A stretch of 47,056 nucleotides of DNA from Candidatus Omnitrophota bacterium (GTDB lineage Bacteria; Omnitrophota; Gorgyraeia; Zapsychrales; Zapsychraceae), in the NCBI GenBank assembly GCA_023247445.1, contig JAHFGL010000015.1:1-47056 (forward strand). The letters are read 5' to 3'. A program made the position numbers and the translations under genes. The notes beneath the pieces are model-generated. The model saw only the letters and a program-made list of their open reading frames with translations, was not told the origin of the DNA and did no database searches. This document shows positions 1 through 47,056 of this stretch, one piece after another. The first letter of the stretch is position 1. Each line of letters begins with the position of its first letter.

Positions 1-1
1 A

Positions 2-3000
2 CACGATATTTCACCGCAGTCTCTAAGCCCACATATTGGGAATGATATTCTGCAAAGGCTTGAGAGGATACTCTTGACGGTTAAAAAAGTAGATTTCACT
101 TATATTGAGAATGAAGAAGAGCAGGACAGCGATGAGTTTGAACTACAGAAGTTTAAAGACAATTTACGATTATTTCTTATAAAAATAAATCCTGGTTATT
201 TTATTAACAAATATTTTACTCTACTCAAGAGAACAGATCTAAATACTATTGATATTCAATTTCTTCTTGAATTAAACAATACGATCGCGTTGGAATTGGA
301 TATTAATAATGCCTTAACACCCCTCCAAAGAAAACAAATATTAGGATTTTGGACAAGCATCATAAACTCCGGGGTTATTAAAAACTCGGATCAGTTTATC
401 AATGCGCTAACTGTAATTAATCGTTTCCATTTTGATGGTTTGGATGAACCCGAGTGGGACTATAACAATCTGTCAGACGAAACAAAAAACAGGGTGGAAG
501 AATTAGCCATTAATAAAAAAGAAACCCTTAATCAAGCACAACAAAATGATACCGTTAATTTTCTAATTCGGTATGATCCGGAAATAGTTCTTAAGCATTT
601 TCAGGTGGCTGAAACCAGAAGAACCACACTGACCCATCGACAATTCTTTGTTATCGCAATTTCCAATTTTGCAAGTAGACGAGATCTTCCAAAAGAGCAA
701 TATGACCGTATTCAACAATTTATTGGCGAGGTTCTCGACCAAGGAACCACCGATGATTTTCAATTTATCATCGAAATCATGAATGCCTTATCTTCAAGCA
801 ATTTATCGTGGGTTGATCAAATTAAGGATAAATTAGGTGCTTTATTATTAAGAGGGATGGACGCCTTGCCTGAATTTGGCGCAGATTCTTTTTTTGAATA
901 CGTCCGTGTTTATACACTTTTCAAGCGTTTTGAAGCTCTTTATCCAAATCAATTGCAATCGATCAAAGATCAATTAGTCAACTTTATGAATACTGAGGTT
1001 GACGTGGAAAGATTACAAGCCAAAGGATTGGCAGTCGATTCATTGGAAAAATTTGCTTTGGCGATCAACTTTGTCAGTGAAATCTATGGCGATGGGCCGC
1101 TTTTAGCTAAATTGGTCGAACAGATGTATCAATTTATTAATCCAAAATCAATTGGTTTAACATCTCAAAGTGATCTCGAGAAAGCGCGCCAATATCTAAA
1201 TTCCATTGACCCTGTCATGGGAGACCGCATTTTGATGCATTTAACAATCCGTTATGTTCAACAAGAATTAGACTACGAACATTTAGACCTTAAAGATTTA
1301 AAGCAGACAGTGAAATTAGGCGAACAATTTCATAATCCTAGAGATGTGTACAATCAGGATGTTGAGCAGCTTTATAAATTGATAGGTAATTTTATTCTCG
1401 GGCGGGTGACGGATGTGATCAATAAAGACCCAGAAACGGTTTTAACAGCTTTAGGTGAAGAAGAGTTAACGGCTTTGATTAATATTTTAAATAGATATGA
1501 ATTCTATATTGTTACTCCTGATAGTACGAGTTCAAAATTCTGGAATCAACTTAGACAAGGTAATGTTGGTTATATTGCCCATAAAGCTGGTACCTATATT
1601 TTTGAAGGAGAAAAAGTTGAACTAGAAAGAGCTCGGTATGATATTTCAGATGTACCAGAATATCAATTAGAAGACGGCGCCAGGTTTTTAGAAATTAAGG
1701 ATAAACAAACTGGTAATCGACTGGCTTACATCCTTAAACTAGATACCAAAAAAGGAGGTCGAGCTATCCTGGCCACTGACGTAGGACGCTTACATGGAGG
1801 AGTTACGCCAGAACAGTTACAGAAAAAAATAGGAAAAAAAGGTCGGGGAATTCAATCTAATCCAGTTTCTATGACAACCGGGGATGCCAAACCAACCGAA
1901 TTTATGATTGAGGATGGGATTGTAAAAAATTATCTAATGACGGCTAATGGTAAAGATGGCTTTGTTATTATTTATCAAGATGGACGTATGCATATTGCAA
2001 ATAAACAAGATTTATGGATTCATGATCTTAATCCCAATGTTGCTAAAGGAAGCAAGGAAGATCGAAAACTTAATGTCACAACCAATATTGCAGATTTTCT
2101 ATTTTTTATTGATATTGCGAGGGGGGAACAGAGAGAGCAAAAAAGAAAGCAAAAATTGAGTTTAGTCTGCAACATGCTGCTTTATGATGCCCCTCATTTT
2201 TATCCTTTAAAAGATGGTCCGGATCATCGTCGTTTAATCATAGAATTCGAAGATGGATCGATCGGTGTCCTTAGTACAGGCGTGGATGTTTCTATGGGGA
2301 CTGATGAGGCTGTAAAATTAGCGGTTATCGCTGGCGCTAAGCGGGTTGTCTATGCTGACACAGGACAGTATGATAATGCCCCATTTTTTTCACTAAACAA
2401 AGAACTTCTCCAATTAGGCATAATTGACCAAGCCGCATCGAGCAATGGGCTAATGTTTTATATCGAATATGTTCATGAAGACAATATCGATCAAATTCTC
2501 AAAGGTCTTGGCCATGATCCAACAAAAATTACAGAGGAACAAAAAACTTCCCTCATTAAAGAGTATCCAGAAAAAGTCCGTGAGTATCCCAAGAAATCTA
2601 GAGAAGACATTGTCCGCGACATCCTTAAAGGAATGAATATTGTTTCCCAAAACGACACTTCAGCTCAAGATAATACAACAGTTAAAGAAAAATCTGCTCC
2701 GCAACAGGTTGCGCTTTTAGATCCTAAAACTGGCGTAGGATTCTATTATTTACCCGAATCCGTGAGGTTAGATGGTTCAATAAGAGTACGGCAATTAGGC
2801 GTTATTGATTTAAGCTTAGTTGGATTTAAACCCAAAAACACCGATGAAGCAATGATGACAAATATTCCAACAGAACAAACCACCGAGGCTCGAGGATTTA
2901 TGGGAATACGGCCCTGGGCCAGAGCTAAGGCTCAACGGGTGGCGGCAACGATTGGGACTTGGCCTGGTTTAAAAATAATTGCCCGGGTGATCGAATCCCC

Positions 3001-4645
3001 AGATGAAAAACGATACCGCAAGGCGTCGGATTATTTATCAAAATATGTCAACTTTATCGAGCAAGCGGCACGTTCAGGAATTCTCATTACGCTTAAGCCT
3101 GAAAATGCCCGAACAGGCTTTCCTTATTTTATGAAAACATACCAAACATTTCCTATCGACAGCAAACTGCTTAATGATGCTGATCTTTTTGATACATTTC
3201 TGCATCTTTGGCAAGAACTTGATAAAACCGCTCAAGAAATAACAAACGATGTGTCTGTGAGATCTTTGAAAAAATTTGCGCAAATGAAGAAAATGTTAGA
3301 AGAAAACTGGAAAGGAACAAGACCCACACAAGAGACTAATGAAACAAAGAGAATACGTCGATTCTTCCAGGGGACCTGGCAAGATTTTATAATAGCTGCT
3401 TCGTTTGAAAATGTGACGAAACAAGAAGCGCTCAAAGGCAAGCTCATTGCCGAAGCTCAAGCAATAAATTATCAAATGGGCGAAATGATAAGTGAACTAG
3501 TTAAGGTTAGCCGAAATCTTGAAGACTTTAAAAGGAATAAACAGTTTTTAACGCAATGGCAGCGATTTAATGAAACTTTTTTAGTTCCTCGAAAGATCTA
3601 TGCGGATGTAAATATTTTAAATTCCTATGACGAAGAAAGTGGCCATATTGGAAAAGCACGGATTGAAGCTTTCATTTATCGCATTGAGCGAACAGAGATC
3701 AAACAAGTTAATAAGCGATCGACAAAAGCAATTTACTGTCGAAAAATCGACTTTTCCGGTATAAAGACCAATGTCGCTGGACACAGCATTAAAGGAGAAA
3801 AGATTATTTTTATCAATGCTGACGAACTAGACCATCAGATTAAAAAAATTAGAAATATTCTTAATGGCGCCCAGCATTATTTGGGCGATGACGCAGATAG
3901 ACCCATAGAAAGTATTACTCAATTTATTCGTCAAACTTTTTACGGCATGAGCGATGAAAAAATCAGGAAAGAGTTGGAACGTTCGATCATAATCCATGAG
4001 TTAACTCATAAAGCTCAGGAACTAAGCGGACTTAGATATAAATTAAATGACAATTTTGGATTTTCGTCAGATGCCTGGGGGAAAATGCCTGAAACAACGC
4101 GTGAATTAATAGATTATGAAGTGGCCGCTCATTTGGCGGAAATAGCTTTTGACAAGAATCCCGCGCTAACGTTAGTTCGACTATTATATTGTTTAGAATT
4201 TAAAGTTGATTACCAATATCATGTTGCAGCCGCGTATTTATTTAGCACCTTGGCTGGAAACAAAAAAGCAATTGATTTTGATTCGCTAACAGAAGTAAGA
4301 AATATTTTTGATCAGTTGATGAATGATCCACAATTGCAACAAAAGGCGAGGGATTTGTTTAACACGGCGTTTAACGGATTAGAGCAAGTCGATGCAGCGA
4401 TGTTTTCGACTGCGGATCAAATTAAAGCCCCTGGAGGGATTGACTTAAATCCATCAAAGATGAATTTAAAGGAACAAGGTGACGCGGTGCCGATTAATAT
4501 TCCCACAGACCCGGCGATGTTAACCAACTTCCAAATCGACGGCGCGTATCCGGTCATTATTAACATTCAGCCAATCAAAAATCTCCCGATGCTTATTGGA
4601 ATTACAACGGCCGAGAAAGAAGAAAGTCTAAGCCTAGCTAAATAA
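2..4645 (+). CDS. Giant protein with C-terminal HExxH motif, 5' partial
   Basis: The frame is open to the left edge, so the true start lies outside the window. A TTG at 74 is the first possible start inside, but the codons before it (reading HDISPQSLSPH) look like ordinary coding sequence. At least 1547 residues are present. I do not recognise the whole protein. The N-terminal part is alpha-helical and rich in Asn, Leu and Phe. A middle section (about 1870-2420, with VIIYQDG and a later VVYADTGQYD) faintly resembles phosphodiester glycosidase (DUF2233/NAGPA) folds, but I would not assign it. Near the C-terminus IIHELTHKAQ (about 3989-4018) is a HExxH zinc-peptidase motif, followed by acidic residues in ELIDYEVAAH (about 4103-4132) that could supply a third ligand. 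No transmembrane segment or signal is visible in the part present. The product could be a large secreted or cell-surface protein. Confidence 0.85.
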   Translation, partial: HDISPQSLSPHIGNDILQRLERILLTVKKVDFTYIENEEEQDSDEFELQKFKDNLRLFLIKINPGYFINKYFTLLKRTDLNTIDIQFLLELNNTIALELDINNALTPLQRKQILGFWTSIINSGVIKNSDQFINALTVINRFHFDGLDEPEWDYNNLSDETKNRVEELAINKKETLNQAQQNDTVNFLIRYDPEIVLKHFQVAETRRTTLTHRQFFVIAISNFASRRDLPKEQYDRIQQFIGEVLDQGTTDDFQFIIEIMNALSSSNLSWVDQIKDKLGALLLRGMDALPEFGADSFFEYVRVYTLFKRFEALYPNQLQSIKDQLVNFMNTEVDVERLQAKGLAVDSLEKFALAINFVSEIYGDGPLLAKLVEQMYQFINPKSIGLTSQSDLEKARQYLNSIDPVMGDRILMHLTIRYVQQELDYEHLDLKDLKQTVKLGEQFHNPRDVYNQDVEQLYKLIGNFILGRVTDVINKDPETVLTALGEEELTALINILNRYEFYIVTPDSTSSKFWNQLRQGNVGYIAHKAGTYIFEGEKVELERARYDISDVPEYQLEDGARFLEIKDKQTGNRLAYILKLDTKKGGRAILATDVGRLHGGVTPEQLQKKIGKKGRGIQSNPVSMTTGDAKPTEFMIEDGIVKNYLMTANGKDGFVIIYQDGRMHIANKQDLWIHDLNPNVAKGSKEDRKLNVTTNIADFLFFIDIARGEQREQKRKQKLSLVCNMLLYDAPHFYPLKDGPDHRRLIIEFEDGSIGVLSTGVDVSMGTDEAVKLAVIAGAKRVVYADTGQYDNAPFFSLNKELLQLGIIDQAASSNGLMFYIEYVHEDNIDQILKGLGHDPTKITEEQKTSLIKEYPEKVREYPKKSREDIVRDILKGMNIVSQNDTSAQDNTTVKEKSAPQQVALLDPKTGVGFYYLPESVRLDGSIRVRQLGVIDLSLVGFKPKNTDEAMMTNIPTEQTTEARGFMGIRPWARAKAQRVAATIGTWPGLKIIARVIESPDEKRYRKASDYLSKYVNFIEQAARSGILITLKPENARTGFPYFMKTYQTFPIDSKLLNDADLFDTFLHLWQELDKTAQEITNDVSVRSLKKFAQMKKMLEENWKGTRPTQETNETKRIRRFFQGTWQDFIIAASFENVTKQEALKGKLIAEAQAINYQMGEMISELVKVSRNLEDFKRNKQFLTQWQRFNETFLVPRKIYADVNILNSYDEESGHIGKARIEAFIYRIERTEIKQVNKRSTKAIYCRKIDFSGIKTNVAGHSIKGEKIIFINADELDHQIKKIRNILNGAQHYLGDDADRPIESITQFIRQTFYGMSDEKIRKELERSIIIHELTHKAQELSGLRYKLNDNFGFSSDAWGKMPETTRELIDYEVAAHLAEIAFDKNPALTLVRLLYCLEFKVDYQYHVAAAYLFSTLAGNKKAIDFDSLTEVRNIFDQLMNDPQLQQKARDLFNTAFNGLEQVDAAMFSTADQIKAPGGIDLNPSKMNLKEQGDAVPINIPTDPAMLTNFQIDGAYPVIINIQPIKNLPMLIGITTAEKEESLSLAK

Positions 4646-4690
4646 TTTCTTAATCCCTTAAACATTCACTGTGCAAACTAATATCTGCAA

Positions 4691-4719
4691 TTGATTTTCA
4701 AAAGCAAAGTCAGTATACT
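4691..4719 (+). promoter_or_regulatory. Sigma70-like promoter of the TrpD2-like gene, leaderless type
   Basis: TTGATT (4691-4696), 17-bp spacer, TATACT (4714-4719). The ATG at 4728 is 9 nt after the -10 box, so transcription should start at or beside the start codon. No Shine-Dalgarno sequence could fit in the leader. Confidence 0.65.
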
Positions 4720-4727
4720 TATGGCCT

Positions 4728-6008
4728 ATGGTAACTGTAATTAATAACACTGAATCCGCCATCGCCCGAGGGATAAGGGAAGTTGGTATCGGCAAAAAAG
4801 GAAGTCGGCCGTTAACACCCGAACATATCCAAGAAATTCTTGCGGAATTAAAAAGCGGCACGGTGCCAGCCGTTGTCAAAGGCGCATTCTTTGGCTCACT
4901 CGTGATGAAAGGGATCACGGCCGAAGAAAAAATGTTAGACCAAGCTTTTGCTCCCGGAACTCTGCAAAATATAGAACAACTCGTTGAATCAATCGCCTTT
5001 GATGCACCACACTTTGCCAAACAATGCTGCATTCATCTACTTAAAAACGAAGAACTGGATTTTAAGACAAGTAAGAAAATGGGCCAGTTTTTATTTTCTA
5101 CACTCGCTGGCGATGGGGCTCGCGGAATTGTGGCAAGTGTCCTACGCGTGCGTTACGAAACTCCCGATGAGTATGCTGGATTATTACAGGCGATGGAGGA
5201 GACAATTGAACCCGGCTTTCGCCAAATTCCGCTGATCAGCGGAATTTCAATCCAAATTGCAGAACCTTTCGACGGCGTTGATCATTCCAACATGATCACA
5301 CCGCTTTTAGCTCAACACTTACAGACATTAAATTATCATGCCTTTAGTTTGGTTGGACGAAACAGTGGACCAAAATTCTTTTTTAATTTATTAGATATTG
5401 CGCAAGGATTAAATGCGCCGTTTCTTTGTAGGGGCACAGAATCCTGTGCCCCTACTTTCGGATGTTTCATCAACCAACAAGACATCTCTAAACCTATCGA
5501 TCATTGGGTTGATTTAAGACGACAGATTATTAAACGTCCGTTTTTAGCTACACTTGAACGATTTATTAATCCCGTTAACGCCGACATTTTAATCGCTTCA
5601 GCCTTTCACCCGCCGTACGGAGAAAAAATGTTAACGATCGCTGAGCGTGCTGGATTTCCCGCGGCGATCATTGTCCGTAATGGTATTGAAGGAACAATTG
5701 CCTTTCCACTTAAACGTTCGGTCAAAATGCTTTGTTCAGCAAAACAAACTGATGGAACATATCTGCGGCATGAAATTGAATTTAACGCCGAAGAATATTT
5801 GAAGGTAACGATTGCTGTTGAAGAAAAATTAGAACAACCATCACTTGCCGAAAACATACGATTGATTGAGACTTATAATAGAGAAGGAAAGACTAATAAC
5901 GAACTGCTTGACTATCGCGTAAAGGCCACATGCGCCGGTATTAAAATGGCCATTGAATGGATTGAAAAAAATAAAGCTCAGCAAAAAGGAGAAACGAATG
6001 AATCTTAA
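4728..6008 (+). CDS. TrpD2/YbiB-like glycosyltransferase-fold protein
   Basis: A 426-residue protein of the anthranilate phosphoribosyltransferase/thymidine phosphorylase fold. It has an N-terminal helical domain with LTPEHIQEILAEL and GAFFGSLVMKGIT, then a catalytic-type domain with AEPFDGVDHSN and TPLLAQHL, where YbiB-type proteins carry a similar PFDG motif. The GTGGD phosphoribosyl-diphosphate loop of true TrpD is not seen; the matching region reads LAGDGARG. With no other trp genes nearby, tryptophan synthesis is unlikely. YbiB relatives are described as DNA-binding proteins of unclear role. The start is fixed by a promoter ending at 4719. A 28-bp palindrome (5428-5455) lies in frame inside the gene and adds about nine residues (RGTESCAPT). 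The gene overlaps the DUF423 gene by 11 bp. Confidence 0.8.
   Translation: MVTVINNTESAIARGIREVGIGKKGSRPLTPEHIQEILAELKSGTVPAVVKGAFFGSLVMKGITAEEKMLDQAFAPGTLQNIEQLVESIAFDAPHFAKQCCIHLLKNEELDFKTSKKMGQFLFSTLAGDGARGIVASVLRVRYETPDEYAGLLQAMEETIEPGFRQIPLISGISIQIAEPFDGVDHSNMITPLLAQHLQTLNYHAFSLVGRNSGPKFFFNLLDIAQGLNAPFLCRGTESCAPTFGCFINQQDISKPIDHWVDLRRQIIKRPFLATLERFINPVNADILIASAFHPPYGEKMLTIAERAGFPAAIIVRNGIEGTIAFPLKRSVKMLCSAKQTDGTYLRHEIEFNAEEYLKVTIAVEEKLEQPSLAENIRLIETYNREGKTNNELLDYRVKATCAGIKMAIEWIEKNKAQQKGETNES
5428..5455 (+). repeat. 28-bp palindromic repeat inside a coding region
   Basis: The arms GTAGGGGCACAG and CTGTGCCCCTAC flank AATC, a perfect 12-bp inverted repeat. It reads through in frame in the TrpD2-like gene. 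A degenerate copy in the opposite orientation lies at 7821-7848 in mtaB. Confidence 0.85.
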
Positions 6009-6372
6009 TTGGGTGCAACTGGGAAGTGTCCTGATGTTTTTAGGCGTTGGGCTTGGCGCGTTTGGATCACATCTGTTACGATCCAAACTTTCAGAGGCTT
6101 CGTTAGAAATTTATAAAACCGGCGTCTTGTATCATTTTCTCCACGCCTTAGCCATTTTTATCGTCGCATGGCTAAGCACGCAAACCAATGATCCACGAGT
6201 TCAGTATGCAGGTGTATTTTTTATGATGGGCATTGTTCTATTTTCTGGGTCGCTTTATCTTTTATCAATCACGGAAATTAGATGGCTTGGCGCTATAACA
6301 CCCCTGGGCGGTCTTTGTTTTTTAACCGGCTGGGCGTTACTTTTCTATAGTAACTATCCGAATTTGTTTTAA
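5998..6372 (+). CDS. DUF423 family inner-membrane protein
   Basis: The 124-residue product is a small membrane protein of the DUF423 (YgdD-like) family. It has four hydrophobic segments, the family-like LGVGLGAFGSHLL near the N-terminus, YHFLHALAIFIVAW in the second segment and LLSITEIRWLGAITPLGG in the third loop. The ATG at 5998 is chosen over an in-frame start at 5953 because AAGGAG sits just upstream (about 5986-5991) and the homologous sequence starts here. It overlaps the end of the TrpD2-like gene by 11 bp, so the two are probably translated from one mRNA. The biochemical function of the family is unknown. Confidence 0.85.
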   Translation: MNLNWVQLGSVLMFLGVGLGAFGSHLLRSKLSEASLEIYKTGVLYHFLHALAIFIVAWLSTQTNDPRVQYAGVFFMMGIVLFSGSLYLLSITEIRWLGAITPLGGLCFLTGWALLFYSNYPNLF

Positions 6373-6400
6373 CAATGTCAATTTGATATAAAAAATACCT

Positions 6401-6594
6401 TGTGGTTTTGACATATTATTACAGAGCGAGTTCCGCAGCCGATAGATTTCAAAAATTTGGGTTAGACATATGATCAGTCGCTCAAACATGCTCCCTTCGG
6501 TCGCAAACTCGCTTTGTGATCATATGTCTAACCCATTGAGAGAAATCTATCGCGCGAGGACTGTCTGAGCGAATAATAATATGTCAAAACCACA
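6401..6594. repeat. 194-bp palindromic MITE-like element, copy 1
   Basis: Terminal inverted repeats TGTGGTTTTGACATATTATT and its reverse complement end the element. Inside are paired GATAGATTTC/GAAATCTATC and GGGTTAGACATATGATCA with its exact complement, around a loop of about 40 nt. A second copy lies at 18324-18516, about 97% identical by eye. It has no coding capacity. It lies 28 nt after the DUF423 stop, so it may also act as an mRNA 3' structure. A non-autonomous mobile palindrome is the most likely identity. Confidence 0.85.
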
Positions 6595-6626
6595 AACCGA
6601 ATACTTATAAAAACTCCCAATTAAAT

Positions 6627-7916
6627 ATGAACAAAATTTCATTTTATACATTAGGCTGTCGGTTAAATCAAAGTGAGACAGCGGTCTTGACCCGCAGCTT
6701 TGAAGTTGATGGGTACAAAATCGTTGACTTCGATGAACCGGCGGATATTGTTGTCATCAACACCTGCACAGTTACCGCTAACGGTGATGCCGATACCCAT
6801 CGATTAGTAAATAAAGTTACTCGCGTCAATCCCAACGCCCGCATTGCCTTAATCGGATGCCAGGCCCAAATCCAAAAAGAAAAATTAGCTGAGTTGCCCA
6901 ACGTCCGTTGGGTTGTGGGCAACGCCAAAAAAATGGATTTAAAAACAATTATCCAAGAATTAAACAACGATCCCATGCCGCAGGTGATTACACCAACCAT
7001 TTCGCGCGAAAGTTTTACCATGTCGCCAGCTGGTTTTGACCGCAAACACATTCGCGCTAATATCAAAATCCAAGATGGCTGTGATTTCTTTTGCTCGTTT
7101 TGCGAAATTCCTTACGCCCGCGGCCGGGCGCGCAGCCGCATCTTTGCTGATATTTTATTGGAAGTCAAAGCGCTTGTTGCCGCTGGACACAAAGAGATTG
7201 TCATTACCGGCATTAACGTTGGGACCTATCATCAAGAAGATTATTCATTCCTCGATGTCATCAACGCTCTCGAACAAATAGATGGATTAGAACGCATCCG
7301 AATCTCATCGATTGAACCAACAACAATTCCAATTGAGATCATTCAAAAGATATCGCAAAAAACAAAGCTCTGCCGCTATTTACATGTCCCCTTACAAAGC
7401 GGTCACGATGAAATTCTATCCGCCATGAAACGAAAATATTCACGTAAAGAATTTGATGATTTCATTCGCCAAGCTTACAAAGTTATTCCACAAATTTGTA
7501 TTGGTACGGATGTCATTGTAGGATTTCCAGGGGAAACGGAAGAACAATTTCAAGAAACCGTTGAGTATTTAAAAGAAGCACCCATTCATTATTTTCATGT
7601 CTTTAGTTATTCCAACCGCCATTTGGCCAAAAGTCGAAATTTAGGCCAGATGATTGCACCCAACATTATTGCAAAACGAAGCGAGATATTAAGAACATTA
7701 AGCCAACGTAAACGCGCGTTGTATTATCAATCGCTATTAGGGACAACGCAAAAAGTGCTTTTTGAAGAAAAGAAGGGAAGCTCTTGGATTGGATTAACCG
7801 ACAACTACGTTCGTGTTTCGGTCAAGGCACAGGATTCTGTGTCCCTACTTAATCAATTACGGGATGTTCGTTTAAACGAGATAAGCGGGCCCTTAGTGGT
7901 TGGTGAATTAACGTGA
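6627..7916 (+). CDS. mtaB: tRNA t6A37 methylthiotransferase MtaB
   Basis: The product is a radical-SAM methylthiotransferase that adds a methylthio group to t6A at position 37 of tRNAs reading ANN codons. The 429 residues hold the N-terminal UPF0004 domain with conserved cysteines (TLGCRLNQSE, VVINTCTVT, ALIGCQAQ), the radical-SAM CxxxCxxC motif in CDFFCSFCEIPYARGR, and a C-terminal TRAM-like region. The order and the TLGCRLNQ start fit MtaB better than MiaB or RimO. A degenerate 28-bp palindrome near the 3' end codes for VKAQDSVSL inside the TRAM region. The gene stands alone after a palindromic repeat, and no clear Shine-Dalgarno sequence precedes the ATG. Confidence 0.93.
   Translation: MNKISFYTLGCRLNQSETAVLTRSFEVDGYKIVDFDEPADIVVINTCTVTANGDADTHRLVNKVTRVNPNARIALIGCQAQIQKEKLAELPNVRWVVGNAKKMDLKTIIQELNNDPMPQVITPTISRESFTMSPAGFDRKHIRANIKIQDGCDFFCSFCEIPYARGRARSRIFADILLEVKALVAAGHKEIVITGINVGTYHQEDYSFLDVINALEQIDGLERIRISSIEPTTIPIEIIQKISQKTKLCRYLHVPLQSGHDEILSAMKRKYSRKEFDDFIRQAYKVIPQICIGTDVIVGFPGETEEQFQETVEYLKEAPIHYFHVFSYSNRHLAKSRNLGQMIAPNIIAKRSEILRTLSQRKRALYYQSLLGTTQKVLFEEKKGSSWIGLTDNYVRVSVKAQDSVSLLNQLRDVRLNEISGPLVVGELT
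7821..7848 (-). repeat. Degenerate copy of the 28-bp palindrome in mtaB
   Basis: It matches the reverse complement of the 5428-5455 palindrome at 24 of 28 positions, with the core GGCACAGGATTCTGTG intact. One arm has drifted (GTCAAGG for GTAGGGG). It is read in a different codon phase from the first copy. Confidence 0.75.
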
Positions 7917-7976
7917 TCATCTAAATTTCTTAAAAAATATTTTTTTCTACTCTAATTTCATGATATTCTCATCACT

Positions 7977-8363
7977 ATGAAAATAAAAAAATACGGATTT
8001 ACTTTAGTTGAAATCATGATTGTTGTTGCGATTATTGCCCTCCTGGCCATGATTGCAATCCCCAACTTAATGCGGGCGCGTGTTAATTCCAACGATGCGG
8101 TGGCCCAGGCTAATTTAAAAACAATTGCAACAGCTATGGAAAGTTATGCGAATGTTAATTCAAATTATCCCACGACAACGACAGCTTTAATCGGTATAGC
8201 TCCGCCTTATTTAGGAGAAGATTTCTTTACCGGCATTCATGATGGATTTTCGTATGATGCCACGCTCACCAGCTTCACGTACTCTGTCGTTGCCACCCCA
8301 GCAGGCACCAATTTAGGATCAACAACATATACAATTACAACCGGCGGCGTTTTAACTCCTTAA
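7977..8363 (+). CDS. Type IV pilin-like / pseudopilin protein
   Basis: The 128-residue product starts with a class III signal: the short basic leader MKIKKYG followed by FTLVEIMIVVAIIALLAMIA. That gives the Gly|Phe prepilin-peptidase cleavage site and Glu+5 of the mature protein. The hydrophobic helix is followed by AIPNLMRARVNSNDAVAQANLKTIATAMESYA, typical of GspG/PilA-like pseudopilins, and a short Thr-rich C-terminal domain. It would be processed by PilD and assembled in the inner membrane. No other pilus genes are in the window. The next gene encodes an exported PKD protein 70 bp downstream, which could be a partner. A TATTCT seven nt before the ATG may be a leaderless-type -10 box. Confidence 0.9.
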   Translation: MKIKKYGFTLVEIMIVVAIIALLAMIAIPNLMRARVNSNDAVAQANLKTIATAMESYANVNSNYPTTTTALIGIAPPYLGEDFFTGIHDGFSYDATLTSFTYSVVATPAGTNLGSTTYTITTGGVLTP

Positions 8364-8433
8364 TTTAAAATCAGTCCCAACGATGATGACTCTGACAAGA
8401 AATTTTCTGAACCAATGAAAGGTGGGAGTTCGA

Positions 8434-10116
8434 ATGAGGACATTCAATAATTTTAAAATAAATTATCTATCAATTATCACGGCATCGTTGTGTCTTATTT
8501 TCGTATCCTGCTATAAATCATTGGCCGCTGAACCCATCACTAGTCCTCGGTGTAACCAATTTACATTTGATGCCACCGGCTCACATGATCCCGATAATGA
8601 AAAAATTAATTATCAGTGGAACTTTGGCGATGGAGAGTCCAGCCAAGACGCGGTTGTTAATCACACCTTTAAAAAGCCGGGGGACTATCTTGTCACCTTA
8701 CGAACTACCGATAATTCTGGATTAGAATGCAGTACAGCGGTCACCTCGCAAATGATTCGTGCTAATATTCCACCGATTGCTTCATTTGCCGCCAGTGACC
8801 TCGCTTGTACGAATCAACCCATTACCTTAGAAGCCAGCGCCGATCCTGCCAATAAAACAAATTACGATTGGAGTTTTGGCGATGGAACAAAAACGCAAAA
8901 TCAAAAAAACGTTACCAAAACATACACCAAGGGCGGTGATTATAAAATTATTTTAACCGCGGATAATGGTAGCGGAACCGTTTGTAGCAGTGCAACGGCG
9001 GAACATACCATCCATGTCAACGAACCACCCATTGCTGAAGCCGGCGATGCTGAGATTTTAAAATGTGTTAGTGATGATAACGACATGATGATTGCCTTTG
9101 ACGGCTCGCAGTCCAGTGATATTAATAATGACAACTTAACTTACCTCTGGGACTTTGGTGATGGACAAAAAGCAGCGGGACCAAAGGCAAATCATAAATA
9201 TGCTCAATTGGGAAACTATGACGCCAAACTCATTGTTAAAGATGAAACAAATAAAGATTGCGCAACAGCCGTTGATTTTGTCGCCGTACGATTAAATAAA
9301 GCTTCTCGGGCGAATGCAGGGGAAGATGTTCTAACATGTAAAGGTGAAACCGTAAACTTTGATGGTTCACAATCAACTATCTATAAAAAAGGAACCATTA
9401 CGGCCCGTTGGATATTTGGTGACGGTGAAAGCGCAGATACATTAAAAGCTACTCATAGTTATAGTAAACCCGGGAAATATCAAGCCAGTCTTTCTATTGA
9501 AGATAAACTTAACGCCATGTGTCCAGTCTCAACGGATACGCGCATCGTCATCGTTAACTCACCGCCAACAGTTAGTTTAACGGCTCTTGATTCCGCTTGT
9601 TTAGGTAGCACTGTACAATTTGATGCATCATCCGCAACAGATCCCGATGGCGATAAATTAAAATTCCATTGGACCTTTGGTGATGGCACAAGTTTAGTTG
9701 ATGGGTCAAAAGTGACCCACGAGTACAAGCAAGGGGGCAACTATCGGGTCAGCGTTATCGTTGATGATGGTGTCAATTCCCTATGTTCAAATGCAACCGC
9801 CAGCAAAAATATAAAGATCAATTCGCCACCGGTCGCCGATGCCGGGGCTAACTCCGCGTGCTGTGTTGATATGGTAACAGAGTTTAACGCCCAAGCCTCC
9901 AGCGATCCTGACACCGATAAACTTACCTACACTTGGGACTTTGGTGACGGCACAACAGGGGATGGCCAACTAACGAAACATGCCTATCGCGAAAGCGGAT
10001 CCTACAACGTGACATTAACTGTTGATGATGAATCAGAAACTACCTGTAGTAAATCAACCGCTGGATTCGTTGCGCATGTCAACTCAACACCCGTGCCAGT
10101 TATTAACGTAAGGTAA
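8434..10116 (+). CDS. Exported protein with six PKD domains
   Basis: The 560-residue product begins with a signal peptide (ITASLCLIFVSCYKSLAAEP). It may be cut after LAA, or be a lipoprotein at Cys of FVSC. Six PKD repeats follow, each with a W-x-FGDG core (about 8622, 8876, 9154, 9415, 9674 and 9941). Each repeat also carries one Cys near its first strand (for example DSACLGSTVQF) and one near its end (for example SLCSNATAS), suggesting one disulphide per domain. PKD domains are surface protein-protein or polysaccharide-binding modules. I chose ATG 8434 over GTG 8422 because AAGGTGGGA lies just upstream of it. A hairpin terminator follows. No catalytic domain is present, so this looks like a structural or adhesion protein. 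Confidence 0.88.
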   Translation: MRTFNNFKINYLSIITASLCLIFVSCYKSLAAEPITSPRCNQFTFDATGSHDPDNEKINYQWNFGDGESSQDAVVNHTFKKPGDYLVTLRTTDNSGLECSTAVTSQMIRANIPPIASFAASDLACTNQPITLEASADPANKTNYDWSFGDGTKTQNQKNVTKTYTKGGDYKIILTADNGSGTVCSSATAEHTIHVNEPPIAEAGDAEILKCVSDDNDMMIAFDGSQSSDINNDNLTYLWDFGDGQKAAGPKANHKYAQLGNYDAKLIVKDETNKDCATAVDFVAVRLNKASRANAGEDVLTCKGETVNFDGSQSTIYKKGTITARWIFGDGESADTLKATHSYSKPGKYQASLSIEDKLNAMCPVSTDTRIVIVNSPPTVSLTALDSACLGSTVQFDASSATDPDGDKLKFHWTFGDGTSLVDGSKVTHEYKQGGNYRVSVIVDDGVNSLCSNATASKNIKINSPPVADAGANSACCVDMVTEFNAQASSDPDTDKLTYTWDFGDGTTGDGQLTKHAYRESGSYNVTLTVDDESETTCSKSTAGFVAHVNSTPVPVINVR

Positions 10117-10119
10117 AAC

Positions 10120-10156
10120 GATTTTGATATTATAAAATCTTCAAAATCTTTTATTT
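10120..10156 (+). terminator. Rho-independent terminator after the PKD gene
   Basis: The stem GATTTTGA (10120-10127) pairs with TCAAAATC (10141-10148) and is followed by TTTTATTT. It lies 4 bp after the PKD stop codon. The stem is AT-rich, so it is of moderate strength. Confidence 0.6.
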
Positions 10157-10183
10157 GCAGTCAATTTTTATTTAATGTAGAAT
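10155..10183 (+). promoter_or_regulatory. Sigma70-like promoter of the BI-1 family gene
   Basis: TTGCAG (10155-10160), 17-bp spacer, TAGAAT (10178-10183). It overlaps the U-tract of the upstream terminator. A GGAGAG ribosome-binding site and ATG follow at 10200-10212. Confidence 0.6.
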
Positions 10184-10211
10184 AGCCGAAACTTTAAAAG
10201 GAGAGACAAAT

Positions 10212-10937
10212 ATGATGCGAACATCAAACCCCGCTTTAAACGATAATACTTTTTCAAATCTGCGCCCTGCGGAATCAGTGAGCCCCATGACGATCCAGGG
10301 CACGGTCAACAATACAATTACTTCACTGGCGCTACTGATGTTAAGCGCTTATTGGAGCTGGCAAAATCCCGGGATGATTCTTCCTTTATTACTACCGGCG
10401 GTCATTGTTGGCCTTATTGTTGCCCTTGTAACAATCTTTAAAAAAGAATGGTCACCATTTACCACGCCTATTTATGCACTGGCCCAAGGACTGATCTTAG
10501 GCGGCGTTTCTTTGATTACGGAAAAAGCTTACCCTGGCATCGTCGTTCAAGCCGTAGGGCTGACCTTCGGAACACTTTTCGCGCTTCTTATGACTTATAA
10601 ATTTGGGTTCGTACGTGTTACCGATGGTTTTCGATTGGGTGTTTTCGCCGCAACTGGCGGTATTGCTCTATTTTATTTCGCCAGCATGATCCTTTCACTC
10701 TTTCATATCCAGGTCCCAATGATTAATGGTGGAGGGCCAATCGGAATTGGCTTTAGCGCGATCGTCGTTATTGTTGCTGCGCTCAACCTTGTTTTAGATT
10801 TTGATTTCATTGAAAGAGGGGCTCAGCACGGCGCTCCAAAATTTATGGAATGGTACGGGGCCTTTAGTTTGATGATTACCTTAATCTGGCTTTACATGGA
10901 GATCTTACGCCTTTTAAGCAAGATGCGTAATCGTTAA
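10212..10937 (+). CDS. Bax inhibitor-1/YccA family membrane protein
   Basis: The 241-residue product has about seven hydrophobic segments and belongs to the Bax1-I (YccA/TMBIM) family. Visible family features are the N-terminal MRTSNPALND, TPIYALAQGLILGGVS, FGTLFALLMTYKFG and the late DFDFIERGAQHGAPKFMEWYGAF, which carries the acidic residues of the final helices. The N-terminal NPAL is seen in many bacterial members annotated as hypothetical YccA-like proteins. Bacterial relatives act as pH-sensitive ion-leak channels or modulate FtsH. The start has a good Shine-Dalgarno sequence. The gene has its own promoter and terminator, so it is probably monocistronic. Confidence 0.9.
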   Translation: MMRTSNPALNDNTFSNLRPAESVSPMTIQGTVNNTITSLALLMLSAYWSWQNPGMILPLLLPAVIVGLIVALVTIFKKEWSPFTTPIYALAQGLILGGVSLITEKAYPGIVVQAVGLTFGTLFALLMTYKFGFVRVTDGFRLGVFAATGGIALFYFASMILSLFHIQVPMINGGGPIGIGFSAIVVIVAALNLVLDFDFIERGAQHGAPKFMEWYGAFSLMITLIWLYMEILRLLSKMRNR

Positions 10938-10976
10938 TAAATTCTAAAAATTATTACCTTCAACAAATGGCTTAAC

Positions 10977-11012
10977 AAAAACGGCAACTCGAGTATCAGT
11001 TGCCGTTTTTTA
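10977..11012 (+). terminator. Rho-independent terminator after the BI-1 family gene
   Basis: The stem AAAACGGCAACT pairs with AGTTGCCGTTTT around CGAGTATC, ending in a T-run. It lies 40 bp after the stop codon. This is the strongest terminator in the window. Confidence 0.9.
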
Positions 11013-11013
11013 G

Positions 11014-11042
11014 TTGTCGATAATTCTCCTTTAAGTTAGAAT
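11014..11042 (+). promoter_or_regulatory. Sigma70-like promoter of the pseudouridine synthase gene
   Basis: TTGTCG (11014-11019), 17-bp spacer, TAGAAT (11037-11042). It directly follows the upstream terminator. The start codon at 11065 leaves a leader of roughly 16 nt without a clear Shine-Dalgarno sequence. Confidence 0.65.
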
Positions 11043-11064
11043 GGGGCAACAAAAATGATCGTCT

Positions 11065-11757
11065 ATGCCGAAAATAAATAAAATACCAAAACGTCATCAA
11101 CCCAAAGGATACGAAATTCTCTATGAAGATCAAGATATTCTCGTTGGTAATAAGGCTCCCGGATTTTTAACAGTTGGAGCGATGTGGGAGCGGGTCAACA
11201 CCATTCATAACGCCCTTAATCAGTATGTGCGAAAAGGCAATGCCCGATCACGCAAATGTGTCTACGTTGTTCATCGCTTGGATCAAGCCACGTCCGGCGT
11301 ACTTATTTTTGCTAAAACCGAATCGGCGCAAATCTTTTTGAAAGATAACTGGAGTAGTACCAATAAAATTTATTACGCCGTTGTTCATGGACGGCTAGCC
11401 CAAAGGTCAGGAACAATCTCGAGCTATTTAGTTGAAGATGATGAATACGTCATGCATTCAACCAATGACAGTGATAATGGGAAAATGTCACACACGGCGT
11501 ACACGGCTGTTAAAGAAACGGCCAAATTTAGTTTGCTAAAGATTGATCTTTTAACCGGAAGAAAAAATCAAATTCGCGTTCATATGGCCGATTGTGGACA
11601 TCCCATTGTCGGGGATGCGAAATATGGAAGAAGCTCGGCAAAAGAAAAACGTCTAGCACTTCATTCACAATCCATTTCATTTACACATCCGTTTAATGGA
11701 AAACGGCTGACGTTTGAAACTAAAATCCCAGAATATTTTGATACATTAATGAAGTAG
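11065..11757 (+). CDS. RluA-family pseudouridine synthase
   Basis: The 230-residue product has the RluA catalytic motif HRLDQATSG, with the catalytic Asp at residue 73. It also has the family segments YEDQDILVGNKAPGFLT, GRKNQIRVHMADCGHPIVGD and LALHSQSISFTHP. There is no N-terminal S4 domain, so it is the short RluA/TruC-like type. It would isomerise a uridine in rRNA or tRNA; the target site cannot be told from sequence. The gene has its own promoter and is followed 46 bp downstream by the PCP_red-like gene. Confidence 0.93.
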   Translation: MPKINKIPKRHQPKGYEILYEDQDILVGNKAPGFLTVGAMWERVNTIHNALNQYVRKGNARSRKCVYVVHRLDQATSGVLIFAKTESAQIFLKDNWSSTNKIYYAVVHGRLAQRSGTISSYLVEDDEYVMHSTNDSDNGKMSHTAYTAVKETAKFSLLKIDLLTGRKNQIRVHMADCGHPIVGDAKYGRSSAKEKRLALHSQSISFTHPFNGKRLTFETKIPEYFDTLMK

Positions 11758-11803
11758 TTTTGTAGATGAAATTATTAAAACCAATAAAAGGCGGGAGAAC
11801 AAA

Positions 11804-12064
11804 ATGAACATTCCCTGGGAAAAAGAAACTGAAGAAAAATTTAAAAACATACTGGCAGGAATTCCTGATATGATTCGTGGAATTGCAGAGACACGCGTAT
11901 CTAAAAAAGCGGAGAGTATTGTCAAAGAGGCCAACCGAACCGAAATCACAGAAAAAGATATGGTCGATGCTTTTTTTGCCGAAACTCCGTTTGGCTTTCA
12001 TGGGCCGATGAAAACGGATATGGAAAAGCTTGGCATTGATTATACAAAATACGGCCATAAATAA
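11804..12064 (+). CDS. Small PCP_red-domain-like protein
   Basis: The 86-residue cytosolic protein has WEKETEEKFKNILAGIPDMIRGIAETRVSKKAE and ITEKDMVDAFF. This resembles the PCP_red domain, a helical module found at the C-terminus of light-independent protochlorophyllide reductase subunits and as a stand-alone small protein in non-photosynthetic bacteria. No bacteriochlorophyll genes are nearby, so photosynthesis is not implied. The start is supported by AGGCGGGAG about 10 nt upstream. Its function is unknown. It lies in a run of short genes with gaps of 10-46 bp, probably one transcript with the upstream pseudouridine synthase. Confidence 0.75.
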   Translation: MNIPWEKETEEKFKNILAGIPDMIRGIAETRVSKKAESIVKEANRTEITEKDMVDAFFAETPFGFHGPMKTDMEKLGIDYTKYGHK

Positions 12065-12085
12065 TAACAAACCATAAGGAACTAA

Positions 12086-12460
12086 ATGACCATTGCCTAT
12101 TTATGTATCGTTGTCGCCATTTTTATTCCCTTATTCTGTGTTGGTTACGCAAAATTTTCTACGAAAGGTTATAACAACCGCTCCCCACGAGAATTCTTGG
12201 CTAAACTAGAAGGCAAGGCCAAACGTGCCAATTTTGCCCAGCTTAATTCCTACGAGGTGTTTCCACCTTTTGCCGCTGGGGTCATTGTTGCCCACCAGCT
12301 TCATGCAAATCAAACAGCTATTGATACCTTAGCCGTTCTATTTATTTGTGTACGCATTGCATATGTGCTCTTGTATATTCAAGATATTCATCTTTGGCGC
12401 AGTTATGCTTGGTTCGCTGGACTTTTTCTAACAATTAGCTTATTTTTTATTTGTATTTAA
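12086..12460 (+). CDS. MAPEG family membrane protein
   Basis: The 124-residue product has four predicted membrane helices and the MAPEG pattern. A first helix is followed by a cytosolic loop with NRSPREFLAKLEGKAKRANFAQLNSYEVFPPFAAGV, where the Arg/Asn and Glu residues match the glutathione-binding motif region of the family. A third helix follows with VRIAYVLLYI. Family members are glutathione transferases or peroxidases, or have unknown roles. The gene directly precedes a GFA-family gene, 10 bp apart, so both neighbours may deal with thiol or aldehyde chemistry. An AAGGA lies before the ATG. Confidence 0.82.
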   Translation: MTIAYLCIVVAIFIPLFCVGYAKFSTKGYNNRSPREFLAKLEGKAKRANFAQLNSYEVFPPFAAGVIVAHQLHANQTAIDTLAVLFICVRIAYVLLYIQDIHLWRSYAWFAGLFLTISLFFICI

Positions 12461-12470
12461 GGAGAACAAC

Positions 12471-12818
12471 ATGATCTATAAAGGCGGATGTCATTGTGGT
12501 CGAATCAAGTTTGAAGTCGAAGGTAACATAGAAAGCGTTGTTGAATGTAACTGTTCGATCTGCAAGAATCGTGGATATCTTCTCTGGTTTGTTGGACGCG
12601 AACAACTGCATCTGGCCACACCCGAAGCTGATCTTGCCAGTTACAGCTTTAACAAAAAAGTAATCAAACACAATTTCTGTCCAACCTGCGGCTCTGGAGT
12701 TTTTGGAATAGGAACAGATAAAACCGGCGCAGCAAAGGTTGCCGTTAACGTGCGTTGCCTTGACGATATTGATCTTACAAAACTAAAAATCATGCCATTC
12801 GATGGACGCAGTCTTTAA
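12471..12818 (+). CDS. GFA family zinc protein
   Basis: The 115-residue product belongs to the GFA (glutathione-dependent formaldehyde-activating enzyme / CENP-V) fold. The zinc ligands are visible as GGCHCGRIKFEVEG, ECNCSICKNRGY and FCPTCGSGVFG. The spacing of the CxC, CxxC and CxxC pairs fits two zinc sites. Family members include formaldehyde-glutathione condensing enzymes, but most are uncharacterised. A strong AAGGAG lies 8 nt before the ATG and the MAPEG gene ends 10 bp upstream. No formaldehyde dehydrogenase is nearby, so the substrate is open. Confidence 0.9.
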   Translation: MIYKGGCHCGRIKFEVEGNIESVVECNCSICKNRGYLLWFVGREQLHLATPEADLASYSFNKKVIKHNFCPTCGSGVFGIGTDKTGAAKVAVNVRCLDDIDLTKLKIMPFDGRSL

Positions 12819-12832
12819 ACACACAATTTATC

Positions 12833-12861
12833 TTGCGATCACCATAACCATACTGTATAAG
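12833..12861 (+). promoter_or_regulatory. Sigma70-like promoter of the small exported protein gene
   Basis: TTGCGA (12833-12838), 17-bp spacer, TATAAG (12856-12861). The ATG at 12872 is 11 nt from the -10 box, leaving a leader of only a few nt and no room for a ribosome-binding site. Confidence 0.5.
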
Positions 12862-12871
12862 TCATAAACAT

Positions 12872-13234
12872 ATGCGAAAGATTTTTTCATCAATTACACT
12901 TGTATTATTCTTCATCTGGATTCTTCCCTTAGGTGTTTTTATAAAACCTTCCGCTGAGAAATTAGCCTGCGGCGGCCAACGCTTAATATGTTTATGTAGC
13001 AAGATGACAGATAAAACTCAACAAAAAACTAGTGCTAAAATATCGTTTCAAAATAGCACCGGTGTCCATAAGGAAGAAGGCTCTTCCGGTGGCGCAAGCC
13101 ATTATTTTCTGATATCCCATTTAAATAATCAACGGGCAACAACGTTATCAAATCTTACTGATCAAGTTTTTCTTACTGACCAAAATTCTTTCCTAAAAGC
13201 CATCGAGCACGTCCCAAAAATCGCATCCTCCTAA
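12872..13234 (+). CDS. Small exported protein of unknown function
   Basis: The 120-residue product has a basic start and a hydrophobic segment (ITLVLFFIWILPLGVFI) that works as a signal peptide or membrane anchor. It then has CGGQRLICLC, three cysteines in ten residues, which could bind a metal or form disulphides. The rest is Ser/Thr/Gln-rich and low in hydrophobics. I do not recognise a family. It is followed 47 bp downstream by an outer-membrane barrel protein with its own CxxC and a His-rich loop, so the pair may share a metal- or thiol-related role in the envelope. That role is inferred from residues only. Confidence 0.6.
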   Translation: MRKIFSSITLVLFFIWILPLGVFIKPSAEKLACGGQRLICLCSKMTDKTQQKTSAKISFQNSTGVHKEEGSSGGASHYFLISHLNNQRATTLSNLTDQVFLTDQNSFLKAIEHVPKIASS

Positions 13235-13281
13235 TAATCTAGTTAAAAACATTATCTAATCTTTTACTTCATGGAGGATTT

Positions 13282-14217
13282 ATGCGTACGTTTTTTATTT
13301 TATGTATTGGTTTAACTTTAGTTTTGTGGACGAAAGTCTCTAGTGCCTGCGAATTCTGTACAATTGCTTATCTGGGAAAAAGAGATTCGCGCCCAAAAGA
13401 TCAAAAGCATACGTGGACAGCAAAAGTCCTTTACGAAGATCAGGACTGGAAGGAAATCTCTGCCGCCCAAGCCCACACGCTACATCATCAAGGACATCAC
13501 ACCCATGACAAACAAGATGAACAAATTATCCACACGATGCTCAGTGTAAAACCGATGGAACGCATGAGTTTCGATATTGATATCCCCTATGTCACACGTC
13601 ATTACATCGAAATTGATTCCCATGCCCAGCTTGGTCGAAATGAAACATCACAAGGGCTGGGAGATATTACCCTAACCGGAAATTACCAGCTGATTGAAAA
13701 CGAAAAGAAATCTTTTGGCCTAATTGCCGGTGTTAAACTTCCCAGTGGCGAAACCAAAGAGCTTGATTCCGGTGGGGGACGAATGGAACCTGAACTTCAA
13801 CCCGGCACGGGTTCTATCGATTATATTGCGGGATTAACCGGATCTTTTTATCCTAACGATTGGGATTTTTCCACGAACGCAATTTATATTTACAAGACAG
13901 AAGGGGCTCAGGATTTTCGCCACGGAGATGTTTTATCTATCTCACTTTTTGCTGGAAAACAATTTGAGCTAAATAAAAAATCCTATCTTACCCCAGGGGT
14001 CATGATCAACAATCAACTTGAAAAAAAACAAAACAATAATGATGGTTCCGTAAAAGATAGTGGGGGATACACGATGTTCATTGGTCCACAGGTTAAACTG
14101 GACTATCAATCGGTGTCGGTTGATTTCTCATATCTTTCGCCAGCCGTACAAGAACTTGGAGGAATGCACCAAAAGTTAAATGGAATTTGGACGAGTTCCT
14201 TAAACGTGCGATTCTAA
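13282..14217 (+). CDS. Outer-membrane beta-barrel protein with CxxC and His-rich segment
   Basis: The 311-residue product has a signal peptide ending about VSSA|CEFC. The mature protein would begin with CEFCTIAYLG, then a His-rich stretch (HTLHHQGHHTHDKQDEQIIH). A run of amphipathic beta-strands follows and ends in LNGIWTSSLNVRF, whose terminal Phe is the usual outer-membrane barrel signature. The barrel resembles the transporter/MetA-pathway phenol-degradation family, including IDYIAGLTGSFYPNDWDFSTN and GDVLSISLFAGKQF. Related genes often sit beside metal-resistance systems. An AGGA precedes the ATG. The substrate is unknown. Confidence 0.75.
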   Translation: MRTFFILCIGLTLVLWTKVSSACEFCTIAYLGKRDSRPKDQKHTWTAKVLYEDQDWKEISAAQAHTLHHQGHHTHDKQDEQIIHTMLSVKPMERMSFDIDIPYVTRHYIEIDSHAQLGRNETSQGLGDITLTGNYQLIENEKKSFGLIAGVKLPSGETKELDSGGGRMEPELQPGTGSIDYIAGLTGSFYPNDWDFSTNAIYIYKTEGAQDFRHGDVLSISLFAGKQFELNKKSYLTPGVMINNQLEKKQNNNDGSVKDSGGYTMFIGPQVKLDYQSVSVDFSYLSPAVQELGGMHQKLNGIWTSSLNVRF

Positions 14218-14229
14218 TAATCTTTTCAA

Positions 14230-14258
14230 TTGTCGGGAGTTTTTCTTTAGAGTAGAAT
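14230..14258 (+). promoter_or_regulatory. Sigma70-like promoter of lpxD
   Basis: TTGTCG (14230-14235), 17-bp spacer, TAGAAT (14253-14258). It is almost the same in form as the promoter at 11014-11042. It lies 12 bp after the barrel gene stop. Confidence 0.65.
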
Positions 14259-14307
14259 GGGTCAGTTTAATCCACACAACCCGTAGCTAATGCGTGAAAG
14301 GCCCACC

Positions 14308-15363
14308 ATGTTTACATACAATATGCTTAAAAATCATGACGCAAGCTTCTGTGTCATCTCCACTAAAGAGAAGGCCGTCAAAATCTCAACCCTTTGCACA
14401 CTTGATAATTTAACTGAGCACGGCGTTGTTTTTATTAAAAACAGTAAATACTATAAAAAGCTCCAGGAAATCTTTAATACCAAAACGACCTCGCACAATA
14501 TCGGTATTATTTTTCAAAAATCATTTTTTGATGGAATCGCATCTAGTGTCCCATCAGAAATTCTAAGCAAATGTTCTTTTTACGCGACGGTTGATTCCGT
14601 TGACCTCGCCTTGTCGCGACTTTCCAAACTATTTTTTGATGAATTTTTAAAAAATGGTAACGATCTTACGGATAGCCGACAAACTGGTACCGCTGTAATT
14701 GATCCCACAAGCTCCATTGCCCCAAATGTATTCTTAGGCCAAGGTGTCAAGGTAGGGGCGAATGTCACCATACATTCTGGTTGTGCTATCTTATCCAACT
14801 CGATGATAGGAGAAAATACGGTGTTATATCCTAACGTTGTTATTTATCGCAATGTAACCATCGGCAAAAATTGCCGAGTACATGGTAATACAACCATTGG
14901 CTCCGATGGCTATGGTTATAACTTTTTCCAAGGTGAACATCTTAAGGTTTGGCATTGGGGAGGGGTTCGCATTGCTGATAATGTTGAAATTGGATCTGGA
15001 ACCTCGATTGATCAAGGCACATTTTCTCCAACGATTATTGGAGAAGGGACAAAAATTGATAATCAAGTTCATCTGGCGCATAATTGCAAAATCGGCAAAG
15101 GCGTCCTCATCACTGGTCAAGCAGGATTTAGCGGCAGCGTAACATTAGGCGACTATGTGGCGATGGGAGGATGCGCCCAATTTGCTCCCGGTGTCGTCGT
15201 TGGAAAATATGCCCAAATAGGAGGGATCGCTGGTGTAACCGGTGATGTCCCTGAAGGGGCCATCTACGCCGGACATCCCGCGCGACCACTGAAGGAATGG
15301 TTAAGAGCAACGGCGACACTACGCAAAATATCGTCACGTAGTAAAGATAAAGAAGCAAGTTGA
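14308..15363 (+). CDS. lpxD: UDP-3-O-(3-hydroxyacyl)glucosamine N-acyltransferase, LpxD family
   Basis: This is the third step of lipid A synthesis, transferring a hydroxyacyl chain from ACP to the 2-amino group of UDP-3-O-acyl-glucosamine in the cytosol. The 351-residue product has a divergent N-terminal uridine-binding domain, then a left-handed beta helix of hexapeptide repeats ([21 protein letters not shown] to [15 protein letters not shown]). The segments [11 protein letters not shown] and [15 protein letters not shown] hold the catalytic-type His, and [13 protein letters not shown] is typical of LpxD/LpxA ends. ATG 14308 is preferred over 14290 because GAAAGG sits at the right distance. 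No other lpx gene is adjacent, so a paralogous O-antigen acetyltransferase-like role cannot be excluded. Confidence 0.85.
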
Positions 15364-15441
15364 TTTAGCAGAGAGTTCTTTAGCAGTCTCAATCTAAAAT
15401 TTTTATACCAATATTAACAACATAAAAAAGGAGAACAAAAA

Positions 15442-16110
15442 ATGAAGACGATTAAGTTTAACAGTGTATTATTTTTAGCCTTGATTTTAGGGTTAACTTT
15501 AAATACTGGAAAGGTTATTGCCCAAGATCAAGCGGCCATGCCCGCCATGGAAGAGGCGCAAGCTCCAGCGCAGGAGATGGATCCCAAGATGGCGGCGATG
15601 ATGGAAAAATTCAAAGCCTACTCAACACCCACTGAAAATCATCGAGCCTTAGATATTTTAATTGGGAACTGGGATTATACGATTAAATGGTGGATGGCTG
15701 CTGATAAAACTCCCGAAGAATCCGTTGGCGTAAGTGAAGTCACATGGATATTAAACGGCCGTTTTCTCAGTCAAAAAATTAACGGGACCTCAATGGGTCA
15801 ACCCTTTGAAGGCATAGGAATAGTTGGTTATAACAATCTAAAGAAAACCTATGAAACGATCTGGATTGATAACATGGCGACTGGCATGATGATTGGAACA
15901 GGGCAATTTAATGCCGCCAATAAAACCATGATGGAAGAAGGAAACTTCAGCTGTCCACTGGTTGATGGTACTCGTGGGTATCGGACGACAATGAAAATTC
16001 AGGATAACGATCATTACAGCTATGAAATGTATATGACTGACGTTGACAGCGGCAAAGAATTCAAAGCGATGGAAATAAACTATACACGTAAAAGTTCAAA
16101 ACTTCAGTAA
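15442..16110 (+). CDS. DUF1579 family exported protein
   Basis: The 222-residue product has a signal peptide (VLFLALILGLTLNTGKVIAQ), then a Met/Ala/Gln-rich linker (AAMPAMEEAQAPAQEMDPKM). A DUF1579 beta-sandwich follows, recognised from LDILIGNWDYTIKWWMA, EVTWILNGRFLSQKI, FEGIGIVGYNNLKKTYETIWIDN and the final KAMEINYTRK. The family binds lipid-like ligands by fold analogy, but its function is unknown. A good AAAGGAG lies before the start. A strong terminator follows, so it is the last gene of its transcript. Confidence 0.87.
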   Translation: MKTIKFNSVLFLALILGLTLNTGKVIAQDQAAMPAMEEAQAPAQEMDPKMAAMMEKFKAYSTPTENHRALDILIGNWDYTIKWWMAADKTPEESVGVSEVTWILNGRFLSQKINGTSMGQPFEGIGIVGYNNLKKTYETIWIDNMATGMMIGTGQFNAANKTMMEEGNFSCPLVDGTRGYRTTMKIQDNDHYSYEMYMTDVDSGKEFKAMEINYTRKSSKLQ

Positions 16111-16140
16111 ATAAAGCAGCGTTAGTGTTGTTTAACAAAG

Positions 16141-16175
16141 AATCCCCGGCAATCGAAAGATTGACGGGGATTTTT
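16141..16175 (+). terminator. Rho-independent terminator after the DUF1579 gene
   Basis: The arms AATCCCCG-GCAATC and GATTG-ACGGGGATT surround GAAA and are followed by TTTTTG. Its right arm holds the TTGACG -35 box of the next gene. Confidence 0.85.
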
Positions 16176-16189
16176 GTTTCGGATAGAAT
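16161..16189 (+). promoter_or_regulatory. Sigma70-like promoter overlapping a terminator
   Basis: TTGACG (16161-16166), 17-bp spacer, TAGAAT (16184-16189). The -35 box lies in the right arm of the DUF1579 terminator hairpin. It serves the metallopeptidase/ATP-grasp pair and sets the earliest possible translation start for that gene. Confidence 0.7.
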
Positions 16190-16229
16190 GGGGCCATTCA
16201 TCAACCGACCATTGGAACAAAAATCAAGC

Positions 16230-17300
16230 ATGGAAGAAACCGCCCTAAAGAAAAATAAAACAAAACCCGAGATTAACTTAGAAAGTATTTCTGATGAGAA
16301 TCTTCTTAAGCATCGGATTTGTGACCTGCCTTTAAAAATTCACGGTACGTGGCTTGAGGAATGCATCCAGGAACTTTATAAAGAGCTCGCTGATAAAGGC
16401 ATTGTCTTTCGATCTGAATGTTATTTGGCCGATGAATGGTTAACACCGGAGAATGAAACCTGTGTTGGTATTCCATTTTATCTAGCGCACCCAACGCTCA
16501 TTAAGTTAGAAAAAAAATTTATGATTGATGCGGAAGGCGAGACAAAAAATTGGTGCATGAAACTTTTGCGACATGAAACCGGTCACGCGATCTGTTACGC
16601 CTACAACTTTAATAAGCGAAGGAAATGGCAAAAGATATTCGGTCATTCAACAGAAGAATATGGCGACACATATAAATTTCGAGCCTACAGCAAAAATTAT
16701 GTCCGACATATTGATGGTTACTATGCGCAGTATCATCCCGATGAAGATTTTGTTGAAACATTTGCCGTCTGGCTTACGCCAACGATTGATTGGCGAACTC
16801 AGTACAAAGGATGGAAAGCCTTGGACAAACTTTTGTATGTTGATTCCCTGATGACAGAAATTAAAGGTCAAGAGCCTTTAGTTAAACGTAGCGAAAAATT
16901 TTGGCGGCTTTCGACGCTCAAAATGACGTTAAGTAATTATTATAAAAAGAAACGCGCATTCATGGCGGAAGAATTTCCCGATTTCCACGATTTGTTTTTA
17001 AAGAAAATTTTTATTGAGCTTACCCCAGAAAATAATAAACTGGTGAAGGCGTATGATTTTATCAAGAAACATCGGCGCGATATTTTATACAGTGTTTCAA
17101 GAACTTCAGGAGAGAAAAAATACATTATCAATGATCTCCTAAAAGGCATTGAAAAGCGCACCCAAGAATTAAAACTGTGCATGCCGGAGAACGAAAAGTT
17201 TATTTTGGTCAGTTTGTCAGCATATGTAACGAGTTTAGTTATGAATTATCTTTACACCGGCCACTTTCGCGGCGAAAAGAATAAAAAGAAAAAACGATGA
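16230..17300 (+). CDS. Putative zinc metallopeptidase paired with an ATP-grasp ligase
   Basis: The 356-residue cytosolic protein belongs to the 'putative zinc-binding metallopeptidase' group. The core is KLLRHETGHAICYAYNF, an HExxH zinc site with catalytic Glu, then a downstream acidic stretch PDEDFVETFAVWLTP that likely gives the third ligand. No signal peptide or membrane helix is present. The C-terminal third is helical and basic. In-frame starts at 16125 and 16188 lie in or before the terminator and -10 box, so ATG 16230 is chosen. The stop overlaps the ATG of the ATP-grasp gene (ATGA), which implies translational coupling. The substrate is unknown; a peptide made or used by the ligase is one option. 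Confidence 0.82.
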   Translation: MEETALKKNKTKPEINLESISDENLLKHRICDLPLKIHGTWLEECIQELYKELADKGIVFRSECYLADEWLTPENETCVGIPFYLAHPTLIKLEKKFMIDAEGETKNWCMKLLRHETGHAICYAYNFNKRRKWQKIFGHSTEEYGDTYKFRAYSKNYVRHIDGYYAQYHPDEDFVETFAVWLTPTIDWRTQYKGWKALDKLLYVDSLMTEIKGQEPLVKRSEKFWRLSTLKMTLSNYYKKKRAFMAEEFPDFHDLFLKKIFIELTPENNKLVKAYDFIKKHRRDILYSVSRTSGEKKYIINDLLKGIEKRTQELKLCMPENEKFILVSLSAYVTSLVMNYLYTGHFRGEKNKKKKR

Positions 17301-18313
17301 AGAAGAATTTAAAAGTTCTGCTGTTATTTTCCAGCCCTTATCAAAAACCCCGCGGCTATGATTACAGCGAAGAGTTTGCCGATCCTGAAAATATGTATAC
17401 GGAAAACGATGTTCATCAAGCGCTTTTAGCTAATGGCTATGAAGTAAGTCTTTTAGGAATTTATAACGATGTAACGCCGCTTGTCGAAGAAATCAAAGAG
17501 AATCGACCTGATGTCATTTTCAACTTGGCTGAAGTTTTTAATGACAAATCTCAACTTGAAAAAAATGTCGTGGCCTTTTTGGAAATGCTTGATATTCCTT
17601 ATACGGGGGCGAGCTCCGACATTTCATTTATCTGCAATAACAAAGCGCTGACCAAAAAAATATTTACATTTCATCGGATTAAAACTCCACATTTTTATAC
17701 CTTCTATCGTAATCACAAAGTTTGGCTGCCTCAGCGATTAAAACTTCCGGTTGTAATTAAGCCTTTGTGCGAAGAGGCCTCGCGCGGCATTTCGATGGCG
17801 TCGGTCGTTGATAACGAAGCAGCATTTTTAGAACGTGTAAAATTTATCCATGAGAACATGAAGATGGATGCGATCGTTGAGGAATATATTGAAGGAAGAG
17901 AGCTTTATGTTTCCATTATCGGACATCGACGGCTCACGGTGCTTCCGCTACGCGAAATGAAATTTGGTGAGCTGCCGGAAGACGCGCGCATCGCGACTTA
18001 CAAAGCCAAATGGGATGACAACTATCGCGATAAATGGGGCATTAAAAGTGTTTATAGTGGAAAATTAGCCGATGGCGTTGAAGAAGAAATCGCCGAAGTT
18101 TGCAAACGCGCTTACCGCGCGCTTAACATCAAAAGTTATATTCGCTTTGATATCCGCCTGACATCCGCTGGAAAAATTTATATCATTGAACCCAACGCCA
18201 ATCCCTGCATTGCTAAAATTGACGAAGTCGCCCAATCCGCCGACAAAATCGGCATCAACTACAATCAGCTGATCAAGAAAATAGTCCATCTGGCGTTTGA
18301 GAATACAAAATAA
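17297..18313 (+). CDS. ATP-grasp ligase, D-Ala-D-Ala-ligase-like
   Basis: The 338-residue product has the D-Ala-D-Ala ligase layout. An N-terminal Rossmann-like domain holds NRPDVIFNLAEVFNDKSQLEKNV, then comes DIPYTGASSDISFICNNKALTKKIF. The ATP-grasp domain has LPVVIKPLCEEASRGIS, the VEEYIEGRELYVSIIG adenine/Glu region and the metal-binding IEPNANP near the end. It should form an amide or ester bond using ATP. It differs from housekeeping Ddl in the active-site loop (no LPGMT after the metal motif) and is not beside mur genes. It overlaps the metallopeptidase gene by 4 bp. A dedicated peptide ligase is plausible, but the substrate is unknown. Confidence 0.85.
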   Translation: MKKNLKVLLLFSSPYQKPRGYDYSEEFADPENMYTENDVHQALLANGYEVSLLGIYNDVTPLVEEIKENRPDVIFNLAEVFNDKSQLEKNVVAFLEMLDIPYTGASSDISFICNNKALTKKIFTFHRIKTPHFYTFYRNHKVWLPQRLKLPVVIKPLCEEASRGISMASVVDNEAAFLERVKFIHENMKMDAIVEEYIEGRELYVSIIGHRRLTVLPLREMKFGELPEDARIATYKAKWDDNYRDKWGIKSVYSGKLADGVEEEIAEVCKRAYRALNIKSYIRFDIRLTSAGKIYIIEPNANPCIAKIDEVAQSADKIGINYNQLIKKIVHLAFENTK

Positions 18314-18323
18314 CTATTCTCTC

Positions 18324-18516
18324 TGTGGTTTTGGCATATTATTACAGAGCGAGTTCCGCAGCCGATAGATTTCAAAAATTGGGTTAGACATATGATCAGT
18401 CGCTCAAACATGCTCCCTTTGGTCGCAAACTCGCTTTGTGATCATATGTCTAACCCATTGAAAAAAATCTATCGCGCGAGGACTGTCTGAGCGAATAATA
18501 ATATGCCAAAACCACA
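18324..18516. repeat. 193-bp palindromic MITE-like element, copy 2
   Basis: Same structure and orientation as copy 1 at 6401-6594. In the outer stem both partners changed together: 18334 is G where copy 1 has A, and 18506 is C where copy 1 has T. The pairing is kept. The few other changes are one deleted T, one C-to-T in the loop region and two G-to-A changes near the right inner arm. It begins 11 nt after the ATP-grasp stop. Confidence 0.85.
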
Positions 18517-18558
18517 AACGATCACAAGAATCGGGTGGCTGAAATTTCTTATCGCAAG

Positions 18559-18564
18559 TATAAT
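18559..18564 (+). promoter_or_regulatory. -10 box of a leaderless-type promoter before the AraC-Ogt gene
   Basis: A perfect TATAAT ends 6 nt before the ATG at 18571. Only a poor -35 match (TGGCTG, 18536-18541) is seen. The spacing leaves no 5' leader. Confidence 0.5.
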
Positions 18565-18570
18565 CACACT

Positions 18571-19419
18571 ATGAAAAACAATCTGACACAATTATCAAAA
18601 GATTATTATCGAATCGAAAAGGCTATTCGTTTCTTGGATAAAAATTTTCATCGTCAACCGAGCTTACAAGAAGTCGCCAGAACCACCGGAGTTAGCGAAT
18701 TTCATTTCCAGAAAATTTTTCAGCGCTGGGCCGGGATCAGTCCAAAAAAATTCTTACAGTTTCTTACCAAAGAATATGCCAAAGAATTATTAAAGAAATC
18801 AAATCTGCTCGATGCAAGTTATGATGCGGGGCTGTCAGGACCGAGTCGTTTGCACGATCTGTTTATTAATTATGAAGCGATGAGTCCGGGTGAATACAAA
18901 CAAAAGGGAAAGGGGCTAACCATTGACTACGGATTTCATCCTAGTCCTTTTGGTGAATGTTTTATTGCGCTGACGAATCGCGGGATTTGCCGTCTAGCGT
19001 TCTTGAATAAAGAAAGTCAGAAAAAAATATTAGACGAATGCCTAAAAATTTGGACAAATGCCAAGTTCAATCACAATCACGAAAAAACCAAGGTCTGCGT
19101 TGAAAACATTTTCAATCCACAAAAATCAAAAATAAAAAATGGCACAATAAAATTATTATATCAAGGTACAAATTTTCAAATGAAAGTCTGGGAAGCTCTT
19201 TTACGAATTGAGCCAGGAACAGCCGTCACTTATAAAACAGTCGCCGAGTGGATTGGTTCGCCGCGTGCTGTCCGTGCGGTGGGAACGGCGATTGGCAAAA
19301 ATCCGATTGCGTATCTGATTCCATGTCATCGTGTCATCCGTGGGATGGGTCATTTAGGCGGTTATCGTTGGGGCCTGGCACGAAAAAAAGCCCTTCTGGC
19401 CATGGAAGCCTCGGCATAG
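18571..19419 (+). CDS. AraC-type regulator fused to O6-alkylguanine-DNA alkyltransferase
   Basis: The 282-residue product is an Ada-like protein without the N-terminal zinc methylphosphotriester domain. Residues about 12-105 form an AraC helix-turn-helix pair (PSLQEVARTTGVSEFHFQKIF and MSPGEYKQKG). The rest is the Ogt/MGMT domain with GTAVTYKTVAEWIG, RAVGTAIGKNPIAYLIPCHRVI and GGYRWG. The methyl-acceptor Cys is residue 252 in PCHRV. It repairs O6-methylguanine by irreversible transfer to Cys. The AraC part may regulate DNA-repair genes, but without the Ada N-terminal switch its inducer is unclear. ATG 18571 is preferred over GTG 18535 because TATAAT lies between them. Confidence 0.92.
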   Translation: MKNNLTQLSKDYYRIEKAIRFLDKNFHRQPSLQEVARTTGVSEFHFQKIFQRWAGISPKKFLQFLTKEYAKELLKKSNLLDASYDAGLSGPSRLHDLFINYEAMSPGEYKQKGKGLTIDYGFHPSPFGECFIALTNRGICRLAFLNKESQKKILDECLKIWTNAKFNHNHEKTKVCVENIFNPQKSKIKNGTIKLLYQGTNFQMKVWEALLRIEPGTAVTYKTVAEWIGSPRAVRAVGTAIGKNPIAYLIPCHRVIRGMGHLGGYRWGLARKKALLAMEASA

Positions 19420-19438
19420 ATTTAAACTTTTCCTCGCC

Positions 19439-19467
19439 TTGCTTTTCTCATCCAACAAATGTATAAT
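19439..19467 (+). promoter_or_regulatory. Sigma70-like promoter of the TPR gene
   Basis: TTGCTT (19439-19444), 17-bp spacer, TATAAT (19462-19467). CGCCTTGCTTTT and CCCGTCAT around it match the promoter at 43324-43352. A leader of about 48 nt leads to a GGGAG ribosome-binding site before ATG 19522. Confidence 0.7.
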
Positions 19468-19521
19468 CCCGTCATTAATATTACATCCGCCATCGCTCAA
19501 GAATCAAACGGGAGATAACAA

Positions 19522-20295
19522 ATGAAATCCTTTTACGTCAGTTTAAAACTTTTTATTTTACTTGGAACACTGTTTCTCAGCATTTCTTATGTCAATGCTG
19601 AAACTGCGGAAGAATATTATGTCCGTGGCCTTGGTGAATATAAGCTTGGTAACTATACACAGGCCATTGCCATTTTTAATCAAGCTATTGAAATAGATTC
19701 TCAAAATAGTAATGCCTATTACGGTCGTGGCCTTGCCAATATGCGAAATGAAAACTATGGGCAAGCGATCGCCGACTTTACTCAAGTTATTGAAATAGAT
19801 CCTCAAGATGAAGGGGCCTATTTCAGTCGAGGGCTTGCCTATCGCAGCCAAGGCGATTCTGCTTTAGCCATATCAGATTTTACCAAAGCAATTGAAATAA
19901 ATCCGCAAATGGCTACGGCCTACTCTGCACGTGGCACTTCATATCTCATCCAAAATGATTCGATTCAGGCTATCCCCGATTTTCTCCAAGCTATTAAATT
20001 AGATCCAATGCTGTTAACAGAAATAAATCCAAGCCTTGCGCAAGCCTATTATGTCCGGGCATCATCAATTTACGACGAACAATCTAATGTTGCTGAAGCT
20101 ATTTCCGATTATAGTAAAAGCATTGAAATCAATCCCGATTTTGCAGGGTCGTACAATAACCGTGCTATCGATTATTTTCTGTTAAAAGAATATGATAAAG
20201 CATGGGAGGATGTACGAAAAACACAGCAACTAGGGGCAACTGTTCATCCCGATTTTCTTAACGCACTTAAAGAAGCATCGGGTATCGAGCAGTAA
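19522..20295 (+). CDS. Exported TPR-repeat protein
   Basis: The 257-residue product has a signal peptide (LKLFILLGTLFLSISYVNAE) and then about six tetratricopeptide repeats. Each has the pattern A-YY-RGLA ... G-Y-AI-DF--AIEIDP (for example ENYGQAIADFTQVIEIDPQ and GDSALAISDFTKAIEINPQ). One repeat is irregular (LLTEINPSLAQAYYVRASSIYDEQSNVAEA). TPR proteins are helical scaffolds. This one is periplasmic or surface-exposed, partner unknown. It lies 24 bp before the sensor kinase gene, so it may be cotranscribed with the two-component genes and could act in the same signalling unit. Confidence 0.88.
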   Translation: MKSFYVSLKLFILLGTLFLSISYVNAETAEEYYVRGLGEYKLGNYTQAIAIFNQAIEIDSQNSNAYYGRGLANMRNENYGQAIADFTQVIEIDPQDEGAYFSRGLAYRSQGDSALAISDFTKAIEINPQMATAYSARGTSYLIQNDSIQAIPDFLQAIKLDPMLLTEINPSLAQAYYVRASSIYDEQSNVAEAISDYSKSIEINPDFAGSYNNRAIDYFLLKEYDKAWEDVRKTQQLGATVHPDFLNALKEASGIEQ

Positions 20296-20319
20296 CCAAA
20301 TAAAGTATAAAGCCTATTT

Positions 20320-21837
20320 ATGATTGATTTAAAATCTCCCCAGCATGGATTCCTTGCCTATTTAAAAAGCCTCATTATTATTGCGCTAGTTACGGCCTTA
20401 GGATGGTTCGTCAAGAGCAGCTTTGGCTCGATGAACTTGGATATGTTTTATCTATTAATTGTCGTCATGATTGCCATCCGCTGGGGAAGAGGCCCGGCGA
20501 TTATGACGTCAATATTAAGTGTTCTTGTGTTTAATCATTTTTTTGTTCCATCCCACTTAGCCTCATTCGGATTTAATTTGCAATCAGCGTTGGTGCTTGT
20601 AGGATTTATGGGAGTAAGCTTTGTCGTTGGGACACTGACGTCAAAAATACGACAACAGGCCATTGAGGCCCAGAAGCGGGAAGAGCAAGCGACAATGCTT
20701 TATCATTTAAGCAAGGATTTAGCGGCTGTCCATTCTTTTGACGAAGTACTTGAAATTATCCGGATCAATGTCGAAAAAATATTTGATTGCCGTGTCACGA
20801 TCTTTCTCTCGGTAGATAACAAATTAAATCTCACGAGTCCCGATTCAATCTTCCCACCAACCCAACAGGAAAAAACTATCGCCCAATGGGTTTACGAGCA
20901 TGGCCAGCCCGCCGGTTTGTGTACAGAAAATTTTACGGAATCTAAGGGACAATATTTACCTCTTAAAACATCACAAGAAGTGTCCGGTGTTTTGGCTATC
21001 TTTTTAAAAGAAAATCAAATAGTATGCGATCTTAGGGAAAATAATTTATTAAATACATTGGCTAATCAGGCCGCGATTGCAATTCAACGAACGCGACTAG
21101 CTGAAATATCCCGTCAGATGGAGCTCATGCGTGAAACGGAAAAACTTCAGACCGCACTTTTAAATTCCATTTCGCATGATTTAAGAACTCCCCTGGTATC
21201 GATCATGGGTGTATTAGATACACTCCTTCATGATTTCTCGTCTTTGGATCGACAAACGAGGGAAGAGCTCTTGGCAACCGCCTATGAAGATTCAGATCAC
21301 TTAAATCGCTTGGTGAGCAATCTTTTGGATATGACCCGACTAGAAGCCAAGGCGTTAAAAATTCATATCGAACCTTGTGAACTGCGCGATGTCATTGGCT
21401 CCTCATTACAATCTTTGAAAGATGAAATCGAAAAAAGAAAAATCAACATCAATATTCCCGATGATCTTCCTGAAGTTCCAATGGATTTTGTTTTGATGAT
21501 GCGCGTTCTTATCAACTTAGTTGATAATGCGATTAAATATTCACAAGCGGAAGCTCCCATTGAAATTAGTGCGGAAGCTTTGGGCGATAAAATAAAAATA
21601 GATGTTAAAGATAATGGGATCGGTATTCCCAAAGATGATTTAACTCGGGTGTTTGATAAGTTTTATCGCGCCGTTAAACCAAGGCAGATTACCGGGACTG
21701 GGCTTGGACTTTCTATTTGTAAAGGGATTGTAGAAGTGCATCGCGGAGAAATTTTTGCCAAGAATAATCCAGACAAAGGGGTGACAGTATCCATTATTTT
21801 GCCTTTGACTGGGAAGGAGGAAAGAGTAGATGGCTAA
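20320..21837 (+). CDS. KdpD-like sensor histidine kinase lacking the N-terminal KdpD/Usp part
   Basis: The 505-residue product has a DUF4118 block of four membrane helices (about residues 15-105, ending IRQQAIEAQKREEQA). A GAF-like domain follows (about 120-265), then a HisKA domain with NSISHDLRTPLVSIMG (His286 as phospho-acceptor) and an HATPase domain (LVDNAIKYSQ, DNGIGIPKDDLTRVF, GTGLGLSICKGIVEVH). It matches the C-terminal half of KdpD. The roughly 350-residue cytosolic N-terminal sensor of E. coli KdpD is missing, and no kdpFABC is nearby. It overlaps the regulator gene by 8 bp. The signal it senses is unknown. Confidence 0.92.
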   Translation: MIDLKSPQHGFLAYLKSLIIIALVTALGWFVKSSFGSMNLDMFYLLIVVMIAIRWGRGPAIMTSILSVLVFNHFFVPSHLASFGFNLQSALVLVGFMGVSFVVGTLTSKIRQQAIEAQKREEQATMLYHLSKDLAAVHSFDEVLEIIRINVEKIFDCRVTIFLSVDNKLNLTSPDSIFPPTQQEKTIAQWVYEHGQPAGLCTENFTESKGQYLPLKTSQEVSGVLAIFLKENQIVCDLRENNLLNTLANQAAIAIQRTRLAEISRQMELMRETEKLQTALLNSISHDLRTPLVSIMGVLDTLLHDFSSLDRQTREELLATAYEDSDHLNRLVSNLLDMTRLEAKALKIHIEPCELRDVIGSSLQSLKDEIEKRKININIPDDLPEVPMDFVLMMRVLINLVDNAIKYSQAEAPIEISAEALGDKIKIDVKDNGIGIPKDDLTRVFDKFYRAVKPRQITGTGLGLSICKGIVEVHRGEIFAKNNPDKGVTVSIILPLTGKEERVDG

Positions 21838-22531
21838 CGATCAAAACAACATGCGGATTTTAATCGTTGATGATGAAAAAGCCATCAGACGCTTTCTTAA
21901 AGCCACGCTCGTCGCTCATGGATACAATGTATTTGAAGCCTCCGATGGCGCTGAGGCTTTAAAGTATGCCCTCAATTCATACCCGGATGCCATCATTTTA
22001 GATTTAGGATTGCCAGATATGGATGGAGTGAAAGTTGCCCAGCGTATTCGGGAGAGATCACATATTCCCATTATTATTTTATCCGTACGGGAAAATGAAT
22101 CAGATAAAATTGCCGCCCTTGATGCGGGGGCGGATGATTACCTAACCAAGCCTTTTAAAATTGGTGAAATGCTTGCGCGGATTCGAGCTGTCATGCGAAG
22201 GCTATTGCCAAGCAATGAAACCATTTTTACAGTTGGAAAACTCTCTATCGATATTGGCAAACGTAGTGTACTCACGAAAGGTCGGCAGATCCACCTAACG
22301 CCGATTGAATATAATATTTTGAAACTTCTTGTTTTAAACGCTGGAAAAGTGGTGACCCATAAACAGCTACTAAAAGAAGTATGGAATAAAACAGAGGACT
22401 TTGAAGGCATTGCCCATCTTCTAAGGGTCATGATTAGTAATTTGCGCAATAAAATTGAGCCCGACCCAAATCGACCTATTTATATTCTCACCGAACCAGG
22501 TGTAGGTTATCGTCTTTCCATCGATATTTAA
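21830..22531 (+). CDS. KdpE-like OmpR-family response regulator
   Basis: The 233-residue product has a receiver domain (ILIVDDEKAIRRFL, AIILDLGLPDMDG with phospho-acceptor Asp58, KPF near 110). A C-terminal winged-helix DNA-binding domain follows (LTPIEYNILKLLVLNAGKVVTH, LRVMISNLRNKIEPDP, EPGVGYRL). It is KdpE-like in sequence. The start has a strong GGAGG and overlaps the kinase gene. The regulator gene ends 17 bp before a direct-repeat box that is also found before nuoJ, so complex I genes are candidate targets. OmpR-family proteins usually bind direct repeats spaced about one helical turn. Confidence 0.93.
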   Translation: MANDQNNMRILIVDDEKAIRRFLKATLVAHGYNVFEASDGAEALKYALNSYPDAIILDLGLPDMDGVKVAQRIRERSHIPIIILSVRENESDKIAALDAGADDYLTKPFKIGEMLARIRAVMRRLLPSNETIFTVGKLSIDIGKRSVLTKGRQIHLTPIEYNILKLLVLNAGKVVTHKQLLKEVWNKTEDFEGIAHLLRVMISNLRNKIEPDPNRPIYILTEPGVGYRLSIDI

Positions 22532-22548
22532 AACAACTCCCACATAAT

Positions 22549-22572
22549 AAAATTGACCTTTTCTTGACTTGT
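22549..22572 (+). promoter_or_regulatory. Conserved box upstream of nuoA, also found before nuoJ
   Basis: It reads AAAATTGACC then TTTTCTTGACTTGT. It holds TTGACC and TTGACT spaced 11 bp. The same 24 nt with one C-to-T change lies upstream of nuoJ on the - strand (37032-37055). The box ends inside the -35 element. It is probably a binding site for an activator or repressor. Confidence 0.75.
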
Positions 22573-22597
22573 TCTTGCCTAGCATTGCACTTAATAT
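22569..22597 (+). promoter_or_regulatory. Putative nuoA promoter
   Basis: TTGTTC (22569-22574), 17-bp spacer, TAATAT (22592-22597) inside CTTAATATTA. The nuoJ promoter has TTGTCT-17-TAATAT at the same place relative to the conserved box. The leader to ATG 22661 would be about 57 nt. Confidence 0.6.
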
Positions 22598-22660
22598 TAC
22601 TATTATCATTTTGTAATATAAATATTTTCAAAGCTTGTTGCCCACTAAACTATCCATAAA

Positions 22661-23014
22661 ATGCTAGATTATCTTGCGATCATATTTGCTTTTATATTTG
22701 CCGTAGGACTTGCGGCATTTCTTTTAATCATCCCGAAATTTCTTAGTCCAAAATTTCCCAGCGCAGTAAAATCCCAACCCTTTGAATGTGGAAAAGAACC
22801 ATTTTCACTACCCGGCGGGCAAATGCCTGTCCATTTTTATATTGTTGCCATGCTTTTAATTGTGTTTGACGTGGAGCTCGTGTTTCTTTTTCCTTGGGCC
22901 GTACTATTTAGGGAGTTAGGTATTTTTGGTTTAATAGAAATGACCGTTTTTATGGCTTTTGTAATCTTAGGATATTTTTATGTACTTAAAAAAGGCTCGT
23001 TAGAGTGGGAGTAA
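22661..23014 (+). CDS. nuoA: NADH-quinone oxidoreductase subunit A
   Basis: Small membrane subunit of complex I, 117 residues with three helices. The family motifs are visible: SQPFECGKEPF in the first loop, VHFYIVAMLLIVFDVELVFLFPWAV with the conserved Asp and Glu of the second helix, and a C-terminal GSLEWE. The loop carrying Cys lies near the quinone site. It is the first gene of the + strand half-operon, 129 bp after the response regulator gene. No clear Shine-Dalgarno sequence precedes its ATG. Confidence 0.97.
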   Translation: MLDYLAIIFAFIFAVGLAAFLLIIPKFLSPKFPSAVKSQPFECGKEPFSLPGGQMPVHFYIVAMLLIVFDVELVFLFPWAVLFRELGIFGLIEMTVFMAFVILGYFYVLKKGSLEWE

Positions 23015-23019
23015 AATAA

Positions 23020-23580
23020 ATGTCTTTCTTAAGTTCTCCAACGAATTTTTTTACAGCGAAGTTAAATGACGCCTTAGGTTGGGCGCGTAAATATTCTATT
23101 TTTCAATATCCCTTTGTCACAGCTTGCTGCGGTATGGAATATATGTCAACGGCGACCGCCCACTATGACGTGGATCGTTTCGGTGCGGGATTTCCCCGTT
23201 TCTCACCCAGACAATCGGATGTTCTTTTTGTCGTTGGAACAATAAGTCATAAAATGGCGCCGGTCTTAAAAGACGTCTATGACAAAATGTGCGAACCCAA
23301 ATGGGTCGTTGCCTTCGGGGTCTGTACTTGCACGGGGGGGTTTTACGATAATTACGCAACTGTTCAAGGCATTGATACGATTATTCCCGTTGATATTTAT
23401 ATTCCAGGTTGCCCACCGCGCCCAGAAAACGTTATTGATGGGTTAATAAAACTTCAGGAGAAAATCCAAAAGGGAGAGCAATCTAGAACCCTGTATGATC
23501 CGCGGATGAAAATAGGCCGACCTGAGCATTTACAAAAAGGATATTCCGTTGAAGAGCATATCAAAGATACAAAATCTTAA
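23020..23580 (+). CDS. nuoB: NADH-quinone oxidoreductase subunit B
   Basis: Peripheral-arm subunit that holds iron-sulphur cluster N2, the last electron carrier before quinone. The 186 residues include the tandem cysteines in TACCGMEYMST, the third Cys in FGVCTCTGGFYDNY and the fourth in YIPGCPPRPENVIDG. The conserved DRFGAGFPRFSPRQSDVLFVVGTI follows the first pair. It starts 5 bp after nuoA. Confidence 0.98.
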   Translation: MSFLSSPTNFFTAKLNDALGWARKYSIFQYPFVTACCGMEYMSTATAHYDVDRFGAGFPRFSPRQSDVLFVVGTISHKMAPVLKDVYDKMCEPKWVVAFGVCTCTGGFYDNYATVQGIDTIIPVDIYIPGCPPRPENVIDGLIKLQEKIQKGEQSRTLYDPRMKIGRPEHLQKGYSVEEHIKDTKS

Positions 23581-23583
23581 ACC

Positions 23584-24078
23584 ATGACACCTTTACAAAG
23601 AGTTCAAGAAAAATTTTCACAAGACGTTATTGAAACTCACGCCTTTCGAGGGGATGAAACGCTTCTTATTCGTCCGGCTTCTTTGCAGACTGTTGCCAAA
23701 TTTTTAAAAGAAACAGCAGAGCTGGATTTCAATTTTTTAATGGATTTGACGGCTGTGGATTATTTATTTTATGCCGGAGGAAGAGTTCAAAAAGAATTTC
23801 GCTTCGAAATCGTTTATCACTTTTTCTCGCTTAAACATAATCATCGACTACGCATAAAGGTTCCAGTTGATGAAAAAAATCCCGAAGTTGATTCTTTGAC
23901 CGGTCTTTGGGCTTCCGCTGATTGGTATGAAAGGGAAGTATGGGATATGTTTGGGATTCGTTTCAAAGGTCATCCTAATCTAAAACGCATTTTGATGTAT
24001 GAAGAATTTGAAGGGCATGCGCTGCGTAAAGATTATCAATTCAATAAACGACAACCCCTTATTGGACCAAAAACTTAA
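23584..24078 (+). CDS. nuoC: NADH-quinone oxidoreductase subunit C
   Basis: The 164-residue 30-kDa subunit of the peripheral arm. It shows the signature ASADWYEREVWDMFGIRFKGHPNLKRILM followed by FEGHALRKDYQF, which is the family's most conserved block. It is a separate gene, not the NuoCD fusion of E. coli. It lies 3 bp after nuoB and 9 bp before nuoD. Confidence 0.97.
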   Translation: MTPLQRVQEKFSQDVIETHAFRGDETLLIRPASLQTVAKFLKETAELDFNFLMDLTAVDYLFYAGGRVQKEFRFEIVYHFFSLKHNHRLRIKVPVDEKNPEVDSLTGLWASADWYEREVWDMFGIRFKGHPNLKRILMYEEFEGHALRKDYQFNKRQPLIGPKT

Positions 24079-24087
24079 GGTAATATA

Positions 24088-25413
24088 ATGGCTACTCAAA
24101 CCCGCTCAATGCTACTCAACGTCGGTCCTTCGCATCCCGCGATGCATGGAGTCATCCGCCTTATCATGGAATTAGATGGCGAAAAAATTAAAGGCGTTGA
24201 CGTTGAAATTGGATATCTCCATCGAGCCTTTGAAAAAATGTGCGAAACGGTCATGTACACGCAATGCTTTCCCTACACTGATCGACTCAATTATGTTTCT
24301 CCGCTTATAAATAATGTTGGATTTGCGCTTACGGTTGAAAAATTATTAGGAATCGATATTCCTGAACGCGCAAAATATATCCGTGTCATCATGAGCGAAA
24401 TTTCACGCGTCACCGATCATTTAACATGCATCGGAGCGACCGCGATGGAGCTCGGGGCCATGACGGTATTTCTTTACATGATTAAAGCCCGGGAATATTT
24501 ATATGAATTGGTCGAAGAAATTACAGGGGCCCGATTAACTATTTCTTATGTGCGCATCGGCGGGGTCAAGGCTGATTTAACCGAAGGATTTGCGGACAGG
24601 GCTTTTCAAAAAATTGCGGAAGTGCGTAAGGTCCTTATCGAAGCCGATGAGTTATTAACCCGCAACCGGATCTTTTTTGATCGCATGAAAAATGTTGGAG
24701 TAATTTCGAAAGAAGATGCGATTTCGCATGGAATCACTGGTCCATTTTTACGATCGACCGGTGTTGCCTATGATGTCCGTAAAGCCAATCCTTATCTTAT
24801 TTATGAGCGCCTTGACTTTGAAGTCCCAACGGGAACAACCGGCGACAACCTTGATCGTTATTTTGTCCGCATGGCGGAAATGGAACAATCTTTAAGAATG
24901 ATTGAACAATGCTTTCAACAAATTCCCGATGGAGCTATTTCTGGGGAATTAACCGGTGATATTATGCCAGCTGCCGAAATGGTTGATCGCGCGAAAATGG
25001 GAAAAACACAAGGATTCATGGCCTCTGAAGTTGATTTAGACCCTACCCTACAAGGTGGAACGGAAAAATTTCATGATGCCATTAACGCGACGAATAAAGA
25101 TGTTGTCTTGCCCGCTAAAGAAAACACATACGGTAACATTGAAGGTTTAATGAATCATTTTAAATTAGTCATGTATGGTCATGGGATTCATCCTCCAATG
25201 GGTGAGGCGTATTTTCCCACGGAAGGAGCCAACGGAGAACTTGGATTTTATATTGTCAGTGATGGCCGAGATCATCCCTGGCGCGTGCGTGTTCATCCAC
25301 CGTGTTTTCCAATTATGGCCGCATTACCAAAATGTTTAATTGGTGATGTGATGGCCGATTTGGTTCCAACCTTTGGTTCGATAAATATGATCGCTGGAGA
25401 ATTAGATCGATAA
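24088..25413 (+). CDS. nuoD: NADH-quinone oxidoreductase subunit D, with an insertion
   Basis: The 49-kDa subunit, forming the quinone pocket with NuoB. The 441 residues show NVGPSHPAMHGVIRL, the conserved GYLHRAFEKMCE, YTDRLNYVSPL, ISRVTDHL and a normal end (GELGFYIVSDG ... FGSINMIAGELDR). Between AISGELTGDI (about 24940) and VVLPAKENTYGNIEGLMNHFK (from about 25103) it carries roughly 50 residues where the usual family members have a short Pro-rich linker to VMLPPK. The insert is frame-consistent and not repetitive. It lies near the last helix before the quinone-side C-terminus. Confidence 0.97.
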   Translation: MATQTRSMLLNVGPSHPAMHGVIRLIMELDGEKIKGVDVEIGYLHRAFEKMCETVMYTQCFPYTDRLNYVSPLINNVGFALTVEKLLGIDIPERAKYIRVIMSEISRVTDHLTCIGATAMELGAMTVFLYMIKAREYLYELVEEITGARLTISYVRIGGVKADLTEGFADRAFQKIAEVRKVLIEADELLTRNRIFFDRMKNVGVISKEDAISHGITGPFLRSTGVAYDVRKANPYLIYERLDFEVPTGTTGDNLDRYFVRMAEMEQSLRMIEQCFQQIPDGAISGELTGDIMPAAEMVDRAKMGKTQGFMASEVDLDPTLQGGTEKFHDAINATNKDVVLPAKENTYGNIEGLMNHFKLVMYGHGIHPPMGEAYFPTEGANGELGFYIVSDGRDHPWRVRVHPPCFPIMAALPKCLIGDVMADLVPTFGSINMIAGELDR

Positions 25414-25430
25414 CTTAAAATGACACATCG

Positions 25431-25907
25431 TTGGAGGTCATTATTTTTACCGAAGATTTTTTACTAGAACTTTACAAGATTGCCAGCCGTTATGAGGACA
25501 GAAAGGCTGCGCTTTTACCGGTACTACATTATGTCCAGGAGAAAGAAGGTATGATCTCCCTGGAGGCTGAAAAAGATATCGGAGAATTTTTAGACATTCC
25601 TGTTGTCCATGTCCATGATGTTGTTTCTTTCTACCATTTGTTTCATCAAACAAAAAAAGGCAAGTGTCATTTCTCCGTTTGCCAGACAACATCGTGCGCC
25701 TTACTTGGCGGAGAAGATATTATTGAACATCTTCAAAAGCGATTAAACATTAAACCTGGCGAAACAACTCCTGATGGAAAATTTAGTTTAACTCTCGTTG
25801 AGTGCCTGGGCGCTTGTGAAATTGCACCGATGATGCAGTGCAATAAAGAATATAAGGGACTCTTAAACAAAAAGAAAATCGATGAACTAATCGATCAGAA
25901 TAGATAA
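25431..25907 (+). CDS. nuoE: NADH-quinone oxidoreductase subunit E, unusual start
   Basis: The 24-kDa NADH-module subunit with one 2Fe-2S cluster (N1a). Ligands lie in SVCQTTSCALLGG and VECLGACEIAPMMQ. The thioredoxin-like fold is preceded by a helical bundle (LLPVLHYVQEKEGMIS). The only standard in-frame start near the expected N-terminus is TTG at 25431, but this codon overlaps a strong GGAGGT (25433-25438), which would normally position a ribosome a few codons downstream. An ATT at 25443 is a possible rare start. The ATG at 25420 is out of frame. The true N-terminus is therefore uncertain by four or five residues. Confidence 0.95.
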   Translation: MEVIIFTEDFLLELYKIASRYEDRKAALLPVLHYVQEKEGMISLEAEKDIGEFLDIPVVHVHDVVSFYHLFHQTKKGKCHFSVCQTTSCALLGGEDIIEHLQKRLNIKPGETTPDGKFSLTLVECLGACEIAPMMQCNKEYKGLLNKKKIDELIDQNR

Positions 25908-25910
25908 ATT

Positions 25911-27215
25911 ATGGAAAAAATAATCAGCCGACATTTTGACCAAGAAAATTCTCACCGCCTTGAAAGCTATCTTAAAGATAGCGGTTATGAAGGGGCGCGT
26001 AAAGCCTTGACTGAAATGACACCTGAACAAGTTGTTGAAGAAGTTAAAAAATCTAACTTGCGTGGGCTTGGCGGAGCGGGATTCGCAACGGGAACAAAGT
26101 GGAGCTTTATCAAACAAACTTATAAACCCAAATATCTGGTTATAAATGGAGATGAAGGAGAGCCAGGGACATTTAAAGATAAATATATTTTGGAACAAGA
26201 TCCTCACGCGTTTATCGAAGGTGTCATCATCACCTGCTATGCTTTTGGAAGCCACAAGGCCTATGTTTACATCCGTGGAGAATATTTAAAATCAATCGAG
26301 AGATTGCAAGCGGCCATTGATGAGGCGTATAAAAATAAATTTTTAGGTAAAGAAATTATGGGCACACCTTTTCACCTTGATGTCGTTGTTCATCAAGGCG
26401 CTGGGGCCTATATCTGTGGAGAAGAGACGGCGCTTCTAGAATCTCTTGAAGGAAAAAAAGGATTCCCTCGTCTTAAACCGCCTTTTCCCGCCGTTTCAGG
26501 ATTATTTGGATGTCCTACGGTTATTAATAATGTGGAAACCGTGACGTGTGTGGCCCCAATTATTCTTAAAGGCAGCGATTGGTTTTCGAAATTAGGATCG
26601 ACGAAAAATGGGGGCAACCGACTTTTTTGTGTCAGCGGTCATGTCAATAAACCTGGTGTTTACGAACTCCCTAATGGAACGACACTGCGCTCAATTATTT
26701 ATGAACACGCTGGTGGGATTCGTGGTGGCCGAACGCTTAAAGCTGTCATCCCCGGTGGGATCTCAGCGCCTATTCTTACGCCCGATCAGATTGATGTAAA
26801 AATGGATTTTGATTCTTTGAAAGCAATTGGTTCAATGGCTGGTTCCGGTGGGATTATTGTAATGGATGATACCACCTGCATGGTTTGGGCTGCGATGATC
26901 GCTTCACGGTTTTATGCCCATGAATCCTGCGGGCAATGTTCTCCGTGTCGCGAAGGGTCAGGCTGGGTTTACCGTAATATCAAAAGAATTTATCACGGAG
27001 AAGGACAGACACACGATTTGACACATCTTCCTGGAATTATAAACAATATTGGCGGCAACACGATTTGCGCTTTTGGCGATGCGGTCACGATGTCCATCGG
27101 TAGTTACGTATCAAAATTTCGTAGTGAATTTGAAATTCATATTAAAGAAAAGAAATGTGAATTATGCATGAAGAAACAGGGAATAGTGGAGTCCTATGCC
27201 AAAATTAACCATTGA
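25911..27215 (+). CDS. nuoF: NADH-quinone oxidoreductase subunit F
   Basis: The 51-kDa subunit, holding the NADH site, FMN and a 4Fe-4S cluster (N3). The 434 residues show LRGLGGAGFATGTKWSF, the FMN-binding GDEGEPGTFKDKYIL, GAGAYICGEETALLESLEG and the cluster ligands CGQCSPCREGSGW with Cys of NTICAFGDA. An extra CELC near the C-terminus (KEKKCELCMKKQG) is an oddity with no known role. The last 20 bp overlap nuoG. Confidence 0.98.
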   Translation: MEKIISRHFDQENSHRLESYLKDSGYEGARKALTEMTPEQVVEEVKKSNLRGLGGAGFATGTKWSFIKQTYKPKYLVINGDEGEPGTFKDKYILEQDPHAFIEGVIITCYAFGSHKAYVYIRGEYLKSIERLQAAIDEAYKNKFLGKEIMGTPFHLDVVVHQGAGAYICGEETALLESLEGKKGFPRLKPPFPAVSGLFGCPTVINNVETVTCVAPIILKGSDWFSKLGSTKNGGNRLFCVSGHVNKPGVYELPNGTTLRSIIYEHAGGIRGGRTLKAVIPGGISAPILTPDQIDVKMDFDSLKAIGSMAGSGGIIVMDDTTCMVWAAMIASRFYAHESCGQCSPCREGSGWVYRNIKRIYHGEGQTHDLTHLPGIINNIGGNTICAFGDAVTMSIGSYVSKFRSEFEIHIKEKKCELCMKKQGIVESYAKINH

Positions 27216-28788
27216 TGGAAAAGAAATAGAAGTCCCCTCAAAAACGACGATTATTCAGGCGGCAGAAAAATTGGGAATTGTGATTCCCCGTTACTGTTAT
27301 CATCCGGCACTTCCTGTTTCCGGCAATTGCCGCATTTGTATGGTAGAGGTTGAGAAACAACCAAAATTACAAATCGCCTGCTATACAATGGTCGCCAATG
27401 GCATGATTGTTAAAACCAATTCACCGAAAGTACTTGAAGCCCGTAAAACAGTTTTGGAATTTTTGCTCGTCAATCATCCACTTGATTGCCCTGTGTGCGA
27501 TCAGGCCGGAGAGTGCAAACTGCAAGATTATTATATGGAGCATGGTCAATACGATAGCCGCCTAGATGATACAAAAGTCAAAAAAGAAAAGAAGGCCTTC
27601 TCAATCGGGCCAACCGTCATGCTCGATCAGGAACGCTGTATTCTTTGCACCCGTTGTGTGCGTTTTACCGATAATATTACAAGGACGAATGAATTTGGGG
27701 TTTTTAATCGAGGAGATCATTCACAATTAGACGTTTACCCTGGTAAACAACTTGATAATAACTATTCAGGAAATGTCGTTGATATTTGTCCGGTTGGTGC
27801 TTTAACTGATAAAGATTTTCGTTTTAAGTGCCGCGTATGGTATCTGGATAAAACAAAATCTGTTTGTCCAGGTTGCAGCATGGGATGCAATATAACCGTT
27901 GAGTGGGATAAATCCCGACCGCATCAAGATAAAAAAACACGCGTCATGCGTCTTAAGCCACGGGTTAACCCGGATGTCAATGATCATTGGATGTGCGACA
28001 CCGGCCGCTACGATTATCACTTTATTGATAAAAATAGAATTTTGACACCGCAACAAGGGGATAATTTAATTTCCTGGGATCAAGCCATTGATACAATGGC
28101 GCAAACGATCAAGCCGCTTAAAGATTCGGGACATCTGAATAAAATTGGTATTTTAGCCTCAGCCCAATTAACCAATGAAGATCTGTTTCTCATTCGCAAA
28201 TTATTTAAAGACACCCTTAATGGTTCCCAGATAGATTTTCGAGTACCTCAATCATTGGGGGCAAGCGATGATTTTCTGCTTAAAGCCGACAGAAACCCAA
28301 ATACTGCCGGAGCCGATTTGATTCTCCAACCAGCGGAAGACGCTGACTTGCGAGATATTATTCAAAAAGCAAGAAATGGTGGACTCGATATTTTGTATGT
28401 CTTCGGCCATGACTTAGTTAAACTTTTTGGTAAAAACACCGTTGAAGAAATTTCAAAAAATGTAAAACTTTTTATTTTTCAAGGCAGCAATGTCAATGAA
28501 ACATGTGGCTATGCTCATTTGATTTTGCCCAGTGCCGTCTATGCGGAAAAAGACGGGACATTTATTAACAGTCAACATCGCGTCCAGCGAATTTGGCCGG
28601 CGTTTACGCCACTGGGAGAATCAAAGGGGGACTGGGAAATTCTTTCCCTCTTAAGTGCCAAGATAGGGGCCCCCATTAGTTATCCAAACTCTGAAGAAAT
28701 ATTTGACGATATTGCAAGCAGTCTCGCCTTATTTGCTGAAATGTCGTACGAAAAAATCGGTGATCAAGGAATGATGTTGTGGTATTAA
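27196..28788 (+). CDS. nuoG: NADH-quinone oxidoreductase subunit G, short form
   Basis: The 75-kDa-type subunit that carries a 2Fe-2S cluster and several 4Fe-4S clusters along the electron path. The 530 residues include CYHPALPVSGNCRICMVEV (N1b), the His-ligand HPLDCPVCDQAGECKLQDYY, RCILCTRCVRF with DICPVGALTDKDF (N5/N4 type), and CPGCSMGCNITVEW at the start of a molybdopterin-oxidoreductase-like domain. The C-terminal domain is much shorter than in the 908-residue E. coli protein, as is common in several lineages. It starts inside nuoF. Confidence 0.96.
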   Translation: MPKLTIDGKEIEVPSKTTIIQAAEKLGIVIPRYCYHPALPVSGNCRICMVEVEKQPKLQIACYTMVANGMIVKTNSPKVLEARKTVLEFLLVNHPLDCPVCDQAGECKLQDYYMEHGQYDSRLDDTKVKKEKKAFSIGPTVMLDQERCILCTRCVRFTDNITRTNEFGVFNRGDHSQLDVYPGKQLDNNYSGNVVDICPVGALTDKDFRFKCRVWYLDKTKSVCPGCSMGCNITVEWDKSRPHQDKKTRVMRLKPRVNPDVNDHWMCDTGRYDYHFIDKNRILTPQQGDNLISWDQAIDTMAQTIKPLKDSGHLNKIGILASAQLTNEDLFLIRKLFKDTLNGSQIDFRVPQSLGASDDFLLKADRNPNTAGADLILQPAEDADLRDIIQKARNGGLDILYVFGHDLVKLFGKNTVEEISKNVKLFIFQGSNVNETCGYAHLILPSAVYAEKDGTFINSQHRVQRIWPAFTPLGESKGDWEILSLLSAKIGAPISYPNSEEIFDDIASSLALFAEMSYEKIGDQGMMLWY

Positions 28789-28791
28789 TCC

Positions 28792-29874
28792 ATGTCTGAC
28801 ATTCTTATAAAATTTCTCTTAGCATCAGGCACGTTATTTATTATGTTCAATATCGCCGGGCTTTTGACCTGGGTTGAACGTAAGCAAAGTGCCCTTATGC
28901 AGGATCGTATTGGCGCAAATCGCGCCTCCATTTTTGGCTTTAAAGCCATGGGGCTTTTTCACGCCATCGCCGACGTGCTTAAGATGCTTAGTAAAGAAGA
29001 ATTTGTTCCTGCCGGTGCAAATAAATTTTTATTTAACTTAGCGCCCTATTTGTCGGTCACGTTTGCGCTTGTGGGTTTTGCCGCGATCCCCATCGGTAAT
29101 CAACTGATTATGGGGGCACGTGTCATTGAACTTCAAGCGGCGAATTTAAATATCGCGCTTATTTATATTTTTGCCATGATGTCCATGGGGGTCTATGGGG
29201 TCGTTCTCGCCGGATTTTCCTCTAACAGTAATTATGCATTTTTAGGCGGGATGCGCGGGGCAGCGCAGATGATCGCATATGAAATTACGATGGGGGCTGC
29301 CATCATGGGTGTCATCATGGTTTTTAATACGCTTGATCTTCAACAGTTAGTTCGCGCCCAAGGAGAATATTTGTTGGGCGGCTGGCTTCCTAAATGGGGA
29401 ATTTTTGTGCAGCCTTTGGCATTTATTTTATTTTTAACAGCCGCAACCGCGGAAACAAAACGTACGCCCTTTGATCTCCCCGAAGGAGAATCTGAAATCA
29501 TCGGTTATTTTGTTGAATATAGTGGTATGAAATTTGGAATGTTCTTTTTAGCCGATTTGGTTGAGACAGTGCTTGTCGCGGCGCTTATGACCACATTATT
29601 TTTGGGCGGATGGCAGGTACTCTATTTACATCCGGATGGATTTCATTTTCCATGGGGAGCAATTATGACACTCCCACATCTTGCTGTTGTAGGGTTAGGG
29701 GTCTTAGCATTCTTTTTAAAAGTTAGTTTCTTTATTTGGTTTTTAATGGCTGTACGCTGGACATTACCGCGATTTCGTTATGATCAGTTGATGAATTTGG
29801 GGTGGAAGATTCTTCTTCCGGTATCTTTAATTAATATTGCGGTCACCGCTATCATCATTATCCTTTTAAGATAA
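28792..29874 (+). CDS. nuoH: NADH-quinone oxidoreductase subunit H
   Basis: Membrane subunit linking the peripheral arm to the proton-pumping arm. The 360 residues have about eight helices and the family blocks LLTWVERKQSALMQDRIGANRAS, LAGFSSNSNYAFLGGMRGAAQMIAYEI, and TPFDLPEGESEIIGYFVEYSGMKFGMFFLAD. The acidic loop residues of the E-channel are present. It lies 3 bp after nuoG and 4 bp before nuoI. Confidence 0.98.
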   Translation: MSDILIKFLLASGTLFIMFNIAGLLTWVERKQSALMQDRIGANRASIFGFKAMGLFHAIADVLKMLSKEEFVPAGANKFLFNLAPYLSVTFALVGFAAIPIGNQLIMGARVIELQAANLNIALIYIFAMMSMGVYGVVLAGFSSNSNYAFLGGMRGAAQMIAYEITMGAAIMGVIMVFNTLDLQQLVRAQGEYLLGGWLPKWGIFVQPLAFILFLTAATAETKRTPFDLPEGESEIIGYFVEYSGMKFGMFFLADLVETVLVAALMTTLFLGGWQVLYLHPDGFHFPWGAIMTLPHLAVVGLGVLAFFLKVSFFIWFLMAVRWTLPRFRYDQLMNLGWKILLPVSLINIAVTAIIIILLR

Positions 29875-29878
29875 ATCT

Positions 29879-30481
29879 ATGGAAAATCCAAACGAAAAAC
29901 GACGTCAAGAACTTGAAAAGTATTTCGATAAAAAAGGGCCGTTTGTTTTTTTACGTGTGGCTCAGATGAAACGCGCCTGGCAACAAAAAAACCGTCGAGA
30001 ACTCACCTGGTGGGAGAGCACGTACATCCCCACCGTAGTATCAGGCATTTGGCTTACATCGAAACATTTTTTTCGTAACTTAACCCTGCACATTCTTCAC
30101 ACCGTTGGACTTTTTAAAGATATTCCTGCCTCGGCCACGTACCAATATCCAGAACAGCCGCGGCCTTTAGCTAAACGTTTAAGAACCCGACATCGACTAA
30201 TGAAACGTGAAGATGGCACACCACGCTGTGTCGCTTGCATGATGTGTGAAACCGTCTGTCCGGCTCGTTGTATCGAAATTACAGCTACCGAGCACCCTGA
30301 TCCCAATGTTGAAAAACAACCTGCCGAATTTATCCTCGATTTAGGAAAGTGCGTGTATTGCGGCTTTTGCGTTGAGGTTTGTCCAGAAGACGCCATCCGC
30401 ATGGACACCGGAAAACTCGACACATCTGAATATTCCCGCGAAAGCATGATCTACGACAAAAAACGGCTGATGGAAGAGTAA
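29879..30481 (+). CDS. nuoI: NADH-quinone oxidoreductase subunit I
   Basis: The ferredoxin-like subunit with two 4Fe-4S clusters (N6a and N6b). Ligands are seen in CVACMMCETVCPARCIEI and CVYCGFCVEVCPEDAIRMD. At 200 residues it has a longer N-terminus (MENPNEKRRQELEKYFDKKG) than many NuoI proteins. It is the last complex I gene on this strand. The antiporter gene follows in the same frame, 18 bp after the stop. Confidence 0.97.
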   Translation: MENPNEKRRQELEKYFDKKGPFVFLRVAQMKRAWQQKNRRELTWWESTYIPTVVSGIWLTSKHFFRNLTLHILHTVGLFKDIPASATYQYPEQPRPLAKRLRTRHRLMKREDGTPRCVACMMCETVCPARCIEITATEHPDPNVEKQPAEFILDLGKCVYCGFCVEVCPEDAIRMDTGKLDTSEYSRESMIYDKKRLMEE

Positions 30482-30499
30482 AGCGGTTTTTTCAAAAAC

Positions 30500-31372
30500 A
30501 TGATCTATCTTCTCATCGGACTTATCCTTGGTCCCAGTTTCTTAAAACTCATTCCTTCCACAGATTTTGTCCAAACTCTTGGCCATTTGGGCGCCATCGT
30601 CATGCTATTTATCATTGGCCTTGAATTTAAGATTAAAGATATTTTTAATTTACGTTATACCACAATTGCTTTGTTCGGTGTCATTGTTCCATGGATTGGA
30701 GGCTTCTTAACGGCGCATGCATTTGGTTTTGATTTTGCCAATAGTGTTTTTACCGGTACAGCATTAACCGCGACAAGTATCGCCATTACCGCCAGTGTCC
30801 TTAAAGACATGGGCAAATTACAAACAGGTACCGCCAAAGCCATCATCGGCGCGGCTGTTATTGATGATATTTTAGGTCTTTTGGCTCTTTCTTTATCTGG
30901 ACAAATAGTAGGGGCCACGTTTTCCTTTACTACGATGTTTACTTCTTTGTCAATCGTGGGAGCGTTTCTCTCGGGGATTTTCTTACGAAATATTTTGGGA
31001 TCTCAAACAAAAATAATTCACTATTTTTATGTTATTTCCTCGTCAATATTCTTTATTTCGTTAGGCATTCTTGTTGATATACACATTATAACACCCGCCG
31101 TATTTTGGTTTATGAGCGTCCTAACGATTGTTGCTATCTTAACTAAAGTCGTCGGTTGCTTTTTACCAGCCAAATGGCAGGGGTTATCATTTAAAGACGC
31201 TGCCATTGTCGGTTTTGGGATGTCGCCACGAGGAGAGGTGGCGATGATTGTAGGATTAATTGGCCTTAATCAAAATCTAATCACCCATGAAATCTACGCG
31301 GCAATTATCTTTATGAGCCTTATAACAACAATAGTAACCCCAATCGTCCTTCGCAACTGGCTGTATAAATAA
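30500..31372 (+). CDS. CPA2-type cation/proton antiporter, N-terminally short
   Basis: The 290-residue product has the CPA2 (GerN/NapA/KefB-like) membrane pattern: LGHLGAIVMLFIIGLEFKI, TGTALTATSIAITASVL and the ion-binding Asp pair in AAVIDDILGLLALS. A later GMSPRGEVAMIVG matches the conserved Pro-Arg-Gly-Glu block. It begins at what would be the second helix in relatives (IYLLIGLILGPSFLKLI), so roughly 45 residues and the first helix are missing. The upstream codons run into the nuoI stop, so no longer start exists. It may be a functional short form or a decaying gene. Its place in the nuo operon suggests ion coupling with complex I. Confidence 0.85.
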   Translation: MIYLLIGLILGPSFLKLIPSTDFVQTLGHLGAIVMLFIIGLEFKIKDIFNLRYTTIALFGVIVPWIGGFLTAHAFGFDFANSVFTGTALTATSIAITASVLKDMGKLQTGTAKAIIGAAVIDDILGLLALSLSGQIVGATFSFTTMFTSLSIVGAFLSGIFLRNILGSQTKIIHYFYVISSSIFFISLGILVDIHIITPAVFWFMSVLTIVAILTKVVGCFLPAKWQGLSFKDAAIVGFGMSPRGEVAMIVGLIGLNQNLITHEIYAAIIFMSLITTIVTPIVLRNWLYK

Positions 31373-31394
31373 AACTTTTTAAATTAATTTTTTA

Positions 31395-32834
31395 TTAGAA
31401 ATGCATTCCTTGAATCGCTGTCATCGCAGCATCAAGAAATGGACCCTGGAAGATTCCGATACCGATAATTCCTGCCATGGCAACTCCTAAAGCCAATCGC
31501 ATCGGTAACGAAACAATAATGGGAGAAGTATTAATAGGGGCATCGACATAAATTCGTTTAACGATCATCAGATAATAATAAAGCGAGATAACAATATTGA
31601 CGGCGGCAACAAGCGCCAGCCATAAAAATTCGCTTTTGATGGTGGCCATAAGAAGAGCAAACTTTCCAAAGAATCCCGCCAAAGGTGGCATGCCGGCTAA
31701 GGATACTAGCGCCAAAAGAAGTGTACAAGCCAAAATTCCCGAACGACGGGAAAGTCCAGCGTAGTCTTCAATGGCGTCACTTTTGGTCGCGATTGAAAAT
31801 AAAATAATAACTAAGAATGCGGCAAGATTTGTGAAGAGATATCCTAAAAGATAAAAATTAATCGCTGATGCCCCCAGTATTGACCCAGCCGTAACACCCA
31901 TAAGAAGATATCCCGCGTGAGCAATACTCGAATAACCCAACAATCGTTTGATATTGGTTTGAAACATAGCAACGAGGTTGCCATAGGTCATGGTGATAGC
32001 GGCAAGCCCGGCTAAGACCAAACTCCATTCAACATGCCAGGCCGAAAAAACACCAAAGAAAAGACGGATCAAGATCACAAACCCAGCAGCCTTAGACCCG
32101 ACGGCCAAAAGGGCTGTTACCGGTGTCGGAGCCCCTTGATAAACATCGGGCACCCACATGTGAAAGGGAACGGCCGCAATCTTAAAACCAACAGCTGAAA
32201 AAATAAGAACCAAACTAAACAACATCATCGGTGTCATTGGATGCGTACTAACAAATCCTTGAATCACATCAAAACGTACCGAGTGAGTGATTCCGTAAAG
32301 AAAACTTACGCCGTAAAGAAAAAATCCCGAGGCCAACGAACCTAAAATGAGATATTTCATTCCCGCCTCAATGGAATGTTTATCACTTTTAAGATACGCC
32401 GTCATGACATAGAGAGAGATAGTCAAGATTTCGATGGCGATAAAAAGTAAAAGAAAATCAGCCGAAGAAGCAATCAAGCACATCCCCAACAGCGCCAGCC
32501 ATAATAGAAAATAAAAGGCATTGCTGCGTTTGCCGGACAGCTTAAAAAACTGCTCGGTCATTAAGAAAACAAAAACCATCGTGATTAGAAATAATCCTTT
32601 AAAAAACCAGGCGAGAGAATCCATAATAAACATTCCGCCAAAGGTTGATCCGCTCAGATCATGTTGGGTAAGCCAAAAACCAATGAGGCCAAAAAGAGCA
32701 ATAAGACTAAATATCCCGATCAAATTCCCTTCGGTTTTCTTAGGACTAAGAATATCCACAATAATCAATCCCACCAACGCGATGGTCATGAGGACTTCTA
32801 AGGAAATTAAATTCCAGGCAATGGATGGAAACAT
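31395..32834 (-). CDS. nuoN: NADH-quinone oxidoreductase subunit N
   Basis: Antiporter-like proton-pumping subunit, 479 residues with about 14 helices. Family blocks are seen in KYLILGSLASGFFLYGVSFLYG, AAVPFHMWVPDVYQGAPTPVTALLAVGSKAAGF, KRLLGYSSIAHAGYLLMG and LAGMPPLAGFFGKFALL. Lys in MKYLIL and the PVTALLAVGSKAA stretch are in the proton channel. It is the last gene of the - strand half-operon and starts 12 bp after nuoM. It ends 22 bp from the end of the antiporter gene on the other strand. Confidence 0.97.
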   Translation of the reverse strand: MFPSIAWNLISLEVLMTIALVGLIIVDILSPKKTEGNLIGIFSLIALFGLIGFWLTQHDLSGSTFGGMFIMDSLAWFFKGLFLITMVFVFLMTEQFFKLSGKRSNAFYFLLWLALLGMCLIASSADFLLLFIAIEILTISLYVMTAYLKSDKHSIEAGMKYLILGSLASGFFLYGVSFLYGITHSVRFDVIQGFVSTHPMTPMMLFSLVLIFSAVGFKIAAVPFHMWVPDVYQGAPTPVTALLAVGSKAAGFVILIRLFFGVFSAWHVEWSLVLAGLAAITMTYGNLVAMFQTNIKRLLGYSSIAHAGYLLMGVTAGSILGASAINFYLLGYLFTNLAAFLVIILFSIATKSDAIEDYAGLSRRSGILACTLLLALVSLAGMPPLAGFFGKFALLMATIKSEFLWLALVAAVNIVISLYYYLMIVKRIYVDAPINTSPIIVSLPMRLALGVAMAGIIGIGIFQGPFLDAAMTAIQGMHF

Positions 32835-32846
32835 ATTTGTCTCTTT

Positions 32847-34328
32847 TTATTTTTTTACGATATTTTCGACAATCGTTTTCGTGCTTGTTTCAATATGTTT
32901 TGAAATAATTAACGGCCAGCATCCAACGAGGATGAGGACGGCCAGTAAAATTATAAACGGAAATTTTTCTACGAGCGTCTGTGCATCCACGAGTTTGTTC
33001 CATTTCGGATTTAACGGTCCTTGAAAACCAAGGCGAATGGCTTTAAGCATATAAATAGCCGTGATTACAATCCCTAAGACGGCAAGAATCGTCTGCCAAC
33101 GATATTGATCCCAAGAACCCAAAAGAACCATAATCTCGGCGACAAAATTAGCAAATCCAGGAACGCCAGCCGAGGCAAGAGCGGCCATCATAAAACACGT
33201 ACCGATAAAAGGCATTTGTTTGGTAATTCCACCAAGTTCATCCAAATTACGGGTTTTGGTTTGATCAGCAACAAACCCGGCTAAAGCAAACGCGAGACTC
33301 GCCATAATGCCATGGGCAAACATCAAAAACACAACTCCATTAAGACTAATCGTATTAAAACACGCGAGTCCCAAGAGAATATATCCCATGTGGCTACAGC
33401 TTGAATATCCTAAAATATATTTCAAATCACGTTGGGTGAGCGCAACAAGTCCGCAGAAAATAATATTAACGACCGCTAGCGTCGCGATGATCGGCATCCA
33501 CGTGTGCGCGGCTTCCGGCATGAGCCCAATGGCAAAACGAATAATGGCGTAAGCTCCCATTTTTTTAAGCACACCAGCATGTAGCATGCTAACCGCCGTT
33601 GGAGCCTCGGCATATCCAATCGGGGCCCAGGTATGAAATGGCCAGAGAGTTAATGTGACACCAAATCCGACGACAATTAGCGGAAAAATCCAATTTTGAA
33701 CAGCCAAAGGGATGGGGTTTGCGGCTAAATGCTGCTGGATCACAACTAAATCAAATGTGTTTAGGCCGGTGGAAAAATATAAGGCGATTAACCCAACCAA
33801 CGCCAAGGCCGCGCCCGCGACTAAATAGAGTGTTAATTTCATTGCCGCCAGTTCACGACGTTCTGATCCCCAAATGCCAATCATTAAGAATACGGGGACA
33901 GCAGCAATTTCGTGGAAGAAATAAAAGAAGAAAATATCTAAAGACAAAAATGCGCCGTAAGTACCGATGATTGTGATCAGAAGCAGAATGTAATATTCTT
34001 TAATACGATCTTTAATCGATTGGCTGGCCACAACAGCGGCAAAAGAAGCAACGCCTAAAAGAAGAAGCATTAAAGAATTAATGCCATCGACACCCAAGTG
34101 ATATGAAATCCCAAATTCTTTGACCCAACGGATCTGCTCAACAAACTGAAAGCCGCCGGCCACAGAATCATAAGCGGTAAAAACCCAGATCGATAAAAGA
34201 AATGGTAACAAGATGGCCACCATCGAAATCCGACGGATTAAGGTCGGCTTATCCGATGGGATAAAGAAAATCAGTCCCAAAAGAAGTGTTGGTAATAAAA
34301 GAATCCAGGAAAGGTTCGGCATCATCAT
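32847..34328 (-). CDS. nuoM: NADH-quinone oxidoreductase subunit M
   Basis: Antiporter-like proton-pumping subunit, 493 residues with about 14 helices. Visible are SYHLGVDGINSLMLLL, FFHEIAAVPVFLMIGIWG with the conserved Glu, LWPFHTWAPIGYAEAPTAVSMLHAGVLKKMGAYAI and LKYILGYSSCSHMGYILLG. The start overlaps the end of nuoL by 4 bp, so translation is probably coupled. Confidence 0.98.
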   Translation of the reverse strand: MMMPNLSWILLLPTLLLGLIFFIPSDKPTLIRRISMVAILLPFLLSIWVFTAYDSVAGGFQFVEQIRWVKEFGISYHLGVDGINSLMLLLLGVASFAAVVASQSIKDRIKEYYILLLITIIGTYGAFLSLDIFFFYFFHEIAAVPVFLMIGIWGSERRELAAMKLTLYLVAGAALALVGLIALYFSTGLNTFDLVVIQQHLAANPIPLAVQNWIFPLIVVGFGVTLTLWPFHTWAPIGYAEAPTAVSMLHAGVLKKMGAYAIIRFAIGLMPEAAHTWMPIIATLAVVNIIFCGLVALTQRDLKYILGYSSCSHMGYILLGLACFNTISLNGVVFLMFAHGIMASLAFALAGFVADQTKTRNLDELGGITKQMPFIGTCFMMAALASAGVPGFANFVAEIMVLLGSWDQYRWQTILAVLGIVITAIYMLKAIRLGFQGPLNPKWNKLVDAQTLVEKFPFIILLAVLILVGCWPLIISKHIETSTKTIVENIVKK

Positions 34329-36166
34329 AAATTTCTAACTAGAATTAAAAATAAAACACAAGTTCCAAGAACAAAAATTAAAGCATAAAACTGAACTAAC
34401 CCTGTTTGCAAAGAACGAAATATTCGTCCACCGGCTTTAGCTGTACTCGTTAAACCAAAAACGCCATAACGGACAATCATCGTTTTTTCAAACCATTCTA
34501 AGAGCGCCGCAAAACTTTGTTGGACACGATTAACATACCAACCATAAGCGGTGTCGAAATAGTATTTATTTTTTAAAATTGGATAAATAAATCCAAGTTT
34601 TGATTCCAGTGGATCTTGCTTTGGACGTTTGCCATAGATCAGAAAGGAAATGCCTAAACCCAAAAGGGCAACGACCGAAGAAATGACGGCGACCTTCATA
34701 TTAAGAGAAGGGTGCTCGCCTTCCGGGAATAAAAAGTGGGGAATACCAATAAATCCGCCAATAACAGAAAGAATGGCTAAGAAAATTAAAGGAAATGTCA
34801 TGACTGCTGGAGATTCGTGAGCATGATTATCAGCCGAAGGTTTCCCCCAAAACGCCGTCCAAAAAAGACGCCCCATGTAAAAGGCGGTTAAGCCAGAGGT
34901 CACCGACGCTAAACAATATAAAAGTGGATTATGTTCAGAAGCTAAGGCTAAGATTTCATCCTTACTCCAAAAACCACTTAAAGGAAAAATTCCGCAAAGA
35001 GCAAGAGTTCCAATTAAAAATGTTAGTCCAGTAATAGGCATTTTTTTAAGAAGCCCATTCATGTTCCAAATATTTTGTTCGTGGTGAAGCGCATAAATAA
35101 CACTTCCAGCCCCCAAAAACAAAAGCGCTTTAAAGAAGGCATGAGTTGTTAAGTGATACATGCCTTGCATCGGACCCGCTAAGCCTAAAGCCATAACCAT
35201 CAAACCCAATTGACTAAGTGTTGAATAGGCGAGAATACGTTTAATATCATTCTCAACAATGGCCAGCGTCGCCGCCATAAGGGCCGTGATCCCACCGACG
35301 TAAGCAATGACGTTTAAAGCCTCGTGTAAGGGTTCGAAAATAAAAAAGGTGCGTGCTAAAAGGTAAACCCCAGCGGCAACCATGGTGGCGGCGTGAATAA
35401 GGGCGCTGACTGGTGTCGGCCCTTCCATAGCATCAGCGAGCCAAACGTGCAAAGGCACTTGGGCCGATTTTCCGATGACGCCGCAAAAAAGTAGCAAGGC
35501 TGTTATCGTTAACAGATGCGGATCTAACTGAGAAACGATGATTGCCAAATCGGTAAATTGAAAACTGCGGCCATGGCCTACGTCGGAGATACTCCATAAT
35601 AAAAGTATCCCGCACAAAAATCCGAAGTCAGCCAAGCGATTGACCATAAAAGCCTTGACCCCAGCATCGGCCGCGGAAGATTTTCCATACCAAAACCCAA
35701 TCAAAAGATATGAGCTTAACCCGACTAACTCCCAGAAAATAAATAATTGAATAAAGTTATTAGAAAGCACGATGCCTATCATAGAGAAGGCAAATAAACT
35801 TAAAAACGTAAAAAATCGCGGCATGCTCGGATCCTCAGCCATATATCCGCGGGAATAAATGAAAATGGCGCTACCAACACCAGTGACAACCAAGAGCATC
35901 ATGATCGCCAGCGGATTGACAAGAAACCCAAAGTTGATCGTCAAGGCATCAAATTGAATCCAAGTAAAAGATTGTTGGAATTCGAGAGCTGGATGAGTTT
36001 GGAATATTTGGATGGCGATTAAAACTGTACAAAGAAAAGAGGTTAAAATTCCGGCGATAGACGATAATGAACTTAACGTTTTAGAGCGTAAGAAAAAAAG
36101 AGTGTTAATAACACAGGCAACAAGGGGCGCAAAAAAAGCTATCCAAACTAAAAGTGGGTTTACCAT
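34325..36166 (-). CDS. nuoL: NADH-quinone oxidoreductase subunit L
   Basis: The distal antiporter-like subunit, 613 residues. It has YMAEDPSMPRFFTFLSLFAFSM, FWELVGLSSYLLIGFWYGKSSAADAGVKAFMVNRLADFGF, VPLHVWLADAMEGPTPVSALIHAATMVAAGVYLLAR and KRILAYSTLSQLGLMVMALG. The C-terminal amphipathic lateral helix region and last helix (LIFVLGTCVLFLILV) are present. It overlaps nuoK by 7 bp and nuoM by 4 bp. Confidence 0.98.
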   Translation of the reverse strand: MVNPLLVWIAFFAPLVACVINTLFFLRSKTLSSLSSIAGILTSFLCTVLIAIQIFQTHPALEFQQSFTWIQFDALTINFGFLVNPLAIMMLLVVTGVGSAIFIYSRGYMAEDPSMPRFFTFLSLFAFSMIGIVLSNNFIQLFIFWELVGLSSYLLIGFWYGKSSAADAGVKAFMVNRLADFGFLCGILLLWSISDVGHGRSFQFTDLAIIVSQLDPHLLTITALLLFCGVIGKSAQVPLHVWLADAMEGPTPVSALIHAATMVAAGVYLLARTFFIFEPLHEALNVIAYVGGITALMAATLAIVENDIKRILAYSTLSQLGLMVMALGLAGPMQGMYHLTTHAFFKALLFLGAGSVIYALHHEQNIWNMNGLLKKMPITGLTFLIGTLALCGIFPLSGFWSKDEILALASEHNPLLYCLASVTSGLTAFYMGRLFWTAFWGKPSADNHAHESPAVMTFPLIFLAILSVIGGFIGIPHFLFPEGEHPSLNMKVAVISSVVALLGLGISFLIYGKRPKQDPLESKLGFIYPILKNKYYFDTAYGWYVNRVQQSFAALLEWFEKTMIVRYGVFGLTSTAKAGGRIFRSLQTGLVQFYALIFVLGTCVLFLILVRNL

Positions 36167-36462
36167 TTTAAATCCTTTAATTCATCAGCCTGAACGGTGG
36201 AAAAATGACGATACATCAAGACGATAATGGCTAGTCCAACCGCGACCTCTGCGGCGGCAACAAGAATAACAAAAAATACAATCAATTGTCCGGCGTAATC
36301 TCCATTAAAACGAGAGAAGGCGACAAAGACAATATTGGATGCGGCCAAAAGAAGCTCTAACGAAAGAAGAACCTTCAGGGCGCTGCGGCTTGTCATGATT
36401 CCAATAATGCCGATAAAGAAAATGCCGCCGCTTAAAAGAAGATATTGGTCTAGTCCGATCAT
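36160..36462 (-). CDS. nuoK: NADH-quinone oxidoreductase subunit K
   Basis: Small MrpC-like membrane subunit, 100 residues and three helices. The conserved glutamates lie in ALKVLLSLELLLAASNIVFVAF and AAAEVAVGLAIIVLMYRH. It overlaps nuoJ and nuoL at its two ends. Confidence 0.97.
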   Translation of the reverse strand: MIGLDQYLLLSGGIFFIGIIGIMTSRSALKVLLSLELLLAASNIVFVAFSRFNGDYAGQLIVFFVILVAAAEVAVGLAIIVLMYRHFSTVQADELKDLKW

Positions 36463-36977
36463 GAATTTCCTTCTTTACCTGTTTTAAATGCCCCTTGAGC
36501 CAATGAAACAATCCCGAAAATTGCAATCAACAAAAGAAATGAAGTTAATTCAAAAGGCAGAAGATAATCTGTAAAAAGGATTCTGCCGATATTTTCAATT
36601 GACCCGTGAACAGAGGATGTTTCGATCGTCTGTGCAGCTAGTGTACTTTTAATGACCCAGAAAAATTCTAATAAAAACAAAATCCCTATCAACCATCCCA
36701 TTAATTTAAAGCGATCTTGTCGTAAAAGAATTGTGGTATCCGACTGAAGATTCAAGCACATAACCACAAAAATAAAAAAAACAAGAACTGCGCCGGCATA
36801 GACCAGTAAAAGGATCATCCCGACAAAAAATGCCTCCAAAAGAACAAAAAGAGAAGACATCGCAAAAATGGCAACGACTAGAGCTAAAACGTTATATAGA
36901 GGATTGCGCGCAAGGACAACGGCAAGGCTTGCAAAAATTAAAACACCGGCAAAAAGATAGAAAATTATGGAGGACAT
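36459..36977 (-). CDS. nuoJ: NADH-quinone oxidoreductase subunit J
   Basis: MrpD/ND6-like membrane subunit, 172 residues with five helices. Family features are ARNPLYNVLALVVAIFAMSSLFVLLEAFFVGMILLLVYAGAVLVFFIFVVMCL, including the pi-bulge helix (the LVYAGAVLVFF part). It is the first gene of the - strand half-operon. The promoter and conserved box lie 30-80 nt upstream. No strong Shine-Dalgarno sequence is seen before its ATG. Confidence 0.97.
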   Translation of the reverse strand: MSSIIFYLFAGVLIFASLAVVLARNPLYNVLALVVAIFAMSSLFVLLEAFFVGMILLLVYAGAVLVFFIFVVMCLNLQSDTTILLRQDRFKLMGWLIGILFLLEFFWVIKSTLAAQTIETSSVHGSIENIGRILFTDYLLPFELTSFLLLIAIFGIVSLAQGAFKTGKEGNS

Positions 36978-37006
36978 ATTTTTTAGTAAATATTAATAAG
37001 TACCTA

Positions 37007-37035
37007 ATATTAAGGGGGATAGGAAATAAAGACAA
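37007..37035 (-). promoter_or_regulatory. Putative nuoJ promoter
   Basis: On the - strand: TTGTCT (37035-37030), 17-bp spacer, TAATAT (37012-37007) inside CTTAATATTA. The geometry is identical to the nuoA promoter. It lies 30 nt upstream of the nuoJ start. Confidence 0.6.
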
Positions 37036-37055
37036 ATCAAGAAAAGGTCAATTTT
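37032..37055 (-). promoter_or_regulatory. Conserved box upstream of nuoJ, also found before nuoA
   Basis: On the - strand it reads AAAATTGACC then TTTTCTTGATTTGT, one difference in 24 from the nuoA box. The distance from the start of the box to CTTAATATTA is 41 nt in both places. Confidence 0.75.
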
Positions 37056-37119
37056 TTGAGGCTGCTTAGCCTTTACAAATTTAACCTCATAATTAAATTA
37101 TAAACAATCACCAACAAGA

Positions 37120-37148
37120 TTGTTTTTCAGTTTTAAAAACTGTATAAT
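37120..37148 (+). promoter_or_regulatory. Sigma70-like promoter of the CPBP protease gene
   Basis: TTGTTT (37120-37125), 17-bp spacer, TATAAT (37143-37148). The leader to ATG 37202 would be about 47 nt. The divergent nuoJ promoter is 85 bp away. Confidence 0.65.
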
Positions 37149-37201
37149 CACTCCCATGATTACGATAATTTCGAAATAAAATTTAGGACACCACTACAAA
37201 C

Positions 37202-37891
37202 ATGCCTTTGATAATCACCTTAACCGCCGTTATTATTCCGCTCATCCTGCTAAAAGCCGGATATTATGGTTCATTCCTTTTTTCTTTTTCTATTCCAATA
37301 TTATGGCAGGTCGTGATTAAGAAAAAATCCATTTCAACCTTAGGGTTAAAACATTCTAAACTTCTAAAAGCTATTCTTCTTGGGTTGATCAGTGGAATAT
37401 GTTTAAGTCTCGTGGGAGTAACTCTACTAAAAAATATGGGGTTAAGCGGATTCACCTTTGCCGCTGGTGATCAGCTACATCTTAATTTCCATCTCTTTAG
37501 CCTGGATTTCGCCTTAAATAAAGAGGTTAGCTATCGACTTTTGCAAAACAGTCACACGCCAGCTGGCTTAGCTATTTATTATCTATTTAATATACTGCTC
37601 GTTGGGCTCGGCGAAGAAATGCTCTGGCGCGCTTTCATTCAACAAAAGGTTAAAGAAAAAACAAAGAAGCACTTGGCAATTATCTTAACAAGCTTAGGTT
37701 TTGCCCTTTTCCATTTTTATCTATTTGCGATAATGTCGATACCCCAAGGAATTATTTTTTTGAGTATCATTGGGCTAACTGGACTCATCTGGGGATATCT
37801 TTATGAATACTGCGACAACCTTTGGGCTCCGGCTATTTCGCACGGGATTGTTGCCGCCAGCATTTGGAAATATGCATTTTTTCAGATTTAA
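37202..37891 (+). CDS. CPBP family intramembrane metalloprotease
   Basis: The 229-residue product has seven or so hydrophobic segments. It has the CPBP (Abi/Rce1-like) motifs: GLGEEMLWRAFIQQKV with Glu138, Glu139 and Arg143, then LGFALFHFYLF and a final NLWAPAISHGIVAAS with His. Rce1 relatives cleave prenylated CaaX proteins. Bacterial members act in bacteriocin self-immunity or unknown processing. No bacteriocin gene is near. Its 3' end overlaps the convergent MoeB-rhodanese gene by 4 bp, so neither gene has a separate terminator. Confidence 0.9.
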   Translation: MPLIITLTAVIIPLILLKAGYYGSFLFSFSIPILWQVVIKKKSISTLGLKHSKLLKAILLGLISGICLSLVGVTLLKNMGLSGFTFAAGDQLHLNFHLFSLDFALNKEVSYRLLQNSHTPAGLAIYYLFNILLVGLGEEMLWRAFIQQKVKEKTKKHLAIILTSLGFALFHFYLFAIMSIPQGIIFLSIIGLTGLIWGYLYEYCDNLWAPAISHGIVAASIWKYAFFQI

Positions 37892-39000
37892 TATTGCACA
37901 ACGGTAGGATCGATTTTTTCAGACCAGGCGCTAATGCCGCCCTGGACAAGAAAAAGTTTTTGATAACCGCGAGATTTCAAAAATTCAATGGCTTTGGCAC
38001 TGCGGCCGCCCATCTTGCAGTAGCAATAGATAGGCTTGTCCTTGGGAACACTTCCAAAATTCTTCTCGAAAGTACTCATCGGATTAAGATGCGCGCCGTT
38101 AATATGCGCGATGTCCCACTCATTTTGCTCACGCACATCAAGCAAATACAAATCCGCATTTTGATCGAGCAATCGTTTTAATTCTTCAACCGTGACTTCA
38201 TTTTTATTTTGCGCCGCGCATTGCCAGGTCATTTCTTCTAATGTGCGAATGGTTGGCAAATTTCCACACAACGCACATTGAGGATCTCGTTTAATTTTAA
38301 TCTCGCGAAGGCGAGAGCAGAGCGCATCAAAAATTAAAAGACGTCCAAAAAGCGATTCCCCAATCTGGCAAATCCATTTGATCGCTTCATTGGCCTGCAT
38401 GAGCCCGATGATTCCAGGGATAACGCCGATTACACCGGCCTCAGCGCACGAAGGCATTTGATCAGGCGGAGGCGGCTCACTAAAAAAACATCGGTAGCAC
38501 GGGCCCGTTGGTCCAAACATGCTGACCTGCCCCTCAAACTGATGCACCCCACCGTAAACAAAAGGTTTCTTCGCAAAAAAACAAGCGTCATTAATTAAAT
38601 AGCGTGACGGAATATTATCAGTCCCATCGATAATCAAATCATAACCAGCGATAATCGATAACGCGTTTAAAACGGTTAATCGTTCGAAATGAGTTTTTAT
38701 CGTGACGTTAGGATTTATTTTCTGAAGTTTTTCTTGGGCTGAGATGACTTTTGGTTTATCAATGTCAGTGGTGTCATGAAGAATTTGTCGATGAAGATTG
38801 GAAAGAGAAACTTTATCTGCATCAATAAGACCAATTGTACCGACACCAGCGGCGGCCAAATAAATCGCCGGTGAGGAACCCAATCCACCCACGCCAACCA
38901 GAAGAACCTTAGCGTTTTTAAGACGCGTTTGTCCAGCCTCCCCAATTAAAGGGAGAATCGTTTGACGGGCGTAACGGATTTGTTCTTCTTTTGAAAACAT
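37888..39000 (-). CDS. moeB: MoeB/ThiF-type adenylyltransferase with C-terminal rhodanese domain
   Basis: The 370-residue product is an E1-like enzyme fused to a sulphurtransferase, like Uba4/MOCS3. Residues about 1-245 are the ThiF/MoeB domain: RYARQTILPLIGEAGQTRLKNAKVLLVGVGGLGSSPAIYLAAAGVG, the Asp of LIDADKVSLSNLHRQIL, zinc-type CxxC pairs (CYRCFF and CALCGN) and the MPSCAEAGVIGVIPG loop with its Cys. The rhodanese domain (about 265-370) has YCKMGGRSAKA with active Cys328. It should adenylate the C-terminal Gly of a MoaD- or ThiS-like protein and then pass sulphur to it. A MoaD-like gene lies in the divergent unit at 40296. The promoter is leaderless-like. Confidence 0.92.
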   Translation of the reverse strand: MFSKEEQIRYARQTILPLIGEAGQTRLKNAKVLLVGVGGLGSSPAIYLAAAGVGTIGLIDADKVSLSNLHRQILHDTTDIDKPKVISAQEKLQKINPNVTIKTHFERLTVLNALSIIAGYDLIIDGTDNIPSRYLINDACFFAKKPFVYGGVHQFEGQVSMFGPTGPCYRCFFSEPPPPDQMPSCAEAGVIGVIPGIIGLMQANEAIKWICQIGESLFGRLLIFDALCSRLREIKIKRDPQCALCGNLPTIRTLEEMTWQCAAQNKNEVTVEELKRLLDQNADLYLLDVREQNEWDIAHINGAHLNPMSTFEKNFGSVPKDKPIYCYCKMGGRSAKAIEFLKSRGYQKLFLVQGGISAWSEKIDPTVVQY

Positions 39001-39006
39001 ATCACC

Positions 39007-39034
39007 ATCATATAAAATTTTTCTTGAAAGTCAA
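39007..39034 (-). promoter_or_regulatory. Leaderless-type promoter of the MoeB-rhodanese gene
   Basis: On the - strand: TTGACT (39034-39029), 16-bp spacer, TATGAT (39012-39007), then 6 nt to the ATG at 39000. No ribosome-binding site fits. Confidence 0.65.
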
Positions 39035-39059
39035 CCCTGACGAAGAGTCAAAAATAAAA

Positions 39060-39087
39060 ATGACAGATAAAATTATTCGAGTAAAAT
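39060..39087 (+). promoter_or_regulatory. Sigma70-like promoter of the BNR-propeller gene
   Basis: ATGACA (39060-39065), 16-bp spacer, TAAAAT (39082-39087). Both boxes match the consensus at five of six positions. An AAAGGA precedes ATG 39118. It is divergent from the MoeB promoter in the same 117-bp gap. Confidence 0.55.
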
Positions 39088-39117
39088 ATCATTATCTAAA
39101 AACGAAAGGAAAATATT

Positions 39118-40299
39118 ATGAGCAAAATTCGAGTTCTCGTTGGCACAAAGAAAGGCGCATTCATTATCACCTCTGATGGTAAACGAAAGAGCTGGAAAAT
39201 TAATGGTCCATTTTTTGGCGGGTGGGAAATTTATCATATGAAAGGCTCGCCAGCTGATAAAAATCGATTGTATGTCTCACAGACAAGCGGATGGTTTGGC
39301 CAAATCATCCAGCGCTCCGATGACGGCGGAAAGACCTGGCATCAGCCTGGTACGCCCGCTGGAGCATCGACAACAACCCCCGATGGCATGCCCAAAGGCG
39401 AGAGCAATAATTTTCAATACGATACAAGCAAAACCGGCAAGCCACTGACGACCCATCAATGGTACGACGGCACACAACATCCGTGGGAATTTAAACGCGT
39501 CTGGCACGTTGAGCCATCGCTTAATGATCCCGACACCGTTTATGCGGGCGTTGAAGACGCTGCCCTTTTCCGAACAACCAATGGCGGAAAATCATGGCAT
39601 GAACTCTCTGGATTACGCGGTCACAAATCTGGTAAACAGTGGACGCCCGGCGCGGGCGGCATGGGACTGCACACAATTCTTTTGGATCCTAAAAATCCAA
39701 AACGCATTTATATCGCGATTTCCGCGGCGGGAGTTTTTCGTAGCGATGACGCGGGTGACACCTGGAAACCGATCAACAAAGGACTTCGCTCTCAATATAT
39801 CCCTGATCCAAACGCCGAGGTTGGTCATTGTATCCACCGGATCGCCATGCACACCTCAAAGCCCAACGTTTTGTTCATGCAAAAACATTGGGATGTCATG
39901 CGCAGCGATGATTCAGGCGAATCATGGAGAGAGGTGAGCGGAAATTTACCGACGGATTTTGGATTTCCTATCGAAGTTAACAGCAATGATCCCGAAACAG
40001 TTTATGTGATACCGATTAAAAGCGATTCCGAACATTATCCACCCGAAGGGAAGTTGCGTGTCTACCGCAGTAAAACCGGTGGCAATGAATGGAAGCCACT
40101 CACCAAAGGCTTACCACAAAAAAATTGTTACGTGAATATTTTACGTGATGCGACCGCCGTCGACAAATTAGATCCTTGTGGTATTTATTTTGGCACAACT
40201 GGTGGACAAGTCTACGCCTCAGCCAATGATGGCGATAGTTGGGAGGCAATCGCTCAAAATCTTCCTGGTGTATTATCTGTTGAGGTCCAAACACTGTGA
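39118..40299 (+). CDS. BNR/Asp-box beta-propeller protein
   Basis: The 393-residue product is made of Asp-box (BNR) repeats: [44 protein letters not shown] and [10 protein letters not shown]. These fit a sialidase- or Vps10-type beta-propeller. No signal peptide is present, and the N-terminal [21 protein letters not shown] suggests a cytosolic protein. The sialidase catalytic Arg triad and Asp/Glu residues are not evident, so enzymatic sialidase activity should not be assumed. Its stop overlaps the start of a MoaD-like gene (GTGA), so the two are translationally coupled and probably functionally linked. Its role is unknown. Confidence 0.85.
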
Positions 40300-40595
40300 A
40301 GATCACCGTCACCCTTCCGGCGCATTTACGTAACCTCGCCCACGTGAACAGTAATGTAGAAATTGACATTAAAGGGAAGGCAACAATTGCGTCTCTTCTT
40401 GATGCCCTCGAGCAAAAATATCCTATGCTCTGCGGCACGATCCGCGATCACGGAACGCTTAAGCGCCGCGCGTTTTTGCGCTACTATGCCTGCGAAAAAG
40501 ATTTATCATTCGAACCTCCCGACACCTCATTACCCGAGGAGATTGTATCAGGGAAAGAACCATTTATGATTATTGGCTCGATAGCTGGAGGATGA
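40296..40595 (+). CDS. MoaD/ThiS-like ubiquitin-fold sulphur carrier
   Basis: The 99-residue product has a beta-grasp pattern ([41 protein letters not shown]) and ends in SIAGG, the C-terminal Gly-Gly needed for adenylation and thiocarboxylation. The start is GTG 40296, overlapping the propeller stop. It is longer than classical MoaD (about 81 residues), with an extra basic and aromatic stretch ([22 protein letters not shown]). The likely activator is the divergent MoeB-rhodanese protein. The final sulphur acceptor is unknown, since no moaE or thiG is nearby. Confidence 0.85.
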
Positions 40596-40605
40596 TTTTC
40601 ATCTC

Positions 40606-40633
40606 TTGCACAAACCGCAAATGTGGATATAAT
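40606..40633 (+). promoter_or_regulatory. Sigma70-like promoter of the O-methyltransferase gene
   Basis: TTGCAC (40606-40611), 16-bp spacer, TATAAT (40628-40633). It lies 11 bp after the MoaD-like stop. The -10 box lies downstream of a possible GTG start at 40623, which rules that start out. Confidence 0.65.
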
Positions 40634-40670
40634 TTCAATTCAGTATCTCGAGAATATAAAGGAGAATAGA

Positions 40671-41705
40671 ATGACTCAAGCAACTGAAGTATTAACACCA
40701 ACACGCATTTTAGAAACTGGTTTTGCTTTTTGGGCATCAAAGGTTTTGCTCACGGCTGTTGAGTTAGAAGTGTTCACGGTCCTATCGGGTAAAAAGATGA
40801 CCGCAGTTGAATTGGGAAATGCCCTTAAACTTAATCCAAGAGGGACGTATGATTTCTTTGACACACTTGTTTCCATGAAATTTCTTGCGCGCGATGGTAA
40901 CGGCCCAGCGGCAAAATATCATAACACTGAGGAAACAGCCCAATTTCTGGATAAAAATAAACCGCACTACGTTGGTGGAATACTCGAGATGAGCAGTCAG
41001 CGTTTGTTTAAATTTTGGCATGACCTGCCGGTCGCGCTTAAGACCGGCAAACCGCAAAATGAAGTTCGGCATAGTCAGAAACCAATGTTTGAGGAGCTTT
41101 ATGCTGACCTGCCACGCCTAGAACAATTTATGTCGGCCATGGCGGGGATTTCACGCGGCAACTTTATGGCGCTCGCGGAGAAATTTGATTTTAGTCGTTA
41201 TAAAACTTTACTTGATGTTGGCGGCGCGATGGGAGTGTTGTCTGTTTGTGTAGCCAAAAAATTTCCACAGATAAAATGCCAATCGTTCGATCTTCCCAAA
41301 GTTGTGCCGATTGCCGAACGTCATATCGCAAAAGAAGGATTGTCAAATCGTATCAAAGCCGTGACTGGCGATTTTTTTAAGGATCCACTGCCGAAAGCTG
41401 ACGTCATCACGATGGGCATGATTTTGCACGATTGGAATTTGCCAAATAAAAAGCATTTGATTAAGGCAGCTTTTAATGCGTTGCCGGAAGGTGGAGCTCT
41501 TGTCGCGGTTGAAAATATTATTGACGATGAACGTCGTCAAAATACTTTTGGCTTACTAATGTCACTAAACATGCTCATCGAATTTGGCGATGCCTTTGAT
41601 TTTACCTTTGCGGATTTTACTGGGTGGTGCAAGGAGGCAGGGTTTAAACGTTTTGAATTGATCCCGCTCGCTGGCCCATGCAGCGCGGCAGTGGCGTATA
41701 AATAA
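40671..41705 (+). CDS. SAM-dependent O-methyltransferase, ASMT/COMT-like
   Basis: The 344-residue product has an N-terminal winged-helix dimerisation domain (ILETGFAFWASKVLLTAVELEVFTVL ... LNPRGTYDFFDTLVSMKFLARDG). The Rossmann methyltransferase domain has LLDVGGAMGVLSVCVAKKFP, CQSFDLPKVVPIAE, GDFFKDPLPKADVITMGMILHDW and LVAVENIIDDE. The conserved His of ILHDW is the usual catalytic base of this family. Substrates in relatives are phenols, carminomycin-type polyketides or N-acetylserotonin; none can be chosen here. An AAAGGAG lies before ATG 40671. Confidence 0.92.
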   Translation: MTQATEVLTPTRILETGFAFWASKVLLTAVELEVFTVLSGKKMTAVELGNALKLNPRGTYDFFDTLVSMKFLARDGNGPAAKYHNTEETAQFLDKNKPHYVGGILEMSSQRLFKFWHDLPVALKTGKPQNEVRHSQKPMFEELYADLPRLEQFMSAMAGISRGNFMALAEKFDFSRYKTLLDVGGAMGVLSVCVAKKFPQIKCQSFDLPKVVPIAERHIAKEGLSNRIKAVTGDFFKDPLPKADVITMGMILHDWNLPNKKHLIKAAFNALPEGGALVAVENIIDDERRQNTFGLLMSLNMLIEFGDAFDFTFADFTGWCKEAGFKRFELIPLAGPCSAAVAYK

Positions 41706-41734
41706 AAAGTTAACCAACAAAAAGGGAGGAACAC

Positions 41735-42136
41735 ATGAACAAAAAAATTATTTTAATCGCATTAACCTTGGGAGCGATATTTCTTATGTCGCGCGTTTCG
41801 GTCGCCGCTGATCCATTAGAAGTTGCGCCGGATATGTATAAACTCAAATTTGAAAACGACCGTGTACGCGTCATGGAAGTAACCTTTCAACCCGGAGAAA
41901 AAATCGCTGAACATTCACATCCCGATCATTTTGCCTATGTTGTTGAAGGTGGCAAAATACAGATTTCTCACCCTGACGGAAGCACCATGGATGCTGAGCT
42001 TAAGGTTGGAGACGTTGTTTGGATCAATGCCGAAACCCATTGGGCGGTTAATACCGGAGATACCGTCGTGCGCCTCTTGATCACGGAACTCAAAGAACCG
42101 AAAACCGTCGTAGCCGCTGTCGAAGCAGGTAAATAA
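41735..42136 (+). CDS. Exported cupin-domain protein
   Basis: The 133-residue product has a signal peptide (IILIALTLGAIFLMSRVSVAA). A single cupin beta-barrel follows with motif 1 EHSHPDHFAYVVEGG (His and Glu ligands) and motif 2 VGDVVWINAETHWAVNTG with a His. Metal binding is likely. Small secreted cupins have varied or unknown roles. A GGGAGG precedes the ATG, 29 bp after the methyltransferase stop, so the two genes may be cotranscribed. A perfect 12-bp hairpin follows 8 bp after the stop. Confidence 0.87.
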   Translation: MNKKIILIALTLGAIFLMSRVSVAADPLEVAPDMYKLKFENDRVRVMEVTFQPGEKIAEHSHPDHFAYVVEGGKIQISHPDGSTMDAELKVGDVVWINAETHWAVNTGDTVVRLLITELKEPKTVVAAVEAGK

Positions 42137-42144
42137 AGAAATTA

Positions 42145-42184
42145 AACATGCCAGGCTTATCTTATTGGGTAGGCCTGGCATGTT
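42145..42184 (+). terminator. Strong hairpin after the cupin gene
   Basis: The arms AACATGCCAGGC and GCCTGGCATGTT are perfect over 12 bp, with a 16-nt loop. No T-run follows on the + strand, so it may stabilise the 3' end or work with Rho. On the - strand it is followed by T-rich sequence. Confidence 0.55.
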
Positions 42185-42494
42185 CAAATATTACGGAGCG
42201 GGAATTTGGTGTCCCGGAATTATGAAGGCCTTGCCCCGCGCTGCCATGACCTTAAACAAGCCCAAAGCCAAAAGTAATCCATGAGGAATTCTGACATCAA
42301 TTATCCACAATTGTTTAATTCTTTAAACAATCTTGATGTGCGATTTATTTTAAAGCGGCCCGATAAATTATTATTTATCCATAACTTGATACGATAGAAC
42401 AATTTAAAAATTTTTTTACTTTCTATTAATTTTATTTAATCTTGGCATGCTTTATGCTATTAAATTAGTTGAAATAAAATCTGTCTAAAAGCAT
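42185..42494. other. Intergenic region before a PEP-CTERM gene
   Basis: No coding sequence was found. It holds a short block at 42200-42221 with GGAATT repeated directly around TGGTGTCCC, which looks like repeat debris. A nested palindrome lies at 42294-42339, followed by about 150 nt of AT-rich sequence before ATG 42495. A TTGGCA near 42443 could be part of a promoter, but no matching -10 box is convincing. Confidence 0.5.
42294..42339. repeat. Nested palindrome upstream of a PEP-CTERM gene
   Basis: ACATCAA (42294-42300) pairs with TTGATGT (42333-42339), and inside them ATTGTTTAA (42310-42318) pairs with TTAAACAAT (42323-42331). All arms are perfect. It could be an operator or an RNA hairpin. 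Confidence 0.6.
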
Positions 42495-43301
42495 ATGCGT
42501 AAATTTCTTCAAAAAATTTGTCTAAACCTCACCCTTCTGGTAGCTATCATTGGACTCGCGCGTCCTGCTCATGCCCTTGAATTCTACTTATTAGAAAGCG
42601 CATCAGGTATAAGCTACACTGTTTTGAGTAATCCTGGTGTTGTGGGGGTATCAGGTTCTTTTTCGTTGACTCAACTAGTTGGTAATGAATACGGAATGAG
42701 CGGCTTAACTGGTTCCATGAACGGGATACAGGAAACTTTTCTACTAAATAATGCTCCTCTTATAGCACCTACTGGTCAGGCGGTTATACCTCAGGCCCTA
42801 AATTTTATAAATCCTTTTGACGCAACAGGAACAGGAACTATTCATTTTCAGGGGGGAGTAAACCTTATTTCAAATCAACTCTTTCCATTTTCGGGAACTC
42901 CAGCAATTCTTGATGAAACCTCAACCGTATTTTCAAATATTTTTAATCTTATCCCACCGGCAACAGAATTTTCAACGTTTGGATTTAATCTTGGCCCTGG
43001 ACAACATCCAACGACAAGAACAGCCAGCTTTGGAGATGTTCCCACTGATGGAATATTTCTGGCGCCAAATAGCTCAGTTGTCTTCCAATGGGCTGCACAT
43101 CCTAATACTGGCATAGCCTATGGACTTGCTGGCCTAAATGCGGATAGACACGGTGATATCGTTGGAGGATCTTATTGGATCACAACACGCGACCCTCAAG
43201 GATCATCAGCTATTCCTGAGCCTGCCAGTATTCTTCTATTCTCAACTGGTCTCATTGCGGCCATTAACAGAAATAGAAAAAGATTACAAAACGTAAAATA
43301 G
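42495..43301 (+). CDS. PEP-CTERM sorted surface protein
   Basis: The 268-residue product has an N-terminal signal peptide (LTLLVAIIGLARPAHA). A C-terminal PEP-CTERM tripartite signal, AIPEPASILLFSTGLIAAINRNRKR, comprises the Pro-Glu-Pro motif, a hydrophobic helix and a basic tail. Such proteins are processed by exosortase and are linked to exopolysaccharide. The central beta-rich part (FDATGTGTIHFQGGVNL, FSTFGFNLGPGQHPTTR, DGIFLAPNSSVVFQWAAHPN) matches the protein at 44066-44869. No exosortase gene is in this window. Confidence 0.92.
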   Translation: MRKFLQKICLNLTLLVAIIGLARPAHALEFYLLESASGISYTVLSNPGVVGVSGSFSLTQLVGNEYGMSGLTGSMNGIQETFLLNNAPLIAPTGQAVIPQALNFINPFDATGTGTIHFQGGVNLISNQLFPFSGTPAILDETSTVFSNIFNLIPPATEFSTFGFNLGPGQHPTTRTASFGDVPTDGIFLAPNSSVVFQWAAHPNTGIAYGLAGLNADRHGDIVGGSYWITTRDPQGSSAIPEPASILLFSTGLIAAINRNRKRLQNVK

Positions 43302-43323
43302 CTCAGCAATATATTTTCCCGCC

Positions 43324-43352
43324 TTGCTTTTAACCCCCAATTACTTTATAAT
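43324..43352 (+). promoter_or_regulatory. Leaderless-type promoter of the TPMT-family gene
   Basis: TTGCTT (43324-43329), 17-bp spacer, TATAAT (43347-43352), then 7 nt to the ATG at 43360. It shares CGCCTTGCTTTT and CCCGTCAT with the TPR promoter at 19439-19467. Confidence 0.7.
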
Positions 43353-43359
43353 TCCCGTC

Positions 43360-43998
43360 ATGCAAGCAAACTTTTGGCACCAGCGCTGGAAAGATAATGA
43401 TATTGCCTTCCACGAAAAAGAAACTAACCCAGCCCTGATCAAACATTTCAAAAAGCTCTCATTAGCGAAAGGCTGTCGGGTATTTTTACCGTTGTGCGGA
43501 AAAACATTAGATATAGCGTGGTTACTTGCGAGCGGCTATCGTGTAGTTGGAGCTGAGTTGAGTGAAATGGCAATTGAACAATTGTTTACGGAACTTACGG
43601 TAAAACCAAATATATCACGATTGGATAAATTCATTCATTACAGCGCCAAAAATGTTGATATTTTTGTTGGTGATATTTTTAATTTATCAAGTCAAATACT
43701 GGGCAAAGTCGACGCCATTTATGATAGAGCCGCTTTGGTTGCTCTGCCCAAAGAAATGCGCAATCAATATGTTGAGCACTTAATGGAAATTACAAATAAA
43801 GCGCCGCAGTTACTCCTTAGCTTTGAGTACAATCAAAACGTAATGGAAGGTCCGCCTTTTTCAGTAACTAATGAAGAAGTGAAAGAGCATTATTCAAAAA
43901 ATTATAAACTAACGCTTCTTTCCAGCAGCGATATCCCGGGTGGATTAAAAGGGAAGTGCCCAGCGAAAGAAAATGTTTGGTTGTTAAAAAACAACTAG
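43360..43998 (+). CDS. Thiopurine S-methyltransferase family protein
   Basis: The 212-residue product starts with FWHQRWKDNDIAFHEKETNP, the TPMT signature. SAM-binding segments RVFLPLCGKTLDIAWLLASGYRVVGAELSEMAIEQLF and VGDIFNLS follow, then VDAIYDRAALVALPKEMRNQYVEHL and LLLSFEYNQNVMEGPPFSVTNEEV. Bacterial members methylate thiols, selenium or tellurium compounds. ATG 43360 is chosen because the TTG at 43324 is the -35 box and TATAAT lies between. It is flanked by two paralogous PEP-CTERM genes and converges on the second. Confidence 0.9.
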   Translation: MQANFWHQRWKDNDIAFHEKETNPALIKHFKKLSLAKGCRVFLPLCGKTLDIAWLLASGYRVVGAELSEMAIEQLFTELTVKPNISRLDKFIHYSAKNVDIFVGDIFNLSSQILGKVDAIYDRAALVALPKEMRNQYVEHLMEITNKAPQLLLSFEYNQNVMEGPPFSVTNEEVKEHYSKNYKLTLLSSSDIPGGLKGKCPAKENVWLLKNN

Positions 43999-44065
43999 GA
44001 AATTCAAGAAATAATCCAGCGACAAAATAATTAATTCTAAATAATTAAGTATGATTTCCCCAGAA

Positions 44066-44869
44066 TTATATAAATAATTTGCGTCTGAGCTTCCCAATTG
44101 CACCAAACAAACCACTGCTAAACAATAAAAATGAAGAAGGTTCCGGAACAGGATTGCTGGAAGGACTGGCACCAATGGTACCAATACTTGCGCCTCCGCC
44201 AAACGCCCGCAAATTTTTATCCAGATCAAATCCAGCGACACCAATCGCCAGCGGATAATTTGGATGCGGGGACCAAGCAAAGACAATTGATTGATTACCT
44301 AATAATAAGATACCATCAGATGGTGCCGGATCTAAAAAAGGAATATGCGATGTTGGATGACCTCCTGGAGGGAGATTAAATCCATATATAGGGTAATCAA
44401 CATTTGGATCAAAATTAGAAGGGAATAACGTTCCCGGATTTGGAGCTTGGGTTGTTAACTGACCATTAAAAAGAGATCCCATCAAATCTGCCATCGTAAG
44501 GTTTGTTCCGTTATCAAATCTTACTGTTCCACTACCCGTGGGGTCAAATCGAGCTATCGATGACGCGAACGGGATAGCGGGAATAATAGCTGATTGAAAG
44601 TTAGGGGCAACATTACCTGTTGATGGAGAGATTATATAATCTGTGACAAAGTTATTTGAGGAATCTCCAAAACCGGTAAGACCATAAATATTGGAGCCTA
44701 ACTGTGTTATAGAAACTGGGTTGCCCGGAGGAGCCCAGATAATGTCATAGGTTGTTCCATCATTGGCATTAACAATCGCATGTACAATAAAAGCGTCACT
44801 TTTTGTTGGGGTAAGTGGTAGATAGCAAATTAAAAATAAAACTATTACTAAAATTTTTAATTTCATCAT
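44066..44869 (-). CDS. PEP-CTERM sorted surface protein, paralogue
   Basis: The 267-residue product has a signal peptide (ILVIVLFLICYLPLTPTKSDA) and ends in PVPEPSSFLLFSSGLFGAIGKLRRKLFI, a full PEP-CTERM signal. Its middle part (FDPTGSGTVRFDNGTNL, IYGFNLPPGGHPTSH, DGILLLGNQSIVFAWSPHPN) is clearly related to the protein at 42495-43301, though the two have diverged. The start has a good AGGAG (about 44874-44878 on the + strand numbering). It faces the TPMT gene with a 67-bp AT-rich gap and no clear terminator. Confidence 0.92.
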   Translation of the reverse strand: MMKLKILVIVLFLICYLPLTPTKSDAFIVHAIVNANDGTTYDIIWAPPGNPVSITQLGSNIYGLTGFGDSSNNFVTDYIISPSTGNVAPNFQSAIIPAIPFASSIARFDPTGSGTVRFDNGTNLTMADLMGSLFNGQLTTQAPNPGTLFPSNFDPNVDYPIYGFNLPPGGHPTSHIPFLDPAPSDGILLLGNQSIVFAWSPHPNYPLAIGVAGFDLDKNLRAFGGGASIGTIGASPSSNPVPEPSSFLLFSSGLFGAIGKLRRKLFI

Positions 44870-44904
44870 TTTCTCCTGATTAATCTGATTAGTGTAATCA
44901 TAAA

Positions 44905-44934
44905 ATTATAGTATTAAAGTTATTTTGTCAACAA
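44905..44934 (-). promoter_or_regulatory. Putative promoter of the second PEP-CTERM gene
   Basis: On the - strand a perfect TATAAT (44910-44905) lies 18 bp after TTGTTG (44934-44929) or 15 bp after TTGACA (44931-44926). Neither spacing is ideal. TAATCAGAT and TAATCAGGA downstream form a short direct repeat that may be a regulatory site. Confidence 0.5.
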
Positions 44935-45112
44935 GACATACCCTGACGGAAACGGACACGAATTTTTAAATTGAAATTCTTTTATTTTGGCTTATACTTT
45001 TTACAAAATGAAATAGTATGGTTGCCCCCCTAGATTTGAGTGGGCAGATAGTGAGTAAAATATACTGATGATCAACCAAACAAATAAAAAAACCATTTTT
45101 ATAGAGACCTAC

Positions 45113-45169
45113 GGCTGCCCCCAATTGATTTGCTCGTTGCGCTCGCCAATCAAAGCGTTGGGGACTGCC
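45113..45169. repeat. Imperfect inverted repeat around GCTCGTTGCGCTCGCC
   Basis: GGCTGCCCCCAATTGATT pairs with the later AATCAA, AGCG bulge, TTGGGG and CTGCC. Long stem with a 4-nt bulge and two mismatches. The loop TGCTCGTTGCGCTCGCC is GC-rich against an AT-rich background. Confidence 0.6.
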
Positions 45170-45180
45170 ATGAACAATCA

Positions 45181-45326
45181 GGGTCAGACCTCGGCAAGAT
45201 ATTGATAAATAAGAGGATAGATCGAAATACATTTGAATTAACACCGATGGAAAAAATGAAATAGGCAAGGCTAACGAATTATTAACTAAATAATTGATAC
45301 TGAACAATTTACCGGGGTCTGACCCC
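45181..45326. repeat. REP-like element bounded by GGGTCAGACC / GGTCTGACCC
   Basis: GGGTCAGACC (45181-45190) and its exact complement GGTCTGACCC (45316-45325) bound 125 nt of AT-rich non-coding DNA. The right end is extended to the palindrome GGGGTCTGACCCC (45314-45326). Such ends recall REP sequences moved by Y1-type (RAYT) transposases, but no transposase is present. Confidence 0.6.
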
Positions 45327-45351
45327 ATTTATTTATTTATATTTATATCTC

Positions 45352-46215
45352 TTATATCGCTGACCAACGAGCAAAAATTCCACAAGGCAACAAACGGTCA
45401 TCTTTAATGTGTCGAATAGTGCACTCACCGATTTCAAGATTTCCTTTATTGCCAAATAAAGCCTTTAAGTTATTAGCATACGCAATCGATGAATACCCTG
45501 AAGCGTACCCGTGAATCAGAAAAAATAACGGCTGAGGTGATAAAAGTTTCTGACAGTTTTCAAGCAAAGAAATTAAATCAGTTTCAATACGCCATAACGA
45601 GTGTGTTGGCCCATGGCCGAAGGCGGGCGGGTCAAGAATAATAGCATCATATCGATTCCCACGAGTTAATTCCCTTTTTACAAATACCCGGGCGTCTTCA
45701 ACAATCCAACGGATTGGCTTTTCTTTTAAATGAGATAACTCAGCATTTTCTTTTGCCCAATTAACAGAAACTTTGGAAGCATCTATATGGCAGACATTGG
45801 CGCCGACTTGAGCGCAGGCAAGCGATGCCCCTCCGGTATAACCAAAAAGATTAAGAACCTTAATTGGCCGCTTGGCAGAACTAATTTTATCGCGCATCCA
45901 TTGCCAGGATGGTTGGTTTTCCGGAAATATTCCGATATGTTTAAAAGACGTTAACTTAATCCAAAATTTTAACCCGTCAAATTTACACTCCCATCGATCG
46001 GGCAATTTTTGATGTGTTTGCCAGCTTCCACTCTTGGAGGATTGGAGAAAGACGGCATCGGTTTTTTTCCACTCAACGTCTGATAATTTTTTAGGCCACA
46101 AGGCCTGGGGATCCGGCCTAGAAATTATAAACTTACCGTAGCGTTCTAATTTTTCATTATCGCCGCTGTCTAATAGTGCATAATCATCGATGGGTACTGT
46201 TGTTGTGATAGCCAT
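45352..46215 (-). CDS. RlmI/RlmK-like SAM-dependent methyltransferase
   Basis: The 287-residue product belongs to the class I methyltransferases related to the RlmI/RlmK rRNA m5C/m7G enzymes. Visible are GIFPENQPSWQWMRD, the SAM loop VLNLFGYTGGASLACAQVGANVCHIDASKVSVNWAKENAEL, WIVEDARVFVKRE and the DPPAFGHGP motif, which corresponds to motif IV (DPP). No PUA domain is seen at the N-terminus, so it is the short form. The rRNA target is not known. It stands alone on the - strand, between repeat debris and an AT-rich gap. Confidence 0.9.
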   Translation of the reverse strand: MAITTTVPIDDYALLDSGDNEKLERYGKFIISRPDPQALWPKKLSDVEWKKTDAVFLQSSKSGSWQTHQKLPDRWECKFDGLKFWIKLTSFKHIGIFPENQPSWQWMRDKISSAKRPIKVLNLFGYTGGASLACAQVGANVCHIDASKVSVNWAKENAELSHLKEKPIRWIVEDARVFVKRELTRGNRYDAIILDPPAFGHGPTHSLWRIETDLISLLENCQKLLSPQPLFFLIHGYASGYSSIAYANNLKALFGNKGNLEIGECTIRHIKDDRLLPCGIFARWSAI

Positions 46216-46226
46216 AAAAGGTTTTT

Positions 46227-46276
46227 AGTTAAAACTAAATTTGGTTAAAATTAAATTTGGTTAATATTAATATTAA
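46227..46276. repeat. Short AT-rich tandem repeat
   Basis: About two and a half degenerate 16-nt units with the core TTTGGTTAAAATTAAA. The rest of the 46216-46482 gap holds nothing else recognisable. Confidence 0.45.
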
Positions 46277-46482
46277 TCTTCACCTAAGTCAATATTAGTT
46301 CGTCCTGCTTTGTTTTTAATACCGGTCGTTGATATAATTCATCTAAAAAAACATTCTAGTAACAGCAACTTTCCTGTGTTATTCTTAACGCTATAAATTT
46401 TTATAGAAAAGGTAATGTGTCCCGTTTTTTTATTTGTTGGTTTAATTCAAAATAAAAAATATTTTAGAGGAGTTCTTTAAAA

Positions 46483-47056
46483 ATGGTGTTTGAGAAAATT
46501 ACCAGCGTTCAGAATACGTTTATTAAACAAGTCGTTCATCTGCGTGACCGACGTGCCCGTCAGAAAGAGGGCCTGACGATCGTTGAAGGTGTGCGAGAGG
46601 TGCAAACGGCTTGGGCTGCGTCCGAACGTTCGGCTTTTGAGCGCATTTATTTTTGTCCGGAGCTTTTCAAGGATGACTACGGGCTGTTGAAGGAATGTGC
46701 TGCCTCGGGCGTCACGGTGTGTGAGACTACACTCAATGTTTTTCAGAAGATTACCTTTGGTGATCGACAGGAAGGTTTGCTCGGCGTTTGCCGTTTTCCA
46801 CAGACCACACTCAAAAGTTTGAAGTTGGGCAAAGATCCTCTTTGTGTGGTAGTGGAATCGGTGGAGAAGCCAGGAAATTTAGGTGCGATTTTACGGACAT
46901 GCGACGGTGCCAAAGCTGATGCGCTCATTGTCTGCGGCGGATTGACGGAAATTTATAATCCCAACACTGTCCGAGCAAGCCTTGGCGCGGCATTTACTGT
47001 GCCGGCGGTTGCGGCTACTAATGAGGAAGCTCTTGAGTTTTTAAGGTCGCAAAAGA
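46483..47056 (+). CDS. TrmH/SpoU-family RNA methyltransferase, 3' partial
   Basis: The gene begins at ATG 46483 with GAGGAG 10-15 nt upstream and runs off the right edge after 191 codons. The start ITSVQNTFIKQVVHLRDRRA and LTIVEGVREVQTA form the substrate-binding N-terminal domain of TrmH-type enzymes. VVVESVEKPGNLGAILRTCDGAKADALIV (motif 1 with the catalytic Arg) and NPNTVRASLGAAFTVP (motif 2) mark the SPOUT knot. It would 2'-O-methylate rRNA or tRNA. Its codons are richer in G and C at third positions (CTG, GTG, TCG) than the genes to the left, so this region may have a different origin. Confidence 0.92.
   Translation, partial: MVFEKITSVQNTFIKQVVHLRDRRARQKEGLTIVEGVREVQTAWAASERSAFERIYFCPELFKDDYGLLKECAASGVTVCETTLNVFQKITFGDRQEGLLGVCRFPQTTLKSLKLGKDPLCVVVESVEKPGNLGAILRTCDGAKADALIVCGGLTEIYNPNTVRASLGAAFTVPAVAATNEEALEFLRSQK

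Follow-up and report, generated by a model that had tools for sequence, protein, structure and literature searches.

In Escherichia coli, complex I is encoded by a single nuo operon, of which ArcA, NarL and FNR are known regulators. Control through direct repeats is familiar from PhoB, a regulator of the OmpR/PhoB family, whose pho box consists of 11-bp direct repeats with the half-site TGTCA near a poor -35 element. The site of E. coli KdpE before kdpFABC has 6-bp half-sites (TTTATA and TTTACA) that are separated by an AT-rich 5-bp gap and repeat with an 11-bp period (PMC3264566).

The locus described here resembles the E. coli nuo system in the predicted transcriptional control of complex I, but it comprises two convergent operons with one operator type instead of a single operon, and in the open-access literature we found no report of KdpE input to E. 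coli nuo or of KdpE control of complex I. With PhoB and the pho box, the locus shares the regulator family and the 11-bp direct repeats near a poor -35 element, whereas the half-site sequence and the linked genes differ, and the regulator is nearer to KdpE than to PhoB (232 versus 180 bits in NCBIfam). Its likeness to E. coli KdpD/KdpE lies in a regulator of the KdpE subfamily and in two T-rich 6-bp half-sites that start with TT, have an 11-bp period and flank a T-rich 5-bp gap. In contrast to the E. coli system, the half-sites are TTGACC and TTGAYT, the targets are complex I operons rather than a potassium pump, and PF02702, the sensor domain of KdpD, is missing from the kinase. In this uncultured Omnitrophota bacterium, respiration has apparently come under the control of a re-wired potassium-response circuit.

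Two Convergent Complex I Operons Share an Upstream Element

The window (the whole stretch of DNA analyzed, 47,056 nucleotides) is one contig (C67) of the draft genome G000 (2.29 Mb, 95.6% complete). The nearest matches of its complex I proteins are in Candidatus Omnitrophota metagenome-assembled genomes, and the NuoA and NuoJ identities are backed by NCBIfam models with scores below the curated cut-offs. Genes for a KdpD-like kinase and a KdpE-like regulator lie directly upstream of nuoA, with 18 nt from the end of the regulator gene (22531) to the start of the nuoA box. The features of the locus are as follows.

20320 to 21837, + strand: KdpD-like sensor histidine kinase, 505 aa, with DUF4118 membrane region, GAF, HisKA and HATPase, without N-terminal PF02702 (domain search)
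21830 to 22531, + strand: KdpE-like response regulator of the OmpR/PhoB family, proposed binder of both boxes (NCBIfam, PDB matches, contact residues)
22549 to 22572, + strand: operator box, nuoA side, with half-sites TTGAC (22553-22557) and TTGAC (22564-22568) and a weaker third repeat TTGCC (22575-22579) (sequence, motif scores)
22569 to 22574, + strand: putative nuoA promoter -35, TTGTTC (sequence, promoter scoring)
22592 to 22597, + strand: putative nuoA promoter -10, TAATAT, 17 nt from the -35 (sequence, offset scan)
22661 to 30481, + strand: nuoA-B-C-D-E-F-G-H-I (open reading frames, NCBIfam, comparison with relatives)
31395 to 36977, - strand: nuoJ-K-L-M-N, convergent to nuoA-I (open reading frames, NCBIfam, comparison with relatives)
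37007 to 37012, - strand: putative nuoJ promoter -10, TAATAT (sequence, offset scan)
37030 to 37035, - strand: putative nuoJ promoter -35, TTGTCT (sequence, promoter scoring)
37032 to 37055, - strand: operator box, nuoJ side, with half-sites TTGAC (37051-37047) and TTGAT (37040-37036) (sequence, motif scores)

Two further genes were noted in the window. A 290-aa CPA2-type cation:proton antiporter (Na_H_Exchanger) is encoded at 30500-31372, after nuoI and in the same direction, between the converging halves; no such gene was found at this position in the relatives examined. An Ada-like fusion of an AraC-type helix-turn-helix and an O6-methylguanine-DNA methyltransferase is encoded at 18535-19419.

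The 24-nt box before nuoA reads AAAATTGACCTTTTCTTGACTTGT (22549-22572, + strand), and the box before nuoJ reads AAAATTGACCTTTTCTTGATTTGT (37055-37032, - strand), with one C-to-T change between them (23/24 identical). The sequence CTTAATATTA, which makes up the -10 region, begins 41 nt past the box start at both sites (22590 for nuoA and 37014 for nuoJ), and the whole shared element extends over 22549-22599 on the + strand and 37055-37005 on the - strand. On re-reading of both strands, the shared parts, their equal spacing and the single C-to-T change that a preliminary description of the locus had reported were exact to the base, and the TTGTnn-17-TAATAT promoter that it had read is readable at both sites, as TTGTTC-17-TAATAT before nuoA and as TTGTCT-17-TAATAT before nuoJ.

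When up to three mismatches are allowed, the 24-mer has exactly two matches in the window, the same two in the whole 2.29-Mb genome, and none in each of 100 dinucleotide shuffles of the window, which bears out the earlier judgment that a chance match is very unlikely. The 23/24 identity of the boxes could also reflect a recent copy of one promoter, with no shared control. However, the 17 bases separating the box from the -10 element agree at only about 6/17 positions, while the box and the -10 element are kept, which indicates that the two sites share islands and not one recently copied block. The pair is also kept, with different sequences, in the genomes G040 and G067, an outcome that already disfavors a copy or chance. 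Taken with the empty shuffles, these data leave a recent copy or chance with next to no likelihood.

The Box Abuts a Putative Weak Promoter at a Fixed Offset

The box is a direct repeat, TTGAC-CTTTTC-TTGAY-TTGT, whose half-sites (TTGAC-N6-TTGAY, 11-bp period) abut a weak TTGTnn-17-TAnnnT promoter. On the nuoA side, a third and weaker repeat (TTGCC at 22575) keeps the 11-bp phase. A -10 element of at least 3 bits is located 39 nt from the box start in 8 of the 9 nuo-class sites, and all other offsets average below zero. Because the -10 element occurs at this single offset, the reading TTGTnn-17-TAnnnT of the putative promoter, as proposed in the preliminary description, is supported and fixed.

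The complete -35/-10 pair at both sites and the resemblance of TTGAC to a -35 element could be taken to mean that a factor-independent promoter module, either an extended -35 or an alternative sigma-factor promoter, drives both operons. The -10 element, however, is phased to TTGTnn and to neither TTGAC. Moreover, the distribution of the box in the class follows that of kdpE orthologues, and convergent operons without kdpDE mostly use standard boxless promoters (see below). We therefore consider a factor-independent module improbable and favor the reading of the box as an operator.

Plain-promoter scores of the boxed sites range from 5.8 to 10.6, compared with 10.8 to 14.1 for the majority of complex I promoters in kdpDE-free genomes. 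The weaker core promoters fit promoters in need of an activator, and control is thus more probably positive. At nuoA, an overlapping second promoter (TTGCCT-17-TACTAT) outscores the proposed one (9.0 versus 6.4). Because the site touches the -35 element and computation does not fix the sign of control, the KdpE-like protein may alternatively bind the boxes and repress both operons. Such repression is unlikely, given that core promoters weaker than those of kdpDE-free genomes are as expected for activated promoters, that the same geometry is present before kdpFABC in relatives, and that KdpE mediates induction of the E. coli counterpart (PMC3264566). Activation of both operons is the reading that we carry forward.

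The Regulator Belongs to a Clade Nested among Potassium-Linked KdpEs

The best NCBIfam match of the window's regulator is KdpE (E = 4e-69; 232 bits, below the curated cut-off of 325). The regulator also matches the E. coli KdpE structures 4kny and 4kfc (E = 6e-61), and its receiver (PF00072) and winged-helix output (PF00486) domains are both above cut-off. The DNA contacts of E. coli KdpE (R193, R200 and T215) and its phospho-acceptor D52 are conserved here and identical in all four nuo-linked KdpEs; the E. coli KdpE sequence used in this comparison agrees with the PDB alignment. In the phylogenetic tree, this KdpE group is held together against other regulators of the order (100/100), and the nuo-linked KdpEs form one clade (95/98) nested among potassium-linked KdpEs. 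This nesting suggests that the role in potassium control came first. Since the nuo-linked KdpEs are of one origin, the four genomes that carry them with a box do not represent independent cases.

The KdpD sensor domain PF02702 is absent from the nuo-linked kinases of G000, G067 and G024, and present in the G024 paralogue and in G001. In G024, the nuo-linked kinase is also without the DUF4118 membrane region, while the second pair in that genome has the full KdpD architecture. Of the two KdpDE pairs in G024, one is located between nuoJ and pntAB (G024:C91, L165), and the other, full-length pair (G024:C98, L225) precedes a short kdpF-like reading frame at the end of the contig.

Genome searches found neither TrkH nor Kup in any of the four boxed genomes (G000, G040, G067 and G024), and KdpA was found in G024 only and not in the other three. 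The usual targets of such a regulator are therefore absent from three of the genomes, assembly gaps aside. Because neither kdpFABC in the genome nor the KdpD sensor domain on the kinase was found, the locus is not a Kdp potassium system, though it would work like a KdpDE circuit.

The Box Follows kdpE Orthologues across the Class

Orthologues of kdpE (E ≤ 1e-75) are present in 16 of 384 genomes of the class. In other families, a box of identical type occurs directly after kdpE orthologues that are 60 to 75% identical, and it precedes KdpA genes in G319 and G211 and TrkH genes in G214, G405, G181, G255, G301 and G259. More diverged boxes follow kdpE in G275, G001 and G297 and follow the second kdpE of G024. 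In a scan of all 384 genomes with at most one mismatch, 10 of the 11 box matches came from 8 of these 16 orthologue-carrying genomes (Fisher's test, P = 1e-11, phylogeny ignored), each of them adjoining kdpE or a complex I operon. The eleventh match, in G296, which has no kdpE orthologue, is inside a gene and was rejected as an operator.

A matrix built from 13 kdpE-downstream sites, with no nuo site in the training set, gave 24.8 bits for each nuo box. By comparison, 2.3 Mb of first-order Markov sequence yielded a maximum of 20.0 bits, and the next non-overlapping site of the window scored 11.5. The motif of the potassium-transporter side thus ranks the two nuo boxes at the top in G000. In a calibrated sequence model of the same 13 sites, the boxes of the nuo operons take the two highest ranks in G000, G040 and G067, with E-values (0.006 and 0.02) that are modest because the motif is short. 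A site of 15.4 bits before a nuclease-like gene (G000:C45:2654-2673) has no link to the regulon and is probably a chance match, as which we also treated the other low-scoring genome sites checked, mostly inside genes.

These distributions also bear on whether the kdpE-like gene is a bystander and the box is used by a different regulator of the OmpR/PhoB family in this genome. Regulators of this family recognize direct-repeat sites (PMC3264566), and a first look at the genome yielded 34 candidate stretches for them. The box, however, follows close KdpE orthologues across many families with differing downstream genes, which makes a bystander very improbable and points to the KdpE-like protein as the regulator that uses the box.

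Boxes at Complex I Operons Accompany Close kdpE Genes in the Order

Our sample of the order comprised 81 genomes, 19 of them with this complex I. The convergent arrangement is present in all five relatives whose locus was fetched across the convergence (G040, G050, G079, G080 and G077) and also in G037, where nuoA-C fall off the fetched piece. Only G000, G040, G067 and G024 encode a KdpE of at least 80% identity, and boxes are present in each of them. In G000 and G067, a box precedes both complex I halves. G040 has one box at nuoJ and another between kdpE and a DUF502-pntA2-pntB-nuoA run, not directly before nuoA. G024 carries a box at nuoJ, with kdpD divergently oriented; an identical box is located where a contig ends and is presumably the nuoA-side box with the nuoA side cut off. 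A further copy in G024, before pntA2 (G024:C91, L229:983), has a repeat period of 10 bp and not 11 bp. The proposal of the preliminary description that both operons are under one control is strengthened by this recurrence before both halves in other genera and families, with the nuoA sides of G040 and G024 as just qualified.

Of the 15 complex I genomes that lack a close kdpE, 14 are boxless at the readable promoters, and most of these have standard promoters, such as TTGACA-16-TATGAT at nuoJ. The exception is G052 (88% complete), in which a box-like site is located on contig C117 between nuoJ and divergent pntAB, where TTGACA-17-TATACT is also readable; a search of this genome found no close kdpE, and the site may be left over from a lost regulator. 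Complex I loci from a general genome collection had no box. Upstream of nuoA, several kdpDE-free genomes carry a gene whose C-terminal end is conserved (376 aa in G037, L146:3003-4133). The NuoA/B/J tree is poorly resolved, and a topology that holds the four boxed genomes together is marginally rejected (p-AU 0.045). We therefore make no claim of horizontal transfer.

A Proposed Redeployment of a Potassium-Uptake Circuit to Complex I

From the box and its half-sites, the fixed promoter geometry, the link to kdpE orthologues and the nested clade of nuo-linked KdpEs, all computed directly, we conclude that the box is very probably the operator for the KdpE-like regulator whose gene is immediately upstream of nuoA, that it probably serves activation of both complex I halves, and that it probably originated in a potassium-uptake circuit. 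Shared control of the two nuo operons is well supported by sequence comparison, and they are predicted to be co-regulated in the cell. Binding of the boxes by the KdpE-like protein, and activation rather than repression, are what the same comparisons suggest. The preliminary description thereby gains a named controller, the 11-bp half-site structure, and an origin of the operator in potassium transport.

We propose that two KdpE-like molecules would bind head to tail on the TTGAC and TTGAY half-sites, 11 bp apart and adjoining the poor -35 element (TTGTnn), and that the bound regulator would recruit RNA polymerase to the TTGTnn-17-TAnnnT promoters. One sensor kinase/regulator pair would in this way switch on both halves of the split complex I together. 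The pair and its operator may descend from a potassium-uptake circuit, as relatives have the same regulator with a box before kdpFABC or trkH. In this lineage, they may have been redeployed to complex I, with NAD(P) transhydrogenase as an additional target in two relatives. More tentatively, and with slightly less than even confidence, we conjecture that, in bacteria lacking Trk, Kdp and Kup, this Kdp-type two-component system has become detached from potassium transport and is now a dedicated controller of the proton-pumping NADH dehydrogenase (and of transhydrogenase in relatives), and that its pared-down sensor responds to a signal that is energetic or redox in nature.

The locus would represent an example, from an uncultured phylum, of a re-wired regulatory circuit whose regulator, operator and promoter geometry stayed the same while its target shifted from the import of potassium to complex I. 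Genomes with potassium-linked copies, others with nuo-linked copies and one with a possible relict (G052) are all available, which makes the steps of this change testable with ordinary assays. Our analysis names a candidate controller of respiration in Omnitrophota, and a single regulator is predicted to coordinate the two halves of a 14-subunit complex.
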